Shown: one piece after another, positions 1 through 64,000 of the stretch
Numbering within the stretch: position 1 is the stretch's first letter
Layout: each line of letters opens with the position of its first letter
DNA from: Hygrocybe punicea
Taxonomy: Eukaryota; Basidiomycota; Agaricomycetes; Agaricales; Hygrophoraceae
Length of the DNA: 64,000 nt
Assembly: GCA_963556145.1 (NCBI GenBank)
Contig: OY744464.1
Span: forward strand, 7,725,508-7,789,507
Reading direction: 5' to 3'
The notes under the pieces: generated by a model
The model's database searches: none
What the model saw: only the letters and a program-made list of their open reading frames with translations
Told to the model about the DNA's origin: nothing
Program-made: the position numbers and the translations under genes

Positions 1-359
1 TATGAATTGTGATGCCTAGACCATCTCGGGGATACATGAATATTTTGATGTTGTCGGAACAGTCAAGTAGTTGGCTCCCTTTCTTATGTTGTAAACCGCA
101 CAAATGGCACCCAGCCACTTCCAGGACCAAGGTTCGTAGAAATGTATTACCGTTTCACTAACCTGGTTCATGTTTCTGGCAACCGATGGCAACCGGCGGC
201 AAGCAACGGCAAAGCACGAAGTAGTGGAGCAATTGAATCTGCAATGAGGCCTTTGCCAACATGTCGCTGGCAAGTGTATGTAAAATGTATGTAAAATACT
301 TCAAGGAAATTTACTATATCCATTCATATCTTCTCCCCACATCCAAATTGCCCGCAAAT
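1..359. other. Gene-free left edge
   Basis: I see no supported gene here. Short open frames on both strands lack any recognisable domain. A short imperfect direct repeat built on GGCAACCG occurs near 178-215. Confidence 0.4.
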
Positions 360-2455
360 ATGTCGTACGAATTCACGCCCACTTCAGTTGAACTAGAAGA
401 AATCGCTAGTTATCCTCCTTCACAACTGGGCGAGCAATGGGCCCTTGAGACCTTCGGTTCCAATCCTTCAGCTCCAGGAAATGTCGCCGCTACTAACACA
501 GGCCCGGATCTCAGTGCCGACATCTTCCAAGCACTCACCCTCAGTGACAGCAATCTGCCGTTAGCTTTTGCACCTCTGCTTCAAGCCGAGCCGGTGCCAG
601 AAGCAGATTGCCTACTGGAACCGGTAAGCGTTCGTTAAACTACTTCTACCTAACTGACCGTTTCAGGATGTTACGGCGGACTCCCAAGCCTATACGACTG
701 GATATGCACTAGATTCTGAAGAGAATGTTTGGGCGCTTGCAGTAAGTTGTGTTCATTCAGCTTCGCCAAGCAGAACCTGAGCATCTCCCCCTGTCACAGT
801 CTTATCCAGGAACTTATGTACGTTACTCATCGCCTACCGAACTACAATGGAAGAAAGAATGTTTTCAGATCATGGAGTCCTCAGTAAAGCATAAATTTCT
901 AGGGTACATTTGCTATCATGATGAGGTTTGGCCTCTTTTCATAAGTCACTTCTTCCTTGAGGATGGAAATTAGTCTCATTAGAAGTGTGGCTAGCTTCGT
1001 TCAGGTGTCAGTGTAAGTCCACCGATTCACATGGTTGAATCTCTGCGTGATTAATCCATTGCCCCAGCCTAATTTTGTGCCGACTAAATTGTCCTACTTA
1101 GGTCGGTTTAGGCCATATCATGATAGGCCTGCCAACCATGAAGACTTGTTTCTAAACCCACACGACACCGAGTCTCCGGTGAGTATACATGCCCTGTATT
1201 GTAAAGACGTAACGTGATGAATCCGCACCCAGACCGTGGTCCGAAAGCAATCACTTATTCAGGAGCTGAATGTTTACCTCTACGTTGTAAGTTTTCCGGC
1301 CTTGAGTTGGTTAATGCTCAAAATTTTGCAGTACCATGCCGGCGACTCCAGGGTTCACTTGAAGAAAGATACCCCCCCACCAAGTCCAGTAGCAACCGAA
1401 CAACCTTTAGCCTTACTGCCACACCTTCCCGGTCCCGGTTCTACACCGATGCCCACCCCTTCTGGACCTGCCAAATGCACTAGGTCTAACTCAACAACTG
1501 AACTAGTCTTGTCAGGTGAACCCGAATTCAGGACCAGCAAGAAAAGCAAAAAAGACCCCCTCTACGTAGCCTTGAATTGTTCAGACCGCTACCCCATGTC
1601 CTTCCTAAAGACTCACGCTCCAAACCTACACACATGCATCCAAGTGGCCAAGTCTCATCTAAAATTCCTCATAGTCCAGGCCACCAACCACCCATATGGG
1701 CCGGACCCAAAAATCCGAAAGACTGTTGCATTGGCGGCATACGACTATGCTGTGAAAAAAGAAAAGCTTGTAGTGGAGACGGGTATGTCTAGTTTTGCGG
1801 TACGTATGCACAGAACAGCTGATTTATACTTTCTACAGCCTTCAACATTGAAGGTACTCAAGTCGTTGTCAGATATGACCATGTCCTGCAAGCGGTAATA
1901 TTGAACTGATCCCCTCAACTCACTTTCTCCGATTACTACAGGTTATAGATTACTTGCGATTATGCTGAGTTTCTCTCATACCTACGGGGGAAAGCCGATG
2001 ACGTTGTCAAAGCCCCACTGCCCAGGGGTTATGGGCTCACTGGTTCTGGCACAAATGAACGCGCCCGATTCATTCTCGCCGATGGTGATAAGTACTCTTT
2101 TGTGGACACCATGGACGAAAAGGTATTTGTTCCATACCAACCACCTGGCATCTCAGCTGTAGCATCACAATTGCAGGGCGTGATCCTGCCCTTTGGGCAC
2201 TGTGGCATCAGGGCTATGAGTATAGGCCTCCTCACATGCCAATTTGACGGGTTAATCGAAAGGGATAAGCCCTATTCCCATGGTGGAATGGCTTTTGCAG
2301 CCTCCCTCATAAGGTTTTTTTCTAAGCAAAGAGACCCATTGAGTTACCGACACATTTCAGATATGCAACTCTATCCAAATGATCGTGGGCCACTGCCCAT
2401 GGTTTGGCAGCAGTTTTCCAGGTCTCTTAGCCAAGAGCGTCCGGATCGGCGGTGA
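360..2455 (+). pseudogene. Unrecognised multi-exon fungal protein, probably decayed
   Basis: I do not recognise the product. The first three exons can be followed. Exon 1 is 360-623, starting MSYEFTPTSVELEEIA. Exon 2 is 667-741. Exon 3 starts at 800. GTAAG donors and CAG acceptors join them in phase 0. Later coding blocks lie near 1035-1180, 1330-1790 and 1940-2430. The middle block is Pro/Ser-rich and ends in a charged stretch (LAAYDYAVKKEKL). The last block contains YGLTGSGTNERARF, then VFVPYQPPGISAV, then KPYSHGGMAFAA. The general layout (low-complexity N-terminus, then a helical domain ending in a conserved core) is reminiscent of DUF6532 proteins expanded in Agaricomycetes, but this is a weak guess. 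The downstream exons cannot all be joined in one frame by eye, so it is either a gene with many small introns or a pseudogene. Confidence 0.4.
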
Positions 2456-3070
2456 CCCAGTCTGGGCTGAAGGATGAGGCATGGCGTGTTTCTATACAGA
2501 ACGACAGGTGTGCAAAGTTTAGGTGTGAGCAGCTTATACTGACATGACTTGGTAGTGTGGACCTAAGGCTAGGCATGGCTGGCAAATAGGGCAGCCGTAT
2601 GTTGTAATAAGCGTGACCTTGTGGCCTGGGGGTGCAGCTTCATAATTTTATAAACTTTACTCAGCCTGTCTTGTTTTTTCAATGCTACAATCCTATTTTC
2701 CAAGCTGGGGACTAATTACCTGGGGGAATTGCAAACTAAGTCGGGATCGGTATAAAAGTCACTATTATAGGGCAGTGGCCACTTGGGATATAACGAAAAT
2801 TCTGCCAGTTAAGAGAGATCTCATAGCCTGCTTCTTGGGTAGCTCAGGCATATTCTCCAGGCTAAAAACCCTCTTCCACTTGGGTTGTGGCTAACCTAAC
2901 TGCCTTATCTCCATTCCCCTTGCAAAAATTGAATTGCTACTGCTTGCATAGGAGTGAAGCCAGTGGCCCGTGCCCACCCTGGCAAACAGGAAAACAGATA
3001 CCTGCAGAAAGAGTTCTGCAGAAGGAGAGGCTAGGTTTCCTAGCACAAACACCACACTGCGAAACTTAGG
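2456..3070. other. Gene-free stretch
   Basis: No convincing coding sequence or repeat is seen. Open frames here are short and contain no recognisable motif. Confidence 0.35.
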
Positions 3071-3700
3071 CCAACCCAGTGGCAGCCTTCCATGAGCCAT
3101 GAAGACCAAGCCACCGCAAGTGGCGGTTGCGGCACATGGCACGCTGGAGGCTTTCAACCAAGGACCACAAGCTGGCTACTGCAGACGGAAGGGCCAGGGG
3201 TCTGAGCATAAGGCTCATCATGATGAAAACTTAGGCCGGCCCAGTGGCAGCCTTCTCAGCTCAGCAGGGTGCGCTATGGCCACAGGCGGCGGTTGGGGTA
3301 CATGGCTTGCTAGTGAGCTTTCAAACAGGGGCCATGAGCTGGCTACTGCAGACGGAAAGGCGAGGGTCTGAGCATCAGGCTCATGACAAAGAAAACCTAG
3401 GCCAGCCCGGTGGCAGCCTTCTCAGCTCAGCGGGGCGCGCTATGGCGATCAAGCTACCACAGGTGGCGGTTGGGTACGTGGTGTGCCATGGGGCTCTTAA
3501 ATGAAGGCAATAAGCGAGCAATTGGAAAGGCAAGGGGCCTTAGCTAGGGGTTTAAAAAGAAAGCGGTTTCCAGGTTTATCACAAGGAAACAGTAGGCAAA
3601 CCTTGTGGCAGCCTTCTCAGCTCAGCAGGGTGCACTATGGCGATCAGGCTACCACGGTTGGCTGTTGACTACCTCTGCCTGTGGGTGGAAGGGCTAGCTG
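3071..3700. repeat. Tandem repeat, about four units of ~167-198 bp
   Basis: Four degenerate units start near 3071, 3239, 3406 and 3603, each opening with a CCMRTGGCAGCCTTC-like block. The first two units are ~167-168 bp. Units 2-4 share CTCAGCTCAGCRGGG. The third is longer because of an extra ~30 bp. Small ORFs across the array are by-products of the repeat. Confidence 0.75.
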
Positions 3701-3892
3701 GCGTCACGGTGGACACGTCGCTTTGGTGTATTGGTCCCGTGATCACAAATGCAGCAACTTCCGAAGCGTCGGAGCTATGTAGTGCACCTAGGCACAGCTT
3801 GCCTTCTTTCCTGTTGCCATTGCCATAGACCCAAAATAGATCTTTCTGGTGTAAACAACATAGAGTACTGACTGTATTACGGTACCTTCAAT

Positions 3893-6220
3893 ATGTCACT
3901 GCCATCCAAGCACGCCAAACTTGATGTCGCCCAATTTTTTGACCTCGAAGCTCAGAATAGCGACGAGCCCGAGTCCGAAAGTGAGTGTGGCACTGGTTCG
4001 TCTTCTAGCTGTTCAAGTTAACGCTGATTTGATCACTCGTTTCTATAGTTGTCTTTTTTCAAGACTCGGATGTCGACTCAAACCAACCAACTCACACGTA
4101 TTGGTGGGAGGATGTCGACCAAGAACAGAATGTGGAACTCCTCCAACAACTAGCCAGAGACATCCAGAGTTGACACAGGGCCGTTTTGGATGTTAGTCAC
4201 CCTACCGTAACACCGGAGCACCCTAGTATCTGGCGCGTGCGAGTCATGGTAATGAGCTCGAGTTCCTGAGTCCCAAACGGCCCACTAACATATGCAAAGG
4301 GTGGCTGTGAGCGCGATGTAGTGCTCTCCATTTTGCAGAAGGCTCTCAGGCATAGGACGAATACTCGGGTCCTTTCTGCCTTTACCCGCGATTCCATTCT
4401 AGGTTGGGTATATGTTGAAGCCCCCACGCTTACCGATGTTCAAATCATACTTCGGGGAATTGGTGGAGTTGTGCGCTCCCGAGCTGGCGAACCACATGCT
4501 GATTTTGTAACCCCCGAAGACAGCGTGTCTCTTCTAAAGATGAATGGCCCCTTGGCCTCAATCACAGAAAGCTCTTGGGTGCAAGTAGCGAATCGTGGTC
4601 GCTATAAAAACGATTTGGGGTTTGTTTTGACTGTCAACAAAACTGCCTGGGTTGCCAAGGTTGCTTTGGTTCCTCAGATCGCATTTGTTCGCAAGCGCAA
4701 ACGGAAAGGGCGCGCCGAAGCAGCTCTATTCGATTTGGAGGTTGTGCAACGAGTCTTTGGTGATGATGTGGCAAAGCGGTGTGACCAGGGCTGGTTATTC
4801 AAGCACGAGCAGTACAAGCATGGTTTGTTAGAGAAGGATTTTTCTCTCAGTGACCTGTCGGACAAAGGAGTTAATGCCACACCCCATGAACTCGGTCTTT
4901 TCGAACAAAGTGGACACAAGGTGGTGATTCACCCTTGGAATGCCGAGATGCACCTCGGCGACAAACTTTGTGTGACCTCTGGTGCATTTCAAGGGCTCAC
5001 GGGCCGTTTCACTGAGACCCTTGAAAATGATGACATAGCCTTTGAATCTGATGCCTTTGGGACCTTGTCAGCTGAATCCCGAGAAGTTCACAAGGCGCTA
5101 AGCCTTGGGGACTTCATGGAGGTCGTATATGGCGAGTACAAAGGAACAGCAGGGTTTATTGTGGAAATCGATTCCAAACACGCGGTTCTTTACAGTCGTG
5201 AGTACACCATTTGTGATGTACTGCATGAGCTGCCAGGCAAGCAGGTCAATTTGGGTTGTTGTTAGCAACGAATATTTATTGATAAATATTTTTGCAGTTC
5301 CAAGTGGATTTAAAGCACCTCGACTGGAAACCTACCGATCGCAAAGCAACCTCCTGCCAGGGACAAGATCACAATGACACAATAACCGGGGTGAAAACCT
5401 CTGGTGATGCCATTGGACTTGGAATGGCTACTCGCTCAGATCCTTACAGAGGCATGGAGGTCGTAGTTCAGAAGGGCGAAGCCAAAGGCCACCACGGCGT
5501 CATCTTAGGAACCCAGACAGTAGATGACCAGGCCTTCGTCGATGTTCAAACTAGAATGAAAGTAATTAATTACGTGTTGCACTTGCGAGTAGGAGATGTT
5601 GCTGAGCTATAGTACATTTGATGTGGCTATCATGACCTCCTCTGACCACGACTTCTCACCATAATTCTCTAAGCACTAGGTTGCCACTCCAGAAGGCAAA
5701 ATGGGTTCCTAAAAGTGGTCTGCCTGTATGGACTGAGCCTCCACCACAACATCGTCCAAGAACGCCACTCCAGTTAGACGGGGCAAGCAAGGACATCAAT
5801 GAAGAGTTGTCAGAACAGCTGCTTCCATCGACGCCCTCTAACTCAACGTCCAATGGCTCAGAGCTGGAACCAGCATGGGATCCAAGCTCCTAGCTCCTGG
5901 GGGAATCTTATGGCAGGTACCTGACCCTGGAGCCTGAGCCTGGCAAGTTTGCAACATTCCCCAGCTTTTTGTAATTAATTCAACTACAGGTGAATGGTTA
6001 CTTGATTCAAGACTTCTCAATAGAGGACTAGATGTCCATATCAAAGGCACAAGAGCCTCACTCTGGCAAAACGGTCGTTATGAGGATAAGTCTGGCTATC
6101 TGATTCTGACAAAGCAACCCTCCACCGTCAGCGACTCCGTGGTTGTCAGGGTAGGATATGCGCAAAGTCGGCTTTATTTTCCTCTTCGCCACTTGTTCCC
6201 AGTGACTACGACAGATTGAT
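3893..6220 (+). pseudogene. Spt5-like protein (NGN and KOW domains), nonsense-broken
   Basis: This resembles the transcription elongation factor Spt5, which binds RNA polymerase through its NGN domain and carries several KOW motifs. Exon 1 is 3893-3980 and encodes MSLPSKHAKLDVAQFFDLEA. Exon 2 is 4049-4248 and carries WRVRVM at the start of the NGN. Exon 3 is 4300-5244 and encodes ERDVVLSILQKAL, then VLSAFTRDSILGWVYVEA, both matching NGN strands, then KOW-like LGDKLCVTSGAFQGLTGRF and EVVYGEYKGTAGFIVEI. Exon 4 is 5298-5612 with another KOW (GMEVVVQKGEAKGHHGVILG). A Pro/Ser-rich block at 5680-5890 and a final KOW-like exon, about 5990-6220, follow. An in-frame TGA at 4171-4173, inside otherwise continuous exon 2, probably replaces CGA. 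The exon after 5612 cannot be joined cleanly. It is too divergent and short to be the housekeeping Spt5, so it is an extra paralogue. Confidence 0.75.
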
Positions 6221-7126
6221 CCGAATTCTTCCCTGGAGCTCCCCCAGCATAACCACTGGTTTCAACCTTTGGCGAATGAGTGGTTATAATTGGTCCTGAT
6301 CTCTATGAGAAGACAGAATTCATTGGAAGTTATGGGTTGATTATCTGGTGTCAATGGACTCTTTACCCTCACCAAGCTTGTGTTCAAATCTGCACTACAG
6401 GGCCATTTTTTGGATAAGCTCATTATTTTGACCAAAAGTCTCTTTGCCGGTCCACTGCTGAATAGCCATTATTAGCACAGTGGTCTTCACCTTTTTTGTT
6501 GTAACTATCATCACTATGAATCCTTGCTTCAACTCCAACTTGGAGTTGCAAATGTGTAGTGCTGTTGTAGTGACAATTCCCAAAATGCTGAGGTTAGCCA
6601 AAGGCTCCCCACTGTGGTGAAAATGTTTCAGACTCAAAGTGCCAAACTTTCATATTCCAAAAGTGAAGTTTTAGGTAACGCTACGGCCAAACCATAGAAG
6701 CATATAGACCTTTTCATTTATTATCAATTGAGAGTCAGGCACCAAACATTGACTGGGGAAAAGGTTGGCAAACAGGTCTTTTCGGCAATTTGTCTCGTGA
6801 GTGTAGCTGTGAAATCGGTAAATGATGGTGAGGCTATGGCTGCCATCCGAGTTTTGCCATCGGAGTTTTAACTTCGCCATCGGAATTATTAAATACCTTC
6901 GCCAAGTCACCAGTGAACTGATTTCAGGATTTCTTTCAGGATTTCTTTGCAAAGCTGCCCCGAAGCTGCCCCATGAGCCATACTCCCCTTCCTCAAGTCT
7001 CGAATTCACAATATGGTCGTTTCGACAGTTTCCATGTCCCTTGCTAGACCCAGTTTGCGTATTGAAGTTGCAGTTCGGTCGCTGACATGACACATTTGGT
7101 TTACAGACTCCTTGCATGTAAGCACC
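6221..7126. other. No supported gene
   Basis: A 170-codon frame on the minus strand (6671-7183) is the only long one. It lacks any domain and its codon content looks unselected. Short duplications of GCCATCGGARTT (near 6853-6885) and GGATTTCTTT (near 6925-6950) are present. Confidence 0.4.
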
Positions 7127-7560
7127 ATGTTTTTTGCCACCACTCACATCTGTAATGGTTTCAAGGCCATGGTCCTGCCTCATTTGCTAATGAGATGGAC
7201 GCCTGAAACCCAGATTGAAGCCCTTCTCCAGGCACAATGGAACGAGCATTCAGCCGAGATGGATGTTGATTCGGTTGAGCAGCTGCTCAAGCCCTCAGGG
7301 CAGGAGTCGAATTTGGGTTCTCTACTGCAGGATAAACTTGTTGAAAGTAAACTGGAGCGTGCAGAGTTGGAAGTTCAGATTTACAGCCACGCCATGGCCA
7401 GAGAAGCCCGTGTTCGTCTTCTTGACGTTATTGGTGAGCATGACTATTTGTCTACATAGCTCTGCTTATTAGTTCTTCAGGTTGTGGATCCCAAATCGCA
7501 TGTGATTGGTCCAGCACTTCATCCAACGAGCACGATTCTTCAGATGACGATGACACCTAA
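7127..7560 (+). CDS. Small two-exon protein with acidic tail, unknown function
   Basis: Exon 1 runs from an ATG at 7127 (MFFATTHICNGFKAMV) to 7433. A GTGAGC donor and a TTCAG acceptor at 7480 lead into exon 2, 7481-7560, which joins in frame and ends in NEHDSSDDDDT. An alternative start is the ATG at 7192. The body has a helical, charged stretch (SNLGSLLQDKLVESKLERAE) that may form a short coiled coil. I recognise no family. It lies 360 bp upstream of the Plavaka transposase start and could be an accessory gene of that element or an unrelated host gene. Confidence 0.4.
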
Positions 7561-7920
7561 TTCACCATGATACTTTTATCTCATTCCTGCCCCATTGGTG
7601 TTGTAGGTTTCTTGTTTTATGTGCAACGATGTTACGGCAACTTCCAAAGCCACGCCAGTGTCTTTACCCGTGTTTGTTTCAGAACTGTTTACCTTTTTTT
7701 CCTTTACTACCACAATATAGCTACTTGTTACTTTTGTGTAGGATAGACTGTAACTCGCTTGGTATTTTGATTTTATGGACAACTTAGAATTCAGAAAAGG
7801 CTTGGTGGCCTGAAAATGTTGGCAGCAGCGCCGCCTGCCAGATAAACCTTTCTAATAAAAGCCTGGCACCTTCTCCAAAAACCCTTGTCCCGACGTCCTA
7901 ATACCTCTGTCGAGTTATTC

Positions 7921-10900
7921 ATGGAGCTCGATGACTTGCCTACAACTCCCCAGGTTTGCTTGTGCGGAAGAACCTTCCTGCAGCTTCATGCATTCAGCAA
8001 TCACCAACGCAATTGCACGAAGAGCAAGAAACAACTTTCGGGAGCCCTTGCGAAGGCCAAGGTGTTCTGGGCTGCAAAGAAGAGGCGCCACTTTGAGGCG
8101 GGAAATGAACCATTACAACCCAACACAAGGCTTGAGGAGTCAACGCTTCCACCATCGGGTTTGATACCTACCCAGAGCGAGGTGTGTCTCTATTTCTGCA
8201 AGTATGAGAGAATGTTAAGACTTTCTAGGTATTTCAAGCCCAGGCCTGCTCCGATATCTCCATCGACAATACTCAGCAAGCTGCAAGTTCGGGTTTGGCA
8301 ACTCCTGACTTTGAGGTGTGCATTCCTCAAGTTACTACACTCCATCTGAAACTCACAGCAGTGATTCAGGAACATGAGGATCCTTCAATCACAGGTTGAA
8401 CCACCAGTTGCCCAAACAGTTTAGGGACATATTACCTCAACCCCCCCCCTGCCTCCCCCCTGCAAACTGCACCGAGTCCGCGCTGCGATCCACGCCACCA
8501 CAACCTACACCGTCTCCTCTCCTGTCATGGACGTCTTCTAATAACCAGTCTGGCACCCCCACTCACTCTCTACGATCCCGCGTGCTCAAGTTCTTTTGCA
8601 CTTCCAGAAATATATTTGGACTTTCACGCCAATATTTTGCCGAACAATTGCCAACCCATGATCCTGACGCATCCGTGACACTGGAAGAATTGTGCCATGT
8701 GGGGGTCAACCCAGAACCCTGCAACCAAAGTCCGGAATCCCAATCCAGCCAGCATCACGACTCTGTCATGAGCTTTTACCCTTACCCCAACGAAACTTCA
8801 TTTTGTCTGGGTCATTGGTACTGGAATGGAAGCTTGCAGAAATCAAAAGAGAGCTTCAACGAGCTGCTAGATATCGTTGCAGACCCTTCTTTCGACCCTT
8901 CGCACATTGGTTGTGTCCAATGGGACAAAATCAATTACATTCTTGCAAGCAATGATATTGAGAACGATGAAGAATGGACCGATGTCGATACTGGGTGGAA
9001 CCGGAAAGAGATCAAGATTTCTGTGCCGTTCCACTGCAGGGCACGAGACCCAGGGGTGCGTGAGTACATTGCTGGTGAGCTCTACTACCGCTCTCTGGTC
9101 GGCGTCATCAAGGAGAAGATCACAAATGCCAAGGACTGCGAGCAATTTCACTTCGAACCTTACCAACTTCTCTGGAAGCCTCCTGATGGACATGAGGACA
9201 TCAATGTACACGGTGAACTTTACACATCACAAGCATTCCTTGAAGCCCATCAGGAACTTCAAAACTCTCCCAGCGAACCTAGTTGTGACTTGCCGTGAGT
9301 GGTCGTTGCGCTCATGTTTTGGTCGGACTCGACGCACCTAACATCATTCAGTAACACAAAATTATGGCCTTGTTACCTATACTTCGGCAATGAGTCCAAA
9401 TACCGGCGATGCAAGCCGTCGTGCCATCTCTGTAACCACGTTGCTTATTTTCAAAAGGTCAGCCGATGCATCGATTCTACATTCGTTTTCTCAAAATTAG
9501 AGTTATACAGTTGCCCGACGAGTTCAAAGATTTTGCCTCCAAGCACTCCGGAGGAAAAGGTCCCCAAAGTCAATTTTTTACTCATTGTCATCAGGAGCTC
9601 TTTCACGAGCAACTGAAAGTGCTACTCGATGATGACTTTGTCAGAGCTTACACACAGGGAATAGTGATAACCTCCTGTGATGGAATCACACATCGTTTTT
9701 ACCTCCGTATTTTCACTTATTCTGCCGACTACCCTGAAAAGTAAGTGGCCTTGATGAAATTTAATAAGCAGTTACTCACCGTACAGTAGATGCCTTCTAG
9801 CGAGCATTCGGGACAAGGGCAAGTGTCCTTGTCCTCACTGCCGAATTCCAAAGGATCATCTCCAAAATTTGGGCATGCCTCAAGACCGGCAACAACGCTC
9901 AACTCTGAGGAGGTTGGACAACGTGCAGAGGAGAGCTAAGGTTTCTAATGCAAGAAATTTAATATACGCAAAGAACCATCAGATAAATAGCGCCGCGGTC
10001 GAGAGGCTACTCAAGCCAGATTCCTTGGTTCCCACATTGGTCAGTTTGAATACGGAGTTCATTATGGCTGTTGAACAAACAAATTCTCATCTTTAGAATG
10101 CATTTTCAGAGAAACTTAACTTGCTTGGCCTGCATTTCTTTGCTCTTTTGGTCGTTGACTTGATGCACGAGTTCGAACTTGGAGTCTGGAAAAGTTTATT
10201 CATCCACCTCTTGCGCATTCTGGAATCAGTGAATCCGAACTTATTGCATGAACTGGATCATTGGTATGTGAAACTAGTTTACTTTTTCTCACAACATAAC
10301 CCAGATTCAACCCAGATATAGACAAGTTCCTGCCTTTGGTCGAGACAATATTAGGAGATTCTCATCCAACACCTCGGAGTTGAAGAAGCTGGCAGCTAGA
10401 GACTTTGAAGACATTTTACAGGAAAGTTTGCTTATTTTGTTTGTCTATTTTAATGATCAACCATGCATTCAACAGTGCACTATCCCAGCGTTCGATGGCC
10501 TTCTTCCAGAGCCGCATAATGCCGAAGTTATGGATTTGCTTTTCGTCTTTGCATATTGGCATGGATTAGCCAAGCTCCGGATGCACACCGATGTCACGTT
10601 GGATATCATGGATGAAGTCACAACGGCTTTAGGAGCAGGGCTCCATCATTTTCAGAAGAATGTCTGTCCCACCTTCAGTACTCGAGAACTTCGACGGGAA
10701 GCTGAGGCTCGCAAATGCCGTCAGTCGAAAGGCAATGCTGCCTACCAAGTACAATCAAAATCCTCCGGTAACAATAGAAAGGTTTCAACCTTCAGACATA
10801 TAAGGCCCATGCACTGGGAGATTATGTGGAAACCATACGAAGATATGGTACAACTGATTCTTATAGCACCGAACCGGTCAGTCCCATACTGGCTAATCTA

Positions 10901-11107
10901 TCCTCCGGAGTCTTCACACATGGCTAGGGAGAGCTTGAACACCGCAGTCCAAAAGCGAGGTATTGTCGCACAGATCGCAGGTCCTTTGTCAAGCAACTGA
11001 CACAGATAGAGCGACGCCAAGCCCGTATCCACCGGATAAAGCAAAAATATGCCGAAACTCACCAAGAGCAAGTTTCGAAAACACCTGAACCACACCATCA
11101 CATTGGA
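7921..11107 (+). pseudogene. Plavaka-type transposase, 5' part (split by the Helitron)
   Basis: This is the transposase of a Plavaka element, a fungal DNA transposon group allied to CMC/EnSpm. The ATG at 7921 opens MELDDLP, followed by a CxCGRTF...H...C zinc-finger-like segment and KSKKQLSGALAKAK. The exon from 8396 carries LPKQFRDILPQPPP, then VALMFWSDSTHLTSF and the catalytic-core region with KLWPCYLYFGNESKYRRC. Downstream are HRFYLRIFTYSADYPE, VVDLMHEFELGVWKS, YRQVPAFGRDNIRRF and FDGLLPEPHN. Several introns are evident (9457-9510 and 9741-9786, among others). Damage: TGA at 9296-9298 sits where the family has Arg. The donor after 10421 reads GA instead of GT, so the intron at 10422-10475 would be retained. 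The frame runs to PEPHHHIG and is then cut at base 11107 by the Helitron. The protein resumes at 31585. Confidence 0.9.
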
Positions 11108-11139
11108 CTAGTGGGGTGTGGGCCATTGCTTTGCATGGC
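11108..11139 (-). other. Helitron 3' terminus: hairpin plus CTAG
   Basis: Read on the minus strand, a stem GCCAT / ATGGC with an 8-base loop (11139-11122) is followed 10 bases later by CTAG (11111-11108) and then host T. This matches the Helitron rule of a short palindrome ~10-12 bases before CTRR. Confidence 0.85.
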
Positions 11140-11176
11140 ATGTTACTCATCCCTTCTTTTAGCAAGAGAACACATA

Positions 11177-14100
11177 TTAAGATTGAGCATATATAAACAG
11201 TACAGCATTATTACCATTACATGACAATAAATTAATATTTGAAAAGTCATCTATATCACCTTCATTAATACAAATTGATCTGGTTGATATACCATCATGA
11301 AACCATACCATACTGTTGATGAATATGTGGGCAGTAAAATGTGCATCACCAAAGTACACAATTCCTCTCAATGTGTAAGCAGTGGATATGTCATCAATTG
11401 ACAAGTTTATAACTTGACTAATTATTAAATTCTCAATAGAGTCAACTGTAAACATGATTAGAGGTGGAATTTTGTTAAATGCAATAAATTTAGTAATCTC
11501 TCCCCAACACAATTGACATTTGTGCCGTTGTCTATTAACTATGATTTGAGCAAGACATGTTGAGATTGTTCCAGAAAATGAATATGAACAATGAAAGATG
11601 GCGTCACATCTATCATTTTCCAGAATGGTTATGTTTTCACAATTGATACATTTAAGACAAGTTGAAGTCATTGGTTCATTTGCTTTCATTATATAATGGG
11701 CCAAATCACTTATGGCAATGCCAACTTGACCATAAGGAAATATTTCGGGTTTATCTTGATGCAATAAATGTCTGATTGTATTTCTAACTGTTTCTAAATC
11801 TGTTGTGTGATTCTTGGATCGTTTGAATCCTAAGCTCAAAATCTTTAATATTTCATTGATGCTATTGAATCTTTTTTTCCAACTTGATGGATCTTCATTC
11901 CATATTGCTAGTAATATTGTAAAGAGTGAATCATAAGCACAGCTCCAATCTTCCGCATCCCATATAAACCCTTTTGGTTCATTTAATTCAATAGTACTTG
12001 TTTTTCGTCTTTTTTTCACTATGGAAGATGAACTTACAACTTGTTGTAATTTTCGTTTTTTATTTTGCAATACATTGGCCATCGAATTTTTATGAGTGAC
12101 AGTGATTGGAACAGTTCCTTTTGCAGGAACAAAGTTGAGGTTTCTGAAATCTGCCTTTTGATTTTTGTTCATATGTTTAATTAATTGCCATGGAGAGGGC
12201 TGTGTTGTGTATTGATTTAGTTGCTCCGTGGCTTTCCATGCAATAGCATGATGAATGTTTTTTGGAATATATGACTTTCCTTTCCATTTTCTAAATTGAT
12301 CAATGATAGAATTTCGCTGATCTCCCTTGACATGGTCTGGTAAGAGTCCTTGATATTTCAGTTTGGTAATCTCATCAAGCAGTTCTAATTCTCTGAATTC
12401 CTGCCTGAGATATCCAGAAGCACCCCCAGTAATTACTTTAGGATCAAAGCCTTGCATGATGATAGTTCCTGCTGCAGAAGCACTTCTTGATAAGCAAGTA
12501 TAATAGGATTGGTGGTTTCTACAACTACTGAGGTCAACTACATTGTTAGGATGATAACGTCCTTGACATGCATAATCAGTCATTGCAAAATTAGGTAGTA
12601 CCAACACTTGTTCTCTTGACAAAGATATCACATCATCATTGGGTAATGAGCACATGGTGGAAGTGACATGTTTTGTAATCGGCACAACATTTTCAGGAAG
12701 TCCTTCTATGTTAATTTTTTTTGGAGGATTCAATAATCTGACAAATAAAGTGTCCAGTACAGTTTGTTGCTCAGGACCTATTGCACTCTGCCAACCCACA
12801 ACTATGCCCTCTGCTCCTTTGGTAATGCAGCACTCTGTTGCATCATTGTTCCTCAGCATCACTGGCATGCCTACACATAAGTCCAATCTTCCTGGTATAT
12901 GATCAGAGGATGATGCATGTGGTTGGCTCCAAAGTAGCTTTTGGAGTGAAGGTTCCAATATCTTTGTGTGTCGAATAGGATCCAAAATTGTTGACATGTG
13001 ATGAGATTTTCTTTTGCTATTGGAACTAGTAGGATCATTCCATCTGTCTATGGAATAGAATGATGTTAATGGTCTCCTATTTTCAGCAGCAAAACATTGA
13101 ATACCAAGTTCATAGATTTTGTCTTTTTGTGCATTCAATGCAGTTATAACTGACACATTCCTGAATTTCTTTTGGGCTAATTTTGGATCATTTGGACCTT
13201 TTCCTGCAACACGAGTACGAAGAAATGCAATATCTTTGGGAGTACATGCTTTGTATCTCATGTTTTCCAAAGCAAGCCTCAGTTGGACATCTTCTTCTGA
13301 CTGATTGGTTTGTCTCATATTTTCACGTAATATAACAACTGTTGTTATTTGATGCCAAAGAGCTTTGCCTATAGCCGCTTCCTGATTTGCTATAGTTTGA
13401 CTGGAATTGATTTGGACACCAACGGTTCCAGAGTATAAAGGAGCACCACTCATAGCTGGTGGAAGTTGGCCAAAATCTCCTGCAAATATCATATTAATGC
13501 CACCAAAGGGTTCATCATAAACACCACGTGCTTTTGCACACTGAGCACTGATTTTATACATATCTCTGCAAGATAACATTGACACCTCATCAATGAAAAT
13601 GTAATCCACACCATCAAGATTGGCACATACTTGTGCAAGGGAACAAGATGATCCTCCCTGATTAATTCCAAGAATGGAGTGATATGTGGATCCATTTACA
13701 AGGGCAGCAGCACCACCGGTTGGTGCAAGAACCACAAATCGATGATTTTCGTTGTGTTTACCAAAAAAACTAGTCAATGCTTTGATGACTTGTGATTTCC
13801 CTGTGCCTGCCATCCCACCAAGATACATGCGTAGCTTAGCAGAACCGTTAATCAAGGTAGAGTGATTCGCAATGATATGAAATGCTCTCTTTTGGTCAGT
13901 GTTCAACTTGTAATCATTGATAGTTACATCAATAAGATGACGATCAGCTCTGTTTGCAGGAATAAACATATGGTTGATGTATGCTGCATCCACTATCTTG
14001 ACATCATTATATTGAAAATTTCCCAATTTATTTATGGTTGCTGTGTTTGTTGGTAAATTTTTATTTCTGTCATCGATGATTTCCTTTTTCTTTGCAAGGA

Positions 14101-17100
14101 CTGCAGTTCTCCACAATTTTGCTGATTGTACTACAGGTGGTTCTATAGGTATCAACGGTCCTATATCTGGGTACCATCAATACAATCATCGAGCCACCCT
14201 GACCTTTTCAAAGTTCTTTCAGCTATCAGCATTTGATCTTTCCTTTTTTGTCCTTTTTGACCAAGTTTCAGGAGTATTTCCGTGTCATTATTGTCTTCAT
14301 CAATATTGTTGTTGAAGTCGTCGCCATTAAATGCAAATTCAGCATTGTGCATGTCATCCAGTTCATCAAGACCGTTTGAGGTCGCCCATGAATACCTTAT
14401 ATTTGCAGTATTATTCTTCTGACGTTTAGCAGAGAAATCATCTCTTGCATCCAAACATTCATACCGCAGACCAAAGTATTTCATGATCTCTAGTTCTTTT
14501 TTAGAAAACTCGTGGTCTATAAAAGCATTATCCCATGTTTGTAATTTACTTTTGAGTTCTTTGCCACTTCTCCATGGCTTGAAACAACAATAATATTCTC
14601 GATCACCATGGTCAGCCCTTGGCAAAGTGTTCGGAATAAAATTAGGAACTATGAAAGGATCATTCCCTTTCATTTTGGCATGGTGGGTAAGATATTGTGG
14701 ATGATTGGAATGTAAAGTATAATCATTTTCAAATTTTGTCAATTTATTAAGATCAACTTCATTTGTTTTATCAGCTATTTCTGTGCCTGCATGTCTATTC
14801 AAACTATCAGGTTTTGGAATTTCATCTATCTCCATGAGTATATCATTATCAACGACATCAGACAAGTTGTCATCACTGGAATAGTCAACATTAGTAGGTT
14901 CAGTGCAAGAGTCAGACAAATCATCACAGCCTAGATTGTCAAAAATTTGGTTTTGCACTGGTTCTTTTCTGGCCCTTTTGGTCTTTGTTTTGGTGCGTCT
15001 TTTCTTTGGTTCCATAGTGGCAAGACGTATCCAGTCATACAGTGATACATTATCATACAAGGCGGGTCTGAACATATAATTATTTACTTTGGAAAGTCCA
15101 ATGTATGCACCATTATTCTTACCAATAACAACCTTTTGTGCATTATTTTGGTCTTCACATATATTAGGAATTTCTTCATCAGACCATGCACTGATAACCT
15201 CTTTAACATAAGATCTCCAAAAGAATGGCACGAATTTATGACTGGTGTAGTGATCAGGATTTCCAAGGACATATAATGAAGCCATTGGAGCACCAATTTC
15301 CATTTTGGAGGTGAGTGAATTGACTATTTGTGTAAACAGCTTTCTGACTTTGTCTTTTCTTTTCAGGTCACCACCAATCATTTCGGAATTCTTATCAAAA
15401 ATACTTTTTATCACTTCAAAAATGCTATAGGTCTTCAAGGAGAATTTTGTAATATAATCTGTTATGTATGCAACTATGGCCTTTATAGCAGTACCTGATA
15501 ATAAGCTGGTCACATCAGAATTGCATCGTAGCATATATGTAACTTCAGGTGTCACCGTGTTCATCCAAGGTTCACCATGCTTGAGGTTGAGAGCACCAGT
15601 GTTAGGTTCTACAAAAGTTTGTTGAAAGATATCACGGGGAAATCGTCATTTACATTCACCTTTCGAATTCAGACAGTATGGCTTTTTTTTGCCATCATGC
15701 CTGTTATGTACATTTAATCGCAATAAAAGATCATCTACAACATCTTGAAACCTTTGCCACCATGTTGATCTTTTGTTGTGATATTGACAATTCATGGAAC
15801 AATTATATGATGGTGGATCTGGCATGACACATGTTGGTGGTTGATAGTCAGGTTTCGACATTGTCTGTTCCATTTTCTGTGATACCTCATCTTTAGAACC
15901 TGTCATGAATTGTCCTACACACAAACTTTCCAAATATTCCACTAATCTTTTCTGAAAGTCAGAATTTTCACCCATAATTTTGTCACGTATTTCCTGAGGT
16001 GTAAGGCATCTCTTTATCCACAACAGCATATGAAGATGCAAGGTAAGATGTCCTTGTTCCTCTACCGTTGCATAATAACCTGATGTGTTTCCATACAGGC
16101 CAGGATGAGATTCATTTATTCCTAATATATGTTTGATGAACATTTCAGTAGTAAAGTGAAAAAAGCGGGCTCCAGCAACTGGATTGTTTGCAATTAGTTT
16201 GTAACAATCCTGGGGTAGACGTAGTTTAGGATAAAACTTTTCTTTGTTGTCAGCATAATATAAGCATAGTGGGTGATTGATGTCTGCAGGTGCAAAAGTG
16301 ATAAACCAAGTCGGAGCACCAATATAGGATATCAGAGACCAAATCTCATTTCGCATGTATTTCTTGTTAGTAATTGAACCTTTGACCTGACCAGCTACGT
16401 GATCCAGATCAGAAATGAGTTTATAGCATGCTTTCTCTTCCGATGTATCTGGTTTGACTCTATCACCTCTAGATAATCTCTTAGAGAGGTCATCCAAAAC
16501 AGCTGTATTGATATTCATCAGGCGATCTGCAATATCGTTGAAATTATGTTTATTAGTCAACAAATATCCTCCGGTTGTACTGTCCTTGATTTGTTCTTGA
16601 TTGAATGCAATCAATGGAAAATAGGGATCGGTTTGAAATCTTTTGTCATTGTACATCAGGAGATGTCTTTTGTGCATCATATCACTGATGCTTAAAACAT
16701 CATTGTCTATGCTGCTAATACCACCCAAGCCATATGGAAATAGGCAGGGAAACATCATAGGATATAACTGAGGATTATTAAAGAACGATTCTGGATTTCT
16801 AGCATGGCTTATGGCAAGAACACCACCATGGTCATCTATCAAGTGCTTGGTCGCTCTAGCTATTAATGCCTTTGGACTTGTAATATCTAGATTTTCGCCA
16901 GTTACTCCACTAACAACAAAGGGACAAGGCCCATCTTCCACACCATCTTCCACTTCATTGTCAAATGCACTAGTGGCTTCTGGTTCCTTATTTGTGTCTG
17001 CTGGTCGATATGCAACCACAACAGGAATTCCATGATCTGGATATTGTGCTAGATTTTCATAGGAGATATCTAAATCATAGTAATCCATGTGATTCAATTT

Positions 17101-19546
17101 CAGCCATTCTAAAGCTGCAGAAACTCGCCTTCGGCAAACCAATAAAGGCGTTCGCTCCATGTCTTCTGGAGTTGGTCTGGCAGGACCAGTGAAAATAAAC
17201 GCTAGCACTTCATCAAGTTCTTTAATTGTTGGAGGCAACCGTTGATATATCTTTGGTGTTGGGTTTTGAAACATGATGGCATTTGCTTTCATTTTATGCA
17301 TCCCAGAGGAGACACGAACAATACATTTGTTGTGACGAACACGGGCAATCAAAAGTTGTTCAGCAAATGTTAGATTTTGAAGTTGTGCAGGAATTCTTCC
17401 CATCCAAAGTCCATTCACCAAAGCATATTTGGGAGTTTGGCCTTTATTCAGACTGAGCACACATGGTTTGCATATCCATTTACATGTGTCATCTAGCACT
17501 GGACCTTTGATATCCTCTATTGGATCAGAACAATGATATCGTTCACATCTTGTGATTCCCATATTGTCTCTACAGTCATTCATGGCTCCTTGAGACAGCA
17601 TGGGTCCTTGAGACAAAGGCCCCGGAAGACATCAATTTCATTGAATACTCCCTCGGAGTTGACCATAGTACATAGACAATCTTCATACCCACCTGTTGAT
17701 AAAATAATTGCAGTGCCTGATGCTTGTTAGGCTTGGCACCGTGCAGATTAGTGATGAAAATTCAATAAAATGTGCCATAACTCCCCAAATGACGACACCA
17801 ATGTCTGAAATTTGTGGTAGTTTTTGTCTCACACTTCATGCACACACATTTGTACAAAAAAAACAAACCGTCTGCACCCAAGAAATGTGTATTCTCTGCT
17901 CAATGGCCGGCACAGTGAGCGGCATGTCACGTCACACTTCCCAATTAGGACTGATGCACGCACAAATTGCTTAGGAAGTCACGCTGATGTGACACTGTCG
18001 CAAGGACCCAATTAGGGCCGATAAGCACTTTTTCTAAAGATCCTTTTCATCGTCTATGTTCCTCACCTCCGATAAGAATTCTGAAGCTCTCACTAGTAAT
18101 ATGACATATTTGAGGATGAGATCAGGTATTTAAATGAGGAAAAAAGGCTGTTTAATGCAAATTCCGAGGTGTAACTAAGTTTGGCTGTCTCAAGGATCCA
18201 TGAATGACTGTAGTTAATATTTTCAGATTAACCTTCGTCTTTGACAATAAAGACATGTTTTTCAATGCAACCAATTGACCACATACAGCACACCCACTTT
18301 CTTGGAAACATTCAGGTGATGTATCTCTGCACCAGTTGCTGATTATGGTTTCCTTCAATTCAATAGATGGAGGAGGAGGAGGAAATAATTGCTCATCTGA
18401 CTTGTCCAATTCTTCTTCCATTTGAGCCTGAGTTTCTCCTTTGCCGCACTCATATGTTTCTGCCATTTTTTGCCTCCTGTACCACTGTTTACACAGGTCT
18501 TTATGTGATTTAATATCATGCACATGAAAAATAGAAACATGAGTATCACAAGCTGAACAATTATGCCTCATTAATGCCACAGATAGATCTTGTCCATGTA
18601 ATCTTTGTAATGTCTTTGACAAATATATACCATGTATTGTTGTTATTTCACCAATATCCTTCACTGTCAAATTCGGCAGAAGTTCATGTAAAGGCATTTT
18701 AACACATGCATATGTTTTTCTATCTTCATATAAAGTGTTGGCTGTTTGTTCATCAATATGCCCCACATATTCGAATAATATGTCAGAATCATGGTTGATA
18801 TTATTAGATGGTAGCATAAAAGATTGAAGAAAGCTAAACTTGAATGTTGGTATTCGTTTACCACCACCAATGTAGTCATATCTATGAACGAAATTTATAT
18901 ATAAAGATTTAAACAAGTGTCCGAATAAATTCAAATTGAACACAATTATGTTTGAACGGCTATGCCGTATTATGAAACATAGTGTGGTCCACAGCAACGT
19001 TGCATGTGATAGAGAACTAGTAATACAATGAAATAAATATGTTTTGAAATCATGTCGTCTCAATAGCGATCGCATGAGCAATGCTTTGATCATTTTACAA
19101 CAACATTGGACAGTGATAGGTTTGAGAAGACAATACAAAGCAAAGAGATATTTAGGAGGTAAGAAATATGTTCTTGCATATTGAATAGAACATATTCGCA
19201 TTTTGAAGGTGCTATTTTTAAATGTAGTCCAAACAAATAATGGATCGACTGTCAAGTTATCTTTTGTTTCTTTTGTTATTCCAATGATCTTTACATATAG
19301 TGTTGCATTTATTTGCATCAATATTGTTGCATCGCCCTGATCTGGGGCCAACTCATGTTCTATGAGTTTTCTTTGAAAAACATCCAATTCTTGGGTCAAG
19401 GTCGATATCACAGGACAGGAAATTGGTTCAGGAGAGATATACATAAGTTTGTCTTGGCATAGTTGTGGAAATAATGTTGCATTTGCAAGGAAATATAGAT
19501 AAGTCAAACATGCAATGCAGACACGGATGATGTTGTGGGGATTCAT
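11177..19546 (-). pseudogene. Helitron Rep-helicase with C-terminal peptidase-like domain
   Basis: The gene reads leftward. The N-terminal part (ORF to 19546; conserved from about 18790) has C/H-rich segments such as SACDTHVSIFH and SGCAVCGQLV. The Rep part (15646-17571) includes ERTPLLVCRRRVSAALEWLK and the HUH motif HLTLHLHMLLW (HLH near 16030-16038). The next block (14161-15564) contains the two-tyrosine segment YITDYITK. The Pif1-type helicase block (11177-14155) has Walker A GGMAGTGKSQ, Walker B YIFIDEVSML and SRSASAAGTIIM. A C-terminal extension resembles ubiquitin-specific peptidases: WSCAYDSLFT (candidate Cys, near 11935) and DAHFTAHIF (candidate His, near 11330). Three lesions inactivate it: a MITE at 17573-18210, an in-frame TGA at 15646-15648, and a one-base frameshift near 14170 (between CIDG and YPDIGPLIP). 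The true start inside the first ORF is uncertain. Confidence 0.9.
17573..18210. mobile_element. 638-bp Tc1/mariner-type MITE inside the Helitron Rep gene
   Basis: Terminal inverted repeats begin CAGTCATTCATGG and extend ~27 bp (one mismatch: GGCTCC versus GGATCC). The element is flanked by TA at 17571-17572 and 18211-18212, the TA duplication typical of Tc1/mariner elements. Excising the element plus one TA joins the Rep frame exactly (NLKILT to RDNMGITRCERY). A subterminal direct repeat of GGxTCCTTGAGACA follows the left end. No transposase is encoded. Confidence 0.9.
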
Positions 19547-20634
19547 GAGGATTTGTGACAGTAAGAGGAAACACCGCCCATTTAACTAGTCAAGTGGTTC
19601 GGATCATGAATAACAATTAACACAATGGGATTGATCATATGACATTATATTATTTGTAAGCTTTTCCCAAAACACCATAAGGCGTGCCTGAATCTTTAGA
19701 AATCTGTGTTTACTTTTTTTATTCCATTCTATGTTCCTGTGACATGCCTTGATACAGGCCAAAAATGCATCTGTATCATGAATAGCTGCCTTATGATCTT
19801 ATTAGGGGTCTGGCTGACAAGACATTGATCAAACCAACTGAGAAGAACAATGGTACCCCCTTTTAAGATATTTTGTGGATTTAATCTTCAGAGTCTCAGT
19901 GATATTTATTTCTAGCTTGCTCAACAGACAAAACAGGTATTGAAGTTTAACAACCAGGCTGTTTGACAACTGTGCATATTTGACAATTGCTTGGTAATTC
20001 ATGGAAATTATCATTGTTCTTCATCCTTGTCAGAAATACATTGTCATTTTTATGGAGCTGTACGTATCATTCCCACACAAGTATACTGTATTATTCTGGT
20101 ACCAAAGAGTCATAGCTCCCCTTGGAGTGACAGTTATATCTTCCACTACAAGAGGGGGTTTTGTTACTCTTGTATCATTGTATCCTCATTTAATAGGTCC
20201 ATAAAGTTGGTGATTCTGGTTTCTTACATATATTCAATTTGAATTTTCATTAGCCCGAATGAGAGTCATCTCAGGTTGTCCTTCTCAAGTTGAGTGTGTA
20301 GGTGGTTGTACAACTGAACTGAAAGTAATGCATTCACCAGGATATATTTTAGACAAACAGATTTTCAGTCAACAAGATTGATGCCTTATGCTGTATCTAT
20401 GCTCACTATCATGCTCAATTCTTATGGTCATAGGACAGTAACACAAACCATTTTTAACGGAGCAAAAAGAAATACATATATAGAAACTGTACAAATGTTA
20501 ATAGTAGTGATGTATGAGGAGGACATTTGAGGGCACAGATTGTCACCAAGTTTCCAGAAATCAACGACTGGGATACAGTCTTTTTAGTCAAATATAATGA
20601 ATACTCCACAAAAGAAGGACTTACTCCTCCGAAA
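19547..20634. other. Helitron interior without a supported gene
   Basis: This AT-rich sequence lies between the Rep-helicase start and the end of gene A. Short frames on both strands lack recognisable motifs. It may hold the Rep-helicase promoter and gene A terminator. Confidence 0.35.
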
Positions 20635-22558
20635 TTAAGGCCCGGGATCAAGTTTGGATGTCGATGGCTTGGGAGATGAAGGCCTCGTTTGGCTTGGAGT
20701 AATGGAGAGTAGGATTTCGGGTGGAATGATGTTGCTCCAATCCACATCCATTGATGAAGCGCTGGGCTCTGCAGGGGTCGATGACTGGTGGCGTGACGAT
20801 GCACGCGTATTGGGACGGAATCCTAGGACATGGAGAAGATCAGAATTGGAATATATACAGCCTATGATGTAATGTTGAAATACATACCCGGAGTCGGAGA
20901 CTTCTTCGGTGGCTTCACCAGGTTGAGCTTCTCTACGATAATGCCCGCTTGCTCCGAAGCAACATCCAATTTCCTCCTCTTTGCCATCTCGCCATCCTCG
21001 TGACCATCGCTGGGAGACATCTTTTCAGGTTCGGGAGATCCGTCATTGTTGTCCATGGTTATATCATTATCAACATCCAACAACCCTGCCCACTCTGGTC
21101 CTAAAATGTCCAACTTCGCGGATTCCGGTGCCACAACATCTGGCTCGGGGGCGATGGGTGGCTTAATCTCCATTGTCAATTTCTCCGATGCCGATTGCCG
21201 GGTTGTGCGCAACGACCCAATTTCAACAGCGACTGCGAGATGTCAGTGCATTAATCATAACAAGGTGAGCAACGTACGTATTTGGGCCTTAGACCGCTTC
21301 TTCTTTACCGGGGCTACGTCCTCCTCCATCTTTATGTCGTCTATACATGAATAAATGTGTTGGATCATCGTTTTGATATTCGGAATTCAATAACTCACCC
21401 TCATCGTCGTCCTCGGCTTTGGACTTGATTGTGCGCTCTGTCATGATGAAGGGTTTGCATGTATGACAATCACAGACAATGAAAGTACTTACTGGACTTG
21501 GGCTTGGGCTTGGGCTTCTTTTTGTCCTTCTCGGACGAATTGTCTGCGCCACCTGAATATTCAATAGATCTATACACCACTATGGTTGAAAATTTGTACA
21601 AACCAGCAGAAGATGCCTTCTGTTTTTTGACCAATTTTGACTTGGCTTTGCCCTTGCCCTTGCCCTGGGCAACTGGCTCCTCTGCAAATGTATTATATCA
21701 TTAGCACAATCACACATGTAATTCTAGATCACACCTTCATCATCATCCGCCACATCAGAATCGACGAGGACACTATGTCCTTTACACCAAGCAATAACAT
21801 GACCGATGATCTCGAGCTTTGTGGCGTCCGGAAGCCCACCGAATGACCAATTTGCCAAGGTTCCGCTGTGCCATGCTGGCACGGATTTGTCATATTTTGC
21901 CCAATCTATGATGCCAGACGTGAGAATTCATTTGGCCATAAATACATATATACTTACCTAGATCCTTGGGCTTGATCTCGGTGTTCACAGCGCCATGTTG
22001 AATCAAAGCCGATGGAGAATGTTTCCCGACATAAAATTCTTTCAGGAGCCAATCATCGAAGATCTTGCTTCGCCAGTCACGGGTAACCTGGTTTGCCCGT
22101 TTCGCCACCAAGACTTCTGCCCAAATTTCGTCCATGATGGTGTCGGTATACTTGAGGTAATCCCGAAGTGAATCGGTCCCTTCCTTATCATTTTTGACGT
22201 AGTCCGGCGAGTAGTTGGGTGCCTTGTTGTATGCGATGGCTGCTGTCGCGTAGATGTACATATCCATTTGATAAATCAAGCGACGGAGCGGTTCCTCGTA
22301 TCGTTCGGGGATTTCGCGCCATAACTCACCTCGGGCGGTGGCATCGTGGGGGTGTGTCTTCAGTACATAGAGATTACGAGAAAATACGGGAATGGTGCCG
22401 GATTCCTTGTTGGGTGCCGGAATCTTGGGCGGGACCATGTACTGGATTTGGAAGATGCGATGTGGCTCCTGCAGCTTTTTGGGCGGCGCATCAGGCCAGT
22501 ACTTGAAGGCGGCGGGATTGACAGCGGGAGTCGAGGTTTTGACGACTGGCAAGGACAT
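20635..22558 (-). CDS. Passenger gene A: eight-exon, 514-residue unknown protein
   Basis: I do not recognise the family. Exons read leftward: 22558-21958, 21905-21735, 21681-21604, 21552-21493, 21437-21399, 21340-21278, 21232-20888 and 20822-20635. Every intron is GT-AG and every junction falls in the same phase, giving one uninterrupted frame of 515 codons including the stop. The start is the ATG of MSLPVVKTSTPAVNPAAF; an ORF extends upstream, but this ATG begins the compositionally normal part. Residues 1-200 look globular (YEEPLRRLIYQMDMYIYATA). The middle is Lys-rich (KGKGKAKSKLVKKQK; KKKPKPKPKS) and the tail acidic/Ser-Pro-rich, suggesting a nuclear or chromatin-bound protein. The intact structure, amid decayed neighbours, suggests it was functional until recently. 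It is divergent from gene B across the palindrome array. Confidence 0.75.
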
Positions 22559-22942
22559 GGTAGATGAAATAAAAGTTTTTTGGTCGACGTGTGAGGCGAT
22601 TTGAGAGCAAAAGAAAAGGGCGGATTTATTACTCAACGCTCCAGACTATGAATACGGATGTCACGACCACGTGACCAGATCAATCGCCACATGTTCAACC
22701 TCATGTTCGGCTTCTTTGCATGCATAAACAACAGATCTATTTATTTATGTTTTTGATGTGGCTCGAGCTTAGAAGTTGTCCAAAGCTAGTAATTGCACGC
22801 AGAAAACCGACATGTGCAGCGTATGGAATATTTTCCAGTTGGTAAGGCGATAAATCGAGTTAATTCGTTCGATGAATATTCACGGACTGGTCCGTTGACG
22901 GAAAAGCACAACAAGTCTGACTTGTTGGATGGATGTAGAAGG

Positions 22943-23476
22943 ACTAGATATACTACAACAAACATGTTGTTTGGTGTGTTCGGTCACTGGACATGTTTGG
23001 TGGATGTCAATGTACGACTAGATATACTACACCGAACACATCGAACATGTTCGATGTGTTTGGTGTAGTATATCTAGTAATATTGGTTCACCAACGTTGA
23101 CCGAACATCTCCACCGAACACACCAAACATGTTCGATGTGTTCAGTGTGGTATATCCGGTCACAACCGTTGGTTGACATCCACCAAACATCTCCACCGAA
23201 CACACCGAACATGTTCGATGTGTTCGGTGTAGTATATCTAGTAATATTGGTTCACCAACGTTGACCGAACATCTCCACCGAACACACCGAACATGTTCGA
23301 TGTGTTCGGTGTGGTATATCTAGTCACAACCGTTGGTTGACATCCACCGAACATCTCCACCGAACACACCGAACATGTTCGATGTGTTCGGTGTAGTATA
23401 TCTCCTCATAATGGTTGGTTGACATCCACCGAACATCTCCACCGAACACACCAAACACATCCGATCTGTTCGGTGG
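22943..23476. repeat. Six palindromes at exact 82-bp spacing (iteron-like array)
   Basis: A near-perfect ~32-bp palindrome, left half CCGAACACAYCGAACATG and right half its complement, begins at 23032, 23114, 23196, 23278, 23360 and 23442. Each step is 82 bp. Two spacer types alternate, one with TAGTAATATTGGTTCACC, the other with CACAACCGTTGGTTGACA, so the higher-order unit is 164 bp. A degenerate half-unit lies at 22943-23010. The array occupies the intergenic region between divergent genes A and B. Related motifs recur at 30313-30378. Confidence 0.9.
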
Positions 23477-23728
23477 ATATTTCTCTTTCAAGACATTTAA
23501 ATGATTCCATTGCTGATCAACGTGTTTGGCACGTGTTCGTTGTTTTATCATTGCCACTCTTGTCAGGTGACATAATTCCGACGTCTTATAATTAGAAGGT
23601 TTGTGGAATCGTCACCACCCGCTATCAACCACCCTGAAAGTAATCAATCATTAAGGTATTGATGTATTAATGATATCTGTGTCTGTTCCTCATACCACCC
23701 ATCCGAAATCCTGCCTAGGTCCACAAAC

Positions 23729-25551
23729 ATGCCATATAAGAAGGAACTTGGTTATGAACTTTGCATGCACATCTGCCCTGGTCGAAAATGCAACTCTCCA
23801 AAAACGAAATGTCTTTTGTGGAAGAAGGAAGGCAACTCCTGCCAAAGACATGTCAGATCCGCACACCAACATCCCAAATGCGTTTCGTCTGGAATTTGTC
23901 CGCAGTCGGTATGTCTTGGTCGCAACATACGTGAAAATTCGCAGGGTGTCCGCAATGCGACAGCCGTGGAACTTGATCTCCTTCCACGCAAAAGGCTATC
24001 ATCCAACTCTGAGATGGAAACATCATCTGACTGTGAAACGGAACCGCCAACCACCGTAAGCAACAATGAACGCCGTATAACCACATTAAGCAACAATGAC
24101 GGCCGTGTTTTCAAAATCCTTTTTATCCTTGACCCAACAACTCGTATCGCGAGCAAAGCCGCAGCCATTAACGATCTTGCATTCGTCACCACGACCATAT
24201 CCGACATCGAACTCGATACCATTGCCCATCTTGATGGTTACGTCCATATCATCAAGTCATACAAGAGTCGCTATTCAGCATGTATTTAAGAATGGGTAAT
24301 GTCTATTGTTTAATTTGTGGATTGTTGATACTGAAACGTATTTCACAACAAACAGGTTTATATCGGAATGCAACTACATCATGAGGATGGAGCCCGGCGC
24401 TTCAATGTCAAATACATATTTTGGCCCGAGTTCCTTCATGCAATACTTCGCCATCAAGACAAAGGCGATACGTGGCAAAAGTTTGCATCGGCAGATTGTG
24501 TATTTGGTGGTGTGGATATGGGAATGTCATACATGTAAGATTGACATCGCTTTAATTAATTCTGCTCCATTTTTGCTGCATTATACTGATGTCTTGACAG
24601 CGGTAACCAATACGGATTGACACTGGAAAATGTGTCGATTTTCATGACTGGCATGGACGAACTCTGTCGAACGGCACACATCTGGCCGCCTCCGAAGCAG
24701 ATGAACACGGTCCATTCAAAATGGATACAAAATCAAAACTTGCTTCATGTCGCTTTGAATGTAACGCATACCATACGCCCTCAAGCAAAATTATTAAATG
24801 ATGGCAACCAATTCCCACCGAATATTGTCTTGAAACGGACACACAGCGACACCGGTCATCACGTCCTATTACCTGGCGACGCCAAGCGAAATTGGGAATA
24901 CATGCGCAATAACTGTGAGGTTCCAGGTTCACGTTGGTTTGGGCAAACGTACATCGAACCACTGAGTAAGATGGGCGAATGGCGTGTGTTTCTAGTTGGT
25001 GGAAAGGTCGTGTATACGGTGCACACCCTGTACAACAAGGAAAGCAAGTCCTGGAAGTGGGATATCGTCTCAAGTTTCTATACCTTGGATGAGTTAAGGT
25101 GAGTGCCCTTCATTTTCACTTGTCATATCATATGCATGATTGTCTTAACTTTGTCAGAATATTTCAAACGCAGGGGACTCTATTGAAGACGGTGGCGTGC
25201 AATCCGGACAGGGGCGCCATTTCTATTCGAGAGCAAGGCAGAAACGAGTTCTTCGACTTTGTCCAAAAGACCTACGAAGGGCTTTATGCGATAGAGTCCA
25301 ATATGGTTGGTGGAAAACCATCGATGAGTGTTTTTTGCCGTATGGACATATCGCTCATTGTGGATTCCAAAACGGATACTGTGTCCTATTTCGTGAACGA
25401 GGTGGAACGTTATCACACATGCAGCCTCTGGTCGAACATGAAGTCAGGTCCGAAATCCGTTCGAGCACCCATTGGCTCATTAGCAGACACTTTTGCAGGG
25501 GTTTTCTATAAATGGTTGATTGACATCAAAGGTCCATACTCATATTTGTAA
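23729..25551 (+). CDS. Passenger gene B: ATP-grasp-like protein
   Basis: The 3' half is clear. An exon from 24356 encodes VYIGMQLHHEDGARRFN up to VFGGVDMGMSY. A GTAAG donor after 24535 and a GACAG acceptor at ~24601 lead to the exon ending at 25100. The last exon, after the intron ending near 25158, stops at 25551. The segment NIVLKRTHSDTGHHV, then WFGQTYIEPLSKMGEWRVF, LVGGKVVYTVHT, and finally MDISLIVD...YFVNEVER matches the nucleotide- and metal-binding order of ATP-grasp enzymes (carboxylate-amine/thiol ligases). The N-terminal region from the ATG at 23729 is Cys/His-rich (MHICPGRKCNSPKTKC) and may bind zinc, but its joins to the ATP-grasp exons are unresolved. Substrate unknown. It converges with gene C and diverges from gene A. 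Confidence 0.55.
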
Positions 25552-25638
25552 TATTATCTGTACAGTCAATGGATCGGTTCGCGTTTATTTCACAAAACAG
25601 ACATAAGATACAAATATAAATGATGCTAAGTGGAGCAA

Positions 25639-27686
25639 TCATTTCGGCACTCCCAAGACCATGACCCATTGCACATTGAGTGAAATGCTCTTCATCATGT
25701 CATCTACACGCTTGAATGTATTGATGGTGTGTCCAACAACGACACAGGATCCTGCAGGGATATTGTGCGGGAAGATGGGTAGTTGCTGGAGCGATATGAG
25801 AGTGGACATGAAGTCCGCTTTGACTTTGCGTGCATCATAGATGGGCACTGACAACACATACTTAAGATATCAATTTATATTAGACGACCGGATGCTTACC
25901 AATATCGTAAAATGATAGAGCGGCCTTATGATAAGATGGAGTGGGTCGACGAGTGAATGGACTAAGTTGTACATTTTTGGATGTCGATGCCTCTATGAAA
26001 ATCGATTAGGAATTACAACTAAAAATGATTAATGCACAAACTGGGAGATGTATCCATTCCACTTGCTGTGGTCATTGAGAAGGACACATAGTCCTTATAC
26101 AGTTGGGCCCGAAATTCGGACTCGCGAATCACCATTCCAATAGCACTGACATATCGCTCCCATTCCCCTTGAAGTAGTGCACCCTGTATAACCTTGACCG
26201 GCTTTGTATTGCCACCAATCTTGGGCTCATCGAGAAAGCAGGACTCCACTATGATGACCGATGTAAAGATCGTCGGCATTCCACCTCCGACTGCATGAAA
26301 GAAGTTGCGACCAAATGCACCAGTGGAGATATGGGCAGGGTTATCACGAGAGAGATTAGAGTACCTCCCAGATCTATCAAATGTAATGGCGGAAACCAAT
26401 AACCTATATTATATCCAATGAATCGACCAAATTGACCTCAAATTGCTGTTCAAATAACGTACTTTCTGTTGATCTTGTAGATGTCAGTGATGATATCACT
26501 GAACTGTGGGTTGCCATTCCCAATTGCACTGGACCAGGATACCATTGCTGCTGCCCTGAATGGTTATGAGTAAATGACAAGGGTATAAATGCAATTGCAT
26601 ACTTGATATTGACACAGTCTTGGTAGGTGTCAACAAGTTGAGGATCCCTCGTGCCAATATCGGACTCATCAACGTTCGGAGATGGTAAGCTAGATTCACG
26701 ACATCTACATCAAACACCACGGTGTAATAAGATCCAACACACCTGGTGATCTGCGTCAGTGCATAGGTCAGATCTCCTTCATCGCCACTGGAGCCTTTAT
26801 CATCGTCAGTATCATCGAGCATGATGGCCTTCGTGGACTTCGACTTCTTGGATGGAGTATTAGAAACGCTGTTACAATTAATGAATGAGAATATTCATAT
26901 CGGCACGTAAAATACACACGAAATTGGCTTATCGGGGTTCTTCATCAAGGCTACTTTGCGACGATGCCTAAACAGTCAAACAATTTGTTTGAACAAATGG
27001 ATATGTCTATGATAACCGAACAACTCACTTAGAACCGTAATCCTCTTCCTCTTCCTCTTCCTCCTCTTCCTCACCGTCTCGTGATTGATTAGATGCAGCT
27101 TTCAATTTCTTGGCGGGGGAAGGCGTTTTACTATAGATAACCTGTCAATGATGAGACAATACCTATGAAAAATATTTACACATTGTCGTCATTGTCGGTG
27201 ACATTGGGAGATGACATTTGATGTTTCTTTCCACTGTAACAGATTGATATCATGGTGGATACATTTGATATTGAAACACTAACACGTCTTTAACGTTGTG
27301 AAACTTGACGGAATGCCTAGGAGGATATTGATATTTGTTAACTCATATTGGATAACAATGATATGTGATTATAGATACCTTGTGAGCGTTGACGGTGCCA
27401 TTACACTGCCAGTGCTTTGAATACTGACGGCATCATCATTAGCATCGGACAAAGCCACACTGTCCATTGGTCAAAAATAGATAACGATTAAAACGATGAC
27501 ACATACATATCATCATCAGCCCAAGTCTTGATGACCTTCTTCCGCTTCTCGATTGTTGCAGAAGGCCGTCTTTAGTGCATGCAATAGAAACTTCAGTTAT
27601 ACCGAGTAAAATAGGGATGCATACATGGTGGCCTTGGATTTTGCTTTCGAGTTTGATTTCGTGGCGGTGGACTTCTTGGGAGGCAT
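25639..27686 (-). CDS. Passenger gene C: many-exon nuclear-type protein, unknown
   Basis: I do not recognise a named family. From the ATG at 27686 (MPPKKSTATKSNSKAK) to the TGA at 25639-25641, about thirteen short exons join in phase across GT-AG introns with no stop. The N-terminal half is basic and acidic by turns: KRKKVIKTWADDD, KTPSPAKKLKAASNQ, then a run of ten Glu before DYGSK. The C-terminal half is globular: LLVSAITFDRSGRYSNLSRD, FTSVIIVESCFLDEPK, GEWERYVSAIGMVIRESEF. It finishes with IPAGSCVVVGHTINTF and LNVQWVMVLGVPK. The end segment has the alternating pattern of a beta-barrel such as an OB fold, but this is inference. It starts divergently from gene D and converges on gene B with an ~85-bp gap. 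Confidence 0.7.
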
Positions 27687-28348
27687 TGGAGAGCGGTAAA
27701 AGTTGATGGAATAGTGGATATCATCTCCACTCATGCTTTAAATCACTCAAAAACAATAAGCTATGAATTTAAGATGAATCGGTGAATCCAAAACTTCAAC
27801 AATAACATCAGAGGATCCACCATTGGCACATGCTCATATACCAAACGAGGCTTCTTGGGCCATGTACTCCATGCAAAGCGCAAAGGTATGCATGAAAAAT
27901 GGATGACTGTCCACATGATATTCGCCACAAGTTTATACTGGTAGATTTCATGAATTGTTGACAAATTCAATTAAAGTTAGGAATGGAGACTAAACAAAAA
28001 GGGGTATTCATAAAACAAAAATGCATAATGCCAAATTAAGAAACATGGGGTATACTAACAGATATTGATGCATAATGGATAGGGGCTAATTTTAATGCTG
28101 TGCACACATATACTGTGATGCAGAATTAATGCGGAAAAGCTGGAGTACATGCTTGACTATACCATATCCAAACCAGACAGCTGACAACCAACATTATGTG
28201 GTGCATTTGAAAGACATGGAAAGGATCCGTATTATGCAAAATGACGCAAACTTCAATATTGAAGAATGCAATACAAAAACAAAAGCAAAACGGATCCTGA
28301 AAGCTATCATCACATGGACATCAAAAGCCAATATGGATATGATCGGTG

Positions 28349-29604
28349 ATGGCGGAAGATATAATCCATGAAGTGGACGAAATTGTGCCACGCAATATAC
28401 ATCTCACCACTGCTTTGTACGTGATGGACAACTATTACAACTTCAAGGGTGCATGTTAGCAATATCCACCATATATATACTGGCTAGTATTTGACACCAA
28501 ATTGACAGCTGAACATCTGCAGGAAATCATATCTGCACGCTTAGACGATGATGAAAGTCAGCTTGCGAAGGCCACAAACGTAAGTCATTGGATTTGAAAA
28601 GGTATATCATATTGACCGCATTGCCAGATTGCAAATGTCAATATTGTGCATGTTGACTCTCCAAATTGCTGGAAGTTTACACCTCCAACCAATGATGAAT
28701 CCGAACATCAAGAATTGGTATTAAGTTTGCAAGCGATTTTGGTGGCGAAAGATCTTCCACCCATAACAACCAGGTATGTGCTAAATTCGTATCAATTCCT
28801 TGAATACCATTCTGATGAATCACTGCAATAGTCAACCAGAACGCCGAACGCCCTTCATACGTCAAAGCATAGTCGTAACTGGCCTTGATACAACGGGCTT
28901 TCAATCCTATATCGATAACCTTCGGATTCTGCACCAGAAACTGGCTCGTCAATTTCCTGACAAAGCAATGCAAGCTTTTACGCCTTCTACATACATGGAT
29001 TACATGGCACTCGCAATAGGAACCCGATATTTCACTGATCGCCGACATGACAACACTTCCTCTCACATTCCATTCGAGTATGTCATCGATCCAAAAGGCA
29101 TATTAACCTCACTTGCGAATTCCCGCTACTTTCATGGCCAGGACAATTGCGTACTTTATTACAAGTTGAAGTCTGATAGAAATCGACATTGGTGAGTGAC
29201 GATGAATTGGGATCACATCCCTACTGATGGAAATATTTATTAGCTTCATTCCAACAAACCCAACTTGCTTTAGAATCGGTGATATAGTGGAGGTTCAGTT
29301 TACAATATCGGCAGTTCCAGTAAAGAAGGATAAATTCAAGATGATTCTGAATCTACGGTCATTGGCACTGGTAGACAGTGACTTCACAGAGGTAACACTT
29401 TAATACATCAAGAATTAAACGAATACTGATGTATATTCTCAGGAAGCAACTATGATTCGCAACAAGACAGCTTTGCCTACACCAACTACACAGCCCAGAA
29501 TAGCCATCAAACGGCATGTTGGGTATGTGGAAGAGGGTAATGATGCAGAGGGTGTTGTGGAAACAAGGCGACGCTTCTATAATATGAATATAGACCGATG
29601 CTAA
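28349..29604 (+). pseudogene. Passenger gene D: unknown protein with one nonsense codon
   Basis: The frame starts with an ATG at 28349 (MAEDIIHEVDEIVPRNIHLT). TAG at 28457-28459 then interrupts it, probably in place of CAG, and coding continues (QYPPYIYWLVFDTKL without the stop). Later exons join through GT-AG introns near 28580-28626, 28773-28830, 29193-29242 and 29393-29442. They encode WKFTPPTNDESEHQELV, FIRQSIVVTGLDTTGFQSY, YMDYMALAIGTRYFTDRR, then IGDIVEVQFTISAVPVKK and FKMILNLRSLALVD. The stop is at 29602-29604. The last strands (GDIVEVQFTISAVP...KMILNLRSLALV) look like a beta-barrel, perhaps OB-like; this is inference. It may be related in fold to the end of gene C. Confidence 0.55.
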
Positions 29605-29644
29605 TGTATAATATTGTATGTGTACTCAACCCGTTGATATGTTA

Positions 29645-30175
29645 CAGCTGTTTTGCTATCTGATGGCAGCAACTGCACCTTTTTGAATCAATTGAGAAAT
29701 TTGGACTTGGTAGAATTTTGGGTGCTGTGTTTTATATCTCATGAAATACTATTTGGATTAAGATGGTTATACAGGGAAAGTTGTACTATGTCTTGAGGAC
29801 TATCTACGCCTGTAATTACATTTGAACAATATTTAGGATATAGTGAGTTGTTGATGAAATAAAAGGTAGACCAGTACTTTTTGACGCCCAAAATGATACT
29901 GTCAAATTATGACATCGAAAGAGCTCATATGAAGAAGACTGGAGGGAGAAGGTTGTTCATCTTTTCAAGGCCTAGAAGTACATATACCATATTCTTCTCT
30001 ATTTTTGTCCTTTGAGCCGTCATTGCATCTGTACTATGTTTGTCTGTCACTAGGCTCGAAATACAACCAGAATCATAAACTGTATAACCATCTTGATCCA
30101 AGCAGTATTTCATGAGATACAAAACACAGCACCCAAAATTCTACCAAGTCCAAATTTCTCAATGTGCCTTTTTGC
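29645..30175. mobile_element. Decayed copy of a TA-flanked foldback MITE
   Basis: The sequence starts CAGCTGTTTTGC after TA (29643-29644) and aligns along its left arm with the foldback MITE at 37412-38184 (shared GGAAAGTTGTACTAT, GTAATTACATTTG, CTAGAAGTACATATACC). A partial right arm (30078-30160) is inverted relative to 29695-29780. The rest of the right arm is missing, so this copy is asymmetric and older than its relative. Confidence 0.75.
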
Positions 30176-31584
30176 TGAAAAGATGAGAATGAGCTATTGA
30201 AAATCCATTATCTACCTATAATCCAGATTTAATGTTTGCATATTCTCTTTGTATCACCACTGGATAGCTAACTATATCCAATGTTCAATGTGTACTGATC
30301 ACATATGACAATAGTAACCTGAACATATTGACCGAACACATTGACCGAACACACCGAACATGTCCAATATGTTCGGTTTGTGGTCCATGAAACTGAATTA
30401 CAATTCATTGTACAAATTCAATCAAACTACCTTTACTTCGCATATGTGATGCATAACCTTTTGTTCAAAGACGTGTCATATTAACTGGACGAAATCTGCA
30501 GGTACAACAAGCATATTTACTCCTTTATATCTAAATTGATGACGAAATTCACTGTTGTACTGAGAAGCCTATGTTGCTATGTTCCTGCATTGATACCATT
30601 GGATTGTATCTTGGCCCAACCTTCACTTCTTCCCATCCTGCCATAAATATGATGCTTTGCTATTTAATAATTGCTTTCCAATCATATTATTTTGTTCTGG
30701 CATGATTGGAGCTTCTCTTGAACTAATTATGTTCCTTGTCCTTGTGTCTGGATCTTGAATCATTATGCAGTTGACTGCATTTATTGTACTATTTTCGTGT
30801 CCTTTGATGAAACATCAACAAATTATACACCTCACCCTTATGAGCCCATTCAATGAATACATTGAAACAGCATCTGGGGTACCAATGTGTGAACTCCATA
30901 GTTTCTCAATGTTGATAGCTCTGCTTGCACTTTCTCTGCTTCAATATGGGATGTCAAATATGGCACATAATGCACATCCAACAACTGTCCAGACTTTTAT
31001 TTCTGCTATTATTTGTGCAATTGCAATGCCCCGGATTCAGGTAGGGACATCTGCAAAACACTTTGTGCCGAAAAATGATGAACCCGCCGGTTAAACCAGT
31101 GTTAAACCTGTTCCTTGTGATTCCAATGTACATAGCTGTTATATGTATCTGTAAACAAAGATATCATATCTGGTTCATTCAGTCTATATTGCACTGGCAA
31201 TTCCTCAGAATACAGCAGGGATACTAGTTGGACAATACAGAACTCTCAGTACTGTTCAGACAGGTTTTCAACTCATCCATATGTCATAATGCACATTACA
31301 CCAACAAAGAATACGATTATTGTCATGAAGTCGACTTAGCAGTGGACTACACTTTCCCAACTTGGCACCTTTGATCTGGTGACCTTATTGTTCTTGCTCA
31401 TTTGAGACAACAAATTCTCACGGTTACAAAGTCAGCAGTCACACGGTTTCAAATTTATTCACAGGGCTTCAAAATTGTTCCCACAGTTTGCAACAATTGT
31501 TCCCACGGCTTGGCAAATTAGAGTCTGACCCTGAGTTGAAAAATCCACCGTATAGAACAATTCCATTATAGGGACTCGTAACGT
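30176..31584. other. 5' end region of the Helitron, no gene
   Basis: No supported gene. At 30313-30378 there is a cluster of the motif TTGACCGAACACA and CACCGAACATGT, matching the palindrome array at 23032-23476. This supports both places belonging to one element. The minus-strand 5' terminus is placed at 31584. Confidence 0.45.
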
Positions 31585-32665
31585 TCAGAGACCCTATTTG
31601 AGCACATGGGAACGTTTCTTCGTGTGCACTCTAGTGACCCAGCTATAAATGTATGACAAAAAATCCCCATGTCATGCAAATTACTAATGCCCAAGCCAGC
31701 GTTTTCTTCCCAAGTTGAAGGAACACCTCCTTTATCGAATCCAAACCCTACTAGCATATGAGGCACCCTACGAAGACCCATCTCTCCCTGTGTCCTCTTC
31801 CGAACCCAACATCGACCATATTTTCTTCAAACATGACCAAATTTATTGCCACAATATCATGCATATCAATTATACCACATATGATGTTCGTCGTGGCCAG
31901 GACACCATTAATCCAAATACATCTCACCGCGACATCATGGTCTTGGCTAACGATCGCGATGATCTTGCCAGCACTTGTCGTTTCCTCTTTGCCCGCGTCC
32001 TTGGGATATACCATGTGAATGTCATCTACACAGGACCAGGTATGATGGACTATCGTCCTCGCAGAATGGAGGTCCTATGGGTCTGGTGGTATCAGCAGAT
32101 AATGGATGGCAGCTGGACTTCCCACACTCTTGATTGCGTATGCTTTCCACCAATGGCTAGCGAAAATGCCTTTGGCTTTCTTGATCCTGCAGACGTTCTT
32201 AGAGGTTGCCATGTAATCCCAGCCTTTGCAAAAGGAGAACGGTATATTAATGGTCAGGGCCTCTCCCAGTGTGCACGAGACTCTCAAGATTGGCACAATT
32301 ACTATGTGAACAGGTGCATCATTACTGCTGAGCGAATCAGGGAGTCTGTTGAACTCATTGTCCCCTTGTCAGGTTTGTCGATCGCGATATGATAATGCAT
32401 TTTCACTGGGGTATTGGAGTTGGACATCTGTATGTTCATCGCCAGCAACCAGCTCCGAGTTCAGCACCGGGCCTCGCAGAATCTAACCCTTCTTCCAATC
32501 CCACTGACTCTGAGGAACTGGGGTCACAAAACCTCATGGAATATGGTGACCACGACACGGAAGTGCATGCTGATTGCTTGGAATTCGAACGCAACCTAGC
32601 CTCATCACCAGACACTGGTAGTGATATTGATCCTGAGTCCGACTCAGATCTTGAGACAGATCTTG
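31585..32665 (+). pseudogene. Plavaka transposase, C-terminal part between Helitron and MULE
   Basis: The Plavaka protein resumes directly after the Helitron: SETLFEHMGTFLRVH, then SDPAIN. An intron with a TACTAAT branch-like site (GTATGA to GCCAG) follows, then RFLPKLKEHLL. Downstream motifs are INYTTYDVRRGQDTINP, HRDIMVLAND, FGFLDPADVLRGCHVIPAFA and, after an intron (32313-32370), RFVDRDMIMHFHWGIGVGH. These are the conserved C-terminal blocks of the family. An acidic tail (ESDSDLETDLG) is then cut by the MULE at 32665. Confidence 0.9.
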
Positions 32666-35600
32666 GGAGGTAGAGCAGACCCAATGACCTGCCTTTTGCA
32701 GAACAAGATCCCATCAGATCAATAACCCCAAAATAGATACAAGATCTTAGATGATCTCGAACGTTCCCAAATAAAAATAATGAAAATAAACTCAGCTTTC
32801 AAGCCTCGCGCAACACCCGCCTTCTCTGCCTCAAACCGCCCCCCAGCGAGCACTACCCACACGTGCACAAGCAGGGACCACATCACTCAAACTTGGTCAA
32901 CGTTGAGAATGGGCAAACACGAGAGCATGGCAGGCCAGTTAGCTTTGAATGCAATGGATACAAAAAAATAGCTGTGTTTAGACGCAGATGCGTTCCTAGA
33001 CTTAGGAGCATAGTATTAATGTAAAGGAGGACAGTAATAAAAAATTTAATGTTGACTTGACACAACAACTAATGGCTTCAAGATCCAAAATCTCGCGTTC
33101 TGGCAAGCCCCGTCCTGCACAGTACCAAGTGCGTTTTGCCAACTACACCCCTGAACAAGCCGCAGGTGAAAGAACTTCACTGGGTGCACGCAGCCAAGCA
33201 GCACGTCTCTATAATGAGCATCTCACCCTTAATCATGCTCAGATGACCTACATCACCAACCTTTACGCATCTAATACAGTCGCAGATTTTATTTATACTG
33301 TGGATGAACAGAGTCAATCCGATGTGAAGACACTATTGGTCACTCATGGTCTTGATGTGGATGCACACGAGAGCCTGGAAAGCCGATGGAGTATCAAATG
33401 GGAATGGACAGGTGGGAAGAGTCTTGGTTCTCAAAAGCGTGTCTCGTTGCAATGGTCAGTACTTATAAAATCATGCTTCAAGCTTATTGGAACTTTTGTC
33501 AGTGATTGTGGATATGACCATGCTCAGGATGGTGTGAAGCACTGACATAATCCCTTCGAGTTCACGGGGTGTATGGCACATGTGGAGATTACCACGGTCA
33601 TGGCCACCCAACATGTTTTACGTGTACGCGGTTATTTGGAACATAATGATGCGTGTAAGGAAGTAGTACTTATGCAAAAGCCTGATATGCCCCTCCATCC
33701 CTCTGTCCAGGCTGTAGCTCTTGCCCAGTTGCGAGATGGGGTGTCAATGAATGATATTCAAGCCAAAAATTGAAAGCTTTACAAAGCTCATGGGTACAAA
33801 GACCAACCGAACAATCTACAGCCAACTCAGGGGGGCAATTACCGCTGGCTTCTCCAACAGTCTGATTTTCGGACAGTGTACCAGCAATAACACCGTCTTC
33901 TTGGAGTAAAAGTGGAAGAGGCACCTCACATCAATATTAATTTGTGGCTTGACCCATTGTCCCCTGCATTCAATCAAATTCTTGCCAATGCAGTCTTTCA
34001 CTATTCAGCACGAATGACAAAAGAGGAACGATTCCAAGTCTGTATAGCTACAAAGGAGATGAGAGAGGCTTCGTGGAAGTATGGGCACCAATCTCAAATC
34101 ATATTGGATGGAACCTTTGGCATATGTGACAAAAAGATTCTACTCTTCATTCTCATGGGTCTCGATGAAGAATGTAGAGGAGTTCCTCTTGCATTCCTCC
34201 TTTTTTCAGCACCCTCTGGGAACCAACAGACGTCCTCAGGCTATAATACCAAAATAATCACACATCTTCTCCAGAAGTGGAAGCTTTCACTCGGCACTTC
34301 CAGAGACGGCCAGGAATTTCTCGCACTTGTAGCAATCACTGATACCGACCTTATGGAAAGAGGAGCCCTTCTCCGGGTTTTCCCACATATCTGACTCTTG
34401 ATCTGTAAATTCCACCTCCGTCAGTCCTGGAGAAACCACCGAAACAAGGAGATAAAAGGAAAATCACCACCTTTCACAAGAATTCATCTGCGGATGGGTC
34501 AATTGGAAGATGCTCTTGTGAGGACAACAAATATTGAGATAGCTCGAGCGCTCATTCAGGCAGAAAGACTAAATTTGGATGGGAAAAACAAGCATCTCAA
34601 ACATTGGAGGAGAGGTGGAAGAAGGCTACGAATTGATGTGTTGATCAATGCGTTGGTAACACAGATTGTACCTGCTATTTTTGAGCAGCGGGAGATGGAG
34701 AGAGCTGAGAAAAAAAGAATTACAGAGCGAATACAAACACTCCCAGGTGGTTTCAACATCCTTTCTCAGCCTGGTACCCGCTCACTCCCTCAGCTCTACC
34801 TGTATCTGGAATCTGACAAACGCCGAGATCAAGCCGCCCAAGGAATTTTAGATGGTCATCAAATCAGCGCACCTGATTTCATCCCTGAAAACCAAGTGCT
34901 TCGGTTTTCCTGCTATTCAGCACTGGCTCTTGAAAACGAAGCTAACCCAACGGTCTACACCATTTGGCTCAGTCTGAGTGGAATGGGTCATTGTACATGC
35001 CCTGACTTTGCTCAATGTAATGGCGCTTGTAAGCACCTTCGTGCTGCCTTCCTTCGTTTGCATGAACTCCATTCAAAGGGGCTCAAGATACCCAAAGTCC
35101 CTATTCCTACCTCAGAGTTTGAGGCTCGCACTTGTGGTTTCACATTAGCAGCATGTGCTCTCCTATTTTCAGCTTCACTCCCACCCTCGCCAACTTCGAC
35201 ACCCACCCCAATGCCACATCACCACTTGCTCCAGCAGTAGTGGAAGGCCCAGTGCTTAGGGCAGCTCGTGTTATCAAAGGGTTGTTTACTGTAGGTGACT
35301 TTGAGGATACCCAGCGCAAGTCATGTGAAGACCCTGACGATACATCTACAAGTCCTAATGCCCCTGCCGACATCAATGATGATGAGGACTCCAACTCCGA
35401 AAGCTGCAGCCTGACCTCCAGTAATGCCAGTGATGAATTTGATTTCACGATACCACCTGCCACGAGCAAGGCCGCATTGGATGAACAAGCAATCACCAGA
35501 GTGTTCCACGAGCTTGCAAATGCTGCGCCAAAACTCGGCACCCTTGCGGTCTTCTTGAAAGGGACAAGCTTAAACACGGAGAACATTTCACGCACCGTTC

Positions 35601-36404
35601 ATTTCTGCGATCAGCTCACTTCCCTTGCCCAGGAATTGATGCGAATGATTGATCAGGCGGAAACTCCCTTTCCGTCTACTTCCAATATCAACTCTTCCTC
35701 AGAATTCTCAACTGGCGCTAATTTTATCAGGTCCGAGTCAAAGGTTGCTGGTTCACTTCAGGGTACAAAGCGGAAACATTCTGAATACATCATGGCTCCT
35801 TCACCCGAGAAAAAACAGAAGAGGATGAAAAGCTACGGAATTTTCTAGTATACTTGTTTTTGATACCATTAATGCATTCGAAACTTCGAGTTCAGAATTT
35901 GTTATGCCCCACATCTTCGCCAAACCAAATGCATTGTGTTCAAACCGACACGTCGCGCTCGAACTCACCTACCCTGACCACCCCTCTCGCCACTAGCTCG
36001 AATCAACGTGCCGTGATGGACACATCTGCCCAGTCTCACCTCCGGCCACTGGCCCGCCACACTCCAACCAGCGTGTTTTGCTCGGACCAACCTGTCACGC
36101 TCAAAAGCACCTGCCCTACCTGCCCAACTGGCCTGCCGTGCTTTCGCGTTTGCCCATCCTCACTGTTAGCCAACCAAGTTTGAGTGATGCGGTCCCTGCT
36201 TGTGCACATGTGGGTAGCGCTCGCTGGGGGGCGGTTTGAGGCAGAGAAGGCGGGTGTTGCGCGAGGCTTGAAAGCCGAGTTTATTTTCATTATTTTTATT
36301 TTGGAACGTTCAAGATCATCTAAGATCTTGTATCTATTTTGGGTTTATTGATCTGATGGGATCTTGTTCTGCAAAAGGCAGGTCATTGGGTCTGCTCTAC
36401 CTCC
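32666..36404. mobile_element. MULE (Mutator-like element), 3,739 bp, with long TIRs
   Basis: Terminal inverted repeats of ~280 bp (32666-32945 and 36125-36404) start GGAGGTAGAGCAGACCC. By eye they differ at only a scatter of positions. The 9-bp target duplication CAGATCTTG lies at 32657-32665 and 36405-36413, the size expected for Mutator-like elements. Removing the insert and one duplicate restores the Plavaka tail (ETDL then DGWTDNDEDESSND). The one gene inside is the transposase. Confidence 0.93.
33072..35848 (+). pseudogene. MULE transposase with SWIM zinc finger, four nonsense codons
   Basis: The start is taken at the ATG at 33072 (MASRSKISRSGKPRPAQ). The DDE-type core includes WKYGHQSQIILDGTFGICD (first Asp), ALVAITDTDLMERGALL (second) and CKFHLRQSWR (start of the third region). 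The SWIM finger CTCPDFAQCNGACKH matches CxCx(n)CxH. The C-terminus is acidic and then basic (KRKHSEYIMAPSPEKKQKR). The frame is broken by TGA at 33543-33545, TGA at 33771-33773, TAA at 33888-33890 and TGA at 34392-34394. Each fits one C-to-T or G-to-A change from Arg, Arg, Gln and Trp codons. A frame change near 35130 is either a small intron or an indel. It cannot make full-length protein. Confidence 0.9.
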
Positions 36405-36519
36405 CAGATCTTGATGGTTGGACAGACAATGATGAGGATGAATCCAGCAACGATGATATGCTACCGGGTGTTTATGATATGTACGGTGACGAAGCAGTGG
36501 AGTTGGATTATGAGAATTA
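36405..36519 (+). pseudogene. Plavaka transposase, last exon tail after the MULE
   Basis: Downstream of the MULE the Plavaka frame continues as an acidic tail (DGWTDNDEDESSND, LPGVYDMYGDEAVELD) and ends with TAG at 36517-36519. This fixes the 3' end of the split transposase gene. Confidence 0.8.
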
Positions 36520-37411
36520 GACAATTAATCATTCAACAAAGTGTGTCACTGTCAAAGGCACGACTTGTCAGACCAAAGCCTATGAACCTGACTCCAGTCA
36601 CCATTGTACACCAAACCATCACGTCAACACCAACTCCCTCATATCTCATATCAACAATGATGCCCAATGGCCAGTGCAACCCCATAGGTGAACTATCTTA
36701 TCCAACTTGAAGCTTATTACTTAACCACTGGATTGACAGGATGACCCCCAGCACCTCAATACAAGCCATTGACACCACACTGCAGAGTGAGCAGGAACAC
36801 AAGCCAACGACACACCTGAGGAGTGCTAGGAATGAGATGCCCAAATGAAAGAGAGGGAACGCACCCCCCGCTGCAGCGAAACCGTTTTTTTATTTTTTAT
36901 TTTTTGCTTCATTCTACCCTAATAATGCCTCAAGCCATGATTAAGCCACCTTTGGACACCCTCAGGGACGTGCAACCGGGACGCTGGTGCATAACGACAC
37001 GGACGAATGGACCGAGTAGAAGGCGGGCACAAACCAGGAACGCATCGGGCGAGAAGGAGTGGTGGGATGGCTGTATCATCCCCCGCTGCAAGAAAGCAGG
37101 TTTCTTTGAATATATAAGGTGCAATGCTAATACCTACTAGCCGAAAACGTCAAATGCTGAACTGCAAGCACAGCTATGTGCTCACACAGGAACTAGCATT
37201 CTGAGGTTTGTTTTATTACATTATTATTTATTAACCACCGAATGCCTGACCCTGATGCATACTGCACTACGGGATGCCCACAACAATGCTGGACGTGGGC
37301 GTGGTGATGACACGACAGATGCGACAATGACAAAGCACAAGGCAAGTGCACAGCGAATCCAGTTGAACTGAGGTGATGTATTCTCAACACATTTACTTAT
37401 TTTCTATATTA
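36520..37411. other. Sequence downstream of Plavaka, no supported gene
   Basis: This probably contains the Plavaka 3' end, but I could not match a terminal inverted repeat to the left side. The 105-codon frame at 36823-37140 has no recognisable domain. CCCCCGCTGCARSRAA occurs twice (near 36865 and 37080). Confidence 0.35.
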
Positions 37412-38184
37412 CAGCCGTTTCTGATGATGTTGGCACTAACTGAAATTTTTTGAGTTTAAGAAATTTTAAAGTGATTAAGCAATAACTTGTGAAATACTGC
37501 ACAGATTAATATGGTTATAGAGGGAAAGTTGTACTATTTCTGAATAGCTATCAGCTCCTGTAATTACATTTGGATAATATTTAGTGGATGATGAGCTGTA
37601 GATAAAATAAGGAGTAAACTACTCCTTTTTCACAACCAACATGATATTGTCAAAAGATGGCATCAAATGAGCTCCTATGAAGAAATTTGTAGGGAGAAAG
37701 TTGTTTATTTTTTCAAGGGCTAGAAGTACATATACCGTGTTTTTCTTTATTTTTGTTCTTTGAGCCATTATTACATATGTATTATGTTCGTTTACATTGA
37801 AATCAAATACTGCAAAAATCATAAATATTGGCTCAAAGAACAAAAATAAAGAAAAACACGGTATATGTACTTCTAGCCCTTGAAAAAATAAACAACTTTC
37901 TCCCTACAAATTTCTTCATAGGAGCTCATTTGATGCCATCTTTTGACAATATCATGTTGGTTGTGAAAAAGGAGTAGTTTACTCCTTATTTTATCTACAG
38001 CTCATCATCCACTAAATATTATCCAAATGTAATTACAGGAGCTGATAGCTATTCAGAAATAGTACAACTTTCCCTCTATAACCATATTAATCTGTGCAGT
38101 ATTTCACAAGTTATTGCTTAATCACTTTAAAATTTCTTAAACTCAAAAAATTTCAGTTAGTGCCAACATCATCAGAAACGGCTG
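37412..38184. mobile_element. Foldback MITE with 355-bp inverted arms and TA duplication
   Basis: The arms 37412-37766 and 37830-38184 are reverse complements of equal length, with no mismatch that I can find, around a 63-bp loop. Termini are CAGCCGTTTCTG; TA flanks at 37410-37411 and 38185-38186. A diverged relative is at 29645-30175. There is no coding capacity; frames inside mirror each other. Confidence 0.92.
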
Positions 38185-38596
38185 TAATGGGGTGGATAAG
38201 TTTGCAGGCACACTATGGGGTGACGTGGTGGAGACATTAGAGGCAGTGCGTGGTTTTTTACCGCAATACAACATAATTTCAATGGATCCAGATGCTGGAC
38301 ATCGGTATTGCGATTGTGGATGGCACCTGTGGGCATCATAATTGCATTACAACGTGTACTTGCTGTGAGGGTGGCATCTCAATGTGCACTCATGGAATCC
38401 TCCGGGTTGTAGTGAGGCTACAGAGACCGCTATCAACCAGATATTCTACACCTATTAGTCCTTTCCGAGTCAGATGTTATTGATCAATGATTGCTCACAT
38501 CATTCTTTCTACCTTGGTCCCCTCATCGTCAGCACTGGTATTTGGGGAATACTCAATCATGGTCCAATTACTCGTTCTCTCCTGCATTATACTTTC

Positions 38597-38986
38597 TCAA
38601 CTGATCCGTCTTTGTAATATTTGCCACTCACCACTAGCACAATATGGCGAGGAAGAGCCCCAATCTGCCTGAAACATACCTGGAACACCCTGCCAGTCAT
38701 CATCTGGGACTTGGCATGCAAGCATCTCTGCTTGGCGGCATTCATTGATCCAGTTGACCTGGTAAGTGGCCACCGATTCAATCAACCTCCAATTATCTTC
38801 TTCCAAACAGGACAGCTTCTCCTTTGCTTCTGCCAGTGCTTGTTCGAGAGCCATTATCGTCGTTTTGTTGGTCCTTTGTTCACCTGAATTGAACTTGTTT
38901 TCGAAATTATTGGTTTGAAGTAAGTGACTTTGTGTACTGCATTCAGCCTGCACACCAATGCTGATGTAAGTTGGGTCTTGGTGCAA
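38597..38986 (-). CDS. Possible exon of a coiled-coil protein
   Basis: A 129-codon frame contains a convincing helical stretch, ALEQALAEAKEKLSCLEEDN, followed by WRLIESVATYQVNW and NECRQAEMLACQV, with coiled-coil heptad spacing. No family is recognised and no start or splice partners can be confirmed. It could be a fragment of a longer gene broken by the neighbouring insertions. Confidence 0.35.
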   Translation of the reverse strand: MHQDPTYISIGVQAECSTQSHLLQTNNFENKFNSGEQRTNKTTIMALEQALAEAKEKLSCLEEDNWRLIESVATYQVNWINECRQAEMLACQVPDDDWQGVPGMFQADWGSSSPYCASGEWQILQRRIS

Positions 38987-39549
38987 ACAATTGACAAGAT
39001 CAGTTGAGTTAGTTCTGAGAAATGAGTTCTCCTATTAGCCCCGCAGGAGACCGACCGATGTACTCACGATTTCCTTGATATTCTCGCAGCATTAGAAGTA
39101 GGATCTTGTGAATTTGGCCCCCAATGTCTACATAAAAGTGACGTTATGCTCCGAATTTCACTGAAGGGCAGCAAGATTCTTACTGTTTGTGGGGACTAGT
39201 CCAACCTGTTTTAGAGTGAGTGGGTGTCTGTTGCATCTCATCCAGTCGATGTCAGTGGTACCTTTTCACAAGCCACGACTTGGAGCCCTGGATATATTCG
39301 GTACACTGCCGCACATGCCGTCATAGATGCCGGCCATCGCCATGCCCCCTGTTGGATGAGTGTGCCTGGGTAAATATCAATATTAGTGGCTGCCGTAACG
39401 GCAAATATCGGCGAACCATCATGGTGGGGCTTGGAAGTCAGTGGAAACCCGTGGCAGCCTAACCGCTGCGATAAAAGGATTCAGAGCTCTGGTTGTTGAC
39501 TTCTCAGAACTCCTCCAGTCACATCCTACAACAACACTGACTCCCCACT
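38987..39549. other. Upstream region of the DUF6698 gene
   Basis: No gene is supported. A possible promoter lies immediately upstream of 39550 (GCGATAAAAGGATTC near 39466). Confidence 0.3.
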
Positions 39550-40961
39550 ATGTCGGACGAAGAGAATCAGCCATCATCTGATACTCGCAAGCGCTCCAGT
39601 GCACTCGAACTGGGACCAAGGAGGAAAGTGTTTGTTTCCCCGACTCTTACGCAGCTCCTGTTTTCTTCTGATAATGTGCATATGTCAGCTGCACTACCAA
39701 CCTGTTGGTACATCATGGTCACCATTTCTGCCGAACAGTGCACGCTTTGTGCAATATCCAGGCTCTGTTGACTAATGGTATCTTGCGAACGGTGGAGTTG
39801 GCGGATCAGCCAGTGGAGGACTTTACAACTGAGTGACTTGATTATTATTAAAGATTTCTTGTTCTTATTTGATTCCAGGGAAAGGCGGGAACATCAGATA
39901 TTCCAAGAGCTTTTGAAGTCTGTGCCAGGGCTTGAAGAATGTCTCACGACAGGCTCGGATGATGAGGTGACTATTGTCGCCGATTTAGTCAGTCTCCTTT
40001 CTCCAAAATTATTCATAACCTAGACTAGAAACTAATTAGTTTGCTTAGATTCGAAAGGGGGCTTCAGGTGCTAGAGGTGACGATATGAAGAGCCTCAAAG
40101 GTCCTATTTTAGATTGGATCACACCCAAAGGCCAAGCCCTGGTCCCTCCCCTTTCCCGAAATGTCAAGATTGATTGAGGATTCCATCATGAACGAACTGG
40201 AGTGCTGCTCTGTCCCGCTGGTCTGGACTGGACCAACCTAGAGTTAGTGGTTGCTATACCTTGACACCAATGTTCTGACTTCACGCAGAATCAGGGAGAA
40301 GCTGAAGAGCAGAGAGATGGCAGTCAGCGGAGACCAATGGCCGATTTTTCTCTATGCTGGTTACACTTATGATCCCGAAGATCCATGGAATGGGCTCCTT
40401 CGAAGCCCCCTTTTAGTAGTTGTGAGTGTCACGTTTTTGCTGTCAAGCCATTATCTCATAACTCCCTTTATAGGCATTCAAACATATTTTTACGTTGCCA
40501 AGCTCTGTCGATAAGGAGCCCAAAGCAACTCGCTCAGGGAATGCTCGCATTCACGGAATGAAACGTACAACTGCAGCATCTATTGCCTACATCGCTACCC
40601 AGGTGCGTTTAGTTTTATTTTGGCTTGCAATGGAGGGTCTTATACTCCATCACTAGGTTCGGTTTGCATTATGCTCCTCCCCAGTCTTCTCTCGAACGGA
40701 TACGGTCACCGACTCCGAGCAATTTTATAACAGCATTCTGGAACTCCTCAATGACCCTGAAGAGAAACTGGAGGTATCACATGGTGGAATCGGTATGTGG
40801 CACCCCCTTGGGCCTTTCAATATAGATCCTGAAATTTCATAATTATTAGTCAAGTGTTCCCCAGCTACTCGTCAGCACAATGTCCTGTTTGTAAAGATAG
40901 TGCCCTGTTGAGGATTAAGGAGAAACAGGCCGCCCTGAGAGCAGCTGAGGCAAATAGATAG
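39550..40961 (+). pseudogene. DUF6698-family protein with one nonsense codon
   Basis: DUF6698 proteins are an expanded family of unknown function in mushroom-forming fungi. Exon 1 starts at 39550 (MSDEENQPSSDTRKRSSA). Later exons encode CRTVHALCNIQALLTNGI and VEDFTTEERREHQIF (across the intron that ends at 39879), then KSVPGLEECLTTGSDDE, KSLKGPILDWITPKGQA, PPLSRNVKID, GFHHERTGVLLCPAGLDW, GDQWPIFLYAGYTYDP, AFKHIFTLPSSVDKEPK, RSGNARIHGMKRTTAAS and VFPSYSSAQCPV. The stop is TAG at 40959-40961. Introns are short and GT-AG. TGA at 40175-40177 lies between KID and GFHH, where the family has Arg (CGA to TGA), so the copy is inactive unless the codon is an error. Confidence 0.8.
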
Positions 40962-42817
40962 ACACCTCTCCTCGAAGCTAAACCATTACCAATATGAACA
41001 TTTCTTGCTATGCACATAGCTTCCAGACAGATAAGCTAAAGCCCAACCACAATGTCAATCGAGTCCAATTGTGCAATTCAGTCCGTGCACCTTAAATTCT
41101 GATGCTGTAGACAGTATCTAGCCCACTTTGTGTGTTTATATCGCATTGGCAAATGATCAACAACAGCATAAATTATTGTCTGCTTATTGCCATGAAGATG
41201 ATCATTCTGGTAAGTTATTGCAATGAGGGACGTACTTTGTATATTCTGCCATATAGATCATTCTCACACCTGAGGCCAAAATTGTCATCAGCATGATGAT
41301 GACATAACCTTGCATATCAAGCTGATACTGCATTATTGTTTGTGTATGGCTTGTGTAGACGGTAAAAAAGATCTACAGAACCACCCTTTATAAACCTAGG
41401 TACTGGAGAAGATAGATTGCAATTCGGATTATAGTTCACCATGATTACAACACATTGTGAACTTACATCAAGTTGATTCATATGGTGCCCAGCATAACGG
41501 CTATAACCGATTACTTTGTCATGCCTAAATGACATGACTTAGTAACATCATATAGAGTCTCAACACAGTTCAGATATTTGTAAATTTCAACATCTCCATC
41601 AGCCTATATATGGCTATATCAATTCATTTATCAAAATGATACATATTCTGCACATTCTATTTATTTTCAAGCCATATAAAGCCTCGTCAATCCAACATTG
41701 TTTCCCTGATGTAGTACCTGCCAGATTACAATCCTCAAATACCGAACAATTATTCTTCCATCGCCCGGGGGTGTTTTGCAGCCACGTCCGGATTTCCGTC
41801 AAAATACACAAGTCCTGTCCAATTGGGCAACTTACCGGCAAACCTCAGTGTCTCTTGAGTGCAGTTACTAGATATTCTTAACCCGGAGTAGCAAGAAACA
41901 TACGGCATACACAAGACAACCCATTTGGACAGAGTTAACCTCATCCCCATAACCCTCCTCTGTTCGCAACAGACTTTCCGATTCACACACCCTATCTTGT
42001 AGAAGGCTCCGAGATCCAGCAGTTTTGACACCGGCTCAAGGCCCTGTCTTCCAACCACTTTTTCAATCACATCATCCCACCGAACTGCCCCCTCTTCACA
42101 ATCCTGGAAACGTGCATTGGGCTGTCAAAACCCTGGCCAGTAAGAAGCGTCATGTGTCTTTTGCGCGTGTTTGCGTCCTGTCTGGTTCCGTGGGTCGAGT
42201 AAGACTGATTCGACAGAGACCCAACTAGAGGACTCGGATTTATCTGAAAGAGACTTGGATCCTTGAAGGTTGTCAACACATGGTGCATATTCTACTAGTA
42301 GGAGATCAGTTGAGATGGAAAACATGGAACCAATACAAAGCTGCAATAGGACATATGCACCAGGTGTTCATCTAGTTCGTCCCTCCACTCTTCCGAAGCC
42401 CAGGTGTTCACCAACACGGTCTCTCGGAACATCATGCATGCCCATCGCAGCCACATGTGCGTATTGATTCTGACAGTTGTTGCAATGCAGAAACTCTGGA
42501 ACAGAACATTAGTAGCTCATATCCAAATGTACTCAACTACTGACTGTACTATCTCAAGCGACCCATCATTCACATTTAGATAATCCATGTTATTCTCTGC
42601 GACCTCCAACCGATACCCAGGCCCAACCCACTCAAAATGTCCGTTCCATGGCCAAGTACGATCCTTGCTGAGTCACCTAAGCTTCCAATGGTTGTGACCT
42701 TTTGCTGATGGAGATCCATCCAGTAGGTCCCACAAGTCCTAAAAGACCCACAAAAACCTGACAAGAACCCTTTTTTCCCTTCCCCTACCCTCCCCTCGCA
42801 TCGCCAAGTACATCAAT
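40962..42817. other. Gene-poor stretch
   Basis: Frames on both strands are short and lack recognisable domains. No tandem or inverted repeat was seen by eye. Confidence 0.35.
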
Positions 42818-43375
42818 ATGAACGTCTGCTACAGCGGGTTCACAATGTGGTGCGAAGTCCCCGTCAAGGAGTACTTCGCGCCACTGTCAGCCATCGCCCG
42901 GCGTGTGCAGGAAGTGCAGGAGGAGGTGCAGGAGTGGGAAGGGATCAAGGCCACACGTGTCATCATGACCTCGGACGATGCAACCCCGCATGGTGGGGCG
43001 AGGTGAACGAGATGGGTAGCTCAGGATCGACCAGTCAGAGAATCTGGGAGACATGGGAGATGGTTTGTCACGATTGTGTTTTTTTTTGTTTTTATTCCTG
43101 TTGATAACCCGATGAACGAATGAATGGCCCCTTTTGCCCTGATCAGGTACCCCTCGCTGCTGGATGTGGTCATCCAATCACATAGTGCGGGCTTCGTCGG
43201 GACTGACTGGTCTACGTTTTCCATGGTAAGCAGATTTAACCTTCACTGCCAGTGTCGCCGAGGTAACAAATTGAAGGTGATCACTCTGCAGATGGCGGAT
43301 AAGTGGGTGGCGACATGGCATGACTGTGTCGTGCGATATTTCAAGTGCGGTAGACCAGGTGTGGATGATCACTGA
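42818..43375 (+). pseudogene. C-terminal fragment of an O-fucosyltransferase-like protein
   Basis: The fragment reads FTMWCEVPVKEYFAPLSAIA, RRVQEVQEEVQEWEGIK and RVIMTSDD, then after a small indel frame change NPAWWGEVNEMG. The next exon (from 43147) gives YPSLLDVVIQSHSAGFVGTD and WSTFSM, and the last ends with RPGVDDH at 43375. The order V/IMTSDE - WW - GxGFVGTDRSTFS is that of the C-terminal donor-binding half of GDP-fucose protein O-fucosyltransferase-like proteins in fungi. The N-terminal half is missing and at least one indel and stop-like change interrupt it, so it is a gene fragment. Confidence 0.6.
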
Positions 43376-44330
43376 TCTTCCTGTTCATTTACATTCTGCT
43401 TGTTTGGTAAATGCAGTCCGGGTCGTGCAGAAAGACACATCTTGGTGTGTTCTGGTTCTGAGGTGGCCCAATCAACACTGATCCTGCCTGCAACCCAAAT
43501 GCATCCAGCCATTATCACATGTAAAACGTCTTGGGTATGTGAGCATATGCTACCAGGGGGGGCACACTGGGATGGAAACGCACTCGTGACGGGCGGGCTG
43601 TGGAAAACATTGACTCTGGTGCTTGGGCTGGAGCGGGCATGGTGCGCGTGCTCAGGTGTGTTGATGGGAGGCTCCTCAGTTGAATGATGTGAGCCAGATT
43701 GACTTGGCGTTACATGTTCATTGACGTGAACCAGTAGCTCCTGGAAGAAGGAGCAAGACGGCGGAGTCATTGCATAGCTCCATGACTGAGAGTTGTCAAG
43801 ACTGAGGTCGTGATGCCGAGCCGTAGTCGTAGACATCATCGGGTCTATCAGGGATGGTCCCTGTGTTGTGGCTGCTGTTGGTGGTGATGATGGTGGTTCA
43901 TAGTCAGTCAGCGCCAGTTGATTCCCTGCCACCAGTTGTAGGGGGTGGTCGGCCAGAGCTAGATTCTGGTCCCATGGTTGGTTGGGAGGCTGTAGTTGTA
44001 GTATGTGGCAGAAGGGGAGAAAGCTTAGCAACTGTGCTGAGGATGGGTTGGATGGTGAGGGGGCAAGACAGGTTGTCTAGACGTGTGATGGTCCATGTCC
44101 GAGGTGTGTAAGTACTATGAGCACCTGGCAAGGATGATGTGATTCCCTCTGAGTTGATCGGGCTTGTTCGCAGCCCATGGTAGCTTGAAGAGATGTCGAA
44201 ACACACATTCTGATCTCCAGCAGTATAAGCGATAATAAACACATGTCAACCTATGGGTATAAATAGAAACTCACTAGACGGATGCAGATTTTTTGCAGTC
44301 ACACTTTGAAACTATTGGTGCTGTTATCTT
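43376..44330 (-). other. Pro/Ser/Thr-rich open frames, doubtful
   Basis: A 220-codon minus frame (43369-44031) and an overlapping 112-codon frame (43904-44242) are rich in Pro, Ser, Thr and His. Neither has a domain, a convincing start or splice support. It might be a disordered protein exon, but I cannot support a gene. Confidence 0.25.
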
Positions 44331-44333
44331 ACT

Positions 44334-46330
44334 CACACTGGAAAATAAACAATTTCAGTTGTACTGAAAACTAGACCGAAACTAATAGTTTCAATAAATT
44401 AGCTAGCTAAGTTCAAATGGGAATGAAAATCATTAGATTAGGAAGTCCTGGAACTAATATGCAAACTAATGAAATCAGTATTGTTTTCGGAGGTACTACA
44501 ACCGTTTTCGAAAACCTTGCTCGGCTTTTCAATTTGGGTGCAAATAAATAAAATAAATCAAGAAATTCAGTAAAAGAAAAGAAATCGCTCCAGCGTCCTA
44601 CAGCCATCCTTCCACTTGCCTAAAGGTACGTTTAGCTTCCCTATATCATGGCCTACCACTAGGTCAGCTCTGATTCTGAGTTACAGGCACTGGAGCTGCT
44701 GGACGACGGATGGGAGGAAGGGGAGGTTATGGATGTTCTGGGTACGACGAGTGGAGTTTGACATGCCAGAGAGACATTCTAGAGGTCATAGGCTATCAGG
44801 TTAGTGATAATATATCAATAATATCTCATTCTAAAATGTTTCAAATGGACCACGACAACAGCAACAACCTCCCGAGCCACCCCACTGCCACTATGACTCA
44901 GAACCACTAACAACAACCCCCTCGCTACTACACAAGCAACAATGACCACGACGATGGAGAGTAGCTGAGGGGGTGGTGTGCCACTGTGCCCACCTACTGG
45001 CCTAGGCAAGTCCTGACCCTTCCGACCTCTGCTAACTGCTGGCTTGAAACGAGTGGGACAAGGCCCACAAGGGTGGCCTTGACCACTACAATGACTGTTG
45101 AATGACAACAATGATGATTACCACGACTGCTGAATGCAATGGCAAGGCCAACTGAGGAGGACAGATAGGGCTGGAGCAACAGGTTGGGGATTGAGGACGA
45201 GAAGTCCCCGCTTCCTCCCTACTGTCCAGCCCCATCCCTACCCACACCAGCACACCTCGCAAACATGGACAACAGTGTCAATTGACACATGCCCGGCGTT
45301 TGCGAGGTCAGCCGCTACCAGTGTAACTTATGCATTATATTCTTCAAATGAAGCACCTCTTTTTTGTATGGCCCAGAAATTTATCTACATTTCATTTATC
45401 TACGGTTATCGCAAGATAGATCAGTAAGTATGCCTTCGCAGCTTTCCTGTATTTCAGTTTTTTGTTGAGCATGAAAGACATGGAACTGTTCGAGCAACTT
45501 GAGATCTGCCATTTGAAACATTTTAGAATGAGATCTCTGATATTATCACTAACCTGATAGCCTACGACCTCTAGAATGTCTCTCTGGCATGTCAAACTCC
45601 ACTTGTCATACCCAGAACATCCATAACCTCCCCCTCCTCCCATCCATCATCCAGCAGCTCCAGTGCCTGTAACTCAGAATCTGAGCTGACCTAGTGGCAG
45701 ATCATGATATAGGGAAGGTAAATGTACCTTGAGGCAAGTGGAAGGATGGCTGTAGGACGCTGGAGTGATTTCTTTTCTTTTACTGAATTTTTCGATTTAT
45801 TTTATTTATTTGCACCCAAATTGAAACGCCGAGCAAGGTTTTCAAAAACGGTTGTAAAATCAACCTAAACTAAACAATTCAGGTAACCTGAAATGATAAC
45901 TGAAATATTTGTTTTCAGGACTATTGTTAGGATATCCACAACTATTGTTTTCAGTAGTGTCCTGAAACTCAATAGGAAACCTTAGATTTCAGGAGCCCCG
46001 AAGGCATTATTGTTATGAGATTGGGCACCCTGAAATCTAAGGTTTCCTATTGAGTTCCAGGACACTACTGAAAACAATAGTTTTGGATATCCTGACAATA
46101 GTCCCAAAAACAAATATTTCAGTTATCATTTCAGGTTACCTGAATTGTTTAGTTTAGGTTGATTTTAGTACCTCCGAAAACAATACTGATTTCATTAGTT
46201 TGCATATTAGTTCTAGGACTTCCTAATCTAATTATTTTCATTCCCATTTGAGCTTAGCTAGCTAATTTATTGAAACTATTAGTTTCGGTCTAGTTTTCAG
46301 TACAACTGAAATTGTTTATTTTCCAGTGTG
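44334..46330. mobile_element. Large foldback element with ~520-bp arms
   Basis: The left arm, roughly 44334-44850, is inverted at roughly 45500-46330 (right arm, interrupted by a nested insert). Termini are CACACTGGAAAATAAAC / its complement, with a possible 3-bp duplication ACT at 44331-44333 and 46331-46333. Shared inner landmarks are AGCTAGCTAA, GTCCTACAGCCATCC and CATTCTAGAGGT (complement in the right arm). The ~650-bp centre holds no recognised gene. CAC ends plus a 3-bp duplication would fit CACTA/EnSpm-like or Harbinger-like non-autonomous elements; the superfamily is not settled. Confidence 0.75.
45857..46165. mobile_element. 309-bp palindromic MITE nested in the foldback right arm
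   Basis: This element is palindromic over almost its whole length. Ends are AAATCAACCTAAACTAAAC, and TA is duplicated at 45855-45856 and 46166-46167. Its removal makes the host arm (GGTTG-TA-GTACC) match the complement of the left arm at 44497-44510, which proves the insertion. Confidence 0.9.
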
Positions 46331-46653
46331 ACTTGTGAAAATATTGCAGAAACAATTATCTAAAAGTGGTCTTCATACAGAAAATAGAAAATCAAATAAT
46401 TTAGGTCTTTATTGTTTTCATTATTGTGTACATGTATTCAGAAAAGAGAAAACGATGCAAATATTGAGGATTTCTAGACTGATATCTATGTATTTTATTG
46501 TAAGGGCAGAATTTTGGACTATTTGGTCTTTGGATCATCGCCTGGCTTGTGCCTGAATTTCCTGACATCGCAATGCATCATCTGCCTCCTCTGCTGTTAA
46601 ATGTATTCCTTGTAATAAACACCGAACCATTGAGAGGCATGGGTAGAGGAAAA

Positions 46654-46790
46654 TGTTATGTCACGTTGGGCCTTGCACAAGTGACATGTCACAAGTGTTA
46701 TGTCACGTTGGGCCTTGCGCAAGTGACATGTCACAAGTGTTATGTCACATTGGGTCATCCAAACGTGACATAACACTGGTGACATGTGAC
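46654..46790. repeat. 42-bp tandem repeat, about 2.5 units
   Basis: Units start at 46654, 46696 and 46738 with TGTTATGTCACRTTGGG. Each of the first two contains the 12-bp palindrome GTGACATGTCAC. The last unit ends in an inverted copy of the motif. Confidence 0.8.
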
Positions 46791-46953
46791 GTTGCACCGT
46801 CTTGACACAAGTGTTATATATTTATGATTTATTCCACATATCACCTTTTTAGGCACATTCAACAAAGCCTATTTCCGCCGTGTAGAACGTCGCAAGGGTT
46901 GACTGCTTGTGGTAATGCAAATTGTGAGCTGCATCCCCACAAACGGGATAGCT

Positions 46954-49257
46954 TTACCTCACATTTTTACCAGCATTTCTTGAGCTGTCCAACTTCCCTG
47001 GGCGTCTTTGTTGTGCAATATCACTCTCCCGTGCCTCATTTGTCTCCCTCTCCCGCGCCTCTCGTGCCTCCCTCTCCTGGGCGTCTCGTGCCTCTTTCTT
47101 CCTGGACTCCTCCCGGCCCTTTTGTGCGTCCCTCTCCTGTGCCTTGCGTGCCTCCCCTTCAGCCCTCTCCCGCGCCTCTCGTGCCACCCTCTCCTGGGCG
47201 TCTCATGCCTCTTTCTTCCTGGCCTCCTCCCGGCCCTTTTGTGCGTCCCTCTCCTGTGCCTCTCGTGCCTCCCGTTCCACCCTCTCCCGTGCCTCTCGTG
47301 CCTCCCTGTCCTGTGCGTCTCATGCCTCGCGTGCCTCCCCTTCAGCCCTCTCCCGCGCCTCTCGTGCCTCCCTCTCCTGGGCCTCTCGCATCTCCCACTC
47401 TTGTACTTCTTGTAACTGTCTTGCCATCTCTCGGTTCTGTGCTGCTACCTGTTCTGCTTGCTCCTTTTGCTTTGCTTGTCTCTCCGTCTTCTTTTTCGTC
47501 CACAGAAGCTTCAACGTCGATGTATCGTCATCCATCTCGCTGTCGCCACCACGTCCATCAAAGCTACCACTACTTGCACTCTCGTCACTCCAACTATCGT
47601 CGCCCTCTTCGCTACTGACTGCTTTCTGTTTTCCCTTGCTGGAATTGGTGGCATTTTCTGTTTTCTTCTTGTGGTGGACTGTCTTTAATGCTGGAACATT
47701 CGATTTGGATCTGCGAGGTCCGATAGCATTTGATTGTGCAGCTCCCATAGCACTCGATTGTGCAGCTCCAGCAGGAATAGATGTCATTTCCCTACTGGAG
47801 TTTGATGGTGCCGAACGATCGGTCCTGGCCAAAGCAGCAGCAGCATGGAACTTCTTCTTTTTTTGCATGAATGCATTTGGTGCTCGCTGGTCGGTCTTCA
47901 GGACAGATTTAAATCGGAATGGTTTTTCACCGAGTTTCTGCCGTTGCAACCAAAATTGGTGGACGGTCCGAAGTTCATCGAGTTTCATTTTCCACGGTTC
48001 CAGTAGTTCTACGTGAGAGGGAAAGTAGATGTCCTCGATGTATTGGTTTCGATTTTGTCCAATTTTTCCCCATGGAACAGCGACGACGCTGTTGTTGCAC
48101 ATCTGACCTTCAAATGAATATGAGTACAGTAAGCTTGGCCAACGTCGAGGTACGTACGATATGACATGGTCATCAGTGATCTAAACATGTTTCTTACATC
48201 GACCAATGACATAGTTGACACATTCGGTACCATAGGAAAACCGTCCTCATCGATCTCAAGCTTGAACGGCAGGCTTTTGTCATATCTGGTCATTGGACCA
48301 CGATCATCGTCTTCACTGTCGGTCTTCGCTCCATCGGATTCATCTGGAACACATTACATGGGAAAGATGGAACAATGGCTAATTGTACCGTCATGATTAA
48401 AAAGGGACCCAAAATGTTCATCCCATTTGGTCCAAATGTCATCCCCGTTATTTTTGAAGACGCCGATGAACTTCTTGTGTACCGGGGCCGGTGTCTCGAA
48501 CCTCACAGGAAGGGAAGATAAGTACGTGATTGACACAAAGCAGGAATCGACCCACTTTCCTTTGGTTACAGTCCCATCTTCGTCTTCATATCCCACCAAC
48601 ATGAATATTTTTACTCCCATCTGCTCATCTATGTCCTTCATAAACTTCATCGCCGTCTTACCGAAATCTTTTGCTGCTCGGCTGGATAAGGTAGAAGATT
48701 AGCATCATGCAGATGAAAGAAGATTATTAGTACCGTCGTTTGACTTCCAAGGGTGGACCTTGCTGGTTCCAGGCGTCGGCAAGAGCTTCAAATTCTTGTT
48801 TTTTCTCTTCGGTCAAGGAACCATAAATATCACTCCACGCTTTACCATAGTGCTTGATGTAGCCGGGCTTTCCTCCGGTTTCTCCAGACAGCTCCACCAT
48901 CCTAGCGTCGATTTCCTTGGTCATCTTTTCCCTTGTAACCAACCTTGCATTCCACTTCTTTGTATATTTCGGAGCATCCTCAGTGTCGCTCTCCAATTTT
49001 GACCGATGATTGTGGTACCAAGTTTGAATTTTCTGTATTCATGGTATAATGCTGTTAGGCTTATCTGAAGGGTAGTATTAGAATATACAGACCTGTTGCA
49101 TATTTGGGGGCCATTGTGTGTTGGTTTGTTGTGCCAATTTTTTTTAAAGTTTCCTGATCCCTTTCAGGACACGAATACGATCTTCACCAGTGGATCTCCT
49201 AAAATCAGGATAACCGTCCTCGAGGATCTTAGTAAATTCTTGGGTGATCCACTTCAT
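46954..49257 (-). pseudogene. Multicopy-type fungal protein with EAR-rich coiled-coil tail
   Basis: Five exons read leftward: 49257-49093, 49032-48734, 48681-48389, 48343-48158 and 48107-46954. The first two encode MKWITQEFTKILEDGYPDFR and a helical region ending NHRSKL and GYIKHYGKAWSDIYGSLTEE. The third and fourth encode AAKDFGKTAMKFMKDIDEQM and KLEIDEDGFPMVP. The fifth has NNSVVAVPWGKIGQNRNQYI, a Ser/Lys-rich linker, and a long tail of near-repeats such as EAREARERAEGEAREAQERD, predicted to form an extended charged coiled coil. The family is one I associate with expanded, unnamed Agaricomycete proteins; function unknown. Three in-frame stops break it: TAA at 49144-49146, TGA at 47320-47322 and TGA at 47203-47205. 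The latter two occur where sister repeats keep CGA (Arg). Confidence 0.65.
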
Positions 49258-49636
49258 TTAGGCAAAAACTGAGGAGAATGAAGGCAAATGTCGTTGTCTG
49301 GAACAAAGGCAGAACGTCGTTGTCCGGAACAATGGAAGAATGCCTCGTGGTGAACATGAGGTGATGACAAATCACGTGATTGATGGCAACAAATAGCAAT
49401 GTGGATTACAAGTAGATGACTCAGGGGATTGCAAGTCGGTGCAGGACGTGATTAGGAGAATATGATGAATTGTGAATATTGATAAATTCCAGAACACAAG
49501 GATAGAGGAGCAAGTACCAAATCTGTGGCACATGGCAAGGGGTGGGTAAGAGTCCAAAGATGTAAGGTGGGTATGTTCAGAGCAGGCTGAATGAACAGAT
49601 ACAACCCACCTGTTGCATTTGTGGCAACACTGTTCG
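49258..49636. other. Upstream region of the EAR-rich gene, no gene
   Basis: An imperfect direct repeat of GTCGTTGTCYGGAACAA occurs near 49289 and 49316. No coding sequence is supported. Confidence 0.3.
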
Positions 49637-50035
49637 ATGGCCAGCCAAAATACCCAGACCCGTCAGCCAATCCACGTTCCATGGCCAGCCGAAATACCCA
49701 GCCAGGTCAGCCAATCCATGTTTTATGGCCAGCCGAAATACCCAGCCAGGTTGGCCAATCCATGTTCCATGGCCAGCCAAGATACGTAGTCCGGTCAGCC
49801 AATCCATGTTCCATGGCCAGCTGAAATACCCAGACCCGTCGGCCAATCCACGTTCCATGGCCAGCCAAGATACGTAGTCCGGTCGGCCAATCCATGTTCC
49901 ATGGCCAGCTGAAATACCCAGACCCGTCGGCCAATCCACCTTTCATGGCCAGCCAAGATACCCAGCGCAGTCGGCCAATTCATGTTCCATGGCCAGCCGA
50001 TATATCCCTCTGCTTCGGCCAACCCATGCTTCTCC
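49637..50035. repeat. 44-bp minisatellite, nine units
   Basis: Units start with ATGGCCAGCC at 49637, 49681, 49725, 49769, 49813, 49857, 49901, 49945 and 49989, exactly 44 bp apart. Each contains GGCCAATCCA and most contain CCATGG. Since 44 is not divisible by three, the open frames across it shift register and are not a protein repeat. Confidence 0.93.
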
Positions 50036-50877
50036 GAACATGGAACCCTCGGCCAAGCCATCTGCCCTGGAGAAAGATATTGGTCGGCCGAGATAAGCCA
50101 GCCCACTTGGAGTGGGAATTGTTGATCTTGGCTGACCCATGTATCATGGAAAAGATATGCTGAAAGGGCTCCTTGCTAGCCGTTTTCGTGTCGCTCATCA
50201 TCTACTAGACGCCGCTTCAGTCATGACCGGTGGGCGTGGGGCAAACACCGCCCACCAACCACTGTTCGACCTCGCGACATCCTGCGCCAGTCAATTGACA
50301 CGGCGACGGTTGTGTGCAAGGTGGAATTTAATGGTTGGATGGCGATGCACCTGTCTTCCCCCAGTTTGTCGCCTTCGTTGCATTGGAGGAGGGAGGGTGG
50401 GGTATGGTGGGGTAACATAGAACACCAATGAATAGGGAGAATGGAAGTTAAGAGGGGAGACTCACTTGTGTTCCCACCATCCAGGTCGCCATCTACCCTG
50501 TCATTGATGTCGTTATCATCCCTCAGGTTGTTGCCGCGGCGCTCAGGCTGTAGGCGAAGGTCCGTTAGTATGAGTTGTAAACCGCAAGCATGCATCATGC
50601 GCAGGTTAAAAATGCTTCCACCCTGCAGTCCACATCAGACGCAGTGGGTGGGTATGAAAAAGCAGAAGGGAGCCATGATTGAGCTACTTATATATCTGTA
50701 CAAACCGATCAATGGCGTGTGACATGACAGCGTGGACTAAGTCACATGATCTGTCGGATGATCCCGAAGCGCCGAGCCTAATTTTGTACCTGTTTGACTT
50801 GATAACTTTTTCTTCTCCACCACGCCTAATTTTCCCAATAAGCCAATTACCACACTCTTCATCGGTTTTGGCAGCAT
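50036..50877. other. No supported gene
   Basis: Frames on both strands (for example 50221-50598 minus) show no domain. The sequence just before 50878 may hold the promoter of the next gene. Confidence 0.3.
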
Positions 50878-52263
50878 ATGGAGGAGTTAGACTCTGAAGC
50901 TGGTGGGGCTAGTGCTGACTGCAATACTTATGATATGTCCCAGTTGATGGAGTGGGATGAGACCAGAATCAATATGTTTGGTACCCAGAATCTTGCGGAC
51001 GACAATTTGATGGAGGGAGAGGAGGAGGAGGAGGCTAGGGGGGAACCACCAAAAAAAAGAGCCTGTTGTAATAGAAAGTAAGAAGGCTGGTTATAGTACC
51101 AATTTTTCAGCATAAAATGTTTGATTCTAGCCAGGTTCGCGGTAATCGCGGTAATGAGGGTATGGAACACAAGCTCCGCAAAAGCTTAGAGTAAGAGATG
51201 AAGAACCTTGTGAGAAAGGCTGGCGACAACTCAGGTGAGCTAGGTTACATATAGCTCATATATTTAGGTTGAACAGGAACTTTAGTCACCTTCCAGTCGT
51301 TTGATTTTGAGAAGGCAGTCATTTCTCCTTCTGATAGCTTCTCGGTGCCTCTTACAGATGCCGGAATACATCCTGAGCCTTTACGCGAGTGGTTAGATAA
51401 CCAACCACGAATTGCTAAGAGTGCAGATGGACGAGCCATAGTGCTGCACTTGCCTGAAGGGTTGGGGAAACGCGGCCATGTAAGTCAGCAAATTGATCAG
51501 TAACACCTATCTTTTTCAATGTCACCCAGGAATTCTTATACCAGGCAGTGGAACAGTTCGGAAGAGCGGTGGATCCGAAAATACCTAAAAACGCAGCCGA
51601 CAAGAACCAGCACGATAAAAAAGATTCATATATATAAAAAAAGGGTGAAATGACTGGAATCGTCAAGTTGGTCTCAGGTTGGCATGGAATTGGGCACAAG
51701 GTGAGATCGTTGAGAAGACTGAGGTTACGCTGAATTTAATGATGTACATCGCATAGCATGAACCTATCGTCGCATCCGGGGACATGATCAAGAGTGGGAA
51801 ACAGTTTTCACTGGCCATGAACCTCGAGCGCGCTTTCTGTTTGGCATCGCATAGACTCAATGCCATTCTCAAGCATCTTGATCTACCTCAGTACGAAGCC
51901 TTGGCAAAATTGAGAAAGACAGTTCATGAGAAATATGCTTTTGCTCAAGCTCTGGATTCAATTAACCCCTCATTGATGGAGGGTATGGCGATCATGTTCA
52001 ACAGGCAAACCTGCTTGCATGTGGACACCACTGATCCCGAAAGAGCCTGGGTTCCCCTGATGGTTCTAGGTCAGTGCAAAAAAGGATATATGTGGATCCC
52101 GCGATTAAACCTCAGGCTGGCATACGAGCCTGGAGTGATAGTTTACATTCGTGGACACATTCTTCCTCACGAGGTTGAGGTCTGGGAGGGGGGGCAACAA
52201 GTTTCTGTGGTTTATTTTATGCACCAGTCGCTTTGGGATGAGTTTGGGATGAGCTGCCCTTGA
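50878..52263 (+). pseudogene. TET/JBP-like 2-oxoglutarate/Fe(II) dioxygenase, decayed
   Basis: The start is the ATG at 50878 (MEELDSEAGGASADC); the N-terminus is acidic, ending KKRACC. The C-terminal 160 codons (51784-52263) form a double-stranded beta-helix dioxygenase. NRQTCLHVDTTDPERAW gives the metal-binding HxD, PGVIVYIRGHILPHEVEVW gives the distal His, and GGQQVSVVYFMHQSLW is the closing strand. Fungal members with this layout are TET/JBP-type 5-methylpyrimidine oxygenases. In place of the usual Arg before the Ser of the last strand there is Gln (QVS), which would weaken 2-oxoglutarate binding. Other damage: TAA at 51635-51637, TAG at 51754-51756, a one-base shift near 51700 and a probable stop near 51192. 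Confidence 0.55.
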
Positions 52264-52741
52264 ATTATTCCACAGCATCTTTTTTTCTACTTTCAATATG
52301 CTCCCACAATTATGAATATGTCCGTCTCTACCTTGGGTATCGAGGTGTTCAAAGTGTTACAGCTGTGTGTCCTATTATGTGACTGTGCCAGCGGAGTCCA
52401 TGTATGTCACCGTTAATATTTCGTTTCTTCCTCAGTATCATTTATTGACCGTAAGACCCTGCCTTTGAGAAATTTAATTCAGAACTGCAGGATTGCAGAA
52501 CAAACTGTTGGCGTCTTATTATTCTGTGTGCCAGAGAATTTTGTCATGTGACCAACCAGTCAACCTGCGATCGGCTCAGGATCAAGGATTCCAGCCGTCT
52601 CCTGTCTCCGTACCCATACATTATCCTAATAGCATTCAAAGTTCACTGCAGACTATTACATAATGGGTGCATTTCATTTCACATTAATATTGTCTCGCTG
52701 CTCGCAGCCTTCTTACACGCCTTCACCAGACCCAAAGACAA
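52264..52741. other. No supported gene
   Basis: No open frame with recognisable content. It could contain remnants of the N-terminal half of the exchanger that follows. Confidence 0.3.
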
Positions 52742-53785
52742 CTTCAACTTCATGTGCAACTGAAATGCCCATCGTCCCTAGTCAGCGCCCGACTCAGGAC
52801 ATCAGAGTACTGCCAGATTCTGTTTCGCCTACTATTTGTTCAAGAGATACCACGAACGACCTCAATCGGACGGGTTCTCACGTTCATAACATTTGCAAGA
52901 TTACGATAATGTGTACACCCGAACGACCTGTCGGTCCTGCACCTCCTTGGTTGGAGAGTATCAAGTTGGGGATGTGTTTCTTCGCAGGAGGCACCCAGTT
53001 TTCAGAGCAGGGTTTTGGTGCCAGTCAGTTCAAACCACTTTTTGCGATGATATAGTTTGATGGTCATCATTTGCAGGTGCGACACAGCTCAACTCATCAT
53101 TGTTGACTGTCAGTGTCATTGCAGTGCTTCTGCCAGCTGCATTCCATTTTGCCGTCTCGCCTGGATCTACAGCCGCCACAAAAACTGAAGACTCCGAAAT
53201 CTTGAAACTAAGTCATTAACCTCGCAACCCTGTCTCCCCCTTTTACTGATGCCCCATATTCAGGTCGCAATAATTTTGCTCTTCAGTTGCAAAATTACTT
53301 CCTTATCCTTCTTACAGGAACTCATTGATCCTTTTCACTAGTCAATGGCTCATATCTGTTCTTCCAACTTCAAACCCACTCGACCTATACGATGGCAGCG
53401 ATATTTTCAAATCCACCAAATATCCACCAAAACCACTGGGGAAACACAAGATCAAGGATGGAATAACATCCCTCATGCACACAGTCACTGGTCACTCTCG
53501 CTCAACGACTGGTGGGACAGCAACGGCAACTGATGAGGAGGCTGCGCCAAACTTGGACAACATTTCAAAGCCGGAGGCACCGAAACGAAGTCTAGTGGTG
53601 TGCATCATCTTATTAGTTGTCGTTACTGCGGTAAGTCTTTTCATGAGTTGTGTTATGGCTCATTGAAAGTCCATGCACAGCTCATTGCTGTAACGGCTGA
53701 ATTTCTTGTCCATTCCATCAATGGTCTTACCCAAAGCGGTAAAATCAGCAAGGAATTTGTTGGTGTAATATTGCTGCCGAAAAAT
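52742..53785 (+). pseudogene. Vacuolar Ca2+/H+ exchanger (CAX/Vcx1-like), remnant
   Basis: CAX proteins exchange vacuolar protons for cytosolic Ca2+. Recognisable pieces in order are LGMCFFAGGTQFSEQGFG, then across an intron (53023-53079) ATQLNSSLLTVSVIAVLLP and AAFHFAV, a damaged loop (VAIILLF), DIFKSTKYPPKPLG, a disordered linker, VVCIILLVVVTA, and after an intron TAEFLVHSINGLTQSGKIS and EFVGVILLP. Normal proteins have a longer N-terminal membrane half, absent here: the Ser/Thr-rich N-terminus jumps directly to LGMCFFAGG. The C-terminal half after ILLP is lost at the retrotransposon boundary (about 53780). It is a non-functional fragment. Confidence 0.75.
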
Positions 53786-53791
53786 CACAAT

Positions 53792-54076
53792 TGTTAGTTT
53801 AGCAATTGACTAGATTTACAATGAACAAGGTAAACTAGGTAGTACAGGTAAGTACAATATATATGATGGTTAGATGATAACTCACCTCAGCGTATCACTC
53901 AGGAGAGAGACGCTGAGGTGACACACATAAAGAGGAAAGTTAATATACAACTACCAGCGCTCACAGCGCTGAGATATACAAGAAAGGAAACACAATTGTT
54001 TAGAAACAATAGGAGTGGCAGGGCAGATACTAACGAATATAGAAACACTCAGGGCAGCGCTTGTCGCCCTCCAACA
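53792..54076 (-). repeat. 3' LTR of a Ty1/copia element
   Basis: This 285-bp segment reads TGTTGG...CTAACA on the minus strand and is preceded by a purine tract, GAAGGGGAG, just inside the element (54085-54077). No matching 5' LTR is present. Confidence 0.65.
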
Positions 54077-56467
54077 CTCCCCTTCAAGCGATGAGACCGA
54101 GTTCAGCTGCAAAGTGCTTGACTTTAGCAGATGGTAACGCCTTAGTAAGGGTGTCGGCAACCATGTCATCGGTGGGGCAATAAATGAGGGAGAGGTGGCC
54201 TTCACTAATGATCCAGCAGATGAAGTGGAATTGGATGTCGATGTGCTTCGTGCGGGTGTGATATTGCTGGTCTTACGCAAGGGCAATGGCAGATTGGTTG
54301 TCAGAAAGCAGAGGAGTCGGCTCATCAATAGGTGAGAAAAGTTTCGCGACGAGCGTTCGGAGCCAGAGTGCTTCTTTGGTGACAGAGGTGGCAGCAATGT
54401 ACTCGCTCTCTGTAGTTGACAAAGAAACTATTTCCTGACATTTGGAGCTCCAAGAAACGGTGCCGCCGTTGAGAAGAAATGTGTACCTGGTGATAGCGCA
54501 TCGATCCTCAGCCATGCTTCCATCGGCATCAGCATAGCCCACCAGTCCCTTATCCCTTCCTCCAAATGTCAAGTATAAGTCCTTTGTACCCTTCAAATAG
54601 CGCAAGATGTGTTTTGCGGCTGCCCAGTGAGCCTCGCCGGGGTTCTTGGAGAAGCGCAAGAGTGTGGTGACCAAGGCGATGTCAGGTCGAGTGCCGAGAC
54701 AAGCCCACATGAGCGAGCCTACACCTTCGATATAAGGAACATCGCGCATCCTGGCTATCTCGTGTGGAGTCTTTGGGGATTGGGCAGTGGTGAGTTTGAT
54801 ATTGGTCTCCATAGGCATCGAGTAAGGCTTTGCATCTTCCAGATTGTAATGGTGGATGGTGGACTTGATGTACGAGCGCCAGGACAAAGATATGGTATGT
54901 GCCTCGCGGTCTCGTTTGGTCTCGATGCCTAATAACCAATGTAGCTCACCAAGGTCCGTTATCTCCACATACTTGCGCAATCCAGACTTCACACCTTCGA
55001 TCAGGGACAGACGAGTGGCGGCGAGGGTACAATCATCCACATGGATGACAACGATGGTGAGATCGTTTCCCTTCCTTCGATAGAAGACGGCCTGATTGAC
55101 TTCACATTGGGTGAATCCGAGGTGGTTGACGAGGATCATCACGAGCTTCTGGTACCAGCAACGGCCACTTTGTTTCAATCCATATAGCGCTTCCAGAGTT
55201 GACACACTTTATCGGGAGCATCTGGGTCAGCATAGCCTGGTGCCTGGCGCATGTACATGATTTCGGCATCAGTGAGCTCTCCGTTTAGGTATGCACCCTT
55301 GATGTCGACTTGGTGGAGTTCCAGATCAAGCACAGCGGCCATGGCAAGCACGGTGTGAACAGAAGCGAGTTTGGTGACGGGGGCAAAGGTGTCGAAATAG
55401 TCGACTCCAGGGACTTGGGAGAATCCTTGCGCAACAAGGCGGGCTTTGTAGCGTACTATATTTCCATCTGCATCCTTTTTGAGGCGGAAAACCCACTTAG
55501 AGCCCACTTACGTTGGCATCGTGAGGCTTGTCAACCAGGTCCCAGGTGCCAGCAGCCTTTAACGTTGCCAGCTCCTCTTGGATAGCCACCTCCCAACATG
55601 GCCAATCAGGTCCTCGTTTCGCTTCGGCCAAGGTGCGTGGCTCGAGTGCGATGTCAAGTATGCACTGACTCGATTTACGTATGTGCTGGGGTCGAGCTTC
55701 AGGGACAGGGACGTCAAGGATTTCAGGCTCGTTGGGTTCAGGGGGTTCATAGGCGGTAGCAGGAATTGGCTGTGGTGGAAGAGGATGGTTAGTGTCTTTG
55801 GCCAGGTCATTCTCGTTTTGAAGTAAGTCCCAATCCTCCCCTTCGAGACCATCGGCCAAGGCAGCATCCTTGCCATGGTAAATGTTGTGCTCAACTGCCA
55901 CTTTATGAGTATCTGGCCAATACATTCGGAAACCTTTGCTTTTGTCGTCAACGCCAATCCAACGGCCATCCTTCACACGTCCGCCCAACTTCATACCCTT
56001 TTCAAGACGTACCCAAACCTTTTCTCCCCATTCACGCACATGGTTTCTTTCCTGTGGCGGCTTCGAAAGGCGTTGTATCATCAAGAGCCTTTGTGGTGGT
56101 GTGGTTTATGATCCATATGGCATGGCGCGCAGCTTCTCCCCACAATGTTTGAGGCAGGCCGCTAGCATGCAACATTGCACGTACTTTCTCAATGACAGTT
56201 CCATTGAAGCGTTCGGCAACACCGTTGTGTTGGGGTGTATCGTGGACGGTAAGTTTTTGTGCCGTACCCGAGCGTTTGAGGTAGAGTTGAAACTCTTTCC
56301 CCATGTATTCGCCGCCACGATCAGAGTGAAGGACTTTGATGGGCTTTTCGAACTCGGCGCATATCTTTGCTTTGAAATCTTTATATGCTTGTAAGGTCTC
56401 ATTTTTTTTCGTACGAGTGTGATGTCGGCTAGACTTGTTTTGTCATCTATAAAGCTGATGTAGTAGC
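54077..56467 (-). pseudogene. Ty1/copia pol (integrase, RT, RNase H), 5'-truncated
   Basis: Reading leftward, the integrase core starts abruptly at YYISFIDDKTSLADI, followed by VLHSDRGGEYMGKEF and TPQHNGVAERFNGTV. Reverse transcriptase follows: GSKWVFRLKKDADGN, YKARLVAQGFSQVPGVDY, the polymerase motif in IVVIHVDDCTLAA, then GVGSLMWACLGTRPDIA. RNase H has GYADADGSMAEDR and STTESEYIAA, with HTRTKHIDIQFHFICW near 54250. Gag, protease, the N-terminal integrase and the 5' LTR are missing. Frame changes occur near 56035 and 55500, a stop near 55503, and TAA (about 54273-54275) before DQQYHTRTKH. The element is dead. Confidence 0.9.
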
Positions 56468-56506
56468 TAATTCTTTTATATTGTTCTGCCAATAATAACA
56501 TAGGTA

Positions 56507-56899
56507 TTATTGTTGTTCCCTCACATCATACTTTGACAGATCAACCATGATCTCACCAAGCGTCTCCACACGAACACGGATGCGGTGGTTGCCCTTGCGG
56601 CAGAATGAGCATCAGAATTGGCTATCACAAAAAACTCACCCAATTCAGGGCCTGGACGTAGGTTCCCATACGCCATTGATTACCGTAGAGGACATGGACG
56701 GACTGTCCTCTCTGTCACCATTGACATCAGCACACGTGTATCGGAAGGTTTCGATCACTCACCAGGAAGCGATCGTCGGCGGCAGAACAACGAGCGACGA
56801 TTGCACGTCGAGACGGTGTGGACTAGGAGGATTATTGAATAGATATATTAATACACCAAAAATGCTCACCTTAGGTTTAGCAGCTTTAGCTTTAGGCAT
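56507..56899 (-). CDS. Small four-exon protein, unknown
   Basis: From an ATG at 56899 (MPKAKAAKPK) four short exons join in phase 0 through GTGAGY introns. They encode STPSRRAIVARCSAADDRFL, SVHVLYGNQWRMGTYVQALN and then GNHRIRVRVETLGEIMVDLS, ending KYDVREQQ at TAA 56507-56509. It is about 80 residues, basic at the N-terminus. No family is recognised. It lies immediately beyond the truncated end of the copia element; it may be a host gene into whose 3' flank the element fell. The intact splicing argues for a real gene. Confidence 0.5.
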
Positions 56900-57471
56900 T
56901 TGGCGTCGATGAAGGACAGGAGACGCGATTTATGAGGTGGGAGTGGAAGTAGTAGTGATGGATAGGTTTGGTTCTGAACCGAGGTTTGGACCTGAACTGA
57001 ACTGAACTGAACCTGAAATAGGGTTCAGGTTCAAGCTGAAGCCTGAACCGAACCTGAGGTTCAGTTCAAGGTTCAGGCAGGGGGGAAATTCTGTGAACCT
57101 GGTCCAAACCAGTTTGAACCTGAACCTAAACTTCAACAAATGTGATATAATTTTGCCTAATTTTTGGAAGAAACATGATCACTTTTCTCTTGTTGTAGCT
57201 AACAACTTCCTGTTAAATCCTGCCACTCTCCTTCAGGGGGTTTGAGCTCTGGATTGGTCAAGATAAGTTGGTATAAGTTGTATAATATCTGAGGATTATG
57301 CCAAGGTAAGCCTCAAGTACGTATGATGTATTATATTATCATTATTTTTAAGTACCACAGTTGCAACATTGAAGCTGATAAGCTTAATTTCTTTAACATG
57401 TTAGCTTTAAGTGATACAAATGTACAGTAATACATACAATTTGCTCTAAAGGAACCTTTGTTCATGCTATA

Positions 57472-58586
57472 TAGTGTTGCCGAAGTTCAGTTCGGTCCGG
57501 TTCCAACCCTTTTTGGCGGAACTGCGAACTGAACTTTGGGTCCGGTTTGGCGCATGGCCAAACCTGGACCCAGACCGCGTCGAACCGTCTTGCTGCGTTC
57601 GGTCTGGGTTCAGACATGGTCTGAAACCCAGACCGAGGTGCGCTCCCATGAGCTCCGTTCTCCTTGCAAATGGCAGGCACGTATCAATAGATACGGCACT
57701 GCATATCGCGAGGTAGATGGGTGCGGGGGAGCCCTCCAGTGTCCCCAAGGGATGTGGAGGGATGGGGGGTCTTGTCCCATGGTCCCTGCCACTGCTGCTG
57801 CTGCCGTTGCTGCCGGCACTGCTGCTGCTGCCAATGCTGTTGCTGCTGGCGCTGCTGCTGCTGTCATTGCAGTTGCTGCTGCTGCTGCTGCTGCTGGCCA
57901 TTGCCATCATTGTTGCCTGGTTGCCGTTGCCATAGCCATTTCCAGTTCCATTGCCGCCGCTGGTGGTGGTGGTGGTGGTGATGTTGCGGCTGTCCCGTGG
58001 GTGGTGTTGCTGCCACGGCTGCTGCTGCCGGCATTGCTGCTGCTGCCGGCCGGCGTTGCTGCTGGCCATTGCCGTTGTTGTTGTTGCCATTGCCGTTGCC
58101 GTTGCTGGTGGTGGTGGTGGTGGTGTTGTGGCTGTCCCGCGTCCATTGGTGTTGGCATTGGGATCCATGTTGTGTGTGGTGGTGTGCTCGCGATGTGGTC
58201 GCAGTCAAGTTGCCTGTGGCAGGTAATATTAGTAAAGTTAAGAAAATTTATGAGACTTACCTGTATTCACGAACGCAACATTGTGTCACGTTCATGGGCC
58301 TTGCGTTGTTGTGAAGACACCTTCATGTAATGGTCACATGATATCGTTTAACACAAAAAACTAAGTAAAGAAATACAAAAAACAAATGAAATAAATACCT
58401 TAAAAATATCTGCGTTCGCGGTTTGGACGCGGTTTGGAGCCGTTCAGGAATTCCGACAGGCCTCGAAACCCGGAACTGAACCCGCGGTCCGGTTCAGCAC
58501 TTGGCTGAACTTAGACTGAACCCCAGGTTCGGTTCGGGGTTTGAACCAGGTTCGGCTAGGTTCAGAACCAAACTACAGCAACACTA
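57472..58586. mobile_element. Inner hAT-type element, 1,115 bp
   Basis: Ends are TAGTGTTGCYG...; the complement GCAACACTA closes at 58586. An 8-bp duplication ATGCTATA lies at 57464-57471 and 58587-58594. Subterminal GGTTCGG/CCGAACC-rich tracts resemble those of the outer element, so the two are likely of one family group. No transposase; the middle is a triplet-repeat tract. Confidence 0.9.
57785..58140. repeat. CTG/GCT and GTG triplet-rich tract
   Basis: Interrupted runs of GCTGCTGCTG and (GTG)n fill ~350 bp inside the inner hAT. Long open frames on both strands here (homopolymeric Ala, Ser, Gln or His) are a consequence of the triplets, not evidence of a gene. Confidence 0.85.
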
Positions 58587-58841
58587 ATGCTATATAACCA
58601 CAAGGCATAAAATAAAGGCATTTATACTGAATAAAAATGTAATCTAGCCCTATGATACACTTACAGGTTTGGTTCAGGGTTCAGATCAGGGTGAACCTGA
58701 ACTGAACCTGTTTGAACCTGAACCTAAGGTTCAGTTCAAGGTTCAGTGAATTGACTGAACTGAACCTTAGGTTCGGTTCAAGGTTTGGATTTTTTTGGCC
58801 TGAACCGGACCAAACCAAACCTGTCCATCACTAGGAAGTAG

Positions 58842-59924
58842 AGGATGAGAAGGGTGAACTGGTGGCGGTGGGCCGAGTGCACAGTGACGAAGGAGATGCA
58901 GGAAATGTGGAGGGTCGTCCACAGCGATCCCGTCATCAGCGTAGTCGTCATCGTCGTCGTCGAGATACCGCCGCCCCAACCGTCAGTACCATCATCCTCA
59001 TGCAGCTCGACAATTGGATCCATTGGGACAACAACAGGGACAATGGGGGCATCATTGATGATGACTCCGTTGTTTTTATTAGCAATAGAGTGCAGGGAGG
59101 GCCGTGGGGGGCCTTGATAGTTCAGATACTAAGTACTATAAGACTTAGTTTATTGTAGTTATCAATAATTGTACAGCCAAGGTTCTACAAGACTGTAAAA
59201 AAAATGGTATTCCACAGGAATAACTAAATGTTGATCACAATGGCTTATATTGTATGGCCAAGCTTCTATAAGACCGTGAAAAAATGGTATTTCACAGGAA
59301 TAATTAAATGCTCATCAGAATGGCTTATATTGCATGGCCAAGCTTCTATAAGACTCTGAAAAAATGGGATTGCAGCGGAATAATTAGGTGTATATTGTAG
59401 CCCCTTATATACAGCAATCAATTTCCACAAATCTGAGTGCAAGTGATCAACCATTGCAATAATTATATTGTACTTGAATGCATTTATTTGGCTAGATAAG
59501 ACATTGCAAACGGCTGCAAGTCTGCTTATCAATTCTCAACTCCGCCTGGATATACCGGCGCCTCCCCGATTTCCCGATGTAATAAGGTTGACTTGAGAAT
59601 AAGGACTGACCGAGAATCGATAACATCCCGCAGACATGGACTGCGACTGCATAAACGCTGAGCGAGAATCGAAGAATGAGAATCCGTTGGGCAGAGATGG
59701 ACTAAACACTGTCCTTGCCTCTCTTATGAATTTGTTTCGGTTCAATCGTGTGGTGGCAAAATGTGAATTATACAGGTTGGATCACTAAGTCACAAAAGCT
59801 GTACGTGTACATCGAAATCTGCGAAACTGCCCGTTGAATCATTGGAATTCTAAGAACTTGAAGATGAGCTTACTAGCCAACGCATACTCTTACAACTCGA
59901 CACAAATAATTCAGAGTTCTCTCC
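58842..59924. other. Intergenic, with an 81-bp tandem repeat
   Basis: At 59177-59390 about 2.7 units of 81 bp start with CCAAGSTTCTAYAAGAC at 59177, 59258 and 59339. No gene is supported in the rest. Confidence 0.6.
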
Positions 59925-60212
59925 TCAAGCTTTCTTCCGATTCTTGCCCGAGCTTTCGTAGTCACGGGTCTTCGTCCCAGCATGGCTGTACTCTCCTGAT
60001 GGAGGCTCGTGAGGCTTCTGCACCGATTCGGATGCAGCGTCGACCCGGTGGATGGTGGGGTCAGGCGGCGGGGTGGAGTCGACCTCTTTGGTGTAGGTGT
60101 CAGGTGTATGAGTTGATGGGGTGGGGTGCTGGGGTTGGGCACCGGTGGTGATGCGAGAAGTTGTGCGGAAGGACTGGAGTGGTAGGTAAAAGCGGATGGT
60201 GCGGGACAGCAT
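59925..60212 (-). CDS. Small protein with mitochondrial-type presequence
   Basis: The ATG at 60212 gives MLSRTIRFYLPLQSFRTTSR, an Arg/Ser-rich, acid-free amphipathic start typical of matrix-targeting presequences. The rest is hydrophilic: PDPTIHRVDAASESVQKPH, EPPSGEYSHAGTKTRDYE. It ends SSGKNRKKA at 59925. About 95 residues, one exon. I have no family name; the low-complexity conserved-looking centre suggests a small fungal mitochondrial protein. It is divergent from the ITFG1-like gene. Confidence 0.55.
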   Translation of the reverse strand: MLSRTIRFYLPLQSFRTTSRITTGAQPQHPTPSTHTPDTYTKEVDSTPPPDPTIHRVDAASESVQKPHEPPSGEYSHAGTKTRDYESSGKNRKKA

Positions 60213-62732
60213 CGTCACGGTATTGCAATTGTACGTGTGCTTGTGCACTTGCAGCTGGTATTCAAGTTTGCGTCATTTTGCAGGTCACCTGACTCAGCAA
60301 GGGCATCCCGCAACTACACTCTGGCCGTTTCCTCCAAAGCGATTCTCGGGTAATTCTTTGATCGGTACAGGGTCCCTGGGGCTTGACGATGACGGAGAGT
60401 CGTGGCTTTGGGAGACTTCGATGGCGACCAATTGTGAGGGCTACCTTTTCTGGATTTCTTGCTGCGTACCCTGAATATGTATCAAGCTTCGATATTTTGT
60501 CATTAGGATCTGACCGGGAAACTCTCTGTGTATCTTTGGAGTCACGGTAAATCCAGCCGATATTTCTTACGATGTTCCCAATGTCACGTCTTTAAATAAG
60601 AGAAATTCTTATACATGATGTATACAGCCTTGTTGGTACCTGCTTCGACGCTTATGCAACCCATACCACTTGACGCGGACCGCGACATGAAAATCGATCT
60701 GCTGGGGATTACTCCCGCTTCCAAAGGCAACGCAATTTCGCCGTTGATGGTCTGACAAAATGTATGGAATGTTTCAGAACCCAATTCGCCCATATTTAAA
60801 CTGTGGGTAATCCCGTTTCTGTTTCCAGAGCATTCCATTCAAATAATCGTCTCCTCCCGTGCTGCAGCGAAACTCCTAATTTTGTTGGAACTCCATGCAT
60901 GCCGTCCAATCCACACAACAATGCTGTGGTTGATCTCAATGGGGATTGCCTCGCAGGTTCTGTTCTAACGGCATCTCCGTGATCTAATACACTGACATGT
61001 GCCAATACACTGACATCAGTATGTAGATGTGTTTCTCGTCTGCGATGATGGCAGGGGTGGAAAATCATTCCAGATTTGGATAAACAAAGGCGCTGGTTTT
61101 TCCCTCGGCCAGGAAAGTCCACCACCAGCTGGTGTCCAATCCATATCGTTTGCTGACATGGTCAGTTGCACCTATTTTTTCTTTGATTTACGGCTTGATA
61201 TGTCTGTCGTTTAGATCGTGACGGTACCATTGATCTGGTATTTCCAACTTGTTCCTCTGTATCAAGGAGGACAGGGTTAGGAATCGACTGTGTCATCAAC
61301 GTTGTGTATAACAAGCAACTTCCACTCTGTACATCTTCGGCAACATCAAGAACTCGGTCTTGTCGTCCACCAGAGCAGCTATGTAGCTGATCCGAACTTA
61401 AGCTTCGGTATGAATGTGAGGAGCAATAAATAACGTTTTTTCATAATTTCTATCATTCATGGCCAATATAACAACCTATTTTTCCTTTCATGTAGGCTCT
61501 CGTGCAAATACCCTTGTCATCGCTTTTCCCCTGTCCATCCGGCTCGCCATCTCCTTCGCTTCTCGTACTGGATACAACCTACACACCAGCGCTACCCGTG
61601 CCTCTCAAGCTTGGCGATGTAAATCTCGATGGCTATGCACCATTCAGGACTGTACATTTAATTTTTCGTCAGCAGATTTTTCAACAAGTCGGTGGAAGAC
61701 TCACCAATCGCCTTGAGGACAAAGGCATCAGTAGAAATTGTTTTGCACGAAAAGAATCTTCCCATGTCCAGCCTTGTCTGTTCGTTGAACCATGATGTCC
61801 AGTGTGCCCTGAACCACACATAAATCAGCCTTTGTTTTTCCCTTGGGCGGAAAATCGAGAGTTGTGTTCCAAGAAACGGAACAGCTCACATCTTCATCCA
61901 TGTCAAGAAATGCGATCCCCCGTGCATCTTTCACATCATCTAATGACTCAGTACCGTCTGTAGCCACCTTCCAGCCTCTCCTTCCCCTCCCGTCTTCGCC
62001 ACATCCAGCAATCCCCTTGACACACGGAAACGAAAAAGCCAGCCTTGGTGTACGATCTGATGAATGTGAGCCCGGAGCTACGATGGCGAGAATATCCGGA
62101 AATGGGTGGTGTGAGATTCCAAACACTACTCAAAGATACCAAGTAAGTCGCCGCAACAATCACCTCATAGCGTGTTCCTGACGACGGCGAAGCCCTTTGG
62201 CGTTAGCTATTCGGGTGCCACATTCAAATACACGGTCCTTGACACGTCAGGTCGCCGTTCAGCAGCTCAGGATACGCAAGCTCCTTTTCGTCCTGTACAA
62301 TTAATCCAACTCTATTCGACAGTCGGCCAACTTCCCCAGACGTCATATCATTCTCTTCTAACACCGTATTCATTCTTTGGTCTTCGCCGTACGAACAAGT
62401 ACATCGAGAACCTCTTTGTGAGATCGACGAAGCACACAGAGAAGCATTTCATCAATATGGAAGGTGTTATTCCAAACTCCAAATTGGTCATTCTGCCATC
62501 CGAGAACGAGGCGGCATGGAAGAGAGAACTATTCCTCAGACCAGGTCAGTGGATACCTTGGGTGACGTTGACGGTTGTGATTGGGGCGGCTATCATTGTG
62601 TTTGTTCTACATTTAAATGAGGTGAGAATTGACGAGCGTTTATGTCCTTGCCATTTTGACAGAATTATTCAGAGGGAGGACGAATTGGAACGCCGCAGAG
62701 CCGCATATCATATCAACTTTGCTGTATTGTGA
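60196..62732 (+). pseudogene. ITFG1/TIP-like FG-GAP membrane protein, rearranged
   Basis: The family (T-cell immunomodulatory protein-like) has an extracellular FG-GAP beta-propeller and one C-terminal membrane span. Blocks present: WPFPPKRFSGNSLIGTGSLG, then after a one-base shift VVALGDFDGDQ; FDILSLGSDRETLCVSLE; STLMQPIPLDADRDMKIDLL; QNVWNVSEPNSPIFKL; NNAVVDLNGDCLA; VFLVCDDGRGGKSFQIW; PLKLGDVNLDGY. A segment on the opposite strand follows (61636-62094), then NGWCEIPNTTQRY, PFGVSYSGATFKYTVLDTSG, HFINMEGVIPNSKLVILP, the span WVTLTVVIGAAIIVFVLHL, and REDELERRRAAYHINFAVL. About 100 residues are missing near 60540-60620. TGA at 60753-60755 replaces a Trp. The copy cannot encode a normal protein. 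The start at 60196 is tentative. Confidence 0.8.
61636..62094 (-). other. Inverted internal segment of the ITFG1-like gene
   Basis: Read on the minus strand this segment gives DILAIVAPGSHSSDRTPRLA, GRGRRGWKVATDGTESLDDV, ARGIAFLDMDED, an intron, GTLDIMVQRTDKAGHGKILF and VQNNFY, then DAFVLKAI and, after an intron, VLNGA. These are exactly the FG-GAP blocks missing between DGY and NGWCE of the plus-strand gene. Re-inverting it would rejoin GDVNLDGY to DILAIVAP and VLNGA to NGWCE. TCCGGA lies at the right breakpoint. Confidence 0.85.
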
Positions 62733-62950
62733 TATTGGTTGTATCTGTTATTAATTTGAATTGTACAACTTCGAATAATATTACGGGAAGTTCTGATCGG
62801 CAGAGCGATGAGAAGAGCGACTGAAGGTTGCGAACAAACGGACGAACAAGGGGATGAAGGGCACTACGGGGTTGGAAGTACAGGGCTTCGAATATTCCAA
62901 TTCACAACAGAATAACTTAAATTAGTACATGAAGGAACGAAGGGGCTGTA

Positions 62951-64000
62951 TCATACATGCATTGCAAGCCACGTTGAGACATGATGTTCTACGTCGCTGA
63001 GATTGACCGACTGAACGCCAGCACACTTGGCATGAATCGACCGAATGAGCGCCATGGTATTTTTTCCAATCTCCCATGACTCTGTTTTCCCCATGAACGT
63101 AATGTGTTGCAGCAGCGGAAAGCCAGCCAACCAAATCGGAAATTGGGTGATCAGACTGGCAGAAAGGAATGTGGGATCGGCCCAGATGACAAGGTGTGTG
63201 ATGCCGTGTAAAATGTGGTTGACGCTGATGTATCCTTCATTCATGAGTAAGTCCAGCCAATAGTCACCTCCTGTTGGAAGAACGAGGGTCACGGACAATA
63301 GGAGGCCGCGGGCCGCCACCGACGCGAGAAGAACGGACAACGATCTATATCCATCGTGATGGCCATAAGTCGAAAGAAGGCGAAGTGTATTAAGACTCGC
63401 ACAGACGGATAAAAAACGAAGACGAGGTAACGAATCGCTGGGCGAGAGCAGTTGAAAAACATAGTCAATTGGGGCGGTAAGCGCCGTCAGTTGACGAAAA
63501 GCTGCTTTCCTGCAGGGGGAGAAGTCGTATGCTGTAGGTAAGCCTTCACCAAGGCTAAGGGTGATGACCCGGCGGTGTCGAGAGAGGAATTTGGATAATG
63601 CAACACCAGAAATGTTGCAATGCGCGAGAGATAGCCTCGAAAGTGTGGGTACGGTGATGCTTGGGAGAATTTTGCCCCACCTTGTGGAGGGAAGGTTAAG
63701 ATACATGAAAGAGAGGTTGGTGATGGAAGAGGTGTTGATGATCTGGATAGTCCAAAATGAGAGGGCCGGATGTAAGAGCAGCGGGTCGTGAACGTGGAAG
63801 ACCTTGAGTGTGGAGTGTAACTGGTGGGCTTTATGGCCGATACTGGAAAGCCCCAATGCCTCTCGAAGTGGATCCAATCTGTAGAACAAGGAGACGAGAC
63901 GAGAGTTCGGAGAATGTTTATCGCGTGACTTTGATTCACGCCACAACGCTGCATCCTCCCAGCCGGGCCACCCCACAATTCCATAAGATTCAGAAGCTGC
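62951..64000 (-). CDS. F-box/LRR-like protein, N-terminus outside the window
   Basis: An open frame of ~345 codons runs from the right edge to a stop at 62951. It shows spaced Leu-rich segments: ITNLSFMYLNLPSTRWGKIL, TLSRLSLAHCNISGVALSKF, LTALTAPIDYVFQLLS, LPRLRFLSVCASLNTLRLLS, ITHLVIWADPTFL, and a C-terminal VQSVNLSDVEHHV. This arrangement is typical of fungal F-box proteins with degenerate leucine-rich repeats, which select substrates for SCF ubiquitin ligases. The F-box would lie upstream, beyond 64000, and is not seen, so the assignment rests on the repeats. The frame has no lesions, unlike most neighbours. Confidence 0.6.
   Translation of the reverse strand, partial: AASESYGIVGWPGWEDAALWRESKSRDKHSPNSRLVSLFYRLDPLREALGLSSIGHKAHQLHSTLKVFHVHDPLLLHPALSFWTIQIINTSSITNLSFMYLNLPSTRWGKILPSITVPTLSRLSLAHCNISGVALSKFLSRHRRVITLSLGEGLPTAYDFSPCRKAAFRQLTALTAPIDYVFQLLSPSDSLPRLRFLSVCASLNTLRLLSTYGHHDGYRSLSVLLASVAARGLLLSVTLVLPTGGDYWLDLLMNEGYISVNHILHGITHLVIWADPTFLSASLITQFPIWLAGFPLLQHITFMGKTESWEIGKNTMALIRSIHAKCAGVQSVNLSDVEHHVSTWLAMHV

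Follow-up and report, generated by a model that had tools for sequence, protein, structure and literature searches.

A decayed 20.5-kb Helitron with four predicted multi-exon genes and its high-copy family in the genome of Hygrocybe punicea

Helitrons are known to drag along gene fragments. In the genome of Hygrocybe punicea, an initial annotation described a gene cut in two by about 20.5 kb of DNA, which was read as a single Helitron with four multi-exon genes, A to D, two of them intact through selection or very recent capture. The locus thus raises two questions, namely whether the block is one mobile element and whether its genes are recent passengers or a lasting part of it. We analysed a window of 64,000 nucleotides, the whole stretch (C6:7725508-7789507) taken from a 92.2-Mb assembly in 42 contigs. 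The reading that we prefer, with a probability of about 0.75, is that the block is a decayed copy of a high-copy family of ~19.5-kb Helitrons in which A-D form a long-standing accessory module. Rather than accidental passengers captured recently, the cargo genes seem to be an ancient component of the transposon that its copies share and selection maintains.

Termini, insertion site and copies of the element

Other copies, an empty site and hand-made gene models all support a single ~20.5-kb Helitron that carries four complete multi-exon genes. The complete element lies at 11,108-31,581 on the minus strand (20,474 bp, delimited by copies and the empty site), with its 5' end (TTACGAG...) at the right and its 3' end (...CTAG) at the left. 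The left edge had been taken for a Helitron 3' end, rightly so: the 3' terminus (11,108-11,147, minus strand) ends in CTAG and has a hairpin of -7.0 kcal/mol (RNA parameters) within its last 40 nt, which is the Helitron arrangement of CTRR with a hairpin just upstream. In six of seven copies the 5' terminus (31,542-31,581, minus strand; TTACGAGTCCC...) starts with TTACGAG, and in the other one with TTATGAG. The 5' end of the family is TT and not the TC of Helitrons (T[C/G] in HELPO); this is one departure from the usual Helitron end and none from the mechanism.

An empty target site was looked for and found at C35:6077660-6077870, where the joined flanks (a 211-nt query made of window positions 11,000-11,107 and 103 bases from 31,582) match at 98% over all 211 nt without a gap. 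The host frame is continuous across it, reading ...PEPHHHIG up to the join and RSETLFEH... after it, and the comparison of the joined flanks with the C35 locus shows no target duplication. Because the Arg codon at 31,582-31,584 (plus strand) is kept at the empty site, it lies outside the element and the right edge is 31,581, 3 bp short of the one first proposed. The exact split of a gene at 11,107/31,585 is therefore upheld as regards the two halves of one gene and shifted at its right side. Similarity is lost after 31,581 or 31,582 in 35 of the 39 other 5' ends scored, while the remaining four match up to 31,584 too. The join, first given as A^T, is G^T for the window insertion. On its 5' side the element is preceded by a host A in 16 of 20 copies and by a host G in the other 4, and in a second count of seven copies by A in three, G in three and T in one; at the other side, a host T directly follows CTAG in 11 of 11 distinct copies, counted without locus L004, whose anchor was unmatched on the scanned strand. 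The interrupted gene had been named a Plavaka transposase; a Pfam search of the flank ORFs matched no Plavaka model.

Both termini are abundant genome-wide, with 136 exact copies of a 41-mer from the 3' end and 130 of a 38-mer from the 5' end, and none for the reversed-pattern controls. Queries placed at the 3' end, in the middle and at the 5' end gave at least 40 matches each, and all of the matches listed but one are full-length or nearly so, with 99-100% identity. When 83 listed 3' ends were compared with 81 listed 5' ends on contigs C1-C33, the window's own included, 40 of the 83 paired with a same-orientation 5' end within 40 kb and 43 had no partner. The spacing is 18.1-20.5 kb in 25 of these pairs, 12.6 kb in one and 21.3-39.6 kb in 14, and nearest-end pairing may have mis-paired some ends. 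If all ~130 copies were full length, the family would represent about 2.7% of the genome, many ends being unpaired.

The alignment comprised ten complete copies (window, C1, C33, C34, C39, C6, C7, C1b, C2b and C6b); they were picked from the match lists for having both ends known and are not a random sample. Two of seven loci fetched, E_C2 and E_C36, were excluded from the alignments as interrupted or rearranged loci. Other copies with both ends, whose existence the initial annotation had left to be checked, are represented by six complete copies of the same arrangement (type 1, see below) that carry the same four genes, have different flanks and can be aligned along their entire length at 99.0-99.5% identity, so A-D are cargo of the family. 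Pairwise differences among these six are 0.5-1.0% across the whole element, cargo included, and CpG transitions make up 198 of their 355 variants, as would be expected for methylated copies. A 5' end near 19.5-20.6 kb, which the initial annotation had named as refuting its reading, was not seen in the seven complete type-1 copies read, all of which are homologous up to the same 5' end.

Rep-helicase and predicted cargo genes

From the 5' end of the element, at the right side of the window, the order is D, C, B, a palindrome array, A and the Rep-helicase, with D and B on the plus strand and C, A and the Rep-helicase on the minus strand of the window. The Rep-helicase region (11,177-19,585, minus strand) was delimited by ORFs and by Pfam, which identified Helitron_like_N (1.2e-31), DUF6570 (3e-42) and PIF1 (3.2e-21) in the window ORFs. 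The domains thus agree with the Rep-helicase of the initial annotation, but the window copy is broken, being split by a MITE-like insertion of ~640 bp (17,571-18,213, with TIRs of about 30 bp and an apparent TA duplication) that is absent from the other nine full copies, and by other lesions. In copy C1 the Rep-helicase is a single intronless frame of 2,423 codons from stop to stop and 2,339 from the first Met. This frame contains HLHMLLW and GTGKS, which we take to be the Rep (HUH) and PIF1-like helicase motifs, found in one protein as in Helitrons. Full-length frames are present in two of the ten copies (C1 and C6) and the other eight are broken. The palindrome array, also noticed initially, was recovered at 22,942-23,485 between the divergent genes A and B, with a spacing of 82 bp and a number of units that differs among copies.

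Genes A-D are predicted genes, whose exon models were made by hand on the consensus from splice signals and open frames. Automatic splice-scoring models over-split the genes, and the hand-made ones were used instead. A first model of gene D, starting from a Met at 28,349, was replaced because type 3 retains only the later Met; this first model underlies the D openness counts, the ratios among young copies, and the Pfam and homologue searches. Gene A (20,635-22,558, minus strand; 8 exons, 514 aa) and gene C (25,639-27,686, minus strand; 13 exons, 463 aa) are open in the window, as had been claimed, and gene D (28,424-29,604, plus strand; 6 exons, 303 aa in the revised model) is open as well, which makes three intact genes rather than two. 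Gene B (23,729-25,551, plus strand; 4 exons, 545 aa in intact copies) has a stop at codon 187 of 546 in the window. Among the ten full copies, A is open in nine and B in five. C is open in six and D in seven of the seven type-1 copies, and their counterparts C' and D' are each open in two of the three type-2 copies.

None of the four proteins reaches a Pfam cut-off. Gene B has a match to GSH-S_ATP at 0.036, below the cut-off; its homologues P0002 and P0001 give weak matches to GSH-S_ATP (0.0038) and RimK (0.018), also below the cut-offs, and a PDB sequence search with the profile of B homologues gave no match. Judging from these sequence similarities, the product of gene B may be an ATP-grasp enzyme. 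Two homologues of B were found at 45-48% identity and a single metagenomic one of A at 42%, while those of D are from Piloderma croceum (47%, a cluster of 19 sequences), Infundibulicybe gibba (34%) and one metagenome (50%).

Three arrangements and divergence of the module

The ten full copies and one interrupted copy fall into three arrangements. Type 1 comprises seven of the ten, including the window and, as the seventh, C7; type 2 comprises the other three (C1b, C2b and C6b), and type 3 is the interrupted copy (L061-L063). The gene order and strands of the latter are those of type 1: it harbors D', C', B' and A', followed by the first 125 residues of Rep', and is cut inside Rep' by a high-copy repeat, probably an LTR retrotransposon, pairs of which are often ~13.5 kb apart. 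The 5' ends of types 1 and 3 are similar, about 86-88% over ~220 bp.

All 27 intron positions in the hand-made models are common to types 1 and 3 (5/5 in D, 12/12 in C, 3/3 in B and 7/7 in A), and one intron of the D' model would begin with GC. The proteins of the two types are identical at 360 of 536 positions for B, 280 of 450 for C and 204 of 303 for D (62-67%), and at 439 of 514 for A (85%). Synonymous differences are saturated in B, C and D (pS of 0.73, 0.74 and 0.77), with pN of 0.20, 0.24 and 0.19, respectively. The resulting pN/pS values of 0.27, 0.32 and 0.24 (bootstrap ranges 0.23-0.32, 0.27-0.37 and 0.19-0.31) overstate the true ratio because pS is saturated. A saturated pS together with a low pN points to purifying selection on B, C and D in this single type 1/type 3 pair. 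Gene A gave a pS of 0.27, a pN of 0.07 and a dN/dS of 0.21, the premature stop codon of type-3 A being excluded. Selection, one of the two explanations initially offered for the intact genes, fits these ratios. Between the types, gene A and the beginning of Rep have diverged far less than B, C and D, so that the history of the modules is partly separate.

Two other measures were not retained. The ratios among the six young copies (A 0.43, B 0.48, C 0.39, D 1.43, Rep 0.57) were set aside as evidence of selection, since the CpG transitions among their variants reflect decay after insertion; the value for D by itself gives no support for selection. Likewise, intron identity between types 1 and 3 was set aside because gapped alignment of short introns inflates it.

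Type 2 is a mosaic of types 3 and 1. Compared with type 1, it shows 80% identity in the first ~360 bp, 66-69% in the alignable stretches of the rest of the 5' 5.8 kb, where C' and D' are diverged, 97-99% around gene B, about 92% in the gene A region and 99% through Rep. It contains D' and C', a remnant of B', a remnant of C and, after these, B, A and Rep; the join links a point within the final exon of B' to one within the final exon of C. As these positions do not match each other and have only 2 bp (GC) in common, homologous crossover does not explain type 2, which would be better accounted for by read-through or end joining between neighbouring Helitrons. A query across the end of the 5' module gave 78 candidates, of whose best 40, 18 stop at base 246 of 251 and 22 reach base 251, counts that are not frequencies given that longer matches rank higher. 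The shorter matches pointed to the parental (type-3) lineage, and the longer ones indicate that type 2 was amplified to at least 22 scored places.

Motif searches point to further lineages. The degenerate D motif FRxGDIVEVQ occurs 197 times in the genome and the B motif KRTHSD[TA]G 142 times, with none for the controls. By hand count, 100 listed occurrences of the D motif comprise 54 of type 1, 38 type-3-like, 3 of a fourth form and 5 others, and 100 listed occurrences of the B motif comprise 68, 22, 8 and 2, respectively. At the single locus of the fourth form that was read (L064), D and B lie on one strand, D upstream, with ~2.5 kb between them, and gene C was not found within the 5 kb read. 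Over their matched pieces, five additional D-like loci show 29-57% identity.

Origin of the module and relation to known Helitrons

The Rep-helicase would copy the whole D-C-B-A-Rep stretch together, beginning at the 5' TTACGAG end and finishing at the hairpin-CTAG 3' end. Type 2 could have originated from a strand started at a type-3 5' end and joined out of register to a type-1 body through the 2 bp that the two share; this strand would have ended at the type-1 3' end and then been amplified. Since selection appears to have preserved A-D in more than one lineage, they may help the element itself, against silencing, in replication or in gene control.

The rival that survives best holds that types 1 and 3 each took D-C-B from diverged host loci, the traces of selection dating from the host. 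It would account for D, C and B being much more diverged between the types than A and Rep, and D-like genes do exist elsewhere in the genome and in other fungi. However, the order, the strands and the place between a similar 5' end and Rep are the same in both types, and no host D-C-B cluster was found in the genome among the matches listed, which are largely family copies; nor was a host donor gene seen among the 100 of 197 D and 100 of 142 B motif matches listed. We consider such independent captures unlikely. Very recent capture, the other explanation initially offered, would mean that a Helitron lately took four adjacent host genes that are intact for lack of time. Helitrons are known to capture host genes, and the small differences among type-1 copies imply that the last amplification was young. 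All four genes are nevertheless present, in one version or another, in all ten full copies read and, in diverged form, in the second lineage represented by type 3, with saturated synonymous differences and common introns; this explanation, largely refuted by type 3, is thus very improbable. Finally, a mis-assembly, or a pair of unrelated adjacent insertions, is refuted by the same end-to-end structure in the six aligned copies with different flanks and by the gapless empty site.

Some observations count against the long-standing accessory module: B is broken in five of ten copies and Rep in eight of ten, the 5' end is TT and not TC, and A and the Rep start diverge between types far less than B, C and D. 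On a wider scale, we lean modestly towards the view that a clade of basidiomycete Helitrons has become a true multi-gene mobile element, with selectively maintained, whole and spliced accessory genes that serve it and with 5' modules traded by out-of-register joins that give rise to amplifying chimeras.

The family resembles HELPO1 of Pleurotus ostreatus in being a basidiomycete Helitron with a Rep-helicase, a 3' hairpin and a CTRR end. As far as the accessible text of that study goes, HELPO1 elements measure 1.5 to 13.7 kb, 37 elements were validated in all, and genes are described either downstream of RepHel or within a single non-autonomous copy (PMC4289320), whereas the present family measures ~19.5 kb, has more than 130 ends and places its four spliced genes, which exist in diverged versions, upstream of Rep. 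Some fungal transposons, including Helitrons, encode a TET/JBP dioxygenase thought to serve their own spread, according to the available sections of PMC12730594; an accessory gene kept by the transposon is a trait shared with the present family, but here there are four different genes, and Pfam found no TET/JBP domain in A-D. Composite and chimeric Helitrons arising by self-insertion and with combined 5' termini are described in Fusarium oxysporum, where the consulted text gives duplicated 5' pieces as typically <200 bp (PMC5148889), compared with ~5.7 kb and two whole genes exchanged here. Large Helitrons with multi-gene cargo, up to 39 kb in maize and up to 14 kb in fungi, are covered by the relevant parts of a 2019 review, which present this cargo as gene fragments and full-length host-gene capture as exceptionally rare (PMC6431247); the present ~19.5-kb element is likewise large and multi-gene and differs in carrying whole genes. 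No element with a D-C-B-A module was found in the open-licence literature.

With its more than 130 end copies, four complete genes with introns, two or more diverged module versions and an evident chimera, the family opens two matters to testing by sequence comparison: whether Helitrons keep their own helper genes, as some fungal transposons keep TET/JBP (PMC12730594), and how they exchange them. If the ~130 copies were full length, automatic annotation would score this Helitron cargo as hundreds of host genes.

Repeated motifs inside the Helitron

Genes A and B of the Helitron are separated by a palindrome array with an 82-bp unit (window 22,942-23,485), the number of units differing among the Helitron copies, and a related single unit lies close to the 5' end of the element (30,328-30,380). 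This palindrome could be a common promoter or a Rep-binding site. Also close to the 5' end is an inverted repeat of 84 nt (29,691-29,774 and 30,080-30,163), whose arms are 95% complementary with a spacing of 305 nt and which is found too in the compared type-1 copies, those arranged as in the window.

Interrupted and rearranged copies

The Rep-helicase gene of the window copy is interrupted by a MITE-like element of about 640 bp (17,571-18,213), with terminal inverted repeats of about 30 bp (CAGTCATTCATGG...) and an apparent TA duplication; the other nine copies in the alignment lack it. The copy of the diverged type-3 lineage is interrupted from C33:3151618 onward (locus L062) by a high-copy repeat also found at many places; paired matches to it often lie about 13.5 kb from each other, and it probably represents the LTRs of a large retrotransposon. 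Two Helitron pieces placed back to back in opposite orientations (L027-L028, C36:1413000-1426000) are a rearranged copy.

Gene D relatives and other coding sequences

Five diverged D-like genes (L065-L069) are present at other genome sites, making gene D a member of a wider family. The empty site (L029, C35:6077660 region), an uninterrupted version of the Helitron's target gene, is adjoined by an open frame of 247 codons that, judging from its sequence, looks like a mariner/IS630-type transposase. Elsewhere in the window, the forward strand carries an ORF with an Spt5-NGN domain (4,270-5,265; domain match E 1.6e-10) and, adjoining the Helitron's right flank, pieces of a MULE/SWIM-type transposase (33,891-35,240; SWIM above and MULE below the cut-off). 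A Copia-type reverse transcriptase piece lies on the reverse strand (54,273-55,208; RVT_2, 8.1e-23).
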